A stretch of DNA of 45,792 bases, from IMG/VR virus record IMGVR_UViG_3300008266_000101, positions 1-45,792 of that record; one strand, 5' to 3'. Source of the DNA: a virus. Below are positions 1 through 45,792 of this stretch, in pieces; position 1 is the stretch's first letter; every line of letters begins with the position of its first letter. The position numbers and the translations under genes were made by a program. The notes beneath the pieces are model-generated. The model saw nothing but the letters and a program-made list of their open reading frames with translations, was not told the DNA's origin and did not search any database.

Positions 1-582
1 TTGATAGTGGTTTATATAACATTCTTTATCTACTTTAATACCCTGTTTTTCAATTTGATAGAATACTTCAGTTGTTCTGAAGTTCTGGAATTGAAATGCT
101 GTGTTAGTTAGGGTGTATTTTTGTATTGTGGATAATGTAGCAGCAAATATTTTTTCACATTCCTCATAATGTTTGCTAATTGGAATTAGACAATTAATAT
201 TAGATAGATTAATGTAGTGTCTATAATAATAATTAATACAATTATTACCTAGTGCTTCTGTTAAATTGACAAATTCAATTAAATGAGCATCAAATAATTT
301 ATTGGGATAAGGAAACCAATGCATTGCTTCCTTTTTATCTAACACCCATAGTCTATCAGTGTTGTTTACTAGCCAATCAAATAATTCATCTTTATCCAGA
401 CTAAATGATTCAGTGTGATCTAAACACAGCATGTATCCTTTCTTATCATCAAGAGGTCTGATGTAGATAAGACTTAGTTCGGTAAGTGTCGGATGAAAAT
501 TGTTATTTTTAGGAATAAACCTAATAAAGCAATCTCCAAATTTAGATAGAAGTTGAGATGGTTTCTCTATAACGTAAAACAT
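1..582 (-). CDS. Family A DNA polymerase, N-terminal part (gene runs off the window)
   Basis: I translated this from the sequence: 194 codons stay open from an ATG at 582 to the window edge, so the catalytic part is outside. The protein begins MFYVIEKPSQLL and contains IYIRPLDDKKGYMLCLDHTES. Near its end is VFYQIEKQGIKVDKE, the form seen at the exonuclease/polymerase boundary of Pol I-type enzymes (IExxGIxVDxE). From memory it resembles the polymerases of T4-like marine phages that use a family A enzyme. An ATG at 589 is in another frame and stops after 15 codons, so 582 is the start. It lies downstream of the tail genes with 44 bases between. The family call rests on one motif and general resemblance; the palm motifs cannot be seen here. 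Confidence 0.65.
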   Translation of the reverse strand, partial: MFYVIEKPSQLLSKFGDCFIRFIPKNNNFHPTLTELSLIYIRPLDDKKGYMLCLDHTESFSLDKDELFDWLVNNTDRLWVLDKKEAMHWFPYPNKLFDAHLIEFVNLTEALGNNCINYYYRHYINLSNINCLIPISKHYEECEKIFAATLSTIQKYTLTNTAFQFQNFRTTEVFYQIEKQGIKVDKECYINHYQ

Positions 583-626
583 ATTTCATAACCTTTGAAT
601 TAAATATAAGATAAAAATTTGGAAAA

Positions 627-1154
627 TCAAAGGCTTCCAGCTCCTGAATTTGAAGATATCCAGGTTTTAATTCCCGGCATTTCTTTTTCAGCCCTATCTA
701 ATTCATCTGAGTCTATATAGCCGTCTCCTTGAGTTGTAATTATTGCTATAACTTGCCAAATACCTTTATTTTGAAGTTCTAAATATGTTTCTTTACCTAT
801 TTCTCTAATTAAAATAGGATTAGAATTAAGTTTTTTAGCATAATAAGTATAAAAATATTGTCCTTGAGCGTCTTTTAAAGACATATCTTTATTATGAATT
901 GTTTTAGGGATAATTATAGTGGAAGGATCTATTTTTGTTAAAGAAGCATATTTTTCGTCTACTTTATTAAAATAAAAAGAGTTATCTGTAATTTTTTTAA
1001 GTTCAGGAGCATTTTGATTAAAAGATTTTCCTGCAAAATATCTATCTCCTATCTGATAGTAATATCCCTGATATTCTTTTTTATCAGAGGTATTTATAAA
1101 TTCTTTTCCTATTGTATATTTTCCTGTATCTATTATATTTGATGGTATTCTCAT
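627..1154 (-). CDS. Hypothetical protein, 175 aa, next to the hub/lysin gene
   Basis: I do not recognise a named family. The protein is soluble-looking with no signal peptide or membrane segment. It is rich in Tyr and Lys in its first half (EYQGYYYQIGDRYFAGKSF). It ends with a helical-looking segment containing GDGYIDSDELDRAEKEMPG, which resembles an EF-hand-like acidic loop (DGYIDSDELD), followed by a flexible Ser/Gly tail. The start codon overlaps the stop of the upstream hub gene by one base (TAATG), so the two are translationally coupled. That coupling suggests a role with the baseplate hub or its peptidoglycan-active domain, which is inference. A calcium-binding loop is possible but a single loop is weak evidence. 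Confidence 0.75.
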   Translation of the reverse strand: MRIPSNIIDTGKYTIGKEFINTSDKKEYQGYYYQIGDRYFAGKSFNQNAPELKKITDNSFYFNKVDEKYASLTKIDPSTIIIPKTIHNKDMSLKDAQGQYFYTYYAKKLNSNPILIREIGKETYLELQNKGIWQVIAIITTQGDGYIDSDELDRAEKEMPGIKTWISSNSGAGSL

Positions 1155-4100
1155 TATATATCAACTATATTTAATAAAGTATAAGTAAAAAACTTATAAT
1201 TTGCTTTTTCTAATTGATTGATCATAGCTTGTTTCATCCATAAATAATCATCATAAGATCTTAATACTTGACAACCTGCAGACCAATCATCAATTCTTTT
1301 GTTAGGATCATTAGCACCATAAGTACCTGAGGGGTGAATATTGGTTCCATATATACCGGTCATTATGTTTGTACTATTATATTGAGAGTTTAGGGAAGGA
1401 TCTCTAAAATATTTCATTGATTTAGCCTGGCATAGTGTATCTACTTTACCTTGGTGTTTTCCTCTTCTATAAGCATCAATGTATTGTCCTTCTACCATCA
1501 TAATTGTTCTATCCCCACCACCAAACTTTTTAGCCTCATAATGAAGACCAGGAGAAGTGGTTTGCCACCCAATACGATCAAAGCGTTTTCCATTTTCATC
1601 ATAATAAAACATTACTATATAATCGGTAAAGTAGTTTGATACAAAAAGAGGACGCCCAGTAGTAGAATCGATAGCATTAACTGCTTTATTTTTTTCTCTT
1701 ATACCAACTATATTTACTTTATTTCTACCAAAGTTTGTATTTGCATAGAAAGTATATCCTTTTCTTTGCATAGCTGCTATTACTCTATCTACAGTAACAT
1801 TTGGAGGAATATCTTTTGATGCAGGACCAGGAAGCTGAGCAGGGTCTATTTTAGTTAATTGGTCGTTTAGTTTTTGGTAGTTTTCTTCTGAGGGGTTCTC
1901 TGCGGCAGCAGCTGCTGATGCTGCTATTTTTTGTATAGTAGCAAAATTAGCTGTTGAAAGACCTCCTTTTGGTTTGTCTAATATAATAGTTTGAGCAGTA
2001 AGATTAGTAACCCAATCATTGTTTTTTAAGGAATGACCCAATTCAGTTACAGCATATGCTAATTTTGATCCTACTTTTCCTCCTTTATATCCTCTAGGAA
2101 GTAAATCATCAGGCAATCTAAATAAGTTTCCTATTACTATTCCTCCTATACCGTCCATTTCTATAGATAATTTAGTAGGGATAATAGCTCTGTTTTTACT
2201 ATCTACATTAACTAGACTTTTATAAAAATTAATAATGTCTTTTAATGCATTTGAATATTCTGATGCTTTTGAAGCGTCATAATCGCCCTTAAATTCCCAC
2301 CAACTAGGGTCTATTTTATTAATGTATGAAAGTAATGTTTGAATATTTTTTACTAAAGCCTCAACTTTAATCTTTATTTCTTCTTGTGGGTCTGATTTTT
2401 CAATAGTAGTTGGGGCTTCTTTCTTAGGTATAATTCTATCTATTAGGTTTTGATTAAAGTCAACTAATGTGTTCACATCAGCCCCAAGAGCTCCTCCTTG
2501 AGCTTGAGCTCCAATAGCAATTATAGTAGATTGATCTTGAAATATTTGTGATTCTAATCTGTAGCTTCTTACTACAGATTTAGTATTATGGGTTTCTAAT
2601 ATAAATGCGTTTTTATACACTTCATCTCTATCAGTAGCATCAACATAATTTACATCTATAATTCTAGCAACATTATTATCAGTAGGATCTATATGTAATT
2701 CAAAATTAGCTACATTTCCTATTGCTGTAGATATACCTGACATCATTTGTTTGATTAAATCAAATAAAGCAATATCATTTTTTTCTTTTTTGTCTTGTGC
2801 TGCTAAATTTTCATTTATAACTAATTTATAGATATATTCTAAGTTAACATAAATATTTCCTATTACTCCAAATTGCAATGTATTAAAGTCCCCATTATAA
2901 AAGTAATTTTTGCTTGTATTTTTTACTATTTTTTTTAACGTATCAAAATCAGCTCCAGAATCAGGGATATTGAAATTAGCTGTTGGATCTTCCCAGGCAT
3001 GATTTGATATTAGGCAAACTGCTGGGTTAGTTGTAAGTTGGTATTTGTTTCCTAGACATAGTAGAGGTTCCCCTTTAGCAGTAATTTCAGAATCACGTAC
3101 TGAGAGTTTTACCATAGGGGTTTGATTTTGTTGATCACTTAATAGAACATATCTATTCATTATATCAACAAATGATTCTAAAGTAGTATATATTTGTTTT
3201 CCACTCTTAATAATAGATGATTTACTTTCTTCAGCTCCACTAATATCAACAGGAAATTTAAAAAATATATATTCTTTATTTTTATTATTTGCATCTACAA
3301 CTTTATACTCTGCAAAGTCATTACATTTTGTATTGGCTATTTCATATAGCTCATGACATAATCCTGCTACTACGTTTTGTGAATATGATTCAGCTACTTC
3401 TTTAGGTAGTGTAAACCCTAAAGATTTAGCTAATATACCATCTTTTTCTAAATTAGGAACATTAAAAGCAGAGTAATTTACTTTTAGGGATTCTAATATT
3501 TCTCCCATTGAAATTATGCTAGTAGTACAATCATATCCTCCATCTGGGCGAGCTGACCAACTATAATTTTTTATGAAGCCATACATGGCATCATAATTAC
3601 CTGTTTCTGCTGATTTATTATAGGTTTCTTTCCAAATATCTTCTTTTTTGTAATTTTTTGTAAATATTTTATCGTAATATTGAATATTGCCTTGTAAATT
3701 TCCCTTATTATCTAGAAAAGGAGCCCATCCCCATTCTACTAATACTGTGTATCCAGGGCGCATATAAAGTAATTCTAGTTCTTCTAGTTGTTTTATATCC
3801 CAACAATTAAAACTAACATTTATTTCTCTTAAGGAACCATAAGCTGATTTGGATTTTACCTCTATTCCAGTAATACCAGGCATAGGTCTTAAACCTAATC
3901 TATTTGTTTCACCTGCTTGATTTTGTAAAGTATATTTTCCTTCTTTTCCACCAATAGGATAACGAGGAACTCCATTACTAGTTAATGTACCTCCTTGTAA
4001 TATATAACTTTTAGCTAAAGCTCCACTATCTTCTCCCACATCAACAGCAGAAGTCATTCTAATCCAAGCATTACGGGCATTAAAATACTGAACTGTTTGA

Positions 4101-4189
4101 GGAGTATGGCGTTTACTTCCAATAGCCTCTTGTCTGACTTCTAGTTGCTTGCGAACGTTAGGATTAAATGAACTTTTAAATATTGACAT
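1154..4189 (-). CDS. Baseplate hub-like structural protein with C-terminal L,D-transpeptidase-type domain
   Basis: A 1011-residue protein. The first ~800 residues look like a large phage baseplate/tail protein; the segment around GLRPMPGITGIEVKSKSAYGS and LLYMRPGYTVLVEWGW is a pattern I associate with hub-like proteins of T4-like marine phages. Residues ~795-1005 form a separate domain: VNIVGIRE, a run with GQYIDAYRRGKHQGK, then NIHPSG (His952) and DWSAGCQV (Cys973). The spacing His-x20-Cys with an S-x-G-C core matches the L,D-transpeptidase/YkuD-like active site, also used by phage-associated peptidoglycan enzymes. A likely role is cell-wall modification at the tail tip during entry. It sits four bases after the LysM-like gene and overlaps the following 175-residue gene. 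No Shine-Dalgarno precedes the ATG. Enzyme activity is inferred from motif only. Confidence 0.8.
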   Translation of the reverse strand: MSIFKSSFNPNVRKQLEVRQEAIGSKRHTPQTVQYFNARNAWIRMTSAVDVGEDSGALAKSYILQGGTLTSNGVPRYPIGGKEGKYTLQNQAGETNRLGLRPMPGITGIEVKSKSAYGSLREINVSFNCWDIKQLEELELLYMRPGYTVLVEWGWAPFLDNKGNLQGNIQYYDKIFTKNYKKEDIWKETYNKSAETGNYDAMYGFIKNYSWSARPDGGYDCTTSIISMGEILESLKVNYSAFNVPNLEKDGILAKSLGFTLPKEVAESYSQNVVAGLCHELYEIANTKCNDFAEYKVVDANNKNKEYIFFKFPVDISGAEESKSSIIKSGKQIYTTLESFVDIMNRYVLLSDQQNQTPMVKLSVRDSEITAKGEPLLCLGNKYQLTTNPAVCLISNHAWEDPTANFNIPDSGADFDTLKKIVKNTSKNYFYNGDFNTLQFGVIGNIYVNLEYIYKLVINENLAAQDKKEKNDIALFDLIKQMMSGISTAIGNVANFELHIDPTDNNVARIIDVNYVDATDRDEVYKNAFILETHNTKSVVRSYRLESQIFQDQSTIIAIGAQAQGGALGADVNTLVDFNQNLIDRIIPKKEAPTTIEKSDPQEEIKIKVEALVKNIQTLLSYINKIDPSWWEFKGDYDASKASEYSNALKDIINFYKSLVNVDSKNRAIIPTKLSIEMDGIGGIVIGNLFRLPDDLLPRGYKGGKVGSKLAYAVTELGHSLKNNDWVTNLTAQTIILDKPKGGLSTANFATIQKIAASAAAAAENPSEENYQKLNDQLTKIDPAQLPGPASKDIPPNVTVDRVIAAMQRKGYTFYANTNFGRNKVNIVGIREKNKAVNAIDSTTGRPLFVSNYFTDYIVMFYYDENGKRFDRIGWQTTSPGLHYEAKKFGGGDRTIMMVEGQYIDAYRRGKHQGKVDTLCQAKSMKYFRDPSLNSQYNSTNIMTGIYGTNIHPSGTYGANDPNKRIDDWSAGCQVLRSYDDYLWMKQAMINQLEKANYKFFTYTLLNIVDI

Positions 4190-4193
4190 AACA

Positions 4194-4502
4194 TTATCTA
4201 GCTTGGTTAAATCGATTATATAAATCTAAAATACCGTTAATATCTGTAGGAACTCTTAATTGAGTACCAGGAACTGGATATAAAGCACCTCTGGTTATGT
4301 TGTTATTAGCCATTGCTATTATCCACCATAAAGTGGCATCTCCATAATAGGAATAAGCAATACTATCTAATCTATCTCCTACAGTAGTGATAACATAATA
4401 ATCATTCTCTGACAAAGGAATATTAGGGTAAAATTTTCCTTTATAGTAAGGTCTATTAGTATTATTTGTTTTTAAAACAGTAGCATCACCATAACGTTCC
4501 AT
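4194..4502 (-). CDS. LysM-like baseplate protein (T4 gp53-like)
   Basis: A 102-residue protein whose core YYVITTVGDRLDSIAYSYYG, then WWIIAMANN and PGTQLRVP, is a LysM fold: the opening TVGDRLDSIAYSYYGD, the N-rich middle and the P-G-x-x-L-R-V-P ending are all present. Small LysM proteins occur in baseplates of contractile tails, including T4 gp53 in the wedge and gpX-type hub proteins. Here it lies between two baseplate-type genes. It has one of the few clear Shine-Dalgarno sequences in the window: AAAGGAGG five bases before the ATG, embedded in the last codons (Lys-Gly-Gly) of the upstream gene. Whether it is a wedge or a hub component cannot be told from sequence alone. Confidence 0.75.
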   Translation of the reverse strand: MERYGDATVLKTNNTNRPYYKGKFYPNIPLSENDYYVITTVGDRLDSIAYSYYGDATLWWIIAMANNNITRGALYPVPGTQLRVPTDINGILDLYNRFNQAR

Positions 4503-4503
4503 A

Positions 4504-6705
4504 TTAACCTCCTTTTAAAGTATTTTTTAAATAATTTTGTTCTAGTTTTTCCTGAAATGCATTTTTAAATTTAGTGGGAGGCTGCTGACCTTGTAGTTCC
4601 CCAGCTCTACCTGGGAATCTATATTGGGCCTTATCAATATCAGTTGGAGGTATAGTTGTTGGTTGTTTTATTTTAGGTTGTGGTGTTGGTGGTGGTGTTG
4701 GTGCAGGGGGAGTAGGTTTCGGTTGTGGAGGTACAGGGATTGGAGGATCTACTAAAAATCCACAATCTTGATATTGTGGTAAATAATTATGAATAACTGT
4801 GAAATTAAAATCAACAGCTAGGTATTGAGCAAATCCAGCATCTATATCCCAAGGAGAACCATCAACAGGAGTAAAATTTAAGTTAGTTATAATTCCTGGT
4901 TGGTCTATTATGTATCCTCCCACTCTTAGTCTTATTATTATACCTCCTAGTAGGCTATTATTGTATTTTCCTGCTAGTGTAGAGGCTAATTCACTTACTT
5001 CACAATGTTTTTTTCGAAGTTCTCCAGCATTAAAACAAGGAACATTAAATGCTAATTTTACAGAACGTTTAAATTCATTAAATATATAGAATTTTTCTGC
5101 TCGACCTACATACTTTACATCTCCCCAAGAGCTATCATATGATTCATTATAAGTAGTAATATAACCTAAATAATTTAATACTTTTAAAGGATTTCCAGTA
5201 AATGGATCTAATGGTGTTATTCTTATTACCATCGTATCATCATCTACATTTAGATCATTTGTTCTTTTAAATTGATTAGCTAAGGAAGCAGAAACATATT
5301 TAAAATCAGTAGCATTTCTATTAACATTAACTTGTACTACTGTTCTAGAAGTATCGTTAGATGAATTATAATTTGTATATGTTGTACTAGTTTCATTAAC
5401 TTTTTTTCTTAAGTCTTCATATTTCTTTAGAGCCGGAGTTGAATAAGGAATAACATTTTGGTTAATATTAATTTCAGTAGGAATATCACTTCCTGAAATC
5501 TGGGTTAATCCTAAATCATTACTTGCTGTTAAATACCCATTAACTTCTCCTCCATTATAGGTAACAGGATTATTAATTAATGAAGTTGGTATTGGTAATT
5601 CAAATCTATTAGAAGGATTTAATAATGATGAAGTATTATTAGATACCCCTAAATCATTATTTACTATTACTATATTATCCTTTTTCTTTTCTTGATATTC
5701 TTTATAAGTATTATTTATAAATGAACCATTAATTTTTAAATCAGTATCTTTAATTAAATCAAAGCTAGAACTAGCTAAAGCAGAATTAGTTCTATTACTG
5801 ATTTCAAAATCAAAGCTACTACTTATTTTAACTTCAGAAATATGTGTAGCATTAAAATTTTTATTTTTAGCATAATCTATTTTAAGACTATCATTGGTAC
5901 GTTCTGGTACCCTTTGGATTAGTGTTCTACCTATACCGTATACTGAATTGGGGCCTCCTATATAGTCAGCAATTCTACTATTTTGTATGTCATTAAAAAC
6001 CGAATTTGCAAACGGTATTCCTCCTGCAAAAGTAGCGGCAATAGCACTTAGTGTTTTTTGTTCTTTTTTTCTTAATTTAATATTACCTTTATTAAGATCA
6101 TAATTAGTACCTAAACCAAATCTATTTCTTAATCCAGTTAATCTATTATTTTCTTCGTTATTATTATTTTGGACAACAGCTAAATATTTAGTTTGTTCAT
6201 TTTGAACAGGTAATAAACCATGTCTATTAAAGTGTTGACCAAAAGCACCGGCCGGAACTTGTGCTAATGTATTAATACCTAAATTATATATGCGGGTAGG
6301 ACCTACAGCATTAACTATTTTATTTGCTGTATTAATAATAAAATTACCTACATTTCTTAACAATCCACCTCCTTTAACAGGTGAATCTGTTTTTAATTTT
6401 TTAGTTTCTAAAACAGGATTGGACATTTGTAGTCCAATTTGTTTAACTATAAATAAAGGCCCTTTAGGAAAATCAGTAAGAAATTTCCCGATACGGAGTG
6501 TATCAACAACAGCAGCATTAGCAGCGCCTACAACTCCACCTCTTACTAAACCATCATCGAATTTAGTCATTCGAAAACGGTTAAAGCCACTATCAACTTT
6601 GTTGATATCAACTTTTTGGTATGGTTGACCGCTGTCACCTCCGCCTGGTCGATCACTTCCGTACTTAAGTGATTTTAAGTCGGTTTTTAAATCAAGTAGG
6701 GGCAT
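4504..6705 (-). CDS. Large baseplate-type structural protein with Pro-rich segment (733 aa)
   Basis: No named family is evident, but the start (MPLLDLKTDLKSLKYGSDRPGGG) resembles a conserved structural protein found beside the tape measure in T4-like marine phages. The middle is Asn/Ser rich with many short beta-prone stretches. Around residues 500-640 is a folded part including VVQVNVNRN and WGDVKYVGRAEKFYIFNEF. Residues ~653-688 are a Pro-rich linker (PPIPVPPQPKPTPPAPTPP). The C-terminus NYLKNTLKGG supplies the ribosome-binding site for the next gene. It starts nine bases after the 100-residue gene. Position between tape measure and LysM/hub genes points to baseplate assembly or the hub-tape junction; this is inferred from context. 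Confidence 0.75.
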   Translation of the reverse strand: MPLLDLKTDLKSLKYGSDRPGGGDSGQPYQKVDINKVDSGFNRFRMTKFDDGLVRGGVVGAANAAVVDTLRIGKFLTDFPKGPLFIVKQIGLQMSNPVLETKKLKTDSPVKGGGLLRNVGNFIINTANKIVNAVGPTRIYNLGINTLAQVPAGAFGQHFNRHGLLPVQNEQTKYLAVVQNNNNEENNRLTGLRNRFGLGTNYDLNKGNIKLRKKEQKTLSAIAATFAGGIPFANSVFNDIQNSRIADYIGGPNSVYGIGRTLIQRVPERTNDSLKIDYAKNKNFNATHISEVKISSSFDFEISNRTNSALASSSFDLIKDTDLKINGSFINNTYKEYQEKKKDNIVIVNNDLGVSNNTSSLLNPSNRFELPIPTSLINNPVTYNGGEVNGYLTASNDLGLTQISGSDIPTEININQNVIPYSTPALKKYEDLRKKVNETSTTYTNYNSSNDTSRTVVQVNVNRNATDFKYVSASLANQFKRTNDLNVDDDTMVIRITPLDPFTGNPLKVLNYLGYITTYNESYDSSWGDVKYVGRAEKFYIFNEFKRSVKLAFNVPCFNAGELRKKHCEVSELASTLAGKYNNSLLGGIIIRLRVGGYIIDQPGIITNLNFTPVDGSPWDIDAGFAQYLAVDFNFTVIHNYLPQYQDCGFLVDPPIPVPPQPKPTPPAPTPPPTPQPKIKQPTTIPPTDIDKAQYRFPGRAGELQGQQPPTKFKNAFQEKLEQNYLKNTLKGG

Positions 6706-6714
6706 TTATGTTAT

Positions 6715-7017
6715 TTAGTAACGTCCTTCTGTTGGTCCTAAATCTTTATATCTACGTCCTGGTTTAGATTTGTATACTTGTGATACAACTCCAACTGGTT
6801 TAAGATTAGGGGCGATTGGATCTAATTCATCCATTGTTGATGGTTGTGGTTTGTTGGGTAGATTACCCTTAATTAAACGCCAATCCACATTAGGATTTCC
6901 ATCAGTTGAATATAATTCATGTAATGAATCAGGGGGAACCGGGTTTACTCCGAATTGTTGTGGTTTACTACCACCCAACCCTAAAATACTGTCTTTTAAT
7001 TTGTCTAATAATCCCAT
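6715..7017 (-). CDS. Hypothetical small tail protein, 100 aa
   Basis: I do not recognise a family. It starts MGLLDKLKDSILGLGGSKPQQFG: a short amphipathic helix followed by a Gly/Pro-rich, extended region (NPVPPDSLHELYS, KGNLPNKPQPS, GRRYKDLGP). The low content of predicted helix and strand suggests a peptide that wraps around or links partner proteins. It lies between the tape measure and the 733-residue baseplate-type gene with short gaps, and an ATAAATAT junction motif precedes it, so it may be the first gene of a baseplate sub-operon. Function unknown. Confidence 0.7.
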   Translation of the reverse strand: MGLLDKLKDSILGLGGSKPQQFGVNPVPPDSLHELYSTDGNPNVDWRLIKGNLPNKPQPSTMDELDPIAPNLKPVGVVSQVYKSKPGRRYKDLGPTEGRY

Positions 7018-7030
7018 GGTTTATTGTTTG

Positions 7031-7042
7031 GTATAAATATTT
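7031..7042 (-). promoter_or_regulatory. Junction motif before the 100-residue gene
   Basis: Plus strand GTATAAATATTT; core ATAAATAT begins 16 bases before the start codon. Candidate late promoter or RNA-processing signal. Confidence 0.35.
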
Positions 7043-7047
7043 AATTG

Positions 7048-9492
7048 TTATGCTAGTTTATATGAACTTTGTGCTAGGTTAGATCCTACCTGTTTACTAT
7101 CCATACTAATTATTACAGGACGATTTACTAAATTATCAACAGCTGCCTTAACTTCATTAACAGCATCAATAAGAGGTTGATTAGCATTGCCTTCTTCACC
7201 TTTTCCACCACCTCCACCAACACCAAGACTAGCTAATGCTGGTGCTACAGCACCCAGTGCTGTTAAAGCCATAATTACAGGTGTTGCTAGTATTCCTGCA
7301 AATCCCATAGATGCTAATCCGCCTGCTATTCCAAATAGAGCAGGACCTAATAGTAGTAATGAAGGACCAACTTCTCCTAATTTAACAATCATATCACCTA
7401 TAGCTCCAACAATAGTAGAAATACCAGTAGCTATTGAAGTAATAACAGTACCTATTGCTTCTCCTATTGCTGTGATGGCAGGAGCAGTTAAATTAAGAGC
7501 AAATCCTAATCCTACCATAACCCCTGTAAAAGCTAATAATCCAAGAAGAAGTTGAGGAGATTTTAAAGCAGTGCCTATTGCTGCTAATCCATTTCCTATT
7601 CCTGTTAAAGCTTTTTCAATTAATTCACCATTTACAAATTGTAATGCTAATAAAGCAGGTACAGCTGGAGTAAGTAATGTTAATGCTACGGCAGCGGCAC
7701 CTACTTTAGCAATATCTTTAAAATTAACATCACTAAATGATTTAATACCAGCTGATATTCCTTCAAGTGTATTTTTAATTCCATCTCCTGCTTTTGGTCC
7801 ACCAGCACCTGCTTTTCCTCCAGATTCAGCTGCTTTTTCAGCTGTTTCTTTTGTTTTATCTGCTCCGCCCATTAATGATTCTCTTCCTTCTTTACTAAAT
7901 AGGTTTTTAAAATTAGTTCCTATTCCTGTGAGACTTTTACCTATACCGGCAAAACTACTTGCCATTTTAGGTAGGTAACTTAATGCTACTAATCCAACTA
8001 AAGGATAAAATATATACCACTGAGAGAGAATATTAGCCATAAATTCAGAAGCTGTGGCTAATAGATCAATAAGTGGAGAGAATATTTGAACTACACTAGA
8101 TAAAGCAGTTTTTAATTTCTCAATAGAGTTAGCAAATTTTTCTTGTGCATTTTGGGCTTTTAATTGCTCATATGCTTGCTCACCATATTTTGCTCTAACA
8201 CCTTCAGCACCTATTTTTAATGCTTCTTGTTGATAAATCATAGCTGCTAACGATTCACGATTCATTCCTAAAGCCTTAGCTGTGGCCTCTTGAGCTAATC
8301 TATTGCCTGAGGCAAAAGCACCAATTACTTCTTCATTTTTACCTATTTCCTCAGATAAAGATTTCATATCATTAGCTAAAGCAGCAGCTCTAGCTCTTTC
8401 TAAATTCATACTTTTACCTGTGAGTAATTCTGCTTTTAGTTCGTCTCCAATTGATGTTTCAAAATTTAATAATGAATCCGCTGTGGATTCCATTTGCTGT
8501 AGAGTAGTACCTAGTTGTTTAGCAGCAACTACAGCTTCAGCTATTTTTACAGGATTACTACCTAAACTAACAGCAGTTGCTTTACTAACATTGGCTACTT
8601 CTCTCATCACATCCTTCAATAGAATAGCAGTTTTACCCTGCTTATTCATTGCAGTTACCGTTTTACCTACATCATCTAGAACAGCTTCTGTATTCTTTGA
8701 CTGCATTCTAGATAGTGTAGTTAGTTGGGCTGCTTCTTTACCTGACATACCTAGTCTTCCTGTTAGGTTAGTCATTGTAACTAGGGATTCATTTCCGTAG
8801 TCAACAATAAAGCCCATTTCTTTAGATAGGTCAGTAAAGGATTTTTTTAGTTTTTCACCATTAATATAGGCATCAAACACATTATTACCTACAAAACCAA
8901 GTTCATTATTTAAGAGATAAGCATTTTCATAAGATATACCTAATTCTTTTCTAAAATTAGCTATGTTTTCACTACCCTTAAAAAGCATATCCATTATACT
9001 TCCTAAGGCAAACCATCCCTTTAATGTATCTTTAATATCTTTATATTTCTTATCTATTAAATCAGCTAAGTTATTTTGTTTTTTCTTTTCCTCTGTTATT
9101 TTTTTCTCTTCTTGAGCTTGTTGTCCAAGTAATTTAGCAGTATCTAATTGTTTTTCTATTTGATATTGTGCATTTTTATTTTCAATTAATTGTTTTTGTA
9201 TTTTTTGTTGAGCAGCATGGTTCCTATCTCGTATTGCTTTTAATAATTGGGCTTCTAGGTCAATTTGGTCAAAAGCTAATCTATTAGATTGTTTCTGGTA
9301 TTGTTCTGTTTTACTAGCTAATTCTTTAGTTATATCTTTACCCTCTCTAAGGGCATCAGCCATATTACCTAAATCTGTTAATGCATCTGCTAAACTATTT
9401 CTAATACCTTTGCTTAATGTACTGGCCATACTCTCCAGGTCATCGCGCATACTTTCTAGGCTATCTTCTAAATCTTTTAAAGTTGGAGGCAT
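7048..9492 (-). CDS. Tail tape measure protein
   Basis: An 814-residue protein with tape-measure features. Residues 1-160 are charged coiled coil (LKDLEDSLESMRDDLESM, then a Lys/Glu/Gln-rich helix). Residues ~160-480 are helical and repetitive. A hydrophobic segment near residue 495 (WYIFYPLVGLVALSYLP) begins a C-terminal half made of Ala/Gly/Leu-rich membrane-like helices, ending in a GVGGGGG linker and a short tail. Such hydrophobic helices in tape measures are thought to enter the host membrane at injection. Position immediately after the chaperone gene with its frameshift extension is the classical tail order. At about 1.5 angstrom per residue the tail would be near 120 nm, an estimate only. 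ORFs on the other strand here are mirror images of Ala/Gly-rich codons. Confidence 0.88.
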   Translation of the reverse strand: MPPTLKDLEDSLESMRDDLESMASTLSKGIRNSLADALTDLGNMADALREGKDITKELASKTEQYQKQSNRLAFDQIDLEAQLLKAIRDRNHAAQQKIQKQLIENKNAQYQIEKQLDTAKLLGQQAQEEKKITEEKKKQNNLADLIDKKYKDIKDTLKGWFALGSIMDMLFKGSENIANFRKELGISYENAYLLNNELGFVGNNVFDAYINGEKLKKSFTDLSKEMGFIVDYGNESLVTMTNLTGRLGMSGKEAAQLTTLSRMQSKNTEAVLDDVGKTVTAMNKQGKTAILLKDVMREVANVSKATAVSLGSNPVKIAEAVVAAKQLGTTLQQMESTADSLLNFETSIGDELKAELLTGKSMNLERARAAALANDMKSLSEEIGKNEEVIGAFASGNRLAQEATAKALGMNRESLAAMIYQQEALKIGAEGVRAKYGEQAYEQLKAQNAQEKFANSIEKLKTALSSVVQIFSPLIDLLATASEFMANILSQWYIFYPLVGLVALSYLPKMASSFAGIGKSLTGIGTNFKNLFSKEGRESLMGGADKTKETAEKAAESGGKAGAGGPKAGDGIKNTLEGISAGIKSFSDVNFKDIAKVGAAAVALTLLTPAVPALLALQFVNGELIEKALTGIGNGLAAIGTALKSPQLLLGLLAFTGVMVGLGFALNLTAPAITAIGEAIGTVITSIATGISTIVGAIGDMIVKLGEVGPSLLLLGPALFGIAGGLASMGFAGILATPVIMALTALGAVAPALASLGVGGGGGKGEEGNANQPLIDAVNEVKAAVDNLVNRPVIISMDSKQVGSNLAQSSYKLA

Positions 9493-9507
9493 AATATATT
9501 GTTACGT

Positions 9508-9520
9508 CGTATAAATATTA
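9508..9520 (-). promoter_or_regulatory. Junction motif before the tape measure gene
   Basis: Plus strand CGTATAAATATTA, 16 bases from the tape measure ATG; touches the hairpin at 9518. Confidence 0.35.
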
Positions 9521-9547
9521 AAGCGCCCTATTTCTTGGGCGCTTTAA
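9518..9547 (-). terminator. Hairpin overlapping the stop of the chaperone extension
   Basis: A perfect 11-bp inverted repeat (TTAAAGCGCCC / GGGCGCTTTAA) with an 8-base loop spans the TAG stop of the extension frame. The minus strand continues as TATTTATACG, only weakly T-rich. It may be a terminator or an mRNA-stabilising end between chaperone and tape measure. Confidence 0.6.
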
Positions 9548-9791
9548 CAGTATATGTCGGTTTAGGAGCTATGTTAGGTCGGGACACTGTTTTTTTATTA
9601 TTAACTAATTGGGTTTGTTTTTCTTGTTGTTCCTGTTCTTTTTCGTAGAATTCTTTAATTTTTTCAAATGTAAAACGACGAAGCCAAATAGGCATATTAT
9701 ATATAGTTTCCCAATCGTATCCCCCCTTACCATGAAATGTAATTTCATGTATTTGGGAAAATACGTATAACCTATACTCTGGAGTCAGGCC
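9528..9791 (-). CDS. Out-of-frame C-terminal extension of the tail assembly chaperone (frameshift product)
   Basis: This reading frame (87 codons plus TAG) has no ATG until an internal Met at 9695, yet the sequence before that Met looks like conserved protein: GLTPEYRLYVFSQIHEITFH, then GKGGYDWETIYNMPIWLRRF and a charged tail ending VKAPKK. It overlaps the end of the gp26-like gene in the +1 frame, and the overlap has seven Ts (9792-9798). A +1 slip there would add these 87 residues to the first 246 of the upstream protein, giving about 333; a -2 slip would give one more. This is the position where tail phages encode a chaperone made in short and long forms (lambda G and GT). A stand-alone 55-residue product from 9695 is the alternative. 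Confidence 0.7.
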   Translation of the reverse strand, partial: GLTPEYRLYVFSQIHEITFHGKGGYDWETIYNMPIWLRRFTFEKIKEFYEKEQEQQEKQTQLVNNKKTVSRPNIAPKPTYTVKAPKK

Positions 9792-10530
9792 AAAAAAAGT
9801 TAATTGATATAGGAATATTTATACCCTCCCCTGTATAATTTTCATCTTCTGGTTTGAAGGTTAAGTTGATATCTGGGGATACTTTGGCGTAATATTCGCG
9901 TAGAGCTCTTGCATCTTTTGCAATGAGATAATTATCTACAAAATCACGAATATCTTTTTGGTCACGTTTACCTTCAACAGAAGTTATAATGTGTTTTAGA
10001 CGTGTAGTTACGTCATATGAACCGCTTGGATTAACCTTTTTCATACCTTTAATCTCAGCTTCAATCTTTTGTTCATCACCGTGTGTTAACAACTTAAAAG
10101 CAACACTATTTTTTGAATGAGGAAGAATAAAAGAAAACTCATTTGCACCACGTTTATATAAAGTAGAATCTATTTGTTTATCCTCTAATGTAGATAAATC
10201 AATTGATGTTTCTACTTCATCTCCTTCTGTATTAAGGTATTTAAAAGCATAATCTTTACCATAACCTAAAACGCGAGCTGCAACTAATATTGCATTTTTA
10301 TCACCTACTAATAATTCATTATAATCAATAGGTGTTACAATAAGTGCCTGGAGTAATTTATCGATTACTGTGCCATTTTTAATGTAATTAGCATTAGTAA
10401 GAATATCTTCTTCCTTTGCTGTCATATACTTCATTTCAATTTCACCCTTAGCTAAAGGGGATGTCTCGGGATACAGTAAGCCTTTTGAAGGTAATGAAAC
10501 TGTTTCTGTTGGGATCTTTAATTCTGCCAT
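9772..10530 (-). CDS. T4 gp26-like baseplate/tail assembly protein (short form of tail chaperone)
   Basis: A 252-residue protein starting MAELKIPTETVSLPSKGLLY. The order SLPSKGLLYP, then GEIEMKYMTAKEEDILTN and KNGTVIDKLLQALI, followed by acidic/aromatic sequence with VARVLGYGKDYAF-type segments, matches the T4 gp26 (T4 baseplate protein) family as I know it. It lies between tail tube and tape measure, the site of tail-assembly chaperones. Its last seven codons after the TTTTTTT run encode WPDSRV and stop, while the alternative frame continues with conserved-looking sequence, so two products are likely. Two terminator hairpins lie upstream (10566-10683), so it probably starts its own transcript from the junction motif at 10550. 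The start ATG has an A/T-rich leader and no Shine-Dalgarno. Confidence 0.8.
   Translation of the reverse strand: MAELKIPTETVSLPSKGLLYPETSPLAKGEIEMKYMTAKEEDILTNANYIKNGTVIDKLLQALIVTPIDYNELLVGDKNAILVAARVLGYGKDYAFKYLNTEGDEVETSIDLSTLEDKQIDSTLYKRGANEFSFILPHSKNSVAFKLLTHGDEQKIEAEIKGMKKVNPSGSYDVTTRLKHIITSVEGKRDQKDIRDFVDNYLIAKDARALREYYAKVSPDINLTFKPEDENYTGEGINIPISINFFWPDSRV
9792..9801 (-). other. Candidate programmed frameshift site (T7 run)
   Basis: Minus-strand reading is AAC TTT TTT TGG in the gp26-like frame. Phe-tRNA on TTT can re-pair after +1 or -2 movement along the seven Ts and continue as GGC CTG ACT in the extension frame. The zero-frame stop comes six codons later. Slippage itself is inferred; the run and both open frames are seen directly. 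Confidence 0.6.
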
Positions 10531-10549
10531 AAACTATTTTATTATTATA

Positions 10550-10563
10550 TATATAAATATACG
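10550..10563 (-). promoter_or_regulatory. Junction motif before the gp26-like gene
   Basis: Plus strand TATATAAATATACG, 20 bases from the ATG. It follows two terminators in the direction of transcription, so some re-initiation here is needed if they are efficient; this is the best-placed promoter candidate. Confidence 0.45.
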
Positions 10564-10565
10564 CA

Positions 10566-10598
10566 GAAAAAAAGTGTTTGCAAAAGAAGCAAACACTT
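10566..10598 (-). terminator. Rho-independent-type terminator (second of a pair)
   Basis: A 10-bp stem AAGTGTTTGC / GCAAACACTT with a 7-base loop, followed on the minus strand by a run of seven Ts (CACTTTTTTTCTGC). Lies between tube and chaperone genes. Its core GTTTGC is shared with the other terminator. Confidence 0.75.
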
Positions 10599-10650
10599 AG
10601 TTTTATAAATACGAATGACTTTCCTTTCATCGTTTGCAATAAATATCACA

Positions 10651-10683
10651 AACAAAAAAAGACGTTTGCATAAGCAAACGTCT
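10651..10683 (-). terminator. Rho-independent-type terminator after the tail tube gene
   Basis: A perfect 10-bp stem AGACGTTTGC / GCAAACGTCT with a 4-base loop, followed on the minus strand by TTTTTTTG. Twenty-one bases past the tube stop codon. A classical terminator, fitting the need for many tube copies relative to downstream chaperone. Confidence 0.85.
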
Positions 10684-10704
10684 CTTAAAATAAATAATAC
10701 TAAA

Positions 10705-11193
10705 TTAGAAGTTCAATACGCAATAATCCATAGCAATTGTTACTGCTAAAGTAACTGCAGCGTCGCCTGTTGACCAATCGTATTCACCAAAAGTAGCTGT
10801 TTTACAATAAGCACCTTTGATAATCCACTCACCTACTACATCACCTACAGGACCTAGAATATCTAGTGTTAAATCTTTCTTATAAAAATCAGAATAACCA
10901 TCACGACCAGTTACTGATTCGTGTGCTAAACGAGCCCATTCCATTACGGCTTGTGCACCAGATGGAGTTACGGGATCGTATAATTCTAAATTCATATCAT
11001 TCCATTCAACTTTACCTTTTACTTTACGGTAAACGTTGATATGATCGAGCTTAATCATATTAGCTTCAAATCCAGGAGCTGAAGCCTTTTTAATCAAATA
11101 TGCTGGGATGCCATCAATGTACATTATGAACCTGTTGGGAACTTTAGGTTCAAAAGCTGTGAACATTATTTCATTAGCGTCTAATACTGCCAT
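10705..11193 (-). CDS. Tail tube protein (T4 gp19-like)
   Basis: A 162-residue protein of the T4 gp19-like tube family. It has the typical start (FEPKVPNRFIMYIDGIPAYL), the KKASAPGFE strand-turn, the charged central segment KVKGKVEWNDMNLELYDPV, the helix SGAQAVMEWARLAHE, and an ending with beta strands (EWIIKGAYCKTATFGEYDWS, then VTLAVTIAMDYCVL). These proteins stack as hexameric rings to form the inner tube through which DNA passes. It follows the sheath gene by 49 bases and is followed by a strong terminator (10651-10683), which fits high-level expression. Length matches T4 gp19 (about 163). Leader is A/T rich with no Shine-Dalgarno. Confidence 0.92.
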   Translation of the reverse strand: MAVLDANEIMFTAFEPKVPNRFIMYIDGIPAYLIKKASAPGFEANMIKLDHINVYRKVKGKVEWNDMNLELYDPVTPSGAQAVMEWARLAHESVTGRDGYSDFYKKDLTLDILGPVGDVVGEWIIKGAYCKTATFGEYDWSTGDAAVTLAVTIAMDYCVLNF

Positions 11194-11217
11194 TTTATTT
11201 TAATTTTTTATTGCTAT

Positions 11218-11229
11218 CAATAAATATTA
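11218..11229 (-). promoter_or_regulatory. Junction motif before the tail tube gene
   Basis: Plus strand CAATAAATATTA, 25 bases from the ATG, just after the hairpin at the sheath stop. Confidence 0.35.
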
Positions 11230-11233
11230 GCAA

Positions 11234-11259
11234 CTACATCCCCTATGCAGGGAATGTAG
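11234..11259 (-). other. Hairpin over the sheath stop codon
   Basis: CTACATTCCC and GGGGATGTAG (minus strand) form a 10-bp stem with one G-T wobble and a 6-base loop, spanning the TAG of the sheath gene. No T-tract follows, so a partial terminator or mRNA end-stabiliser between sheath and tube is more likely than full termination. Confidence 0.5.
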
Positions 11260-13372
11260 CGCCAGTTGGTTGTACGTTAAAGTTCAAGATAATGTATTCA
11301 GCAGTCTTAGTTGGTTGAATATAGATCTGACCTACTAATTGGTTACGATCGATTACATCAGGAGTATTATTGGAATCATCCATTACTACTTTGTAAGCAT
11401 ATAAACCTTGACGTTGTACTACTGATTCAAGGTATGGATTAACTTGAGATAAGAAGCGATTGCGAGTTACGTTAGTGTTTTGTTCAAATACTAAGTTATT
11501 AGCAACCTGGCCAATATATCCTTTAAGAGCAATTAACAAACGACGAACGTTTACACGATCAAGAGCTGTTTGTTTACGCTGCAATGTTTTCTGACCAAAT
11601 ACTACAACACCTTCTCCAGGGAATGTAGCTAATGGATTAACATTTGCTTCATATAACGTATCACGATCGTTTTGAGTTAATTTACGTTCAGCTTTTAATA
11701 CTGAAGGTACACCACCACGATTTAATCCTGCAGGAGCAAACCATTCAGCACCAACTTGATCGTTAAATGCAAATACACCACCCATTACTGTAGAGGCAGG
11801 AGCCCAAACGGCTTTACCTAAACCTGAGCTGTATAATTGGATCCAAGGCCAATATGTTGCTGCATAATTACTTGACTGTCCAGCTGCGGCACTTGCTGCG
11901 CTTGATACTACGCTGCCATATAATTTACAATCTATTACTGCAATAGCATCACCTCTACCTTCACAAGTAGAAATCATATCACTAACAGCTGCGCTGTCTA
12001 ATGAAATACCAGGAGCTAATAATACATTAAATTGATATTCGTCTTTATTGTTTAATAAAGCAAATGCTGTTTCGTAGTGATCTGGGTGGAAACCTTGAAT
12101 GTTAGTAGCTGTGATATTTTCATTCATTAATTTAGTTGCTCCTGTATCAGCTAAACCACCAGCAAATGAACCACCGTATGATCCGCTTCCTAGCAATGGT
12201 AAGCTGCTACTATATTGAGATGCTTTATAAAGCCCATTATTGTCAATTGAATCAATCTGTGGGGTGGTAATTGATTTAATACGAACATATTGGGAAGCAT
12301 TAGCATATGAACCTGTAGTATCAATATATGGGATACCATCACTATCTAGGCGATAAATTGGTTTTAAATCACCAATTACACGAGAAATAAAATTAGGTAA
12401 AGCAGGATCTAATGATAAATTAGTCCATGTTTCTAAATAGTTAGGTTGAGTTGTATTGTCATTTCCAGAGCGAATTGCTAAGGTAAATACACCACTTCCT
12501 GTGTTTACTTGTGTAATTTCCCAACGAACGTTAGTTGCACTACCACTTGCTAAAGCGCCATTAGTCATACTAGAGGTGTTATTCATTATATCACCCCAAG
12601 ATAATGTTTCAAGAGTAAATGCTGTTGCTTGAGTAGATATATTAGTACCACCACCCAAAGTAAACAAATTCGAGAAACTTGAAGCAGATCCAGTTTGGAA
12701 AGTAAATCCATTTACTGCAGTACCTGCTAATGAACCCGATAATATAATTGTGGTTGCTGTGTTTGTAGCTTGAATTAAATTATATCCTGAAAGAGCAGCA
12801 GCTCCTGATAAAGCACTGTTAATAGATCCAGTTAAGTTATCTAAAGTAGCTTGTAGAGAAGACCCAGAAGCAAAGTAATAAAGATTACCATCAATATCAT
12901 TTGATGGTATAGGAGCAGCAGAAGAGATAAATCTAAATAGTGGATAACCACTACCTGAAATTCTAAATTCACTATTAGCAGTAGTTGATGCTAATAATAC
13001 GGTACCACTTCCAGTTGCAAATTTATCACCAACAGTATTTTGACTAACTACATCAGCGCTAGCATAAGTACTAACTGTAGTTGCTCCAGAACCACTTACG
13101 ATTTTGGTAACTAATAATGTTTGGCCACCATTCTGGAAGAAATCCTTAGCAGCTAATGATGTAAAGTATTCGTAGTAGTAACTACCACTCTTGAATGTTT
13201 CTCCAAATTTAGATAAGTATTCGCTATAAGAAGTTACATAGGTAGGAACAAACGGTTGACCCAACACAGTTGGACCAACAATAGCCGTTGCTGTACCCTG
13301 TATACCCCTTTGAACCAAAGATTGGTCATTTTCATTTTGGAATACACCAGGAGATAAGATTTTTTCGCCCAT
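11243..13372 (-). CDS. Contractile tail sheath protein (T4 gp18-like)
   Basis: A 709-residue sheath protein. The N-terminus has the family signature EKILSPGVFQNENDQS. A variable outer domain (roughly residues 100-400, Ser/Thr/Gly rich) follows. The conserved C-terminal half includes AVIDCKLYGS, WPWIQLYSSGLGKAVWAPAS, GVFAFNDQVGAEWFAPAGLN, NPLATFPGEGVVVFGQKTL and VNVRRLLIALKGYIGQ, ending with beta strands that link neighbouring subunits. It contracts around the tube to drive it into the host. Slightly longer than T4 gp18 (659). A hairpin (11234-11259) overlaps its stop codon. The sheath-tube-chaperone-tape order downstream supports the call. Ordinary A/T-rich leader without Shine-Dalgarno. Confidence 0.95.
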   Translation of the reverse strand: MGEKILSPGVFQNENDQSLVQRGIQGTATAIVGPTVLGQPFVPTYVTSYSEYLSKFGETFKSGSYYYEYFTSLAAKDFFQNGGQTLLVTKIVSGSGATTVSTYASADVVSQNTVGDKFATGSGTVLLASTTANSEFRISGSGYPLFRFISSAAPIPSNDIDGNLYYFASGSSLQATLDNLTGSINSALSGAAALSGYNLIQATNTATTIILSGSLAGTAVNGFTFQTGSASSFSNLFTLGGGTNISTQATAFTLETLSWGDIMNNTSSMTNGALASGSATNVRWEITQVNTGSGVFTLAIRSGNDNTTQPNYLETWTNLSLDPALPNFISRVIGDLKPIYRLDSDGIPYIDTTGSYANASQYVRIKSITTPQIDSIDNNGLYKASQYSSSLPLLGSGSYGGSFAGGLADTGATKLMNENITATNIQGFHPDHYETAFALLNNKDEYQFNVLLAPGISLDSAAVSDMISTCEGRGDAIAVIDCKLYGSVVSSAASAAAGQSSNYAATYWPWIQLYSSGLGKAVWAPASTVMGGVFAFNDQVGAEWFAPAGLNRGGVPSVLKAERKLTQNDRDTLYEANVNPLATFPGEGVVVFGQKTLQRKQTALDRVNVRRLLIALKGYIGQVANNLVFEQNTNVTRNRFLSQVNPYLESVVQRQGLYAYKVVMDDSNNTPDVIDRNQLVGQIYIQPTKTAEYIILNFNVQPTGATFPA

Positions 13373-13414
13373 TTTATATTATTGTTTTTGAAAAATTTAA
13401 TAGGATTGACCTAA

Positions 13415-13426
13415 TAATAAATATCC
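13415..13426 (-). promoter_or_regulatory. Junction motif before the sheath gene
   Basis: Plus strand TAATAAATATCC, about 43 bases from the sheath ATG. Confidence 0.35.
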
Positions 13427-13451
13427 AAAAACCATTATAAAACGCAGACTA

Positions 13452-13718
13452 TTATTGAGCAGGTGTGATTTCTCCAGTTTCTGGGTTAATATTACCCGTT
13501 CCGTACTTAGACTGGAGAGATTTAACTAGTTCTGATTCTTTTTGTTCAATTGTGTCTAGATCTTTAAGTAATGTTGTTTTGTTACTTTCAATCTTTTCAA
13601 TTTGACCTAATAAAGATAACCTTTGAGTTTCAGCAATACCAATTTCAAACAATGTTTGATTATATTTAGATTGTAAATCTTTAATTGATTGTAATTCTTC
13701 TTGTGTTAATCTTGCCAT
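13452..13718 (-). CDS. Small coiled-coil protein, 88 aa
   Basis: Almost the whole protein is a predicted coiled coil: heptad-like Leu/Ile spacing in EELQSIKDLQSKYNQTLFEI, RLSLLGQIEKIES and LLKDLDTIEQKESELVKSL, then a short tail containing INPETGEITPAQ. No enzyme motif is present. It lies immediately before the sheath gene and after the zinc-ribbon gene, eight bases away. Small coiled-coil proteins of this shape occur near structural genes in T4-like phages of aquatic bacteria, but I cannot name a function. It may be a structural accessory or an assembly factor. Confidence 0.75.
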   Translation of the reverse strand: MARLTQEELQSIKDLQSKYNQTLFEIGIAETQRLSLLGQIEKIESNKTTLLKDLDTIEQKESELVKSLQSKYGTGNINPETGEITPAQ

Positions 13719-13725
13719 AATATTT

Positions 13726-13959
13726 TTATTTTTCCCATTTAGCTAATGGGCAAGCTTCAGGACCAGGTTTTGGACTAAATACTTTTTTATTTAGGGGGCA
13801 ACCACATTCACCACATATAAACGTAGCTAATGCAGTTACATAAGTTTTTTTCTCACATGAGTCACAAACAGCAGCACGATATTCGGCTACTGCTTGTTCT
13901 TCAGGGGATGGATTAGCAGCGATAACCCATGATTTAAAAATTTCTGAAATTTTATTCAT
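13726..13959 (-). CDS. Small zinc-ribbon protein
   Basis: Six cysteines are arranged CDSC ... CGECGC ... C (C-x2-C, then C-x2-C-x-C, then a later Cys in PGPEACPLAKW), which suggests a zinc ribbon. The N-terminal ~25 residues form a helix (MNKISEIFKSWVIAANPSPEEQ) followed by AVAEYRAAVCDSC. An in-frame TTG lies one codon upstream, but the ATG at 13959 is preferred; it overlaps the TAA of the preceding gene. Role unknown: it may bind nucleic acid or simply be a metal-stabilised small structural protein. The close packing with the 153- and 88-residue genes suggests one transcript feeding into the sheath region. Confidence 0.75.
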   Translation of the reverse strand: MNKISEIFKSWVIAANPSPEEQAVAEYRAAVCDSCEKKTYVTALATFICGECGCPLNKKVFSPKPGPEACPLAKWEK

Positions 13960-14413
13960 CAACTTTAATTAATTTGAAAAACGTAGCATAGATACCTTCT
14001 GTTTCTACATTTTCAAATTCTTCTAATTTAAAAGAATGATATTCTAAATCACGTTCTTCTTGAAGCAATGAATTAAAATCTTCCTGGAATTTAATGAAAT
14101 TGGGGTTGATTTCACGTGAAATGGTTTCTTTAGTTTCATCATCAATTACTTCATTGATGTATACGGGAATACTAACGCTTCCATTATCTTCAACACCATA
14201 TTTTTTTACTAATTCTTCTCTGAGTTTATCTATTGATTCTTTTTCAGCAGCAATCTTTTTAGCTAAATCAGTTAACCAATATTTGGTAGTTAATTTAACT
14301 CTTTCTGTCAATAAACCTTTAGATACAACTTCTCCAGTTTGTTGATTTGTAAAACCGTTTAATTCTGAATTGAGTTGATAGAATTCTTGTAATTTTAAAG
14401 TAATCTTATCCAT
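13952..14413 (-). CDS. Helical hypothetical protein, 153 aa (possibly DUF1617-like)
   Basis: Helix-rich and acidic. It begins with KITLKLQEFYQLNSELNGF, has a helix with AAEKESIDKLREELVKKYGV, then a beta segment SVSIPVYINEV, and ends with FKLEEFENVETEGIYATFF. The order LREELVKKYG, acidic turn, then NPNFIKFQEDFNSLLQEERD resembles DUF1617-type phage proteins, a family without known function; this is a weak match from memory. It overlaps the zinc-ribbon gene by a few bases and follows the membrane-anchored gene by one base, so the three are coupled. Confidence 0.7.
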   Translation of the reverse strand: MDKITLKLQEFYQLNSELNGFTNQQTGEVVSKGLLTERVKLTTKYWLTDLAKKIAAEKESIDKLREELVKKYGVEDNGSVSIPVYINEVIDDETKETISREINPNFIKFQEDFNSLLQEERDLEYHSFKLEEFENVETEGIYATFFKLIKVDE

Positions 14414-14414
14414 A

Positions 14415-14711
14415 TTATTTTTTAGATTTTTTCTTAATCACTTTCTTTTCAGCTACAGGAGCGTCTAATTTTTTCTTTGCTGTTTTTTTCTTAGTTTCTT
14501 TTTTAGCTTCAGCTAATTTAGCAAGTTCTTCATCTGATACAACAGGTTCAACTGGTGTTACTACTGGTGTTTCATCTAGAACAACTGTTGGGCGATCAGC
14601 GCCGTTGTCAGATACAACATCTTGTGGTGAGAATGAAGATTTCTTTTTGCTGTTTAAAATAACTGCAGCTACAATACCAGCTACAATAAGTACAATGATA
14701 AGTAATGTCAT
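14415..14711 (-). CDS. Single-span membrane protein with Lys-rich tail, 98 aa
   Basis: Residues 2-19 are one hydrophobic segment (LLIIVLIVAGIVAAVIL) followed by NSKKKSS, which predicts an N-out or signal-anchor span with a cytoplasmic basic tail. The rest is low complexity: an acidic, Pro/Val-rich middle (VVLDETPVVTPVEPVVSDEE) and a C-terminus made mostly of Lys and Ala (KKETKKKTAKKKL, KKVIKKKSKK). This shape is seen in small phage membrane proteins, including some lysis-related ones, but no holin or spanin signature is visible. A basic tail could also touch nucleic acid or the membrane surface. Function unknown. Confidence 0.7.
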   Translation of the reverse strand: MTLLIIVLIVAGIVAAVILNSKKKSSFSPQDVVSDNGADRPTVVLDETPVVTPVEPVVSDEELAKLAEAKKETKKKTAKKKLDAPVAEKKVIKKKSKK

Positions 14712-14732
14712 AAAATTTATTTTTTATTTGAT

Positions 14733-14745
14733 GTATATAAATATA
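14733..14745 (-). promoter_or_regulatory. Junction motif before the membrane protein gene
   Basis: Plus strand GTATATAAATATA, 22 bases from the ATG, in a 74-base gap that holds nothing else. Confidence 0.35.
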
Positions 14746-14785
14746 TAATAAGATTATGAGACAACCAAATTTTTTAAATTATATT

Positions 14786-15154
14786 TTAAGTACAACTTCT
14801 ATAATCTCCATTTCCATCAACATATACTGTAATAGCAACATCTGAATTTGCTGTAACAGATCTACTGTAGGTACATGTTACATCTAGATTTGCAGGACAT
14901 GTTGAGCTATTAGCTCCTCTAATATATATCTGTCCATTAGTACTATCATCCTCTGCTTTAAGATATATTGTGCCTGATCCATTGTCAACAATTATTTGTT
15001 GAGCACACGTAGTAGAACTTAAAGGGCCTGATGCAAGAGTCCAACTAATTTGGTCTTCACTATAGTATAAATTGTAAGGTTGATTAGGATTAGCTCCTGC
15101 TCTAGAATAGATGGTAACTTTATAAACTTCTCTTACTGATACAAAATATGCCAT
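14786..15154 (-). CDS. Small beta-rich protein, 122 aa, likely tail-surface component
   Basis: I place the start at MAYFVSVREVYKVTIYS (15154), eleven bases past the stop of the preceding gene; an in-frame ATG nine codons upstream (15181) would overlap that gene and adds only a hydrophobic MFFPLKYIF. The protein is Ser/Thr/Asn rich with alternating beta-type sequence (YNLYYSEDQISWTLASGPL, TIYLKAEDDSTNGQIYI, SDVAITVYVDGNGDYRSC) and four cysteines. It looks like a small adhesin- or fibre-type domain. It shares with its upstream neighbour an N-terminal beta style. No named family. Confidence 0.7.
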   Translation of the reverse strand: MAYFVSVREVYKVTIYSRAGANPNQPYNLYYSEDQISWTLASGPLSSTTCAQQIIVDNGSGTIYLKAEDDSTNGQIYIRGANSSTCPANLDVTCTYSRSVTANSDVAITVYVDGNGDYRSCT

Positions 15155-15165
15155 GAAAATATATT

Positions 15166-15780
15166 TTAAGGGGAAAAACAATTATCTTGATATAATACAA
15201 AATATATATTACTACCTGTAGATGAATTATATACATAATTATACTTTATAGTAGTATTATAATCTAATTGAGTTGAGCCACTAGCTATTACTATAGCATC
15301 ATTTGCTTTTCCAACGGCATTATTACATATTAAAGTATCATATTTTCCATCATTTTTCCAAGGTTTACCATAATATATTACCCACCACCCAGCATAAGGG
15401 TATATAGCACTTCCAGATATTCTAATACTTGCAGTAATATTACTAGTTCCAGCATTGAAGACTACCATTGAAGAGGGATAACAATAATCTGCACAGTGAT
15501 AATATAAACTAGAAGTAGTGTTTAATGAGATAGCTGTAGAGCTAGTATAACTATACCATTGAGACATTGAAACTCCAGAATATACATTTAGTAGAGATGA
15601 TGATGTAAAGGGTTTTTGGAAGGAATTTAAATTAATTGGAGTATAATTATTATAGGAATTTGATCCCGATTGCCATGCCCCCGCTGCCCATTCTGTAAAG
15701 GCATAATTGGGAGCTGCACTTTGGGACATTTCTACCCTCACATCATTAAATGATATTTGCCCACTACCTGTTAACGGCAT
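15166..15780 (-). CDS. Phage structural protein with SGQISFNDVRVE-type N-terminus, 204 aa
   Basis: The start MPLTGSGQISFNDVRVEMSQ is a pattern I associate with fibre- or decoration-type proteins of Bacteroidota phages (SGQIS-x-N-D-[IV]-R-V-E). After a Ser/Asn/Tyr-rich linker (YNNYTPINLNSFQKPF) follows a beta-rich domain with two nearby cysteines (HCADYCYPSS) and one later (CNNAVGK), and an aromatic stretch GWWVIYYGKPW. Likely an extracellular beta-sandwich exposed on the virion. It ends 11 bases before the likely start of the 122-residue gene, and follows the 55-residue gene by 11 bases. Substrate or partner unknown. Confidence 0.75.
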   Translation of the reverse strand: MPLTGSGQISFNDVRVEMSQSAAPNYAFTEWAAGAWQSGSNSYNNYTPINLNSFQKPFTSSSLLNVYSGVSMSQWYSYTSSTAISLNTTSSLYYHCADYCYPSSMVVFNAGTSNITASIRISGSAIYPYAGWWVIYYGKPWKNDGKYDTLICNNAVGKANDAIVIASGSTQLDYNTTIKYNYVYNSSTGSNIYFVLYQDNCFSP

Positions 15781-15791
15781 AAATTATATAT

Positions 15792-15959
15792 TTAACCTAC
15801 TTTATATAATCTCCCTGTTGGGTCAGCAGCTTGCAATTCAGCTGCTTTATCGATTGCTTCCTGCTCTATATCATATATATATTCAGGATCATTAGGAGAT
15901 AACCTAGATACCCATATCTGATCATTTCCAGGAATGAATTGCATTACTACTTTATACAT
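15792..15959 (-). CDS. Small hypothetical protein, 55 aa
   Basis: This gene is too short for a normal ORF cut-off but fills an otherwise empty gap. It reads MYKVVMQFIPGNDQIWVSRL, then SPNDPEYIYDIEQEAIDKAA and ELQAADPTGRLYKVG with a TAA stop. The pattern (strand, loop, strand, helix, strand) is that of a compact alpha-beta protein, and the reading frame fits exactly between its neighbours, four bases from the upstream stop. The helix with alternating acid/Ala and the clean ends support a real gene. No function can be assigned. It may accompany the DUF7936-like gene upstream. Confidence 0.65.
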   Translation of the reverse strand: MYKVVMQFIPGNDQIWVSRLSPNDPEYIYDIEQEAIDKAAELQAADPTGRLYKVG

Positions 15960-15963
15960 AATA

Positions 15964-16305
15964 TTATATTGAACCGGTTGGTAACCAAGGAGCTTGCTGT
16001 ACTAATACAGGTGGGTTAATTTGGTTTTGGATTTGTTGAGCAACACTAGCAGTATATTGATTCATTTTTTCTTCACCCATAGAAGCAGTCATCCAATTGT
16101 ATACTGTGTTATAAGTTAGTTCATTGAATGGGATAAATGTAGATCCTGATTCATAGGTTACAGCTTGTGTTCCTATGCAAGATCCTTGATATGATCCTGT
16201 TGAGCCGTAAAGTTGCCAGTGTACCATAAATACTACATCATTTTCTCCTGATGATGTTGGGTAGGATTCTAGTGGGTTGAAATTCCAGTTGTAATTAATA
16301 GCCAT
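15964..16305 (-). CDS. DUF7936-like conserved phage protein, 113 aa
   Basis: The sequence INYNWNFNPLESYPTSSGEN followed by DVVFMVHWQLYG, GTQAVTYESGSTFIPFNEL and NTVYNWMTASMGEEKMNQY matches the DUF7936-type pattern I remember: a first strand with W and N-P-L, a V-H-W strand, F-I-P-F-x-x-L, then a helix with W-x-x-x-x-M-G. The end is Gln/Pro rich (QQIQNQINPPVLVQQAPWL). This family is common in phages near fibres; its function is unknown. It immediately follows the stop of the S74-chaperone fibre (8 bases), so it may belong to that fibre's assembly module. Leader is A-rich without Shine-Dalgarno. Confidence 0.75.
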   Translation of the reverse strand: MAINYNWNFNPLESYPTSSGENDVVFMVHWQLYGSTGSYQGSCIGTQAVTYESGSTFIPFNELTYNTVYNWMTASMGEEKMNQYTASVAQQIQNQINPPVLVQQAPWLPTGSI

Positions 16306-16313
16306 TTTGTTTG

Positions 16314-19300
16314 TTATTTATTGTTTACTAAATAGTTAATTTGATTTTGTAAATCGGTTATTTGTTTTTGTTGTTCTTTTATTGATTCAATTAATAGTGG
16401 TACTAATTTTTCATATTGCACTGTTAGATAGTTTTCACCACTTATTGAATTATTATTTCCATCATTATCGAATGGAGCTAATTTAACAGCTTCAGGTAAC
16501 ACCTCCTGAACATTCTGTGCAAACACACCAACTAATGATTCTTCTGTATTATAATTAGCTAACTCTTTTGCTTTGTCGTTCCAATTATAAGTAAATCCAC
16601 TTAATTTTCCAATTTTATCTAGTGGGTTTTCTATAAATTGAATATTAGTTTTTAAGCGTCTATCTGAAGAGTATGCTACTATGTCATTTGAAGCATCTAT
16701 TCTACCGGCAGTTGCATTTGGAGCTACATTTACACCTAAAGCACCTGTATTAACTCTTGCAGATCCTGATACATCTAGTTTATAAGATGGAGATGTAGTA
16801 CCTATACCTACATTACCATTAGGATACTTTATAGTTAATCTCGCTGTTGTTCCAGCTTCTATAATTTGAAAATCATCACCTGTGCTTTGTAAATCGTAAT
16901 AGTAGTTAGAATTACTACCAATTCTTATAAATCTAGTAGCTCCTGTTGTTAAGTTTATATTACCAGCAACTTCAAGTTTTTGACCTGGTGATGTAACTCC
17001 TATACCAACACTACCAGTCATAGCCATGGTAACATTACCAGTAGTTGTAACAACAAATCTATCAAAAGCAGTACCGGAATTTGTTGCTCTTAGTTTCCAT
17101 GTAAGACTATCATCGCCATACATCCCTGCTTGCCATATTGAGGCATCAAATCCAGCTCCCCAATATCCATAATCTACATATGAGTTATAGGATGAATTAC
17201 CTGCTGTTAATTCTAAAGCGATACTGCTGTTACTTCCTGATGAGGCTTGTACTCTTGAATTACCTACTACATCTAATTTATATGTAGTTGATGTAGTACC
17301 TATACCAATTTTATCGCTAACATATAACCCACCGTTTGCACTTCCTAATGAATATCCAATACCAACAGCTTTATTAAAAGTAAAATTACCCCAACCATCA
17401 GTTCTAAATTGACCAACCTGTGTATTATCAGATCTGCTACTAGATATGATAGTATATTCTGTATCTGCTTTCTTTATAATATAGCCTTCTGCATTTGTTG
17501 GAAGACCTATATTTCCGTTTACATCTAGTTTTTGTCCTGGTGATGTAGTGCCTATACCAACATTACCATTATTACCTATGTATAGTCTATCTGAGGTTGA
17601 ACCTGTTCCTGTTTTAAAAACAATATAGTTACCCTCAACAATAAGAGGCTTATATTCAGCTCCCCAATCTACAGCAGTTAAGTAACTTGTTCCACCACTA
17701 ACTTGTATTATTGTAGCGTGACCTTGAGCAGAAGTACCATTTGTAGCTCCAGTAGCAGCTATTGCTCCATTTACTTCGAGTTTGTCATATGGTGATATAG
17801 TACCTATACCAACATTACCTCCATTAGGTTGTAATGTTAAATTATAAGCTGTTGCTGTTCCATCAACTCTTTGTTGTTGTATCCAACCATTACCTGAGCT
17901 TAATGTACCAAATAAGGTACCGTATGCTGGGTCTGCATTTGTAAATAATGCTACGGATGAGCTATCAGCAAATCCTAATCTAGCAATCCCAGCAGCAGCA
18001 GTACTTTGTGTTGAGCCTGCGGTGTGTAGTTTAGTTGATGGTGATGTAGTACCTATACCAACATTACCTCCATTAGGTTGTAATGCTAAATTTGTTGTAG
18101 CACCAAAATTATATGAATATCCATTTATAGATGGAACACTTGATACAGTACCTAATGCTACTACATTTGGGGTAGCACTATTTCCACCAGCTGCGAAAGG
18201 AAATGTATTTGAAGTATCATAAACTGTTAGGTTTGATTGAGGAGATGTAGTGCCTATGCCAACTTTACCGTATTCAAATATATTTTTAGTACCTGCTATA
18301 TAGTTTGTGCCATCACCGCCCTGCATAAATCCATATACAGTAGTACTATTAGCAAATACATTATTTACAAATTGGGTAATTGATGTATTGTTGAAGTAGG
18401 TACCTATTCTGGCAGAACCACTGATATTATTAGTGTTTGCCCTGATTATATCATTGTTTATTATTTGACCTGATGCACTTACTGCACCCGCTACTTGGAG
18501 AGTAACTGTAGGGGATGTAGTACCTATACCAACATTACTTCCAGTTATAGTTAATATTGAATTGTTTCCAATATTTAATCCAATAGAGCCTCCAGTAGCT
18601 ACGTTTACGTACGTATTAGTTGAACTGCCATATAAAGCATAGTTAGAGGTTGTTAAAGCGGTTGCGCCTGTAAATCCAAGAAACCCAGCAGATGCTAAAG
18701 ATATATTTCCAGCTACACTTAATAAATTACCAGGTGATGTAGTACCTATACCAACATTTCCACCATCAGCAATAACCATTCTATTTGACGTACCGGCAGT
18801 ATAGAAGTTTATGCCATTTGATTGGTTTGTTCTTATTTGAAATTCACTAGAACCATAATTGATATGATTATTACCTATTGAACCAAAATATAAAATACCG
18901 CCTGTGCTAGTATCTCCTATAAGAACAGTATTACCACTACCTGTTACATGCAATTTAGCTGCTGGGCTTGTAGTACCTATACCAACATTTCCATTAGAAT
19001 CAATATCAAGTGCTCTTGTTCCACCACTACTACCAACATTAAATGTATGTGCTAAAGCATAATATGACTGAGCCATATATGCTGATGTGTTTCTATTATA
19101 TGCTTGTAATAATACTCCACTGCTTACACCTCCTGTAGGATTGACTTCAAATCCACTTGCACCAGCATTACTCACAACAAATTGTGCCGATGGTGATGTA
19201 GTACCTATACCAACATTGCCAGTACCAAGAATTGTTAAGTACGTACCTTGATCATATGCTGAATTATATAGTCCACCAAAGAACATATCTGTTCTATTAC

Positions 19301-22300
19301 TACCATTATATGTTGTCCATATTTTACCTGTAATTCCTGTACCGTCATGCCATGTAATTGCGCCTCTTTGAGTACTGGCAACGTTGTAGCTAACTCCTAA
19401 TCTTAGTAATTCAGTTGATGTATTTGATAAACCAATTTGTAAAAGAGTTCCAGGACTTGTAGTACCTATACCAACATTACCACTAGCATCAATACGCATG
19501 CGTTCTGAAGCATTAGTAGCAAATGCTAAAATATCGGCTGATGCACGATACATTCCTATGCCTGTGTCGCCATAAAACCCATATGTTGGGTATGTTGTAT
19601 TGGCTGTTGCTGCCCATAAAGCAGCTCCACCTGTTGTTAATTGATAAACGTCTCCATTACTATCAATTTGAAAATTACTTCCTATTTTTGCACCTCCATT
19701 TACTTCTAATTTTTGAGATGGTGATGTAGTACCTATACCAACATTACCAGATCCTGATACTGTTAAAACATTTGTTGTAGGAGTGCTACCTGCTAAATCA
19801 TTAACTAATAATTCTAATATATTAGCAGCATTGTATTCATTTGCCCATCTCCATCTAGCACCACCTGATTTTCCTGTTTCTAGATAGCCAGAATTAGTTG
19901 AATCTACTCTTATACCATCAACGTTTCCAACTGATACATGTAGTTTTGAAGTTGGTGATGTAGTACCTATACCAACATTACCATCTGAGGTGATGCGCAT
20001 GCGCTCATTACCACTGTTCCCAAAAGTCAAAGCAGTAGAGCTGGCTATATTTTGAATAATCCAAGATTCAACACCATCTTGAAATAGTTGAATACCAGCA
20101 GCAACACCACTAGTAGTATTAACCATTAACTTGGATGTATTTGAGGCAACACCTTCACCAATTTTTGTAGTCCCATTAACTCTTAAAAAGGCGTCAGGAC
20201 TTGTAGTTCCAATACCAACATTTGTACCATTATCATAAGTAGCGCCAATACCTAAAGTAGTAGCACTAGTCCATCTAGCAAGATAGTTAGTAGTGCCACC
20301 TAGTACATTAGCTGCAGTTGTAGCAAACGATGCACTACTTACACTTAAAGATCCTGATGATTGATAGTACAACTGTCCTGTTGTTGTATCTATACCAACT
20401 ACATTAGTTTGAGTTGCAGATGTTAAGCCCGAGAAGTATACGGCGGATGAGCCGGATATATTACCTGCTACTGTTAGTTTTGCTCCTGGAGATGAAGTAC
20501 CTATACCTACATCAGTATTTTGGAAATAAGCTTTTCCACTTGCAGCACCTCCTTCAATAGTAAAGCGTTCTAAAGCTGCTCCAACATTTGTTCTTGTAAA
20601 GAATCTATGGTTATAATCACCAAATGCTATTTGGTAGTATGTGTTGTCAGTTCCTGCACCAAGAATAGTACCGTTTACTCTTACGCTACCGCTTACTTCG
20701 AGTTTAGATCCTGGTGATGTAGTGCCTATACCAACATTTCCACTAACATCTATCCTAACTTTTTCTGATGATGTACTTCCAGCAGGATAAAATGCTATAT
20801 ATGCACTAGATCCAGATACACCAACAATAGTTGGAACTCCTGCTCCGTATACATTTCCCCAACTGAGGTTATTTGAGTTTGCTATAATGGCTCCTCCATT
20901 AATATCTAATGTATCTCTTGGAGATGATATGCCTATACCTAAACGTCCTGCACTAGTTAAAATCATTTTTTGGCTAAGAGAAGCAGACGTTCCTAAAGTT
21001 ACGGTTTGAGTATCTCCTGTATACCATCTAAAATCTGTATCTACAACTAGTGCTGATCTTGGTACAGAAATACCAGTAGATGAAATAAACTGATTAGTAG
21101 TAGTTGAGCTAGGATATACAGCATATCCTATTACAGGTCCTCCTGATGATCTGTTAGTTCCAAAGTTAGTTAAATGTCCGGAGGAATATTGATCTTGTAA
21201 TATTGTGGTTCCTTCTGTAGCTGTGTTACTGCCAGCGACTATAATTCCTGCTACATCTAGTTTTGATGATGGAGATGTAGTACCTATACCGACGTTACCA
21301 TTATTAGCGATACGCATTCTTTCGGATCCGCTAGTATAAATCCTTAAGGCTTGAGATGGTGTGCCTGTAACAGTGCCTGCAATGATATAAGAATCAACAG
21401 CCTGTTGATATACTGATATATAATTATTATTAGTACTTTCTTGTACTCTAACTTCATTTTCAGTTGAAGCAACTAAGTTTAATTTAGCACCGGGAGATGT
21501 AGTACCTATACCAACATTAGTGCCATTATCATAGGTAACACCTATACCTAGCGTAGTAGCACTAGTCCATCTAGCAAGGTAGTTATTTGTGCCACCTAAA
21601 ACGTTTGATGCTGTTGCAGCATATGAAGCAGAAGATGCTACAAATGAACTTGTTGTTTGATAGTACAACTGTCCTGTACTTGTGTTTATGCCAACGATAG
21701 TGGCTTGTGGTGTAGATGTAAGTCCTTTAAAATATACATCGGCTGAGCTGGAAATGTTTCCTACTACAGTTAATTTTGCTGCTGGAGATGTGGTGCCGAG
21801 GCCAACATTTCCGCTTCCTGCTTGTACAGTTACCCTCGCAGTTCCTAAAGCATTACCTCCACCACCTTCTGCTATAACATAGTCACTACCATTATTTATA
21901 CCAAACTGCCAGTTATTTGAGTTATTAGCAGCAATAAATAAAGCAGCAGTATTTACTGCTTCAACGTAGGATAATATATTTCCTGATACATGGAGTTTTG
22001 CTGATGGGGATGTAGTGCCTATACCAACACTACCATTACGATTAATTGTAAAATAAGTACGACTTGATATGTCTGGTGCACTTGCTGATGTGGCTGAGGA
22101 AACAATATTGAAATCTCCCCAATTGAACATGTTAGTTCCTATAGCCCAGTTTCTACTGTTTGTGCTTCCATAATTTGAATTATAAAAGTCTAATTGAGTT
22201 AAAGTAGTACTACTTTCTAATCTAGCAACAATTCCTGAAGAGGAAATGTGGAGTTTTGATGCGGGAGCAGGAGCACCTATACCGACATTACCTGCTGAGG

Positions 22301-23750
22301 TGATGCGCATTTTCTCGGAACCGTTAGTCCAAAAAGTTTCTGGATGATTTGATAATGTTCCTACAACACCTGCTGGTTCACTTGTCCAGCTTAAAATATT
22401 ATCAACGGTTCCATTGTTTGAACGAATATTTCCAGTAGACCTAATATCACCAGAAGTATCTAACTTATATGATGGTGATGTAGTACCTATACCAACATTA
22501 GCAGACGAATTTAAAAATATACCATTTGATGTGCTATATCCTGATGGATCGGCAGTAGCTGGGTCTCCTACAGACCAATAAGCATATGTAAGGCTACTAG
22601 CTCCACCTATTGCGCCAAAGAAAACAGTACTAGCTGTATAATTACTGTTGTATATTCTATTGCTACGAGCCCATGCTCCTATAGCTGCTACTTTAGTATC
22701 TAAACCATAAGCGTATGTAGTAACATTAGTTCCACCACCTGTAACTACGTCTAAAGCTCCACCTGGTGATGTAGTACCTATACCGACATTACCGCCATTA
22801 AAATAAGAAACTCCATTTGAGTGTAATTGGGCATTTGCGGCACCACTACTATTTTCTAAAGTGGCAACTCCGTCTCCATCAGCATCTTCAAATATGTAGA
22901 ATATATTATTAGTATTTGCAGCTCTTTGAATTAAGAATGGATATGAGCTTAAACCTGAGGATTTAACATGTAGTCTACCTGATGGTGATGTTGTACCTAT
23001 ACCAACATTACCGCTATTATACTTTATAGTAACATAATCACCTATACCATCATTAATTCTATAATCATTGCTACTTGCAGATATATAAGCTTTCCATTGA
23101 ACTGTTACATTATTTAAAAAGAATGAAGGTGTAGTAGCATCTACTACTCTAACTGCGCCTGAACCTGCGCTTCCTGATATATCTAACCTATATCCTGGGT
23201 TTGTTCTGCCTATACCAACATTACCATTAGAATCTATTCTAACTTTGTTACTACTGTTTGTCCATAATTCTAAATAGTTAGAAGTATTGTTAAGGTATAT
23301 ACCTTGACCGGTAGCAGTTGCTCCACTGAATACTCCAGCACCAGCTCCATCAACATAAAGAAATCCTGCTCTTGTGCCATCAGTCCATTTAATAGGATCT
23401 GTACCGCTTCCAGATTGAACAGTGAGTCTATTGGTGGGTGATGTGGTGTTTATACCAACATTAGTACCATTATCATAGGTAACACCTATGCCTAGAGTAG
23501 TAGCACTAGTCCATCTAGCAAGATAGTTAGTAGTGCCACCTAAAACGTTAGATGCAGTACCAGTAAATGATGCTGATACAGCATTTAAAGCATAAGAAGC
23601 TGTAATAGAATTTTGTGCCCATGAAGCGGTTCCAAATAATGATCCTGTAAATGATCCTGAAAATCTGCTTGCAGTTACTGCATTTGTAACAAACAGTGAA
23701 TTAAGCGTAGCGTCAGAACCTGACGTAATGAGTTTCTTCCAATTCGGCAT
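16314..23750 (-). CDS. Giant tail fibre with VGIGTTSP repeats and C-terminal S74 self-cleaving chaperone (2478 aa)
   Basis: The N-terminus (MPNWKKLITSGSDATLNSLF) is an attachment-type start shared with the 507-residue fibre (MAVWRKVIVSGSNAQLASL). A GSLFGTASWAQN module follows. The body repeats the unit GNVGIGTTSP-x-x-K-L-x-V-x-G about 28 times, separated by 40-120 variable residues; this is a beta-rich fibre shaft. Residues ~2358-2478 are a Peptidase_S74 intramolecular chaperone: SSDRRLKTNI (cleavage expected before the second Ser of SSDRRLK), GVFAQNVQEVLPEAV, YEKLVPLLIESIKEQQKQI, then a coiled-coil end. Such domains drive trimer assembly and then cut themselves off. Only this fibre has one here. 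Many VGIGTTSP DNA copies are near-identical, so recombination is expected. Confidence 0.93.
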   Translation of the reverse strand: MPNWKKLITSGSDATLNSLFVTNAVTASRFSGSFTGSLFGTASWAQNSITASYALNAVSASFTGTASNVLGGTTNYLARWTSATTLGIGVTYDNGTNVGINTTSPTNRLTVQSGSGTDPIKWTDGTRAGFLYVDGAGAGVFSGATATGQGIYLNNTSNYLELWTNSSNKVRIDSNGNVGIGRTNPGYRLDISGSAGSGAVRVVDATTPSFFLNNVTVQWKAYISASSNDYRINDGIGDYVTIKYNSGNVGIGTTSPSGRLHVKSSGLSSYPFLIQRAANTNNIFYIFEDADGDGVATLENSSGAANAQLHSNGVSYFNGGNVGIGTTSPGGALDVVTGGGTNVTTYAYGLDTKVAAIGAWARSNRIYNSNYTASTVFFGAIGGASSLTYAYWSVGDPATADPSGYSTSNGIFLNSSANVGIGTTSPSYKLDTSGDIRSTGNIRSNNGTVDNILSWTSEPAGVVGTLSNHPETFWTNGSEKMRITSAGNVGIGAPAPASKLHISSSGIVARLESSTTLTQLDFYNSNYGSTNSRNWAIGTNMFNWGDFNIVSSATSASAPDISSRTYFTINRNGSVGIGTTSPSAKLHVSGNILSYVEAVNTAALFIAANNSNNWQFGINNGSDYVIAEGGGGNALGTARVTVQAGSGNVGLGTTSPAAKLTVVGNISSSADVYFKGLTSTPQATIVGINTSTGQLYYQTTSSFVASSASYAATASNVLGGTNNYLARWTSATTLGIGVTYDNGTNVGIGTTSPGAKLNLVASTENEVRVQESTNNNYISVYQQAVDSYIIAGTVTGTPSQALRIYTSGSERMRIANNGNVGIGTTSPSSKLDVAGIIVAGSNTATEGTTILQDQYSSGHLTNFGTNRSSGGPVIGYAVYPSSTTTNQFISSTGISVPRSALVVDTDFRWYTGDTQTVTLGTSASLSQKMILTSAGRLGIGISSPRDTLDINGGAIIANSNNLSWGNVYGAGVPTIVGVSGSSAYIAFYPAGSTSSEKVRIDVSGNVGIGTTSPGSKLEVSGSVRVNGTILGAGTDNTYYQIAFGDYNHRFFTRTNVGAALERFTIEGGAASGKAYFQNTDVGIGTSSPGAKLTVAGNISGSSAVYFSGLTSATQTNVVGIDTTTGQLYYQSSGSLSVSSASFATTAANVLGGTTNYLARWTSATTLGIGATYDNGTNVGIGTTSPDAFLRVNGTTKIGEGVASNTSKLMVNTTSGVAAGIQLFQDGVESWIIQNIASSTALTFGNSGNERMRITSDGNVGIGTTSPTSKLHVSVGNVDGIRVDSTNSGYLETGKSGGARWRWANEYNAANILELLVNDLAGSTPTTNVLTVSGSGNVGIGTTSPSQKLEVNGGAKIGSNFQIDSNGDVYQLTTGGAALWAATANTTYPTYGFYGDTGIGMYRASADILAFATNASERMRIDASGNVGIGTTSPGTLLQIGLSNTSTELLRLGVSYNVASTQRGAITWHDGTGITGKIWTTYNGSNRTDMFFGGLYNSAYDQGTYLTILGTGNVGIGTTSPSAQFVVSNAGASGFEVNPTGGVSSGVLLQAYNRNTSAYMAQSYYALAHTFNVGSSGGTRALDIDSNGNVGIGTTSPAAKLHVTGSGNTVLIGDTSTGGILYFGSIGNNHINYGSSEFQIRTNQSNGINFYTAGTSNRMVIADGGNVGIGTTSPGNLLSVAGNISLASAGFLGFTGATALTTSNYALYGSSTNTYVNVATGGSIGLNIGNNSILTITGSNVGIGTTSPTVTLQVAGAVSASGQIINNDIIRANTNNISGSARIGTYFNNTSITQFVNNVFANSTTVYGFMQGGDGTNYIAGTKNIFEYGKVGIGTTSPQSNLTVYDTSNTFPFAAGGNSATPNVVALGTVSSVPSINGYSYNFGATTNLALQPNGGNVGIGTTSPSTKLHTAGSTQSTAAAGIARLGFADSSSVALFTNADPAYGTLFGTLSSGNGWIQQQRVDGTATAYNLTLQPNGGNVGIGTISPYDKLEVNGAIAATGATNGTSAQGHATIIQVSGGTSYLTAVDWGAEYKPLIVEGNYIVFKTGTGSTSDRLYIGNNGNVGIGTTSPGQKLDVNGNIGLPTNAEGYIIKKADTEYTIISSSRSDNTQVGQFRTDGWGNFTFNKAVGIGYSLGSANGGLYVSDKIGIGTTSTTYKLDVVGNSRVQASSGSNSSIALELTAGNSSYNSYVDYGYWGAGFDASIWQAGMYGDDSLTWKLRATNSGTAFDRFVVTTTGNVTMAMTGSVGIGVTSPGQKLEVAGNINLTTGATRFIRIGSNSNYYYDLQSTGDDFQIIEAGTTARLTIKYPNGNVGIGTTSPSYKLDVSGSARVNTGALGVNVAPNATAGRIDASNDIVAYSSDRRLKTNIQFIENPLDKIGKLSGFTYNWNDKAKELANYNTEESLVGVFAQNVQEVLPEAVKLAPFDNDGNNNSISGENYLTVQYEKLVPLLIESIKEQQKQITDLQNQINYLVNNK
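16760..23460 (-). repeat. Array of about 28 coding repeats (VGIGTTSP unit) in the S74 fibre
   Basis: On the plus strand the repeat shows as near-identical copies of GGTGATGTAGTACCTATACC followed by AACATTACC, at intervals of roughly 120-330 bases. Spacers differ in length and sequence but stay in frame. Some copies diverge (GIGAPAP, GIGISSP, GIGTISP). Boundaries are approximate. Confidence 0.85.
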
Positions 23751-23776
23751 TATGTATTACAGTTTGCGGTTAGAAA

Positions 23777-23793
23777 CCTAGCACTATACTAGG
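23777..23793 (-). other. Small hairpin in the leader of the S74 fibre gene
   Basis: CCTAG and CTAGG are separated by seven bases (CACTATA on the plus strand). A second short GGCC/GGCC pairing lies nearby (23792-23812). The 84-base leader (23751-23834) is the longest before a fibre start and is less A/T rich than others. No T-tract follows, so it is not a simple terminator. Confidence 0.35.
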
Positions 23794-23825
23794 CCTACTT
23801 CCCGTGTGGGCCAACAAATGTGTGT

Positions 23826-23837
23826 TAATAAATATTA
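23826..23837 (-). promoter_or_regulatory. Junction motif before the S74 fibre gene
   Basis: Plus strand TAATAAATATTA, 76 bases from the ATG, the greatest distance in the set; the leader between is structured. Confidence 0.35.
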
Positions 23838-24074
23838 ACTAGATTTCTTGTCCGCTTTGGTTTTTTCTTCCTGAGCGAGGAGATTTTGTAGACTTTCTAT
23901 TTTTTTTTGTTCCTCTGCCTGTTTCATTTGTTCAATTTGTGCTAATTCATTTTCTAATCTAATTTGTAGATTAGCTAGAAATTTAGCATCTGAACCTTTA
24001 ACAGTAACAAGATCTAATGCCTGTCGAATAAATGCTATCTCGTTATGAGTAACATCAATTGAAAACACATCCAT
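23835..24074 (-). CDS. Small helical protein, 79 aa, paralogue of the next upstream gene
   Basis: Helical and charged: MDVFSIDVTHNEIAFIRQAL is followed by DLVTVKGSDAKFLANLQIRL and a Lys/Glu coiled coil ending KTKADKKSS. The pattern [VL]T-x-x-E-[IL]-x-F-I-x-x-x-L-x5-[VL]-K-G with a later hydrophobic helix is shared with the 69-residue protein just upstream (LTLQELEFILLTLKNTNLKG), so the two look like a tandem duplication. The coiled-coil tail is unique to this copy. They lie between fibre genes, five bases apart. Function unknown; a fibre-assembly or attachment accessory is possible by position. Confidence 0.72.
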   Translation of the reverse strand: MDVFSIDVTHNEIAFIRQALDLVTVKGSDAKFLANLQIRLENELAQIEQMKQAEEQKKIESLQNLLAQEEKTKADKKSS

Positions 24075-24079
24075 AACAT

Positions 24080-24289
24080 TTATTTATTTTGATTTGCTTT
24101 TTTTAAGTACTGATTTTGGATTTTAACAACTAAATTATAAAATAATTCAATTTGAAATCCTTTTAAATTAGTATTTTTTAAAGTAAGCAGAATAAACTCT
24201 AATTCTTGTAAAGTTAATTCATCTTGGGTTGGTAATGTAGTGGGTATTTCAGTGCCTCCCACAACTAAATTTTTTGATGTAAATGCCAT
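24080..24289 (-). CDS. Small helical protein, 69 aa, paralogue of the 79-residue gene
   Basis: Begins MAFTSKNLVVGGTEIPTTL, an extended N-terminus, then LTLQELEFILLTLKNTNLKG and FQIELFYNLVVKIQNQYLKK, which aligns by pattern with its downstream neighbour (E-L-x-F-I-L/R, L-K-G/V-K-G, then a helix). The tail is Lys/Asn rich. It starts 18 bases after the stop of the 507-residue fibre; an ATAAATAT core lies inside the end of that fibre gene (24320-24327), about 31 bases ahead of this start. No known family. Confidence 0.72.
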   Translation of the reverse strand: MAFTSKNLVVGGTEIPTTLPTQDELTLQELEFILLTLKNTNLKGFQIELFYNLVVKIQNQYLKKANQNK

Positions 24290-24307
24290 AACTTATTAAA
24301 ATATATT

Positions 24308-25831
24308 TTAAGCCCAAATATAAATATCACCAGTGTTTGTAACCCACATATTACCAGATCCATTAGAACCAGTACCCCAAGTTGGAGGTACAGTGTTTGT
24401 TGGAGCTGATCCTTGATTGATTTTTGCTGTTACTACATATTCATTAGGAGTTAATGAATTTGCAGTACCTACAGCATCAAACGCTACAGCAAAACGACCA
24501 TAAGGTCCATGATCATTAGTAGCACCTGCTTCAAGGTAAAATGCAGAACCAGAACCAGCAGTATTGTATTGAGTTATCCAACCAGAATCAGCTAATGTTG
24601 ATGATCCACTATTAACTAGAATAAATTTATCTCTAACATTTAAGTTATCCGTGTTTGTAAATGAAGCAGTACCTGCTACTGATAAGTCTCCAGTTACAGT
24701 TAAGTTATTATTAAACGTTGAGTTACCAGTTACTGTTAAACCACCTGCTGAAATTGTAGAGCCAGAAGCAATAGTTACTGTAGTACCATTATCACTAATA
24801 AGACTATTTACAAATCCTGTTCCACTCCATTTTGGATGATTACCTGTTGTTAAGTTAGCAGCACCAGAAACATGTACTGTTACTGCTGTTGAACCATTAT
24901 ATGTAGCAGCACTACCTGATATTCCAACTCCAAACGTTAATGCGTTTGCTAATGAATTTGCTGAGGCTGCTGTTGATGCAAAAGCAGCAGTTATTGCTTG
25001 AGAGGCACTTACTGCCCATGAAGCAGTACCAAATAAAGATCCTGTAAAATTAGTTGCTGTTACACTTCCACTAATATTAAGTGAACCTGTTACAGTGTGG
25101 ACATCAGTAATTGCATTACCTATTTTAACTCCAGTACCTAAAACTGAAAGTTCAGTACCGCTACCTGTAACAACAGTAAAGGTTCCAGAAATTATTTGGT
25201 TACCAACAAATGTATTTGAGCCCGTAGTTACAGGAGCGTTTAGAGCATATGATGCAGTTAATACACTATTAGCTCCAAAAGGACCAAAAACATTAGATGC
25301 AGTAATGAAGGAAGAAGTAACATTTAAAGTATTAGTTGCAGCATTATAAGAAAAACTAGCACTATTTACATACAATGATTGACTTCCTGATCCTGAAACA
25401 ACGAATGTTGGATACCAAGTACCAATACCGGTGTTATTCATTGTTATAGTAGAGGTAGAAGATGCTACTCCTTGTGCTACTGTTATATCAAATGTAGTGT
25501 TATCTCCTTTGGTAAAGGTAATAGTTGAGGAGTTGATAGAAGCTGTAATTAAACCTCTAAGTGGAAGAGAAGAAGTTTCTGCAAATGAGGCACTAGTAGC
25601 AAATGAAGCAGTACCGGTTAAGGGTCCAGCAAAAGAACCACTAAATGAACCAGAATGGACTAAGTTAGTAGCATTTGTAGTTGCTACTATATTACCAGTA
25701 CCATTAATAGCTTGTATACCTAGAGTGCCATTAGCACTACCTGTTACTACTCCATTTAATAAATCACTTACTTGTAAGGATGCTAATTGAGCATTACTAC
25801 CAGAAACTATGACTTTGCGCCAAACTGCCAT
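24308..25831 (-). CDS. Tail fibre protein, 507 aa
   Basis: The N-terminus MAVWRKVIVSGSNAQLASLQ matches the attachment-type start of the 2478-residue fibre. Residues ~70-370 are shaft-like repeats: GSFSGSFAGPLTGTASFATSA, GSLFGTASWAVSASQAIT, and beta repeats such as SGSTISAGGLTVTGNSTFNN and NLTVTGDLSVAGTASFTN. The C-terminal ~110 residues form a head: DKFILVNSGSSTLADSGWI, SAFYLEAGATNDHGPYGRFA, ending GNMWVTNTGDIYIWA; the last strand has the look of a fibre tip. No S74 domain. It lies between the 690-residue fibre and the two small paralogues. Host-receptor binding is inferred from context and architecture. Confidence 0.87.
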   Translation of the reverse strand: MAVWRKVIVSGSNAQLASLQVSDLLNGVVTGSANGTLGIQAINGTGNIVATTNATNLVHSGSFSGSFAGPLTGTASFATSASFAETSSLPLRGLITASINSSTITFTKGDNTTFDITVAQGVASSTSTITMNNTGIGTWYPTFVVSGSGSQSLYVNSASFSYNAATNTLNVTSSFITASNVFGPFGANSVLTASYALNAPVTTGSNTFVGNQIISGTFTVVTGSGTELSVLGTGVKIGNAITDVHTVTGSLNISGSVTATNFTGSLFGTASWAVSASQAITAAFASTAASANSLANALTFGVGISGSAATYNGSTAVTVHVSGAANLTTGNHPKWSGTGFVNSLISDNGTTVTIASGSTISAGGLTVTGNSTFNNNLTVTGDLSVAGTASFTNTDNLNVRDKFILVNSGSSTLADSGWITQYNTAGSGSAFYLEAGATNDHGPYGRFAVAFDAVGTANSLTPNEYVVTAKINQGSAPTNTVPPTWGTGSNGSGNMWVTNTGDIYIWA

Positions 25832-25853
25832 TATTTTTATTTTGAATTATCAG

Positions 25854-25865
25854 TAATAAATATTA
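25854..25865 (-). promoter_or_regulatory. Junction motif before the 507-residue fibre gene
   Basis: Plus strand TAATAAATATTA, identical to the copies at 23826 and 44265; 23 bases from the ATG. Confidence 0.35.
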
Positions 25866-27935
25866 GTTTTCTAGACCTATATACATTGATGATGAGGTAA
25901 AATATATACTTCCTGCATTAGTTGGATTCACAGGTAAAGCTGATTGTGTTTGTATTTGTACTATACTTTGGCTCACAATAAAAACCGGTTCTTGTGTAGT
26001 GAAATTACGAACTATGAATAAATTACTATATAAATCAGTATCGCCACTACTTGATATATTTAAATATTTTGTGCTACCTGATTTAATTAGGAATAGACTA
26101 TTAGGATTTACATTAACACTAGCAGTAATACTACCTGTTGTTATTTGAAATAAACTTACATTATTAGGATCAATATAAGAAGCAGTAACAGCAAATAAAG
26201 AATAAGATGATGTTGTAGCATAAGATGCTGAAATTGAATTTTGCGCCCAAGATGCTGTACCAAATAAACTTCCTGTTGCTAATAATGAGCCACTGCTATT
26301 AAATCTAGTAGTTGATGTAGAACCAACAATATCTAGATAATTACCATTAAGAGTTAATGTTCTAATACCAGCTAATGAACCATCAGAAGTATAAATGTTA
26401 TTAGCCTGTATTAATGTTTGTACAACACCCGCTTGAAGTTCTACACGATCAAGTCTAAATGCAGGTAATGAGTTAATAAATCTAAGACGAACCCTAGTAA
26501 ACGCAGCCTGAGTAAAGCGCCAGTTAGCTACTGGTATTTGAATTAGCTGGTAGGTTCCAGTTGTAGAGCTGCTAAAGCCAAATTGACCATTGAGTACACT
26601 TATTTCTGTAGATATAAGTGTATTTCCATTGTAGAAACCTATTGCTAAAGTGGAGTTTGTATTCCAGGTTGCTCCTAATCTAATTGCAAATTTAAATACA
26701 GTATAATTAGATATAGAATCGGTACCAGAAATTCTATCAAACTGGAGGTATCTAGTACCTGTAGTAGTAGCAGAAACAGATGTACAAACAACTCCAGTAT
26801 AAGGATTTGTTGCATTAGCAAAATCTGCAGTGATACCAAGTGAAGAAGAAGTCCATGTATTATTTACTACCTCATCATAGATAATAGAAGTAGTAATGTT
26901 TATAGGGCTTGTTGCTCCTGCCGGTACTAGGATAGTGGTTAATTCAATCTCAGTAGTAGGATCTATTTGAGCCTTTACAGGGTTACTACTTGGTGTACCT
27001 GGTATTACTATTACTTGTCCTTGATCGTTTACTGCAACAATGTCAAGCCTTGGATTACTAATATCAGCTACTCCAAGTGTTACTTGGGTATTGTTAGTAG
27101 TAAAATATACACCATTAATATAGTAATAGGCAGCACTTACATCATATACCCATCCAGTACCGGACCAACTTACAATACCTCCACTAACTAATCCATTAGT
27201 AACACTAGTGTATACAGGAATATTCAGAACATTATCTATAAGAGAAGAGGTTCCTGAATTTCCATTAGTAGTTAATGATATTATTGAACCAGAAAAATAG
27301 GAAGCAGTTAATGCATTGAGAGCCCATGAGGCTGTTCCAAATAAAGAACCAGTAATACTGCCAGTTACGGTTAAAGAGCCAGATATTGTCTGATTACCTT
27401 TAAATATATTTGATCCAGTCGTGGCTAATGAAGCAGACAATGATACAAATACAGGATCTGTTTCTTTATAAAAGGAAGCAGTAGAAGCAAAAGAAGCACT
27501 TGTTGCTATAGAGGCCGTAGCAGCATATGATGCGCTAATAGCATTTGATATACTGCCAGAAAAGTAAGATGCTGTTACTGCATTTTGAGCCCAAGATGCA
27601 GTGCCAACAGTAGATGTAATATAATCAGTTCCAGCAGTAGCAGCTGATATGGCAGTTCCGTCTCCTTTTAAAAGACCAGTGATTGTTGTAGATAAAGTAA
27701 TTGCAGGGGTTGTAGTTGGGTTAGCTACAGAGCCAGCAAGACCATTTGCTGTAACAACAGATACATTTGTTACAGTACCTCCCCCACCTCCAGCACTAGC
27801 AGTACTATAATAGACTTTACCATTAGCGTCTGCTACTACATATCTAGTTAGGGAGGAACTTTCGGTGAGTGCTACTTGTAATGTGTTTAAAACAGCATTA
27901 CCACCATACCTAATTAAATTGACGGATTGACCCAT
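25863..27935 (-). CDS. Tail fibre protein with jelly-roll-type middle domain, 690 aa
   Basis: N-terminus MGQSVNLIRYGGNAVLNTLQ resembles the other fibre attachment starts. Residues ~90-240 carry GTASWAQNAVTASYFSGS and GSLFGTASWALNALTASYF shaft modules. Residues ~270-560 are a distinct region: VVIPGTPSSNPVKAQIDPTT, EIELTTILVPAGATSPINI, then a beta-sandwich-like part (FAIRLGATWNTNSTLAIGFY, RVRLRFINSLPAFRLDRVEL) that recalls carbohydrate-binding domains seen in Bacteroidota phage fibres. Another GSLFGTASWAQNS module and a short C-terminal part follow (IYFTSSSMYIGLEN). A hairpin and junction motif lie just upstream. Sugar binding is a hypothesis. Confidence 0.87.
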   Translation of the reverse strand: MGQSVNLIRYGGNAVLNTLQVALTESSSLTRYVVADANGKVYYSTASAGGGGGTVTNVSVVTANGLAGSVANPTTTPAITLSTTITGLLKGDGTAISAATAGTDYITSTVGTASWAQNAVTASYFSGSISNAISASYAATASIATSASFASTASFYKETDPVFVSLSASLATTGSNIFKGNQTISGSLTVTGSITGSLFGTASWALNALTASYFSGSIISLTTNGNSGTSSLIDNVLNIPVYTSVTNGLVSGGIVSWSGTGWVYDVSAAYYYINGVYFTTNNTQVTLGVADISNPRLDIVAVNDQGQVIVIPGTPSSNPVKAQIDPTTEIELTTILVPAGATSPINITTSIIYDEVVNNTWTSSSLGITADFANATNPYTGVVCTSVSATTTGTRYLQFDRISGTDSISNYTVFKFAIRLGATWNTNSTLAIGFYNGNTLISTEISVLNGQFGFSSSTTGTYQLIQIPVANWRFTQAAFTRVRLRFINSLPAFRLDRVELQAGVVQTLIQANNIYTSDGSLAGIRTLTLNGNYLDIVGSTSTTRFNSSGSLLATGSLFGTASWAQNSISASYATTSSYSLFAVTASYIDPNNVSLFQITTGSITASVNVNPNSLFLIKSGSTKYLNISSSGDTDLYSNLFIVRNFTTQEPVFIVSQSIVQIQTQSALPVNPTNAGSIYFTSSSMYIGLEN

Positions 27936-27948
27936 TGATACCCTTTAG

Positions 27949-27976
27949 TTCTCGTATAAATATTGTATAACGAGAA
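27949..27976 (-). other. Inverted repeat around a junction motif before the 690-residue fibre
   Basis: TTCTCGT and ACGAGAA (7 bp) flank 14 bases containing the ATAAATAT core. No T-tract. It could present the core in a loop or mark an operator; function not known. Confidence 0.4.
27953..27964 (-). promoter_or_regulatory. Junction motif before the 690-residue fibre gene
   Basis: Plus strand CGTATAAATATT, identical to the copies at 9508 and 28344; lies within an inverted repeat. Confidence 0.35.
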
Positions 27977-28007
27977 ATGGATATATACTGTTTTGCTAGA
28001 TTAGCTA

Positions 28008-28331
28008 CTATACTAAGGTTAAATTAAGTAGCCCAGTTACTACTATAAATGCATCGTTATTAATATCTCCACCCATAGACCCCCAATTTGTGTAGGTAGT
28101 TCCTGATACTTCTATTATATCTTTTAGTAATATTTCTGTAATTGTGTTAGTAACTGTTGCTACTTGTTCATCTGGTTGTGATACTTCTTCTTGAACTTCT
28201 ATTACTGATATTAAATAATATTTAAATATTGCTTTGTCATTTAAATTATCATAGCTTATTACCATATCAAAGTAATTAGCAGTAACGTTTTGTCCTCTAA
28301 CAGGAAAAGTGTATGGTTGAATTTGTCTCAT
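28008..28331 (-). CDS. Small fibre-region protein, 107 aa
   Basis: Beta-rich: QPYTFPVRGQNVTANYFDMV, then ISYDNLNDKAIFKYYLISV, an acidic linker EVQEEVSQPDEQVATV, a strand-helix part with ILLKDIIEVSGTTYTNWGSM and the end NDAFIVVTGLLNLTLV. The ending (Y-x-x-WG-x5-D-[AD]-[FY]-I-V-x-x-x-x-x-L-x-L) resembles small conserved proteins next to fibres in Bacteroidota phages, from memory. It is probably a virion or assembly protein; function unknown. Between the glycosyltransferase gene and the 690-residue fibre, with its own junction motif at 28344, so it may be separately transcribed. Confidence 0.72.
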   Translation of the reverse strand: MRQIQPYTFPVRGQNVTANYFDMVISYDNLNDKAIFKYYLISVIEVQEEVSQPDEQVATVTNTITEILLKDIIEVSGTTYTNWGSMGGDINNDAFIVVTGLLNLTLV

Positions 28332-28343
28332 TTAAATTATTTA

Positions 28344-28355
28344 CGTATAAATATT
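28344..28355 (-). promoter_or_regulatory. Junction motif before the 107-residue gene
   Basis: Plus strand CGTATAAATATT, 13 bases from the ATG, touching the stop codon of the glycosyltransferase gene. Confidence 0.35.
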
Positions 28356-29062
28356 TACTGATTATCAAATTCTTTATACATTTCATTCCATTTTGCATCT
28401 GATTCTTTAGGTTCCCATCCTGATATCCATGGTCCTCCTAGTGTATAGTGGAGTATTGTTGCTTTATTAAGTAATAAATTATCATTTATATCTACTAAAT
28501 GATTCCACTTATTATCTAATTCACCTATTTCTTCATCTTTTAACCATTTGAAAGCATGTAAATCCCTACCAGGCCATTTATTTAAATTATGTAATGTTAA
28601 TTCTTCATGTGCAGGATGATTACAATTAATTAACATAACAGATGACCAGTTTTTTCTGTTATAATAAACAGAGGCTTGATCTACCATTTTTATTTCACTA
28701 CTCCCCACCTTTTGTTGGTGTTTAACAACCATCACAGCATACTGTGGATCTGCTTGATCAAATAATTCATCTATATTTTCTAAAGCAATAATATCACAAT
28801 CAGCAAACAAAACCCAACCTTTTTCCATAAATGGAATTGCAAATCTAGAAATAGAAAATTCAGTAGTTTGAGGAGCTTCTGATATAGGGCACCACATTTG
28901 GTTTCCTCTCCATTCAATAGGTCTATTTAATATATTGTTTATTTCACTTAGTTTAAGTGCTTTAATATCTAAATTATTAGAATATTTTTTAAGAGAATAT
29001 TCTGCTACATCATATGCTAATGTTTCTCTAGGATCCCATCCAATATAAACTTTATTCTTCAT
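28355..29062 (-). CDS. GT8-like glycosyltransferase, 235 aa
   Basis: A retaining nucleotide-sugar transferase of the GT8 type. Signs: KVYIGWDPRETLAYDVAEYS at the N-terminus (nucleotide-binding strand), VLFADCDIIALENIDELF with the DxD metal motif (DCD near residue 87), YNRKNWSSVMLINCNHP, and HYTLGGPWISGW near residue 204, the typical His-containing end. The enzyme should move a sugar from UDP-sugar to an acceptor in the cytoplasm. Its start overlaps the end of the MptE-like/methyltransferase gene by 11 bases, so the two are made together. Both sit inside a cluster of Ser/Thr-rich fibre genes, pointing to fibre decoration (or host-surface change). The sugar and acceptor are not known. Confidence 0.82.
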   Translation of the reverse strand: MKNKVYIGWDPRETLAYDVAEYSLKKYSNNLDIKALKLSEINNILNRPIEWRGNQMWCPISEAPQTTEFSISRFAIPFMEKGWVLFADCDIIALENIDELFDQADPQYAVMVVKHQQKVGSSEIKMVDQASVYYNRKNWSSVMLINCNHPAHEELTLHNLNKWPGRDLHAFKWLKDEEIGELDNKWNHLVDINDNLLLNKATILHYTLGGPWISGWEPKESDAKWNEMYKEFDNQ

Positions 29063-30389
29063 TTGTTTTTATTTTAATATCTTTTACCCCAACTACAACA
29101 TGAAGTTCAGGACCTTTTTTAGTTACTTTTCCTACTGTAAAAAATTGGCTTAATATTTCTTTCCACCATTCTTCTCCTTCCTGAATTAAGTGAGTATTTC
29201 TGCCATCTGCATATGTTTTAGATGCAGGGCCAGTATGGATAACAAAATATCCAACTTGTTTTACACACCTTCTTAGATCACCTAACACGTCTCCTAAAAG
29301 TTCTGGTTCTATATGTTCTAATACGTCTGTGCACATTACAATATCTGCGGGGCGAGGGCATTCTTCTTTACCTATTACTCCGGGATCATATTCCCATATA
29401 GGAAAAGGTAAAGCTTTAGCAAGATATCCTTTACCACAACCATAATCTAATACTAGTTTTGTATTGAGTGCTTCTGTTAGTTTAATTACTAACTCAGCAT
29501 ACTTTCCTCCTCCTATACCATAAGCAGTATTATCTTCATGTAGTTGTTTATTTAATTGAGCATATTCATCTGTGATAAATTTAGGTTTTTGAAAACCTAT
29601 AACATTTTCATGCTTTTTATTTTTCTTTTCTGGTGTGTGGTTTCTATACATTTCTTGTGTTAAACCATCTCCATAGAATATAGCTTTTACTGCTGGGAGT
29701 TGATCAAGTTCATGTAGTGTTTGTCTAGAGGCTTCCAACATTGATGGTGTTGTATAATATATTTTACCATTAAATTCTACTTCTGAATATTTGTGTTTTC
29801 CGTTTGGATGATGATCAGCATGTCTTTTTCCATCTTCTGAGGATCCATCTAGGCCAAAAATATGAAAATTTCTATAGCCTAGAAAAGCAGCATTAGTTAA
29901 GCATCTTAATCCAGCATCACAACCACCAGCAACTGCCCATTCACCCGGAGGTAACATTGCAATACCTTCTTCTGTTGAATCAAACACATGCCATAGTTTT
30001 ACATTATATCCATCAAGATGTTTAAAATATAAAGGATGACAAGTACTAGCAATTAAATATTCTACATCTTTATGAGGTTCTCCTAATAGCTTTATTTTAT
30101 GAGATCTGGGATCTACTTCTACATGATAATTAGGGATAATATTTTTCTCTATTAGGAATTTATGAGCACCAGAACAAGTCATTATAACTTTAAACTTCTT
30201 AATTTCTTCCCATGTATATTTTAAAGAAGGTCCAAAGCCTACTATTGCAATAGGTTCTTCTATTCTTTCCTCTTTAAATTCTACTCTATCTTTTACATGA
30301 GATATTGCAAATCTAATTTGTTCATCTCTTTGCCATAAAGGAACGGCATATTTTACATCTTGCTTTGCATTGATGTCAAGCTTTTTCAT
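29052..30389 (-). CDS. MptE-like (DUF115) domain fused to SAM-dependent methyltransferase, 445 aa
   Basis: Residues ~45-250: PIAIVGFGPSLKYTWEEIKK, FKVIMTCSGAHKFLIEKNII, PNYHVEVDPR and FHIFGLDGSSEDGKRHADHH; the [IV]VGxGPSL start, the CSGA turn, the V-E-x-D and the F-G-x-D are the DUF115/MptE-like pattern, a family that includes flagellin-glycosylation Maf proteins and 6-hydroxymethylpterin diphosphokinases. Residues ~300-420: VLDYGCGKGYLAKAL (SAM motif I, near residue 315), DIVMCTDVLEHIEPELLGDV (near residue 355) and VGYFVIHTGP, a class I methyltransferase. The C-terminus overlaps the glycosyltransferase start. Which small molecule or protein is modified cannot be told; transfer of a methylated sugar to fibres is one option. 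Confidence 0.8.
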   Translation of the reverse strand: MKKLDINAKQDVKYAVPLWQRDEQIRFAISHVKDRVEFKEERIEEPIAIVGFGPSLKYTWEEIKKFKVIMTCSGAHKFLIEKNIIPNYHVEVDPRSHKIKLLGEPHKDVEYLIASTCHPLYFKHLDGYNVKLWHVFDSTEEGIAMLPPGEWAVAGGCDAGLRCLTNAAFLGYRNFHIFGLDGSSEDGKRHADHHPNGKHKYSEVEFNGKIYYTTPSMLEASRQTLHELDQLPAVKAIFYGDGLTQEMYRNHTPEKKNKKHENVIGFQKPKFITDEYAQLNKQLHEDNTAYGIGGGKYAELVIKLTEALNTKLVLDYGCGKGYLAKALPFPIWEYDPGVIGKEECPRPADIVMCTDVLEHIEPELLGDVLGDLRRCVKQVGYFVIHTGPASKTYADGRNTHLIQEGEEWWKEILSQFFTVGKVTKKGPELHVVVGVKDIKIKTNEE

Positions 30390-30403
30390 AACAATTTTAT
30401 ATA

Positions 30404-30415
30404 AATAAATATACG
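30404..30415 (-). promoter_or_regulatory. Junction motif before the MptE-like/methyltransferase gene
   Basis: Plus strand AATAAATATACG, 15 bases from the ATG. Would serve the two-gene modification operon. Confidence 0.35.
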
Positions 30416-30421
30416 AAAAAA

Positions 30422-31327
30422 TTAGTTAATTCTAGCAACTCTAAAGAAAGAGCCTCTAGCAATAACTAAAGTATTAGCAGCAACTGAAGATCTAGCTACA
30501 GGGTATATTGCTCCTCCGGTTTGAGCATCTATTATTCCATTTACTCTTATAAAGTGAAGACCAGTAATACCAACAGCAGCAGACCAAACAGCAGAGTTTG
30601 AGTCGCCTGTATCAAAATCTCCAATAGCAAGAGCAGAAAAAGTAGAAGCACCTGTAGGGTTAACACTTATACCTCCTATCCACTGACCTGCTACTCTGTT
30701 TGCAGTAGGCCATACCATTCCAAAAGCATTGCCTGTTGCTGCTGATACAGAGTACATTATTGCTCCTTCTATATGATATATAACACCAGCACTTACTGAT
30801 GTAGTTAAACCTGATATACCTGTTAATACGGCTGTTGCAAGTGTGTTTGCTACACTTACATACCGTGTTGGGTTTACTGAGGTAGCTCCCCCTGGAATAG
30901 CACTTATTCTATTTGATAAGGCATTTATTGCATTTTGGAGACCAATTTGAGGAGCACCACCAGGAGCAACAGCAGATACGTTATTGATAACACTTTCAAC
31001 TATTGATACTTCATTACTTACAGTATCAACTCTAACTGAGAGTGCTGCATCTGCTACTGATACTGCTTGACTAAGAACAGAAACTGCGTTACTGACAGTA
31101 TTAATTCTAACTGAGAGTGCAGCTGCATCTATGCTAAGTTCATTACTTATAACAGATATAGCATTTGATAATGCATCTATAGTTGGGCCGGTGATTGCAT
31201 CTACTACAGCTAATGCTCCTGAAAGAGCAGTGCTGCCTGTAACTATTAATCCGCTACCAGAAACTATAAGGCTGCTTGAAACTTCTAAATTTCCTAAACT
31301 GCCTGTATCTGTATAAAATATTGCCAT
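30422..31327 (-). CDS. Coiled-coil-stalked fibre/spike protein, 301 aa
   Basis: N-terminal ~35 residues are short beta repeats (SLGNLEVSSSLIVSGSGLIV, TGSTALSGALAVVDAITG). Residues ~45-120 repeat S-N-x-[IV]-S-V-[IL] with A-A-L-S-V-R-[IV]-[ND]-T-V-S-N occurring twice, a heptad-like stalk probably trimeric. From about residue 155 a Ser/Ala-rich beta domain follows (RYVSVANTLATAVLTGISGL, GVIYHIEGAIMYSVSAATG, GLHFIRVNGIIDAQTGGAIY, VIARGSFFRVARIN), with the look of a jelly-roll head. It lies between the 2915-residue fibre and the sugar-modifying genes, starting 14 bases from its junction motif. Receptor-binding spike is inferred from architecture; no named family. Confidence 0.83.
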   Translation of the reverse strand: MAIFYTDTGSLGNLEVSSSLIVSGSGLIVTGSTALSGALAVVDAITGPTIDALSNAISVISNELSIDAAALSVRINTVSNAVSVLSQAVSVADAALSVRVDTVSNEVSIVESVINNVSAVAPGGAPQIGLQNAINALSNRISAIPGGATSVNPTRYVSVANTLATAVLTGISGLTTSVSAGVIYHIEGAIMYSVSAATGNAFGMVWPTANRVAGQWIGGISVNPTGASTFSALAIGDFDTGDSNSAVWSAAVGITGLHFIRVNGIIDAQTGGAIYPVARSSVAANTLVIARGSFFRVARIN

Positions 31328-31334
31328 AATATAT

Positions 31335-31346
31335 TAATAAATATTT
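31335..31346 (-). promoter_or_regulatory. Junction motif before the 301-residue spike gene
   Basis: Plus strand TAATAAATATTT, 8 bases from the ATG and touching the stop of the 2915-residue fibre gene; very close for a promoter. Confidence 0.3.
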
Positions 31347-34300
31347 TAAGATTCTCCATAAGCTGTTGCTATCCAATATGTTGTTCCTGCTAGTGCAGTA
31401 TTACTATTTGCATTAATCACAAATGATCCTACAGCTTTACTTTCTATAGTCCATGATCTAGCATCTTCACCTGTTATAACTATTGCATAGCTTGTATTAG
31501 GGAATGCTGTACTAAATGTTACTGTTGCTTTCTTGGGGTTACCTGCAAAAGATGAATTTACTACAGACCCAGCTTTTGTTGTTAATCCACCACCGGTTGA
31601 ATTTAATGCATAAGAAGCAGTCAGTGCGTAAGAAGCACTTAAAGCCGGGTTAGCCGAAGTAAATATAGATCCTGTTACGTAGGAAGCTGTACCAAATAAG
31701 GATCCAGTAAATCCTAATGTGGATGTTGTAGAGCCTGTTATAACTAAACTGCCAGTAATAATAGCAGAGCCAGTATATGGAAAAGCAGCGCCTGCAGTTG
31801 CATTGATAGTAATAGATCCACTTCCGCCTGTAGGAGATATAGTTACATTTGTACCTGCTACGATTTGAGTAACACCACCATTAGAAGCATATGAAGCAGA
31901 TAATGAACTTGTTGCAAACGAAGCGGTTGCTACAGACATTGATGATGTCTGGCTGTTTAATACAAATGAGCTTGTTTGGCTAGTTAATACATACAAAGGA
32001 GCAAACGATGCTGTAGCAGCAAATGAAGCAGACAATGAACTAGTTGCAAAGGAAGCAGTTGCAACAGTCATCGAAGCTGTTTGTGCATTTGTTACAAATG
32101 AACTTGTTTGACTGTTTTGAACAAATGAAGATGTCTGACTGTTTAAAACATATAAAGGAGCAAACGATGCTGTAGCAGCAAATGAAGAACTTAATGAGCT
32201 AGTTGCAAACGATGCTGTTGCAACAGTCATTGAACTTGTTTGACTATTCTGTACAAATGATGATGTTAAATTGTTTGTAACAACATCATTTCCATTTATA
32301 GTTAAACTTCCACTTATACTTACACTACCGGTAAACTGATGAGTGTTAGTAATTATACTGCCAAATCTGGTTGAGCCGGTAACAAAATCGGTTGAGGAAG
32401 TAATTGTTTGAGCTATAATCGTTTGTGCAGTTAATGTTCCTCTTACTGTAAAGTTGTCTGCAGAAGAAGCAGTTGAAGCAAAAGAGGCACTTAATGAGCT
32501 AGTTGCAAAGGAAGCAGTTGCAACTGTCATTGATGATGTTTGACTAGTTAAAACATATAAAGGAGCAAAGGAAGCGGTTGCAGCAAAAGAAGCACTTGTT
32601 GCTATTGATGCTGTTAAAGAATTATTTGCCCAACTAGCAGTTCCAAACAAGGAAGCTGTTACACCATTTGTAAAATTACCACTACCACTTACATCTAATG
32701 TATATTGTGGATTTACAACGTTTATACCTATTCTACCATTTGCGGAACCAGAGAATGCATTTCCAGCAGCTACACTATAATAAGAACCCGTACCAAATAT
32801 TATACCACCTATGTTTATAGAATCCTGTCTACCATTTTCTAAAGTAACCTTTGTTCCTATAATGATATTGTTTCTTCCTATTAGATTATTTGATGATATA
32901 TATCCTGCCCTCTCTCCCAATATTATAGAATTAGAAGCATTAACTGCTACAGTACCAGCTGTATTTCCTATGAATATGGAATTAGAAGCGTTGGAAGCGG
33001 AATATCCTGCTGATAGACCCATGAAGATGGAGTTACTAGCATCAGTAGCTTCGTTTCCTGCACTCTGTCCAATGAAAATAACATTGCTTGAGTTGAATGC
33101 ATTTAATCCTGCAAACCTACCCATTGCAATATTATAATCACCGGTAGTGCTATCTCCTGCGAATTGCCCCAAATATATTCCATGATTGGAATAAGAATAC
33201 CCGCCGGCCCCATATCCTATAAATACAGTATCAAATGCGCTAGAGCTAACTCCAGCTTCTAGTCCTATATTAACTGCTCTATCACCATCCAAATTATCTT
33301 TTCCTGCATCATTTCCTATAAAAACCGAATTTCTACCGTTTCCGGAGTTTTTTCCTGAGTTTTTTCCTATGAATATAGACTGATCACCATAAAAAGCATT
33401 ATATCCAGCATTTGTTCCTATATAAACTCCATCTGGAGAATACTGTAATCCTCCAGCATTATTGCCTATAGCAACTGCGTTTTTAATTCCAAATCCTGAT
33501 CCTGTTCCTGCATTTTCTCCAATATATATACTACTTGTTGAATTTTGTGGTATATTGGAGAAAGGAGCTACAGAATACAAATTACTTCCACTTACTGCTA
33601 TAGGATAAGAAGATGTTATTGCGTTTGTTGCCCAACTTGCTGTTCCAAACAATGAAGCCGTTACACCGTTTGTAAAATTACCACTACCACTTACATCTAA
33701 AGTATATTGCGGATTAACTACGTTTATACCAACTCTGCCATTAGATGTTCCGGTGAAGGCATCACCTGTAGGTTCGGCATATGAGCCAGTTGCAAATATT
33801 ATTGCTCCTAAATTAATTGAATCTTTAGTACCATCAGGCAAGGTAATATTAGTACCGATAATAATATTGTTTGATTTGATACCTAAAGCACCACCATTTG
33901 TATTATATCCTGCATGATATCCTATTAAAGTTGAATAAGAAGCAGATGTTGCTGCATATCCTGCACCATTTCCTAAAAAGTTAGAATTACTTGCATTTAT
34001 TGCATCACCACCAGCACTTGGTCCTATAAAATTTGAATTATTTGCAAAGCTTGCATTAATACCTGCATTTTCACCTATAAAGTTTGAATTAAATGCTTCT
34101 GATGCTGAATATCCAGCTCTGTATCCTAAAAAGTTTGATCTTTGGGCATCGTAAGAATCAAAACCCGCTTGGTATCCTAAAAAGTTAGAATCATTTGCAT
34201 ATAACGATAGATAACCGGCCTGATATCCTAAAAAGTTTGAATTATATGCATCAATTGCTGAATATCCGGCTTGATTTCCTAAAAATATTGCATCAAACCT

Positions 34301-37300
34301 ATTAAAATTAAATCCACCTGCTAATGGATTTGTACTATATAAAGTACTTCCACTTACTGCTATAGGATAAGAAGATGATATTGCGTTTGTTGCCCAACTA
34401 GCAGTACCTTGAAGTGAACCAGTAAATCCAAGTGTTGAAGTTGTAGAACCCGTTATTACTAAACTACCAGTTATTAAAGCAGAACCAGTATATGGGAAAG
34501 CAGCACCGGCAGTTGCATTAATTGTCACATTACCTAAACCACTAGTTGGAGAAATAGTAACATTAGTTCCTGCTGTGATTTGAGTTACACCTCCATTAGC
34601 AGCATAGGAGGCAGATAATGAACTAGTTGCAAACGATGCTGTTGCAACCGTCATTGATGCTGTTTGGCTATTTAATACAAACGAACTTGTTTGAGCGTTA
34701 GTTACAAATGAACTTGTTTGACTGTTTTGAACAAACGATGATGTTTGGCTGTTTAGGACATATGGAGACAACATTGATGATGTTGCACTAGTTAAAACAT
34801 ATAGTGGTGCTAATGCTGCTGTACTAGCGAATGATGCTGATGTCGAGCCACTTGCATAAGATGCACTTAATACAGACATTGATGATGTCTGTGAATTAAG
34901 GACAAATGAGGATGTTTGAGCGTTTGTTACAAATGAACTAGTTTGGCTGTTCTGAACAAACGAGGATGTTTGGTTTGAAGTAACAACACTATTATTATTT
35001 ACTGATAGACTTCCAGTTATACTTACACTACCAGTAAATTGATGTGTATTTGCTAATAAACTGCCGAATCTAGTTGATCCAGTAACGAAATCAGTAGATG
35101 ATGTAATAGTTTGGGCTACAATTGTTTGAGCCGTTAACGTGCCTCTAACAGTAAAATTGTCTGCAGATGATGCTGTACTAGCAAATGAACTTGATACAGC
35201 ATTGAGAACATAGGATGCAGTAGTAGCATTATTAGCCCAACTTGCAGTTCCAAATAGCGATCCTGTAATACCTAAACTAACATTTAAACTACCAGTTATA
35301 GTTGTTGAGCCAGTAATATTAACAGACCCCGTTATTGTTTGGTTACCTCTAAATGTGTTTGAACCAGTAGTAGCAAATGAGCTTGTTTGTGAAATAAGTA
35401 AATATGGAGCCAACATTGATGATGTGGCACTATTAAGAACGTAGTTAGGTGCAAATGAAGCAGTACTAGCAAACGATGCACTTACTGCATTTAAAACATA
35501 GGATGCTGTAGTTGCGTTTACTGCAGTAGTAGCAAATGAAGCAGACACTGCATTTAAAACATAAGAGGCAGTTGTAGCACTAGATGCATTACCTAATAAT
35601 GATCCTGTAATTGAGGTAGCATTTATAGTTGTTATAGTAGCAACAGATGCTGTAATAGCTGATCCTGATATTAATGCAAAATTGTATAAATCATTTCCTC
35701 CTAATCCAAGATCTCCAGTCATTTGTCTAAAACCATCAACACGAAGATATTGCAGGTGATCATCAGCAGTTAATCCTAATAGATTTCCGTGTACTGCAGA
35801 TGCATTCACACCAGCTGCTCTAAAACCAATAATTGGTCTAATATCTTCAATTTGTGTAATATTAGCAGATCCTGATTGAACATATACTGCTGCTAACGGT
35901 ACTACACCATCATTAAAGTATGTTGGTATAGTTGGTAAACTAGCACCTTCTGCCTGTACTAAACTAGCGTATTGGTTATCATTAATTACTAGGAAGTATT
36001 CTTCATCTACACTCTCACCTACTAAATAAACTGTATGTTTAGTGTAGTATGAAGCCGACATTGCTATTAATTGGCTGCCTGAAGCATATACATTATTAGG
36101 AACAATAGATGAAGTAAATCTAGCCCAAACTGAAGCGCTTTGATAGTATTGTGTTAAATTAATTGATGATGTGCCTGCTGGGAGGAAGTTATTTTCTGAG
36201 AGATAATAGCTACCTTGTGTTACATCTAATTTAAATGGAGTGACATCTTCAGTTACAATAGATCCTTCAGCAAATACAGGTCCAAGGGCTTCTCTATTAA
36301 ATTTAGAGAGCTTATTAGACATATGTTCACCATCAAATGGACTTTGATCTATAAATTCAATTCCAGTATTATTTGTAACTACTCTACCAAGTATAATGTT
36401 TGTAGTACTATCAGGTGATGTACCAGAAGCTGAAAGTGTACCATTATCGTTTAGGTAAATGTAGTTGTTTGTATTAGCTGTAAGAGTTAGATTAGTATTA
36501 ATCCAATCTATTCTCTTGTAGATATCTGTACTTACTGCGTCTTGTAAATAACCAAATCCAGCAGCAGTTGTGATTGTTAAACTACCAGAAATAGTAATTT
36601 CACCACCCTGCATAACACCCATTGGTGAACCCTTAAAGATAAGAGTTGTAGCGTCAGTATGAGTACCATCAGCAAATGTTACAGATAATTTTCTTGTAAT
36701 ATCGTTTTCACCATCTGTATCATCTAGGAAGTTCCAATAAAAATCCTCACTTACATTATTTATCTTAGTGTGATCAGAGACACCTTGATATCTACCTACT
36801 GTACCTATTTTTTGTACATCAAAGTCATAAGTAGAAGAATCATGTATCATAGATCCTACTACTCTGAATGTTGGTGGATTACCTGTATTAGGAACAACGT
36901 AGCCATAATCCCAATCTTGTATATCTAAACCAGATGCTTCTAATGTTGAACCATTTTCTAGTTTAATTGCTATTGAATTAGCTGTAGAATCACCTTTAAA
37001 TAAAGAAGTATACAGGTTTAAGCTAGAGCTAGGGCCTACAGCGTAGTTACCTATAGTAGCACTAGCTGATGGAAATAGGTAGTAGTTTTCTAAGTTACAA
37101 TATGAAGAAACTCCGTTACTAGATGATACATAAACACCATAACTAAATGTTCCGTTTATATCAATATATTCACCATAAAACTGAGTATCAGTTGTGCTTG
37201 CGTCTACAGTTATACCTCTGTCACAATCATATATTGAGACTTTATGGGCTTGAGCAAAATCACCAATATCATCTATATACAATGCTGAATACCCAGAACC

Positions 37301-40093
37301 AACATTTGCTAAACTTAGGAAGGATACTTCATTGTTAACACCCATTTTAATAAGGTGTTGATTAGATGAGCTTGGGAATATTTGGGTAGTTTGAATGTTA
37401 CTACCTACAATACTAACATAAGGTTTACCTACTAAATCAATTGTTTTTTCTGTAAATTGACCAGGACCTACCTCAATTATATATCTGTTATCAGCTGAAG
37501 AATCTGTAATCCAGGCTACTGAAGCACTAATTGATGTAAAGTCACCTCCCTTTTTAGCTACAGTTAATCTTCTTGGATCTTGTCCTACTTCGTAAAGTGA
37601 AGCTGTTGCTGGGATGATTGTTTTAAGAAATGTATCAGTACCAGATATTTTACCAGTTGAACCTGTGTGTTCAATTAATACATCATAAGTGCAGTTCTCA
37701 AAGTTAAGAGCAACAGCATCAATTGATGGAGCAGATCCTGTTTGAGGAGCCCAAATACCATTTATCCACCTTTGGAAGTTAACACCTGTTAAACGAAGTG
37801 AACCCCCATTATAAACTTTAAATCCAGTACCCCTAGCAGTACCAGTTGCTCTTGTTAATAAACATCCGTTAACAATGAATGTACAACCAGGAGCGTCTGC
37901 TAATGCGAATATTTGATTATTATCAGTTCCTGCTACACCACCATTGGTAGAGGTTACGTTACGTAACTGCATCCTACCAATACTACCTCCACTACCTGTT
38001 ACACGGAAACCAATGTCAAATGATTTTTGAGAAACAGCATCTGTATAACCGCCATATTTTACATTAGAACACTGTAAGATACAGTTTCCACTTCCTGAAC
38101 CTTCACAAGTTGCGTTTGTATAGTTTGTACCAAAACGAATATTTTCAGCATATGCAATTGCATTTCTCTGAGGTGTAGTAGGGGAAGAATAATAAATTGC
38201 TGAAGCGCCAGGTCCGGTTGAGCCTTGTATTTGCATATCAATAACCATTGTTTGGTCACTCATTACAAATATACTAGCACTTGGATTAGAAGCAGATACT
38301 ATTGTTGAAGTTGAACTATCACCTTTTACTGTTACATAAGAAGGTATAGTCATTGTGTCTTCTATATAGACGCCAGGATAAACTCTTACTGTGTAAGTAT
38401 TGTTTTCAGAAGCATCTGTAATACTATCTACAGCAGTTTTAATTACATTATAGCCTGTAGCACTACCTGATAATCCTACTGTTATTATATTGTCTATATA
38501 AGGTTTAAAAGATGATGTTGGTATAGCTAATGGAAGCCAATTATTATTACCAATCCAAGCATGACCGGGATTAAGATTAGGTAGACTATTAGTTAAACCC
38601 GAATTGGAAACCATTATACTTCCATTAGTATTGTCTACTCTAACTACTGTACCTAATGGTTGTATTAATGTTGATCCTGTTGGTTGAATGTTTGTATAAC
38701 CGCCACCTGCAGCAACATATACTTCATCACTTTCGGCAAAAGTAGAGGTATCAATATTATTTATAAATCCTAATACTATGCCTAAACCTTGTTGACCTGC
38801 TGTTAGTGTTTCATTTAAGATATAAGTAGCAGGCATTAATGAAGCACTGGCTGCATCTGCTTTAACTACTTCTGCTGTATTGCCAACTGATGAGGTTACA
38901 TAAACAGGAGTACCTTTTACTAAAGTAGTTGCTCCAACGTTTTTAACACTTTCTAAAACTGATCTAACATAATTCCAACTTAAAGTACCGGCACCATCTG
39001 TCTGTAAGAAGAAACTTGATGTGCCTGAATTGGTTGGGTAATTATTTCCACTGGCTGTTAAATAAGTTGTATTAATTGTAGTTGCTGTTAGTGAACCTGT
39101 AAGTCCATAGGAGCCAGTTAATTGTTTAGAATTAATCCAAACACTACCACTTTTAACTAATAAATCACCATATGAAGAGGTAGTTGTAGTATCACGAATA
39201 TCGTGTAGTTCTCCTAGTTCATATCCATTGTCTACTTTAACTTGTAAAATACCATTAGTAGATTGAACAACGACCTGTCCTAATCTTACTGTGTGATTAG
39301 GAGCAGTAGGCACAACATCAGTATATTGACCTGATGATGATAGATATAATAGTGTTGCTGGGGCAAAGGCGTTTGTGTTGACGCCTATAATTTCTCCATC
39401 TGTTACTGCGTATCCATAGTTATTTGGACTTATATCTTGAGCTATAAGACCAATAGTATAAGCTGAACTGGGATCAGTTTCCCAACTTGCTGTTGCAAAT
39501 GTAGCAAATTGACCTGAATTACCGTTAATATAAACAACGGTACCTTTAGTTAATGTAAATGAGTTGGTATTTCTACCTCTTAAAACCGCCATATGACCAA
39601 CATTGATCATAAAGTTATTTACATCGGTATCAAGCTCCAATGTTTTTCTATCATCATCCCAGTGTATTCTTCCTTCTAAATGGGAAAGTGTACCAGGATT
39701 AGTTGTAAAATCTATATAATCAACTGTTGATATGTAAGATTGAGTAACAAAGATGGACCCAGTTAAGTTTATACTACCAGTAATTGCTGCAGAGCCAGTA
39801 TATGGGAAAGCAGCACCTGCAGTAGCATTGATAGTAACGGAGCCAGTTCCGCTTGTAGGAGATATAGTTACATTTGTACCCGCTACAATTTGAGTAACAC
39901 CACCGTTATCAGCATAAGATGCTGACACTACATTATTTGCCCAACTAGCAGTACCAAATAAAGAACCAGTGAAATTAGTTGCAGTTACACTGCCGGTGAC
40001 AGTAACACTTCCGCTTATAGCAGTGGAGCCTGTTACATTTAATCCTCCTTGGTCTACAATGAGACCATTCTTAACTTTGAATTCGTTTGGCAT
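31346..40093 (-). CDS. Giant chimeric tail fibre with beta-helix domains and YadA-like repeats (2915 aa)
   Basis: Largest gene of the window. N-terminus MPNEFKVKNGLIVDQGGLNV plus GSLFGTASWANN. A ~300-residue beta-rich part follows. Residues ~560-1165 hold two pectin-lyase-type beta-helix domains, each started by a strand with a P-G turn (RVYPGVYIEDTMTIPSYVTV, then EVGPGQFTEKTIDLVGKPYV), a fold used by capsule-degrading phage spikes. After a further beta part come repeated shaft modules (TASYVLNAVSASFATTA, SQTSSFV) and two blocks of 17-residue repeats (S-N-F-[LI]-G-x-x-A-G). The end (~2835-2915) is a tip-like domain: TVTFSTAFPNTSYAIVITG, SWTIESKAVGSFVIN, TTYWIATAYGES. No S74 domain. Depolymerase activity is not shown. 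Confidence 0.93.
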   Translation of the reverse strand: MPNEFKVKNGLIVDQGGLNVTGSTAISGSVTVTGSVTATNFTGSLFGTASWANNVVSASYADNGGVTQIVAGTNVTISPTSGTGSVTINATAGAAFPYTGSAAITGSINLTGSIFVTQSYISTVDYIDFTTNPGTLSHLEGRIHWDDDRKTLELDTDVNNFMINVGHMAVLRGRNTNSFTLTKGTVVYINGNSGQFATFATASWETDPSSAYTIGLIAQDISPNNYGYAVTDGEIIGVNTNAFAPATLLYLSSSGQYTDVVPTAPNHTVRLGQVVVQSTNGILQVKVDNGYELGELHDIRDTTTTSSYGDLLVKSGSVWINSKQLTGSYGLTGSLTATTINTTYLTASGNNYPTNSGTSSFFLQTDGAGTLSWNYVRSVLESVKNVGATTLVKGTPVYVTSSVGNTAEVVKADAASASLMPATYILNETLTAGQQGLGIVLGFINNIDTSTFAESDEVYVAAGGGYTNIQPTGSTLIQPLGTVVRVDNTNGSIMVSNSGLTNSLPNLNPGHAWIGNNNWLPLAIPTSSFKPYIDNIITVGLSGSATGYNVIKTAVDSITDASENNTYTVRVYPGVYIEDTMTIPSYVTVKGDSSTSTIVSASNPSASIFVMSDQTMVIDMQIQGSTGPGASAIYYSSPTTPQRNAIAYAENIRFGTNYTNATCEGSGSGNCILQCSNVKYGGYTDAVSQKSFDIGFRVTGSGGSIGRMQLRNVTSTNGGVAGTDNNQIFALADAPGCTFIVNGCLLTRATGTARGTGFKVYNGGSLRLTGVNFQRWINGIWAPQTGSAPSIDAVALNFENCTYDVLIEHTGSTGKISGTDTFLKTIIPATASLYEVGQDPRRLTVAKKGGDFTSISASVAWITDSSADNRYIIEVGPGQFTEKTIDLVGKPYVSIVGSNIQTTQIFPSSSNQHLIKMGVNNEVSFLSLANVGSGYSALYIDDIGDFAQAHKVSIYDCDRGITVDASTTDTQFYGEYIDINGTFSYGVYVSSSNGVSSYCNLENYYLFPSASATIGNYAVGPSSSLNLYTSLFKGDSTANSIAIKLENGSTLEASGLDIQDWDYGYVVPNTGNPPTFRVVGSMIHDSSTYDFDVQKIGTVGRYQGVSDHTKINNVSEDFYWNFLDDTDGENDITRKLSVTFADGTHTDATTLIFKGSPMGVMQGGEITISGSLTITTAAGFGYLQDAVSTDIYKRIDWINTNLTLTANTNNYIYLNDNGTLSASGTSPDSTTNIILGRVVTNNTGIEFIDQSPFDGEHMSNKLSKFNREALGPVFAEGSIVTEDVTPFKLDVTQGSYYLSENNFLPAGTSSINLTQYYQSASVWARFTSSIVPNNVYASGSQLIAMSASYYTKHTVYLVGESVDEEYFLVINDNQYASLVQAEGASLPTIPTYFNDGVVPLAAVYVQSGSANITQIEDIRPIIGFRAAGVNASAVHGNLLGLTADDHLQYLRVDGFRQMTGDLGLGGNDLYNFALISGSAITASVATITTINATSITGSLLGNASSATTASYVLNAVSASFATTAVNATTASYVLNAVSASFASTASFAPNYVLNSATSSMLAPYLLISQTSSFATTGSNTFRGNQTITGSVNITGSTTITGSLNVSLGITGSLFGTASWANNATTASYVLNAVSSSFASTASSADNFTVRGTLTAQTIVAQTITSSTDFVTGSTRFGSLLANTHQFTGSVSITGSLSVNNNSVVTSNQTSSFVQNSQTSSFVTNAQTSSFVLNSQTSSMSVLSASYASGSTSASFASTAALAPLYVLTSATSSMLSPYVLNSQTSSFVQNSQTSSFVTNAQTSSFVLNSQTASMTVATASFATSSLSASYAANGGVTQITAGTNVTISPTSGLGNVTINATAGAAFPYTGSALITGSLVITGSTTSTLGFTGSLQGTASWATNAISSSYPIAVSGSTLYSTNPLAGGFNFNRFDAIFLGNQAGYSAIDAYNSNFLGYQAGYLSLYANDSNFLGYQAGFDSYDAQRSNFLGYRAGYSASEAFNSNFIGENAGINASFANNSNFIGPSAGGDAINASNSNFLGNGAGYAATSASYSTLIGYHAGYNTNGGALGIKSNNIIIGTNITLPDGTKDSINLGAIIFATGSYAEPTGDAFTGTSNGRVGINVVNPQYTLDVSGSGNFTNGVTASLFGTASWATNAITSSYPIAVSGSNLYSVAPFSNIPQNSTSSIYIGENAGTGSGFGIKNAVAIGNNAGGLQYSPDGVYIGTNAGYNAFYGDQSIFIGKNSGKNSGNGRNSVFIGNDAGKDNLDGDRAVNIGLEAGVSSSAFDTVFIGYGAGGYSYSNHGIYLGQFAGDSTTGDYNIAMGRFAGLNAFNSSNVIFIGQSAGNEATDASNSIFMGLSAGYSASNASNSIFIGNTAGTVAVNASNSIILGERAGYISSNNLIGRNNIIIGTKVTLENGRQDSINIGGIIFGTGSYYSVAAGNAFSGSANGRIGINVVNPQYTLDVSGSGNFTNGVTASLFGTASWANNSLTASIATSASFAATASFAPLYVLTSQTSSMTVATASFATSSLSASFASTASSADNFTVRGTLTAQTIIAQTITSSTDFVTGSTRFGSIITNTHQFTGSVSISGSLTINGNDVVTNNLTSSFVQNSQTSSMTVATASFATSSLSSSFAATASFAPLYVLNSQTSSFVQNSQTSSFVTNAQTASMTVATASFATSSLSASFAATASFAPLYVLTSQTSSFVLNSQTSSMSVATASFATSSLSASYASNGGVTQIVAGTNVTISPTGGSGSITINATAGAAFPYTGSAIITGSLVITGSTTSTLGFTGSLFGTASYVTGSIFTSANPALSASYALTASYALNSTGGGLTTKAGSVVNSSFAGNPKKATVTFSTAFPNTSYAIVITGEDARSWTIESKAVGSFVINANSNTALAGTTYWIATAYGES
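32850..33540 (-). repeat. Second 17-residue (YadA-like) repeat block in the 2915-residue fibre
   Basis: Coding repeats of about 51 bases: [VI]-[FY]-[IL]-G-x-x-A-G units such as NSVFIGNDAGKDNLDGD, NAVAIGNNAGG, NSIFMGLSAGYSASNAS and NSIFIGNTAGTVAVNAS. Pattern: hydrophobic-G, A-G, then D/N-rich spacer, as in left-handed parallel beta-roll heads of trimeric adhesins, but with period 17. Boundaries approximate. Confidence 0.75.
33860..34290 (-). repeat. First 17-residue (YadA-like) repeat block in the 2915-residue fibre
   Basis: Seven or more units of the type NSNFLGYQAGYLSLYAN, DSNFLGYQAGFDSYDAQ, RSNFLGYRAGYSASEAF, NSNFIGENAGINASFAN. At DNA level near-identical CCTAAAAAGTT blocks recur on the plus strand every 51 bases. 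Approximate limits. Confidence 0.78.
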
Positions 40094-40129
40094 ATTTTAT
40101 ACTGTTTTCACTGTCCAACAGCGTGTCAA

Positions 40130-40141
40130 TGATAAATATTT
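40130..40141 (-). promoter_or_regulatory. Junction motif before the 2915-residue fibre gene
   Basis: Plus strand TGATAAATATTT, 37 bases from the ATG. Confidence 0.35.
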
Positions 40142-40144
40142 AAA

Positions 40145-43100
40145 TTATAATAAATTAGCAATAGATTTTACTGTCCAAACATCAGGTGCTGTAAAGCTTA
40201 AATTTACATTAGCGCCTGATAATGCTACTGCAAATGAAGCTGTAGCTGTATTTCCTATATCTGTAGTAGTTACTTCAGTATATCGTATTGTACCTCCACT
40301 CCATACTGACATTACTTGTCCTGCTCTAGCGTTAGAGCCGGATGCAATTGTGTAATTGTAAAAGGCAGAGGTGAAGGAACCAGTAGCGATTGATGATACT
40401 GTTGTTGTTCCTGCTGTTGTTGCAGATGAAGTATTATTGAGTTGGCTTGCTCCAATATTTAAAACTTGTAAATTTGTTGATCCTGTTACTGTTAAACTTC
40501 CAGTAATAATTGCACTTCCTGTATATGGGAAAGATGATGCATTTGCTACGTAAGAAGCTGTTACTGCATTTTGAGCCCAACTTGAGGTACCTTGAAGAGA
40601 ACCAGTAAATGAGGTAGCTGTTAATCCTCCTAGTATTGATTGAGATCCAGTATTTGTTAATACTTCTTGCCAACCTGGAGTTGATCCTGAATTATAGAGC
40701 CACAGTCCTTCTGTTGCTGGGCTTATATCGTAGACTAGTAATCCTTGTGCTGGAGCTGAAATTGCAGTCCTTTGGGCTGCTATCATTCTTGGAGGGAGGA
40801 AGCCTTTGGTGGTGGATTCTACGTTTAACATAGCACTATTTTCATGCACTATTGTTGTATTGTCTCCACCTATTTTAACTCCACCAATATTTGCAGGTCT
40901 TACGGCTAACCCTAAAGTTGAACCAAAGTTTCCTGCTATTAAAGTAATGTCATATGTCTCTCCACGACTCAATGATATAAGCCCAGCACTTGCCCCTGCT
41001 CTAACGAATTGTAAAAACCCAGTAGTTCCATATTCAAATGATGCTATACCTCCACTTGAAACATATGCATTTAATGGATAATTGTTTGCAGGGGCAGTTG
41101 CTCCACTAAACAATTTCAATACCCCACTCACCCTCGCAGTGCCGTTGACATCAAGCTTATAGGCAGGACTTGTAGTTCCAATACCCATACTTCCAGTACC
41201 ATCAACTACAACCAATGTATTCGATCCACTAATAATACTAAATACATTATTACCTGTATTAACGCTAGCAGTTACTACTCCTAGTGTTATTTGAGATAAA
41301 CTCAATCCGGCTATGTTAGAAGCAGTTATATATGAGGCAGTAGCTGCAAATGAAGCACTTGTAGCTATTGATGCAGTAGAGGCAAATGAAGCACTTGTAA
41401 CAGTTCCAACTACATTGGAAGCAGTTACATATGATGCTGTTAAGGCAGTTACTACATATGAAGCAGTACTAGCAAACGATGCTGTAGCAACAGACATCGA
41501 TCCTGTCTGGTTAGATAATACAACACTACTTCCATTTACTGCTAAGGATCCTGTTATACTTACACTACCAGTAAATTGATGTGTGTTACTTAATAAACTA
41601 CCAAATATAGTTGAACCAGTAACATATTCGGTTGATGATGTAATAGTTTGAGCTACAATAGTTTGTGCTGTAAGAGTACCTCTAACAGTAAAGTTATCTG
41701 CGCTTGATGCTGTTGCTGCATATGAAGCAGATATTGCATTTAATATATATGATGCTGTTATAACATTCAAAGCCCAACTAGCAGTTCCAAATAAAGATCC
41801 TGTGATACCATTAGTTACTAATAATGAGCCAGATATCAATGATGATCCAGATACCGTTAATCCACCCCATATATCTGTATCATCTTCAATTACATTATTA
41901 TATCCTTGATTTCCTATTCTAATTACATTGTTACTATCAACACCTATTAATGATACATTGCTAGTACCATTTATAGCAGTACCCTGGAAGAAATTAGCAT
42001 TGCTTCTTATATTGACGTTACCAAACTTTACATCGACAGAACCTGTTATTTGTACATCTTGTACTAGCGGATTAACGTAGGAAGACGTTTGGCTATTAGA
42101 TGAACTTACAGTATAGCTTGCAGATATAGCAAAAGATGCTGTTAATGATGATAGCGCATGAGATGCAGAGACCGCCCAACTAGCAGTACCAAATAGAGAA
42201 CCAGTAATATCTGGGGCTAATAAAGAACTTGTTACAGTTAATCCATTAGTATATCTACCTGATCCTGAGACGTCTAGATTAAAGATAGGATTCGGTTGGT
42301 TAATACCTATTCTACCGTTTGCAGAACCTGAGAATGGATTTCCTGTGGTTGTTGCATATGAACCGGTACCGAATATCAACCCCCCTAAGTTTATAGAATC
42401 TTTTCTGCCTGTTCCTAAAGTGATATTAGTACCAATAATAATGTTATTTGTGCCAATACCATTTGCTCCACCGGCAATATTATAACCAACTCTATATCCT
42501 AATAAATTTGAATAAGAAGAACTAATTGCTAACCTACCAGTATCAGCTCCTATAAAGTTAGAATAGTTTACTTGTGATGCATCTTTGCCAGATCTTAACC
42601 CTAAAAAATTAGAAAATTGAGATTTTTCTGCTCCATCACCGGCTTCTCTACCAATAAAGTTAGAATAACTTGATGTATAAGCATCACTTCCTGCTAAATA
42701 CCCCATGAAGTTAGAATATTCAGCATAAGAAGCTCTATAACCTGCTATTCCTATAAAATTAGATCCTCCAGCCCAATTTGCTTTTTCACCTGCAGTTTCT
42801 CCTATAAACACAGAATCATCAGAAAAACTAGCTGAAAGGCCTGCTCTATATCCTATAAAGGTGGCGTAGCTTGAATTTGCATTTCTTCCTGCATCATATC
42901 CTAGGTATATTACATATGGGATAACTTCCCCATCTTGGAAATATCCTCCAGGCACATTATAGATTGGTGCTTGAGATCCTAAACCATTACTGTAGATAGA
43001 ACTTCCTGTAACCGCCATAGGATAGGAAGAACTAACTGCATTGGGAGCATAAGAAGCAGTTAAAACATTTAACGCCCAGCTAGCAGTTCCAAATAATGAT

Positions 43101-44224
43101 CCTGTAAAGCCTTGTGTAGCATTTAAAGATCCAGTTAATTCGTGTTGACTATTAACATTTAATTGTAATTTTCTATTCGCCTCACTATCTAATCCTCCAA
43201 CAAAAAACTGAATAGGATAGTTAGATGCATTTCCTATATGTAAATGTCTAGCAGTAGAATATAAGTAAGCGTCGCTTCCTGTACCTACAGCATTAGGAAT
43301 ATTATAATTACTACTATTGACACCCATATCAATATAGTAGCTTGTTTCATCTCCTATATTATTTGTTGCTACTACATCTGAAGAGGCAGCTGATCCTGTG
43401 CCTAGATTTGTAATATTAAGCTGTAGGTAGTTTTCATTTATAATACCTTTACCTACAATAAGATTATTAAAATCAGTTTGTGAATTTGATAAAGGTTCAA
43501 CTAATAAAGATTCAGGATTAGATATATTTGTATCACTTGTATTTATACCTACTGTTCCTCCCGGATTGATATACACACGAGCATTATTAATTGCAGATCC
43601 AGTACCATTAAATAAAATAACTGATTTTCCTTCTGATGCGTTGCCTATTAATAAATTTTCACCAGTAGAATATAAGTAAGCATCGTTTTGACTACCAATT
43701 CCTCCATCTATATTATATCCATCTCCATTAATACCCATATTAATGAAGTAACTTTCTTCATCACCAATATTATTAGTAGCTACTATGTCAGCAGATGCTG
43801 TTAATCCTGCACTAAAGTTTTGTACATTAACTTGTACATAGCTATTTAAATTTCCATGAGCAGATATAAGATTATAACTATTAACTCCATTTCCTTGTAC
43901 TAATAATATATCAGGATTAGTAGGATCTAAAGGAGATGTATCTCTTATAGCAGTAAAAGATCCTGATTGGTAAATTGAACTAGTAATTAATGAACTAGTA
44001 CTATTAAATATAGGCAGAAAATATTGAGAACCGGTTATATTTGCACTACCACCACCTGTGCCTGTACCTAATGTAACAATTTCTTCACCGTTAGAACCTG
44101 ACTTTTTCATAAAAGCCAGACCGTCGTATGTATTTAAAGCAATTTCTCCAAAATCAAGAGAGGAAGTGGTAGGGATTCTACCAGGCACCGCAGAGCGGCG
44201 TAATTTTAAAAATTGATTTGACAT
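40145..44224 (-). CDS. Long tail fibre protein with Mtd-like N-terminus, 1359 aa
   Basis: The N-terminus QFLKLRRSAVPGRIPTTSSL followed by DFGEIALNTYDGLAFMKKSG is a virion-attachment start shared by many phage receptor-binding proteins (K-x-x-R-S-x-x-P-G-x-x-P-T-T-x-x-L-x-x-G-E-[IL]-A-[IL]-N), like the N-terminal domain of Mtd. Residues ~100-340 hold two similar ~120-residue units (each with SADIVATNNIGDE- or SDVVATNNIGDE-type and Y-L-Y-S-T). Residues ~440-580 are 17-residue YadA-like repeats (SNFIGREAGDGAEKSQF). A Bacteroidota-type motif GFLPPRMIAAQRTAISAPAQ lies near 1140-1160. The tip (last ~80 residues) includes GTIRYTEVTTTDIGNTATAS and DVWTVKSIANLL. It is followed downstream by the 2915-residue fibre. 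Confidence 0.9.
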   Translation of the reverse strand: MSNQFLKLRRSAVPGRIPTTSSLDFGEIALNTYDGLAFMKKSGSNGEEIVTLGTGTGGGSANITGSQYFLPIFNSTSSLITSSIYQSGSFTAIRDTSPLDPTNPDILLVQGNGVNSYNLISAHGNLNSYVQVNVQNFSAGLTASADIVATNNIGDEESYFINMGINGDGYNIDGGIGSQNDAYLYSTGENLLIGNASEGKSVILFNGTGSAINNARVYINPGGTVGINTSDTNISNPESLLVEPLSNSQTDFNNLIVGKGIINENYLQLNITNLGTGSAASSDVVATNNIGDETSYYIDMGVNSSNYNIPNAVGTGSDAYLYSTARHLHIGNASNYPIQFFVGGLDSEANRKLQLNVNSQHELTGSLNATQGFTGSLFGTASWALNVLTASYAPNAVSSSYPMAVTGSSIYSNGLGSQAPIYNVPGGYFQDGEVIPYVIYLGYDAGRNANSSYATFIGYRAGLSASFSDDSVFIGETAGEKANWAGGSNFIGIAGYRASYAEYSNFMGYLAGSDAYTSSYSNFIGREAGDGAEKSQFSNFLGLRSGKDASQVNYSNFIGADTGRLAISSSYSNLLGYRVGYNIAGGANGIGTNNIIIGTNITLGTGRKDSINLGGLIFGTGSYATTTGNPFSGSANGRIGINQPNPIFNLDVSGSGRYTNGLTVTSSLLAPDITGSLFGTASWAVSASHALSSLTASFAISASYTVSSSNSQTSSYVNPLVQDVQITGSVDVKFGNVNIRSNANFFQGTAINGTSNVSLIGVDSNNVIRIGNQGYNNVIEDDTDIWGGLTVSGSSLISGSLLVTNGITGSLFGTASWALNVITASYILNAISASYAATASSADNFTVRGTLTAQTIVAQTITSSTEYVTGSTIFGSLLSNTHQFTGSVSITGSLAVNGSSVVLSNQTGSMSVATASFASTASYVVTALTASYVTASNVVGTVTSASFASTASIATSASFAATASYITASNIAGLSLSQITLGVVTASVNTGNNVFSIISGSNTLVVVDGTGSMGIGTTSPAYKLDVNGTARVSGVLKLFSGATAPANNYPLNAYVSSGGIASFEYGTTGFLQFVRAGASAGLISLSRGETYDITLIAGNFGSTLGLAVRPANIGGVKIGGDNTTIVHENSAMLNVESTTKGFLPPRMIAAQRTAISAPAQGLLVYDISPATEGLWLYNSGSTPGWQEVLTNTGSQSILGGLTATSFTGSLQGTSSWAQNAVTASYVANASSFPYTGSAIITGSLTVTGSTNLQVLNIGASQLNNTSSATTAGTTTVSSIATGSFTSAFYNYTIASGSNARAGQVMSVWSGGTIRYTEVTTTDIGNTATASFAVALSGANVNLSFTAPDVWTVKSIANLL
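42470..42910 (-). repeat. 17-residue (YadA-like) repeat block in the 1359-residue fibre
   Basis: Units such as YATFIGYRAGLSASFSD, DSVFIGETAGEKANWAG, YSNFMGYLAGSDAYTSS, YSNFIGREAGDGAEKSQ and FSNFLGLRSGKDASQVN. Same period and core (x-F-[IML]-G-x-x-[AS]-G) as in the 2915-residue fibre, suggesting exchange between the two genes. Limits approximate. Confidence 0.75.
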
Positions 44225-44236
44225 ACTAGTATATAC

Positions 44237-44266
44237 TAACGGTAAAAGCTATATATATAGCCGTTA
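44237..44266 (-). other. Nested palindrome before the 1359-residue fibre
   Basis: TAACGG / CCGTTA (6 bp) enclose a region with a perfect 14-base palindrome GCTATATATATAGC at 44248-44261. The minus strand reads ...TATAGCTTTTACCG. The stem and TTTT suggest a weak terminator or processing site between the mini-fibre and the long fibre. Confidence 0.45.
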
Positions 44267-44276
44267 ATAAATATTA
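44265..44276 (-). promoter_or_regulatory. Junction motif before the 1359-residue fibre gene
   Basis: Plus strand TAATAAATATTA, 41 bases from the ATG, at the stop of the mini-fibre gene and beside the nested palindrome. Confidence 0.35.
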
Positions 44277-44486
44277 ATAGTCCCCTAAATCTACAGTAAA
44301 GAAGCTACCACTATCACCAAATGAATCAATATTTTGGATAGTAAGTGAACCAGTTTGTGTTGGGGTTGAAACTATTTCAACAGACCCTGATACAATAAGG
44401 GCAGAAGGACCACTACCACTAACAGTGAGAGAACCACTATTATATGATAAATTAGATAATACTTGTTTTAATTTTAAATGGGCCAT
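44274..44486 (-). CDS. Mini-fibre protein, 70 aa
   Basis: A short protein with fibre-type sequence only: MAHLKLKQVLSNLSYNSGSL, then TVSGSGPSALIVSGSVEIVS, TPTQTGSLTIQNIDSFG and the ending SGSFFTVDLGDY. The start HLKLKQV-x-x-N-L-x-Y resembles the N-terminus of longer fibres in related phages, from memory. It may be a truncated remnant of a longer fibre, or a real small structural adaptor: its stop, frame and spacing (start next to the end of the gp15-like gene) are intact. Followed by a palindromic hairpin (44237-44266) before the 1359-residue fibre. Confidence 0.7.
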   Translation of the reverse strand: MAHLKLKQVLSNLSYNSGSLTVSGSGPSALIVSGSVEIVSTPTQTGSLTIQNIDSFGDSGSFFTVDLGDY

Positions 44487-45761
44487 TTATTGAAATTTAC
44501 CTATTGCTATTATTTGATCTGCTACCCCCCCGTCATTACTAAATGTAATTGGTTCTCCTCCTACTCCTAATTGAGCTGGGTCTATAGTTAATGTGCAGGT
44601 TCCATCCCCATTATTAACAAAGCTAACTATAGAAGAATCATCTATTAATTGACCATTTAAGAAGAAGGTAAAATTAGAAACGGAGGTTGCTGGTAATGGT
44701 GATGGAGCTGTAAGGAAAGAAGCATTAAATGTTGCTGTATTGCTAGTAAAAGAAACAGCATACTTTGTTTTGCTTGTTGCTAAATAAATTGATACTTCGT
44801 TTGTCACGCCTTGAGATACATTTGTTATATTTACATTATAAGAATCAGCAAATGAAGCACCACCCATAGCTGTTTTTGGTGCAGGCTTACTTCCAGCTGT
44901 TAATATTTCAGAGCTACTATCAGTTTCAAGTGTAAACTTAATTTGAGCTGGGGAATAATGAAGGTTAGTATCTGATAAGTGCTGGTTAATGGAGTCAGCT
45001 ATTAGATATCCATTTACTTTTAAATTAACAGTAGTAGATGATACTCTATCTTCACCAGTATTAATAATATTTGTTACACCGAATGAATCTAATGATGTTC
45101 TAAATTGCCATCTATTAGCATCACCCCAGTATGAATCAGAAGCATATTCAATTGCTTCAATTAATTTATTGTTTTGTTCAACATAGTTTGTTAATAAAAC
45201 ACACTCGTATGTTATAGTAACATAATCAGGAACTACAGAAACATAATATTGTTTTGATGGGATTCTATTTGTTAAAATAGAAAATTTATCATATTGATTT
45301 CTTTGATTGTATCTACTTTCAAATACTTGGAATAGAGAGGCTAAATTACCATCTATTTTATTACCTAAATTACGATTTTTTTCAATACCATTTCTTTTAT
45401 ACATGATAAGAGGGATAACTAATTTACCATTAGTATCTCTATAATAACCATTTGCTTGAATTGATTGCCAACGCTCAGGTGAACCATAGATAATAGGAAC
45501 CTCTATCCTATTTCCATCTTGTATTACAGTAGGTTTAATAACATTTTGAAAATAATGCATTAGAGCATAATCAATATCCTCTAAACCAATAGTAATATCC
45601 TTTATCTTATCTGTTTTGCGAGTAGTATTTAATGCTCTATTTTCACGATGTGTAAATACATTTTCACTAATCGGTTTGCCCTGATTAAGAAAAGGAGTAA
45701 TAGTATCTTGTACTATTTCTGCTTGGTTTTTTGGTATTGGTTTTCTATCTCTAGTAGCCAT
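44487..45761 (-). CDS. Tail structural protein, possibly T4 gp15-like sheath stabiliser (424 aa)
   Basis: Residues ~50-250 look conserved in T4-like aquatic phages: ITIGLEDIDYALMHYFQNVI, DGNRIEVPIIYGSPERWQSI, NGYYRDTNGKLVIPLIMYKR, NKIDGNLASLFQVFESRYNQ and DYVTITYECVLLTNYVEQNN. The R-I-E-V-P-I-x-Y-G-S-x-E-R-W element recalls T4 gp15 (FIRVPITYASKEHF), which caps the sheath. The C-terminal ~130 residues are more variable, beta-rich (EVSIYLATSKTKYAVSFTS, NGDGTCTLTIDPAQLGVGG). A purine-rich AAGAGGT lies about nine bases before the ATG. The gp15 link is a weak one; call it a tail or neck structural protein if in doubt. Confidence 0.75.
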   Translation of the reverse strand: MATRDRKPIPKNQAEIVQDTITPFLNQGKPISENVFTHRENRALNTTRKTDKIKDITIGLEDIDYALMHYFQNVIKPTVIQDGNRIEVPIIYGSPERWQSIQANGYYRDTNGKLVIPLIMYKRNGIEKNRNLGNKIDGNLASLFQVFESRYNQRNQYDKFSILTNRIPSKQYYVSVVPDYVTITYECVLLTNYVEQNNKLIEAIEYASDSYWGDANRWQFRTSLDSFGVTNIINTGEDRVSSTTVNLKVNGYLIADSINQHLSDTNLHYSPAQIKFTLETDSSSEILTAGSKPAPKTAMGGASFADSYNVNITNVSQGVTNEVSIYLATSKTKYAVSFTSNTATFNASFLTAPSPLPATSVSNFTFFLNGQLIDDSSIVSFVNNGDGTCTLTIDPAQLGVGGEPITFSNDGGVADQIIAIGKFQ

Positions 45762-45792
45762 TATATTCTACCTCTTTTTTTAAGGTCGATTA

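Follow-up and report, generated by a model that had tools for sequence, protein, structure and literature searches.

A phage-encoded Maf-like protein fused to a methyltransferase is tied to one tail fibre domain and suggests a fibre-modification cassette

The window comprises the whole of the IMG/VR virus record IMGVR_UViG_3300008266_000101 (45,792 nucleotides). It carries tail sheath, tail tube and baseplate genes and therefore represents a phage with a contractile tail, or part of such a phage. Two overlapping genes on the minus strand are embedded in a series of fibre-like genes on the same strand. The first (29052–30389) encodes a 445-residue protein, referred to here as the fusion. It contains an MptE-like/Maf_flag10 (DUF115) domain (residues 36–183, 29841–30284) and a class I SAM methyltransferase domain with an intact DYGCGKG motif (residues 298–409, 29163–29498). 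The second encodes a 235-residue GT8-type glycosyltransferase (GT, 28355–29062). The end of the fusion gene and the start of the GT gene share 11 bp (29052–29062), and both reading frames lie as originally predicted. The overlap, also 11 bp long, is kept in the nearest relative of the locus, L036, which is about 80% identical (genes at 3404–4735 and 4725–5441). A 107-residue protein is encoded on the same strand directly behind the GT (28008–28331); its position is kept in L011 and L036, and it has no family match in Pfam or PHROGs. A tail-sheath match on the L036 contig (IMGVR_UViG_3300006484_000008:7168-9468) is broken by three internal stops, one TAG and two TAA, possibly reflecting an insertion, a split gene or an assembly error.

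The gene ending 32 bp before the fusion start encodes a fibre-like protein of 301 residues (30422–31327), which would be the likeliest substrate of the cassette. Its C-terminal region of approximately 150 residues (30425–30874), recognised by HMM and sequence-search matches, is a conserved domain tied to the fusion that we call CT1. Further upstream lies a repetitive fibre-like protein of 2915 residues (31346–40093), while fibre-like proteins of 690 (25863–27935) and 507 residues (24308–25831) are encoded downstream. All of them are rich in Ser, Thr and Asn, which make up 27.6% of the 301-residue, 34.0% of the 2915-residue, 35.5% of the 690-residue and 38.1% of the 507-residue protein, compared to 11–17% in the fusion and GT. 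The 2915-residue protein has no Pfam match. It contains many near-repeats of a GSLFGTASWAxNAxxASY-type motif, which also occurs in parts of the neighbouring fibre-like proteins.

Residues 36–183 of the fusion match the MptE-like family PF01973 (E 6.4e-18; 65.6 bits against a cut-off of 34.6), and residues 298–409 match Methyltransf_23 (PF13489, E 9.8e-9). In an alignment of 27 sequences (A1), with homologues 44–80% identical, the DUF115 motifs and the DYGCGKG SAM motif are nearly invariant; the methyltransferase residues D315, G317, G319 and K320 are fully so. The A1 profile has a single match among solved structures, the flagellin O-glycosyltransferase Maf (5mu5, E 1.9e-7), and the match is confined to the central part of that protein. 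The AlphaFold2 model of the fusion (pLDDT 88.6) also finds Maf 5mu5 as its best Foldseek match (E 7.5e-10), followed by archaeal MptE (8sd5 at 4.2e-6), SAM methyltransferases and mammalian sialyltransferases. The proposed comparison with Maf is thus borne out by both the sequence profile and the predicted fold. Maf consists of an N-terminal degenerate Rossmann domain, the central Maf_flag10 domain and a C-terminal helical domain (PMC11339370). This three-domain layout is absent in the fusion, where the DUF115 domain is followed by the SAM methyltransferase. Profile and model together identify the 445-residue protein as a Maf-like DUF115 domain joined to an intact SAM methyltransferase.

The GT matches phrog_28018 of the PHROGs collection. 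Its match to the Pfam family Glyco_transf_8 (PF01501) is below threshold (E 7.5e-4; 19.6 bits against a cut-off of 24.3), and a single-sequence search against PDB sequences gives no useful match. The structure model (pLDDT 90.7) is more informative: GT8 enzymes lead the fold search, with GlyE first (5gvw, E 8.5e-10) and WbbM, 3tzt, LgtC and glycogenin also at the top, down to about 1e-7. Identity in these fold alignments is 9–18%. The D88-C89-D90 motif (DxD, 28793–28801) and the HYTLGGPW motif (residues 205–212, 28427–28450) place D88, D90, H205, T207, G209 and P211 at invariant columns in 24 aligned sequences; both are motifs first noticed in this protein. We take HYTLGGPW to correspond to the metal-binding HxxGxxKPW motif of GT8 enzymes. 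The GT8 assignment is secure because of the structure search, the Pfam match being sub-threshold. Judged by its predicted fold, the GT is a GT8-fold enzyme with metal-binding motifs, though not a curated member of PF01501.

To survey the gene neighbourhood, viral contigs were scanned twice. For scans of the collection the full alignment (A3) was too diverse, and narrower alignments (A4 and A5) took its place. The two viral contig scans yielded 112 fusion loci, with several contigs fetched twice. Dropping copies at least 85% identical leaves 59 non-redundant loci, 52 of which have a readable upstream gene. We counted a gene as Ser/Thr/Asn-rich if these residues make up at least 24% of its product. 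A same-strand gene of this kind lies directly upstream of the fusion in 47 of the 52 loci, and in 30 of the 35 loci outside the seeds of the fibre profile. The first 29 loci give a count of 26, compared to a background of 25% among all genes of at least 150 residues in these loci (binomial p 5e-13). The distance from the fibre stop to the fusion start is mostly between -22 and +60 bp, with a 4-bp overlap as the commonest value. Homologues far from fibres had been named as evidence against the idea. For the fusion, only five loci lack a Ser/Thr/Asn-rich gene directly upstream (L051, L053, L060, L072 and L145); L072 has both the fusion and the GT. Homologues of the GT alone do occur far from fibres.

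The original prediction also drew on the composition of the neighbouring genes. The flanking fibre-like genes are indeed Ser/Thr/Asn-rich, but this carries little weight, since fibres in general have such a composition. Ser and Thr account for 24.4% of the upstream fibres, barely above the 22.5% of other Ser/Thr/Asn-rich genes in the same loci (p 0.002), and we rejected richness alone as evidence for fibre modification.

A stronger link comes from the fibres themselves. Most upstream fibres end in the common CT1 domain, with terminal motifs like GSFxRAYRIG. An HMM built from 17 seeds recognises CT1 in 18 of the 35 upstream genes that were held out; farther away in the same loci it gives one weak match. 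CT1 is also found in L108, L110, L123 and L150, where no full fusion gene was called and the spacing is not tabulated. Among 27 phage records of 42–183 kb that bear the fusion, 23 contain CT1, always on the same strand and no more than 1.1 kb upstream of the fusion. Four records lack it, and the only copy away from the fusion is a weak, distant one in a single record. In the reverse direction, 2.9 million viral contigs were searched with five CT1 queries, which reaches fairly close relatives only (at least 49% identity); every contig returned was already in the fusion lists. A search of 50,697 phage records with four queries for the C-terminal domain gave no match. CT1 has no PHROGs match, no credible PDB match (best E 0.58) and, for the L046 copy, no Pfam match. 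Across 38 loci, CT1 and DUF115 distances correlate (rho 0.36, Mantel p 0.001), while CT1 and GT distances do not (rho -0.08, p 0.80); in the smaller set of loci with both CT1 and GT, the correlation between CT1 and DUF115 is marginal (0.27, p 0.05). At the level of sequence, the fusion gene is tied to a CT1-bearing fibre gene directly upstream. The adjacency, the common domain and the reverse search connect the fusion to one fibre more firmly than the argument first put forward.

Other parts of the module vary. Approximately one third of the fusions are longer, with an FkbM methyltransferase and a 2OG-Fe(II) oxygenase within the protein, or with one of them encoded by the next gene. The GT is present as a single copy in 20 of the 27 fusion-bearing records, downstream on the same strand in 19, and absent from seven. 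A contractile sheath is recognisable in only four of these records, so that the module probably occurs with more than one type of tail, although contigs may be fragments.

The position of the fusion directly behind one particular fibre gene suggests that these phages probably decorate their host-contact fibre chemically. That the genes form a modification cassette dedicated to the fibre is well supported. A chemistry for it can be proposed from the enzymes. Maf enzymes attach CMP-activated nonulosonic acids to Ser/Thr residues of flagellin, and the Clostridium botulinum enzyme also uses KDO (PMC11339370). By analogy, after translation of the fibre, the DUF115 domain would transfer a host-derived, CMP-activated acid sugar (nonulosonic acid or KDO) onto Ser/Thr residues of the upstream fibre. 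The GT8 enzyme could add a hexose, or extend the glycan by one, using a UDP-sugar as donor; the product would be capped through methylation by the methyltransferase. A family search of 16 records detected no CMP-sugar synthetase (PF02348); for an acid-sugar donor the phages would therefore depend on their hosts. In Gram-negative hosts, CMP-KDO would offer a widely available source. Such decoration would probably serve to alter receptor binding, to shield the fibre or to keep newly released virions from sticking to shed host glycans. We consider such self-decoration of a single tail fibre, by Maf-like sugar transfer, GT8 extension and methyl capping, the probable role of the cassette.

The enzymes could instead alter a host surface glycan such as LPS or capsule, blocking superinfection or aiding release, and travel with a fibre that recognises the same glycan. 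This is a real rival, which we regard as unlikely but deserving of attention. LgtC and WbbM, GT8 enzymes of LPS-type glycans, are among the fold matches of the GT, and serotype-converting phages provide a known precedent (cited in PMC12619734). Relatives of the GT are found in glycan-type clusters away from fibres in Pelagibacter phage Mosig and in Synechococcus phage S-SCSM2R, in the latter near KdsB and KdsA of the CMP-KDO pathway (L005:7995-12427). Stenotrophomonas phage DLP_6 has a pair of GT and methyltransferase genes next to one that is GT29-like, adjoining a tRNA cluster and again away from fibres. The GT alone is therefore not fibre-specific, whereas the fusion nearly is. Against an action on the host surface, neither the fusion nor the GT contains a membrane-like hydrophobic segment, and the link of the fusion to a single fibre C-terminal domain holds whether or not a contractile sheath can be recognised in the record. 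Genome contigs of 84,980 species gave one match only, and the contig concerned, which is binned with an Armatimonadetes genome, resembles phage.

Fibre chaperones are encoded just behind fibre genes, and the strict position of the fusion would also suit a protein that serves mainly as a fibre-assembly factor, its catalytic domains being kept for binding or folding. The near-invariance of the SAM-binding and DUF115 motif residues among homologues 44–80% identical makes this improbable, and the GT and the added FkbM and 2OG enzyme domains point to chemistry. A pterin diphosphokinase of the MptE type, or an enzyme acting on nucleotides or DNA and found near fibres by chance, is less probable still: MptE gave the Pfam family its name, and the fold matches include the HPPK structure of M. 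jannaschii, but Maf outscores MptE in both sequence and fold, and the linkage to fibres (47/52 loci, with CT1 in 23/27 records) is not incidental.

Fibre decoration by the cassette has partial parallels in known systems. With the Maf flagellin O-glycosyltransferases of M. magneticum (5mu5) and C. botulinum, the fusion shares the PF01973 domain, its fold and an apparent dedication to one surface filament protein. It lacks the N- and C-terminal domains of Maf, is fused to a SAM methyltransferase instead, and is encoded by a phage behind tail fibre genes rather than beside flagellin. The mycobacteriophages Che8, Corndog and Myrna encode glycosyltransferases that decorate their own structural proteins (Freeman et al. 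2023, as described in PMC12363180 and PMC12619734). The targets given there are capsid and tail tube proteins, whereas the present link is between a tail fibre and a Maf-like enzyme with a fused methyltransferase. As in such virion glycosylation systems, a genetic link of a phage-encoded glycosyltransferase to a virion protein is present. The GT shares its fold and metal-binding motifs with GlyE, LgtC, WbbM and glycogenin, but it is short and distant from them in sequence. GlyE extends glycans on a Ser-rich adhesin.

A parallel arrangement in cultured phages is a split cassette directly after the tail genes of the Caulobacter jumbo phages CcrColossus and CcrPW. CcrColossus gp126, annotated as an alpha-2,3-sialyltransferase, matches the MptE-like family marginally (E 1.5e-7; 31.8 bits, narrowly under the curated cut-off of 34.6), gp129 is a relative of the GT, and gp130 is a relative of the methyltransferase. 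These three kinds of protein are encoded right behind tail genes, but by separate genes and with an additional GT9 enzyme. Isolate phage genomes gave no match over the whole length of the fusion. MptE-like proteins already appear under that name in automatic annotations of uncultured phages. In open-licence PubMed Central papers we found no phage DUF115/MptE-like enzyme tied to fibres, which is not proof of absence. Glycosylation of virions by phages has precedents; the papers searched describe no Maf-like enzyme that is tied to a single fibre domain.

More broadly, these loci may represent a widespread, undescribed class of fibres in which CT1 is obligately paired with its own Maf-like sugar transferase/methyltransferase using host CMP-sugars, in some cases joined by an oxygenase or further transferases, in a modular and fibre-specific system. 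We offer this wider reading tentatively, at somewhat short of even confidence. Tail fibres decide the host, and if they are decorated with glycans, the fibre sequence by itself would not reveal host range or neutralisation, and recombinant fibres might behave differently when produced in the absence of the enzymes. Maf-type glycosylation of surface filaments would then extend from bacterial flagella to viral fibres. Because one enzyme is paired so tightly with one fibre domain, two or three genes would suffice for a direct test.

DUF115-related genes are also seen in other arrangements. Two fusion loci contain a second MptE-like/DUF115-related gene, one with a very weak Pfam match (L052:12487-13266) and one with 34% identity in blastp (L057:6796-7806). 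On the phage-like contig binned with Armatimonadetes, the related protein (L084:9141-10505) has the methyltransferase part first; the binning is possibly a clue to the host or a binning error.
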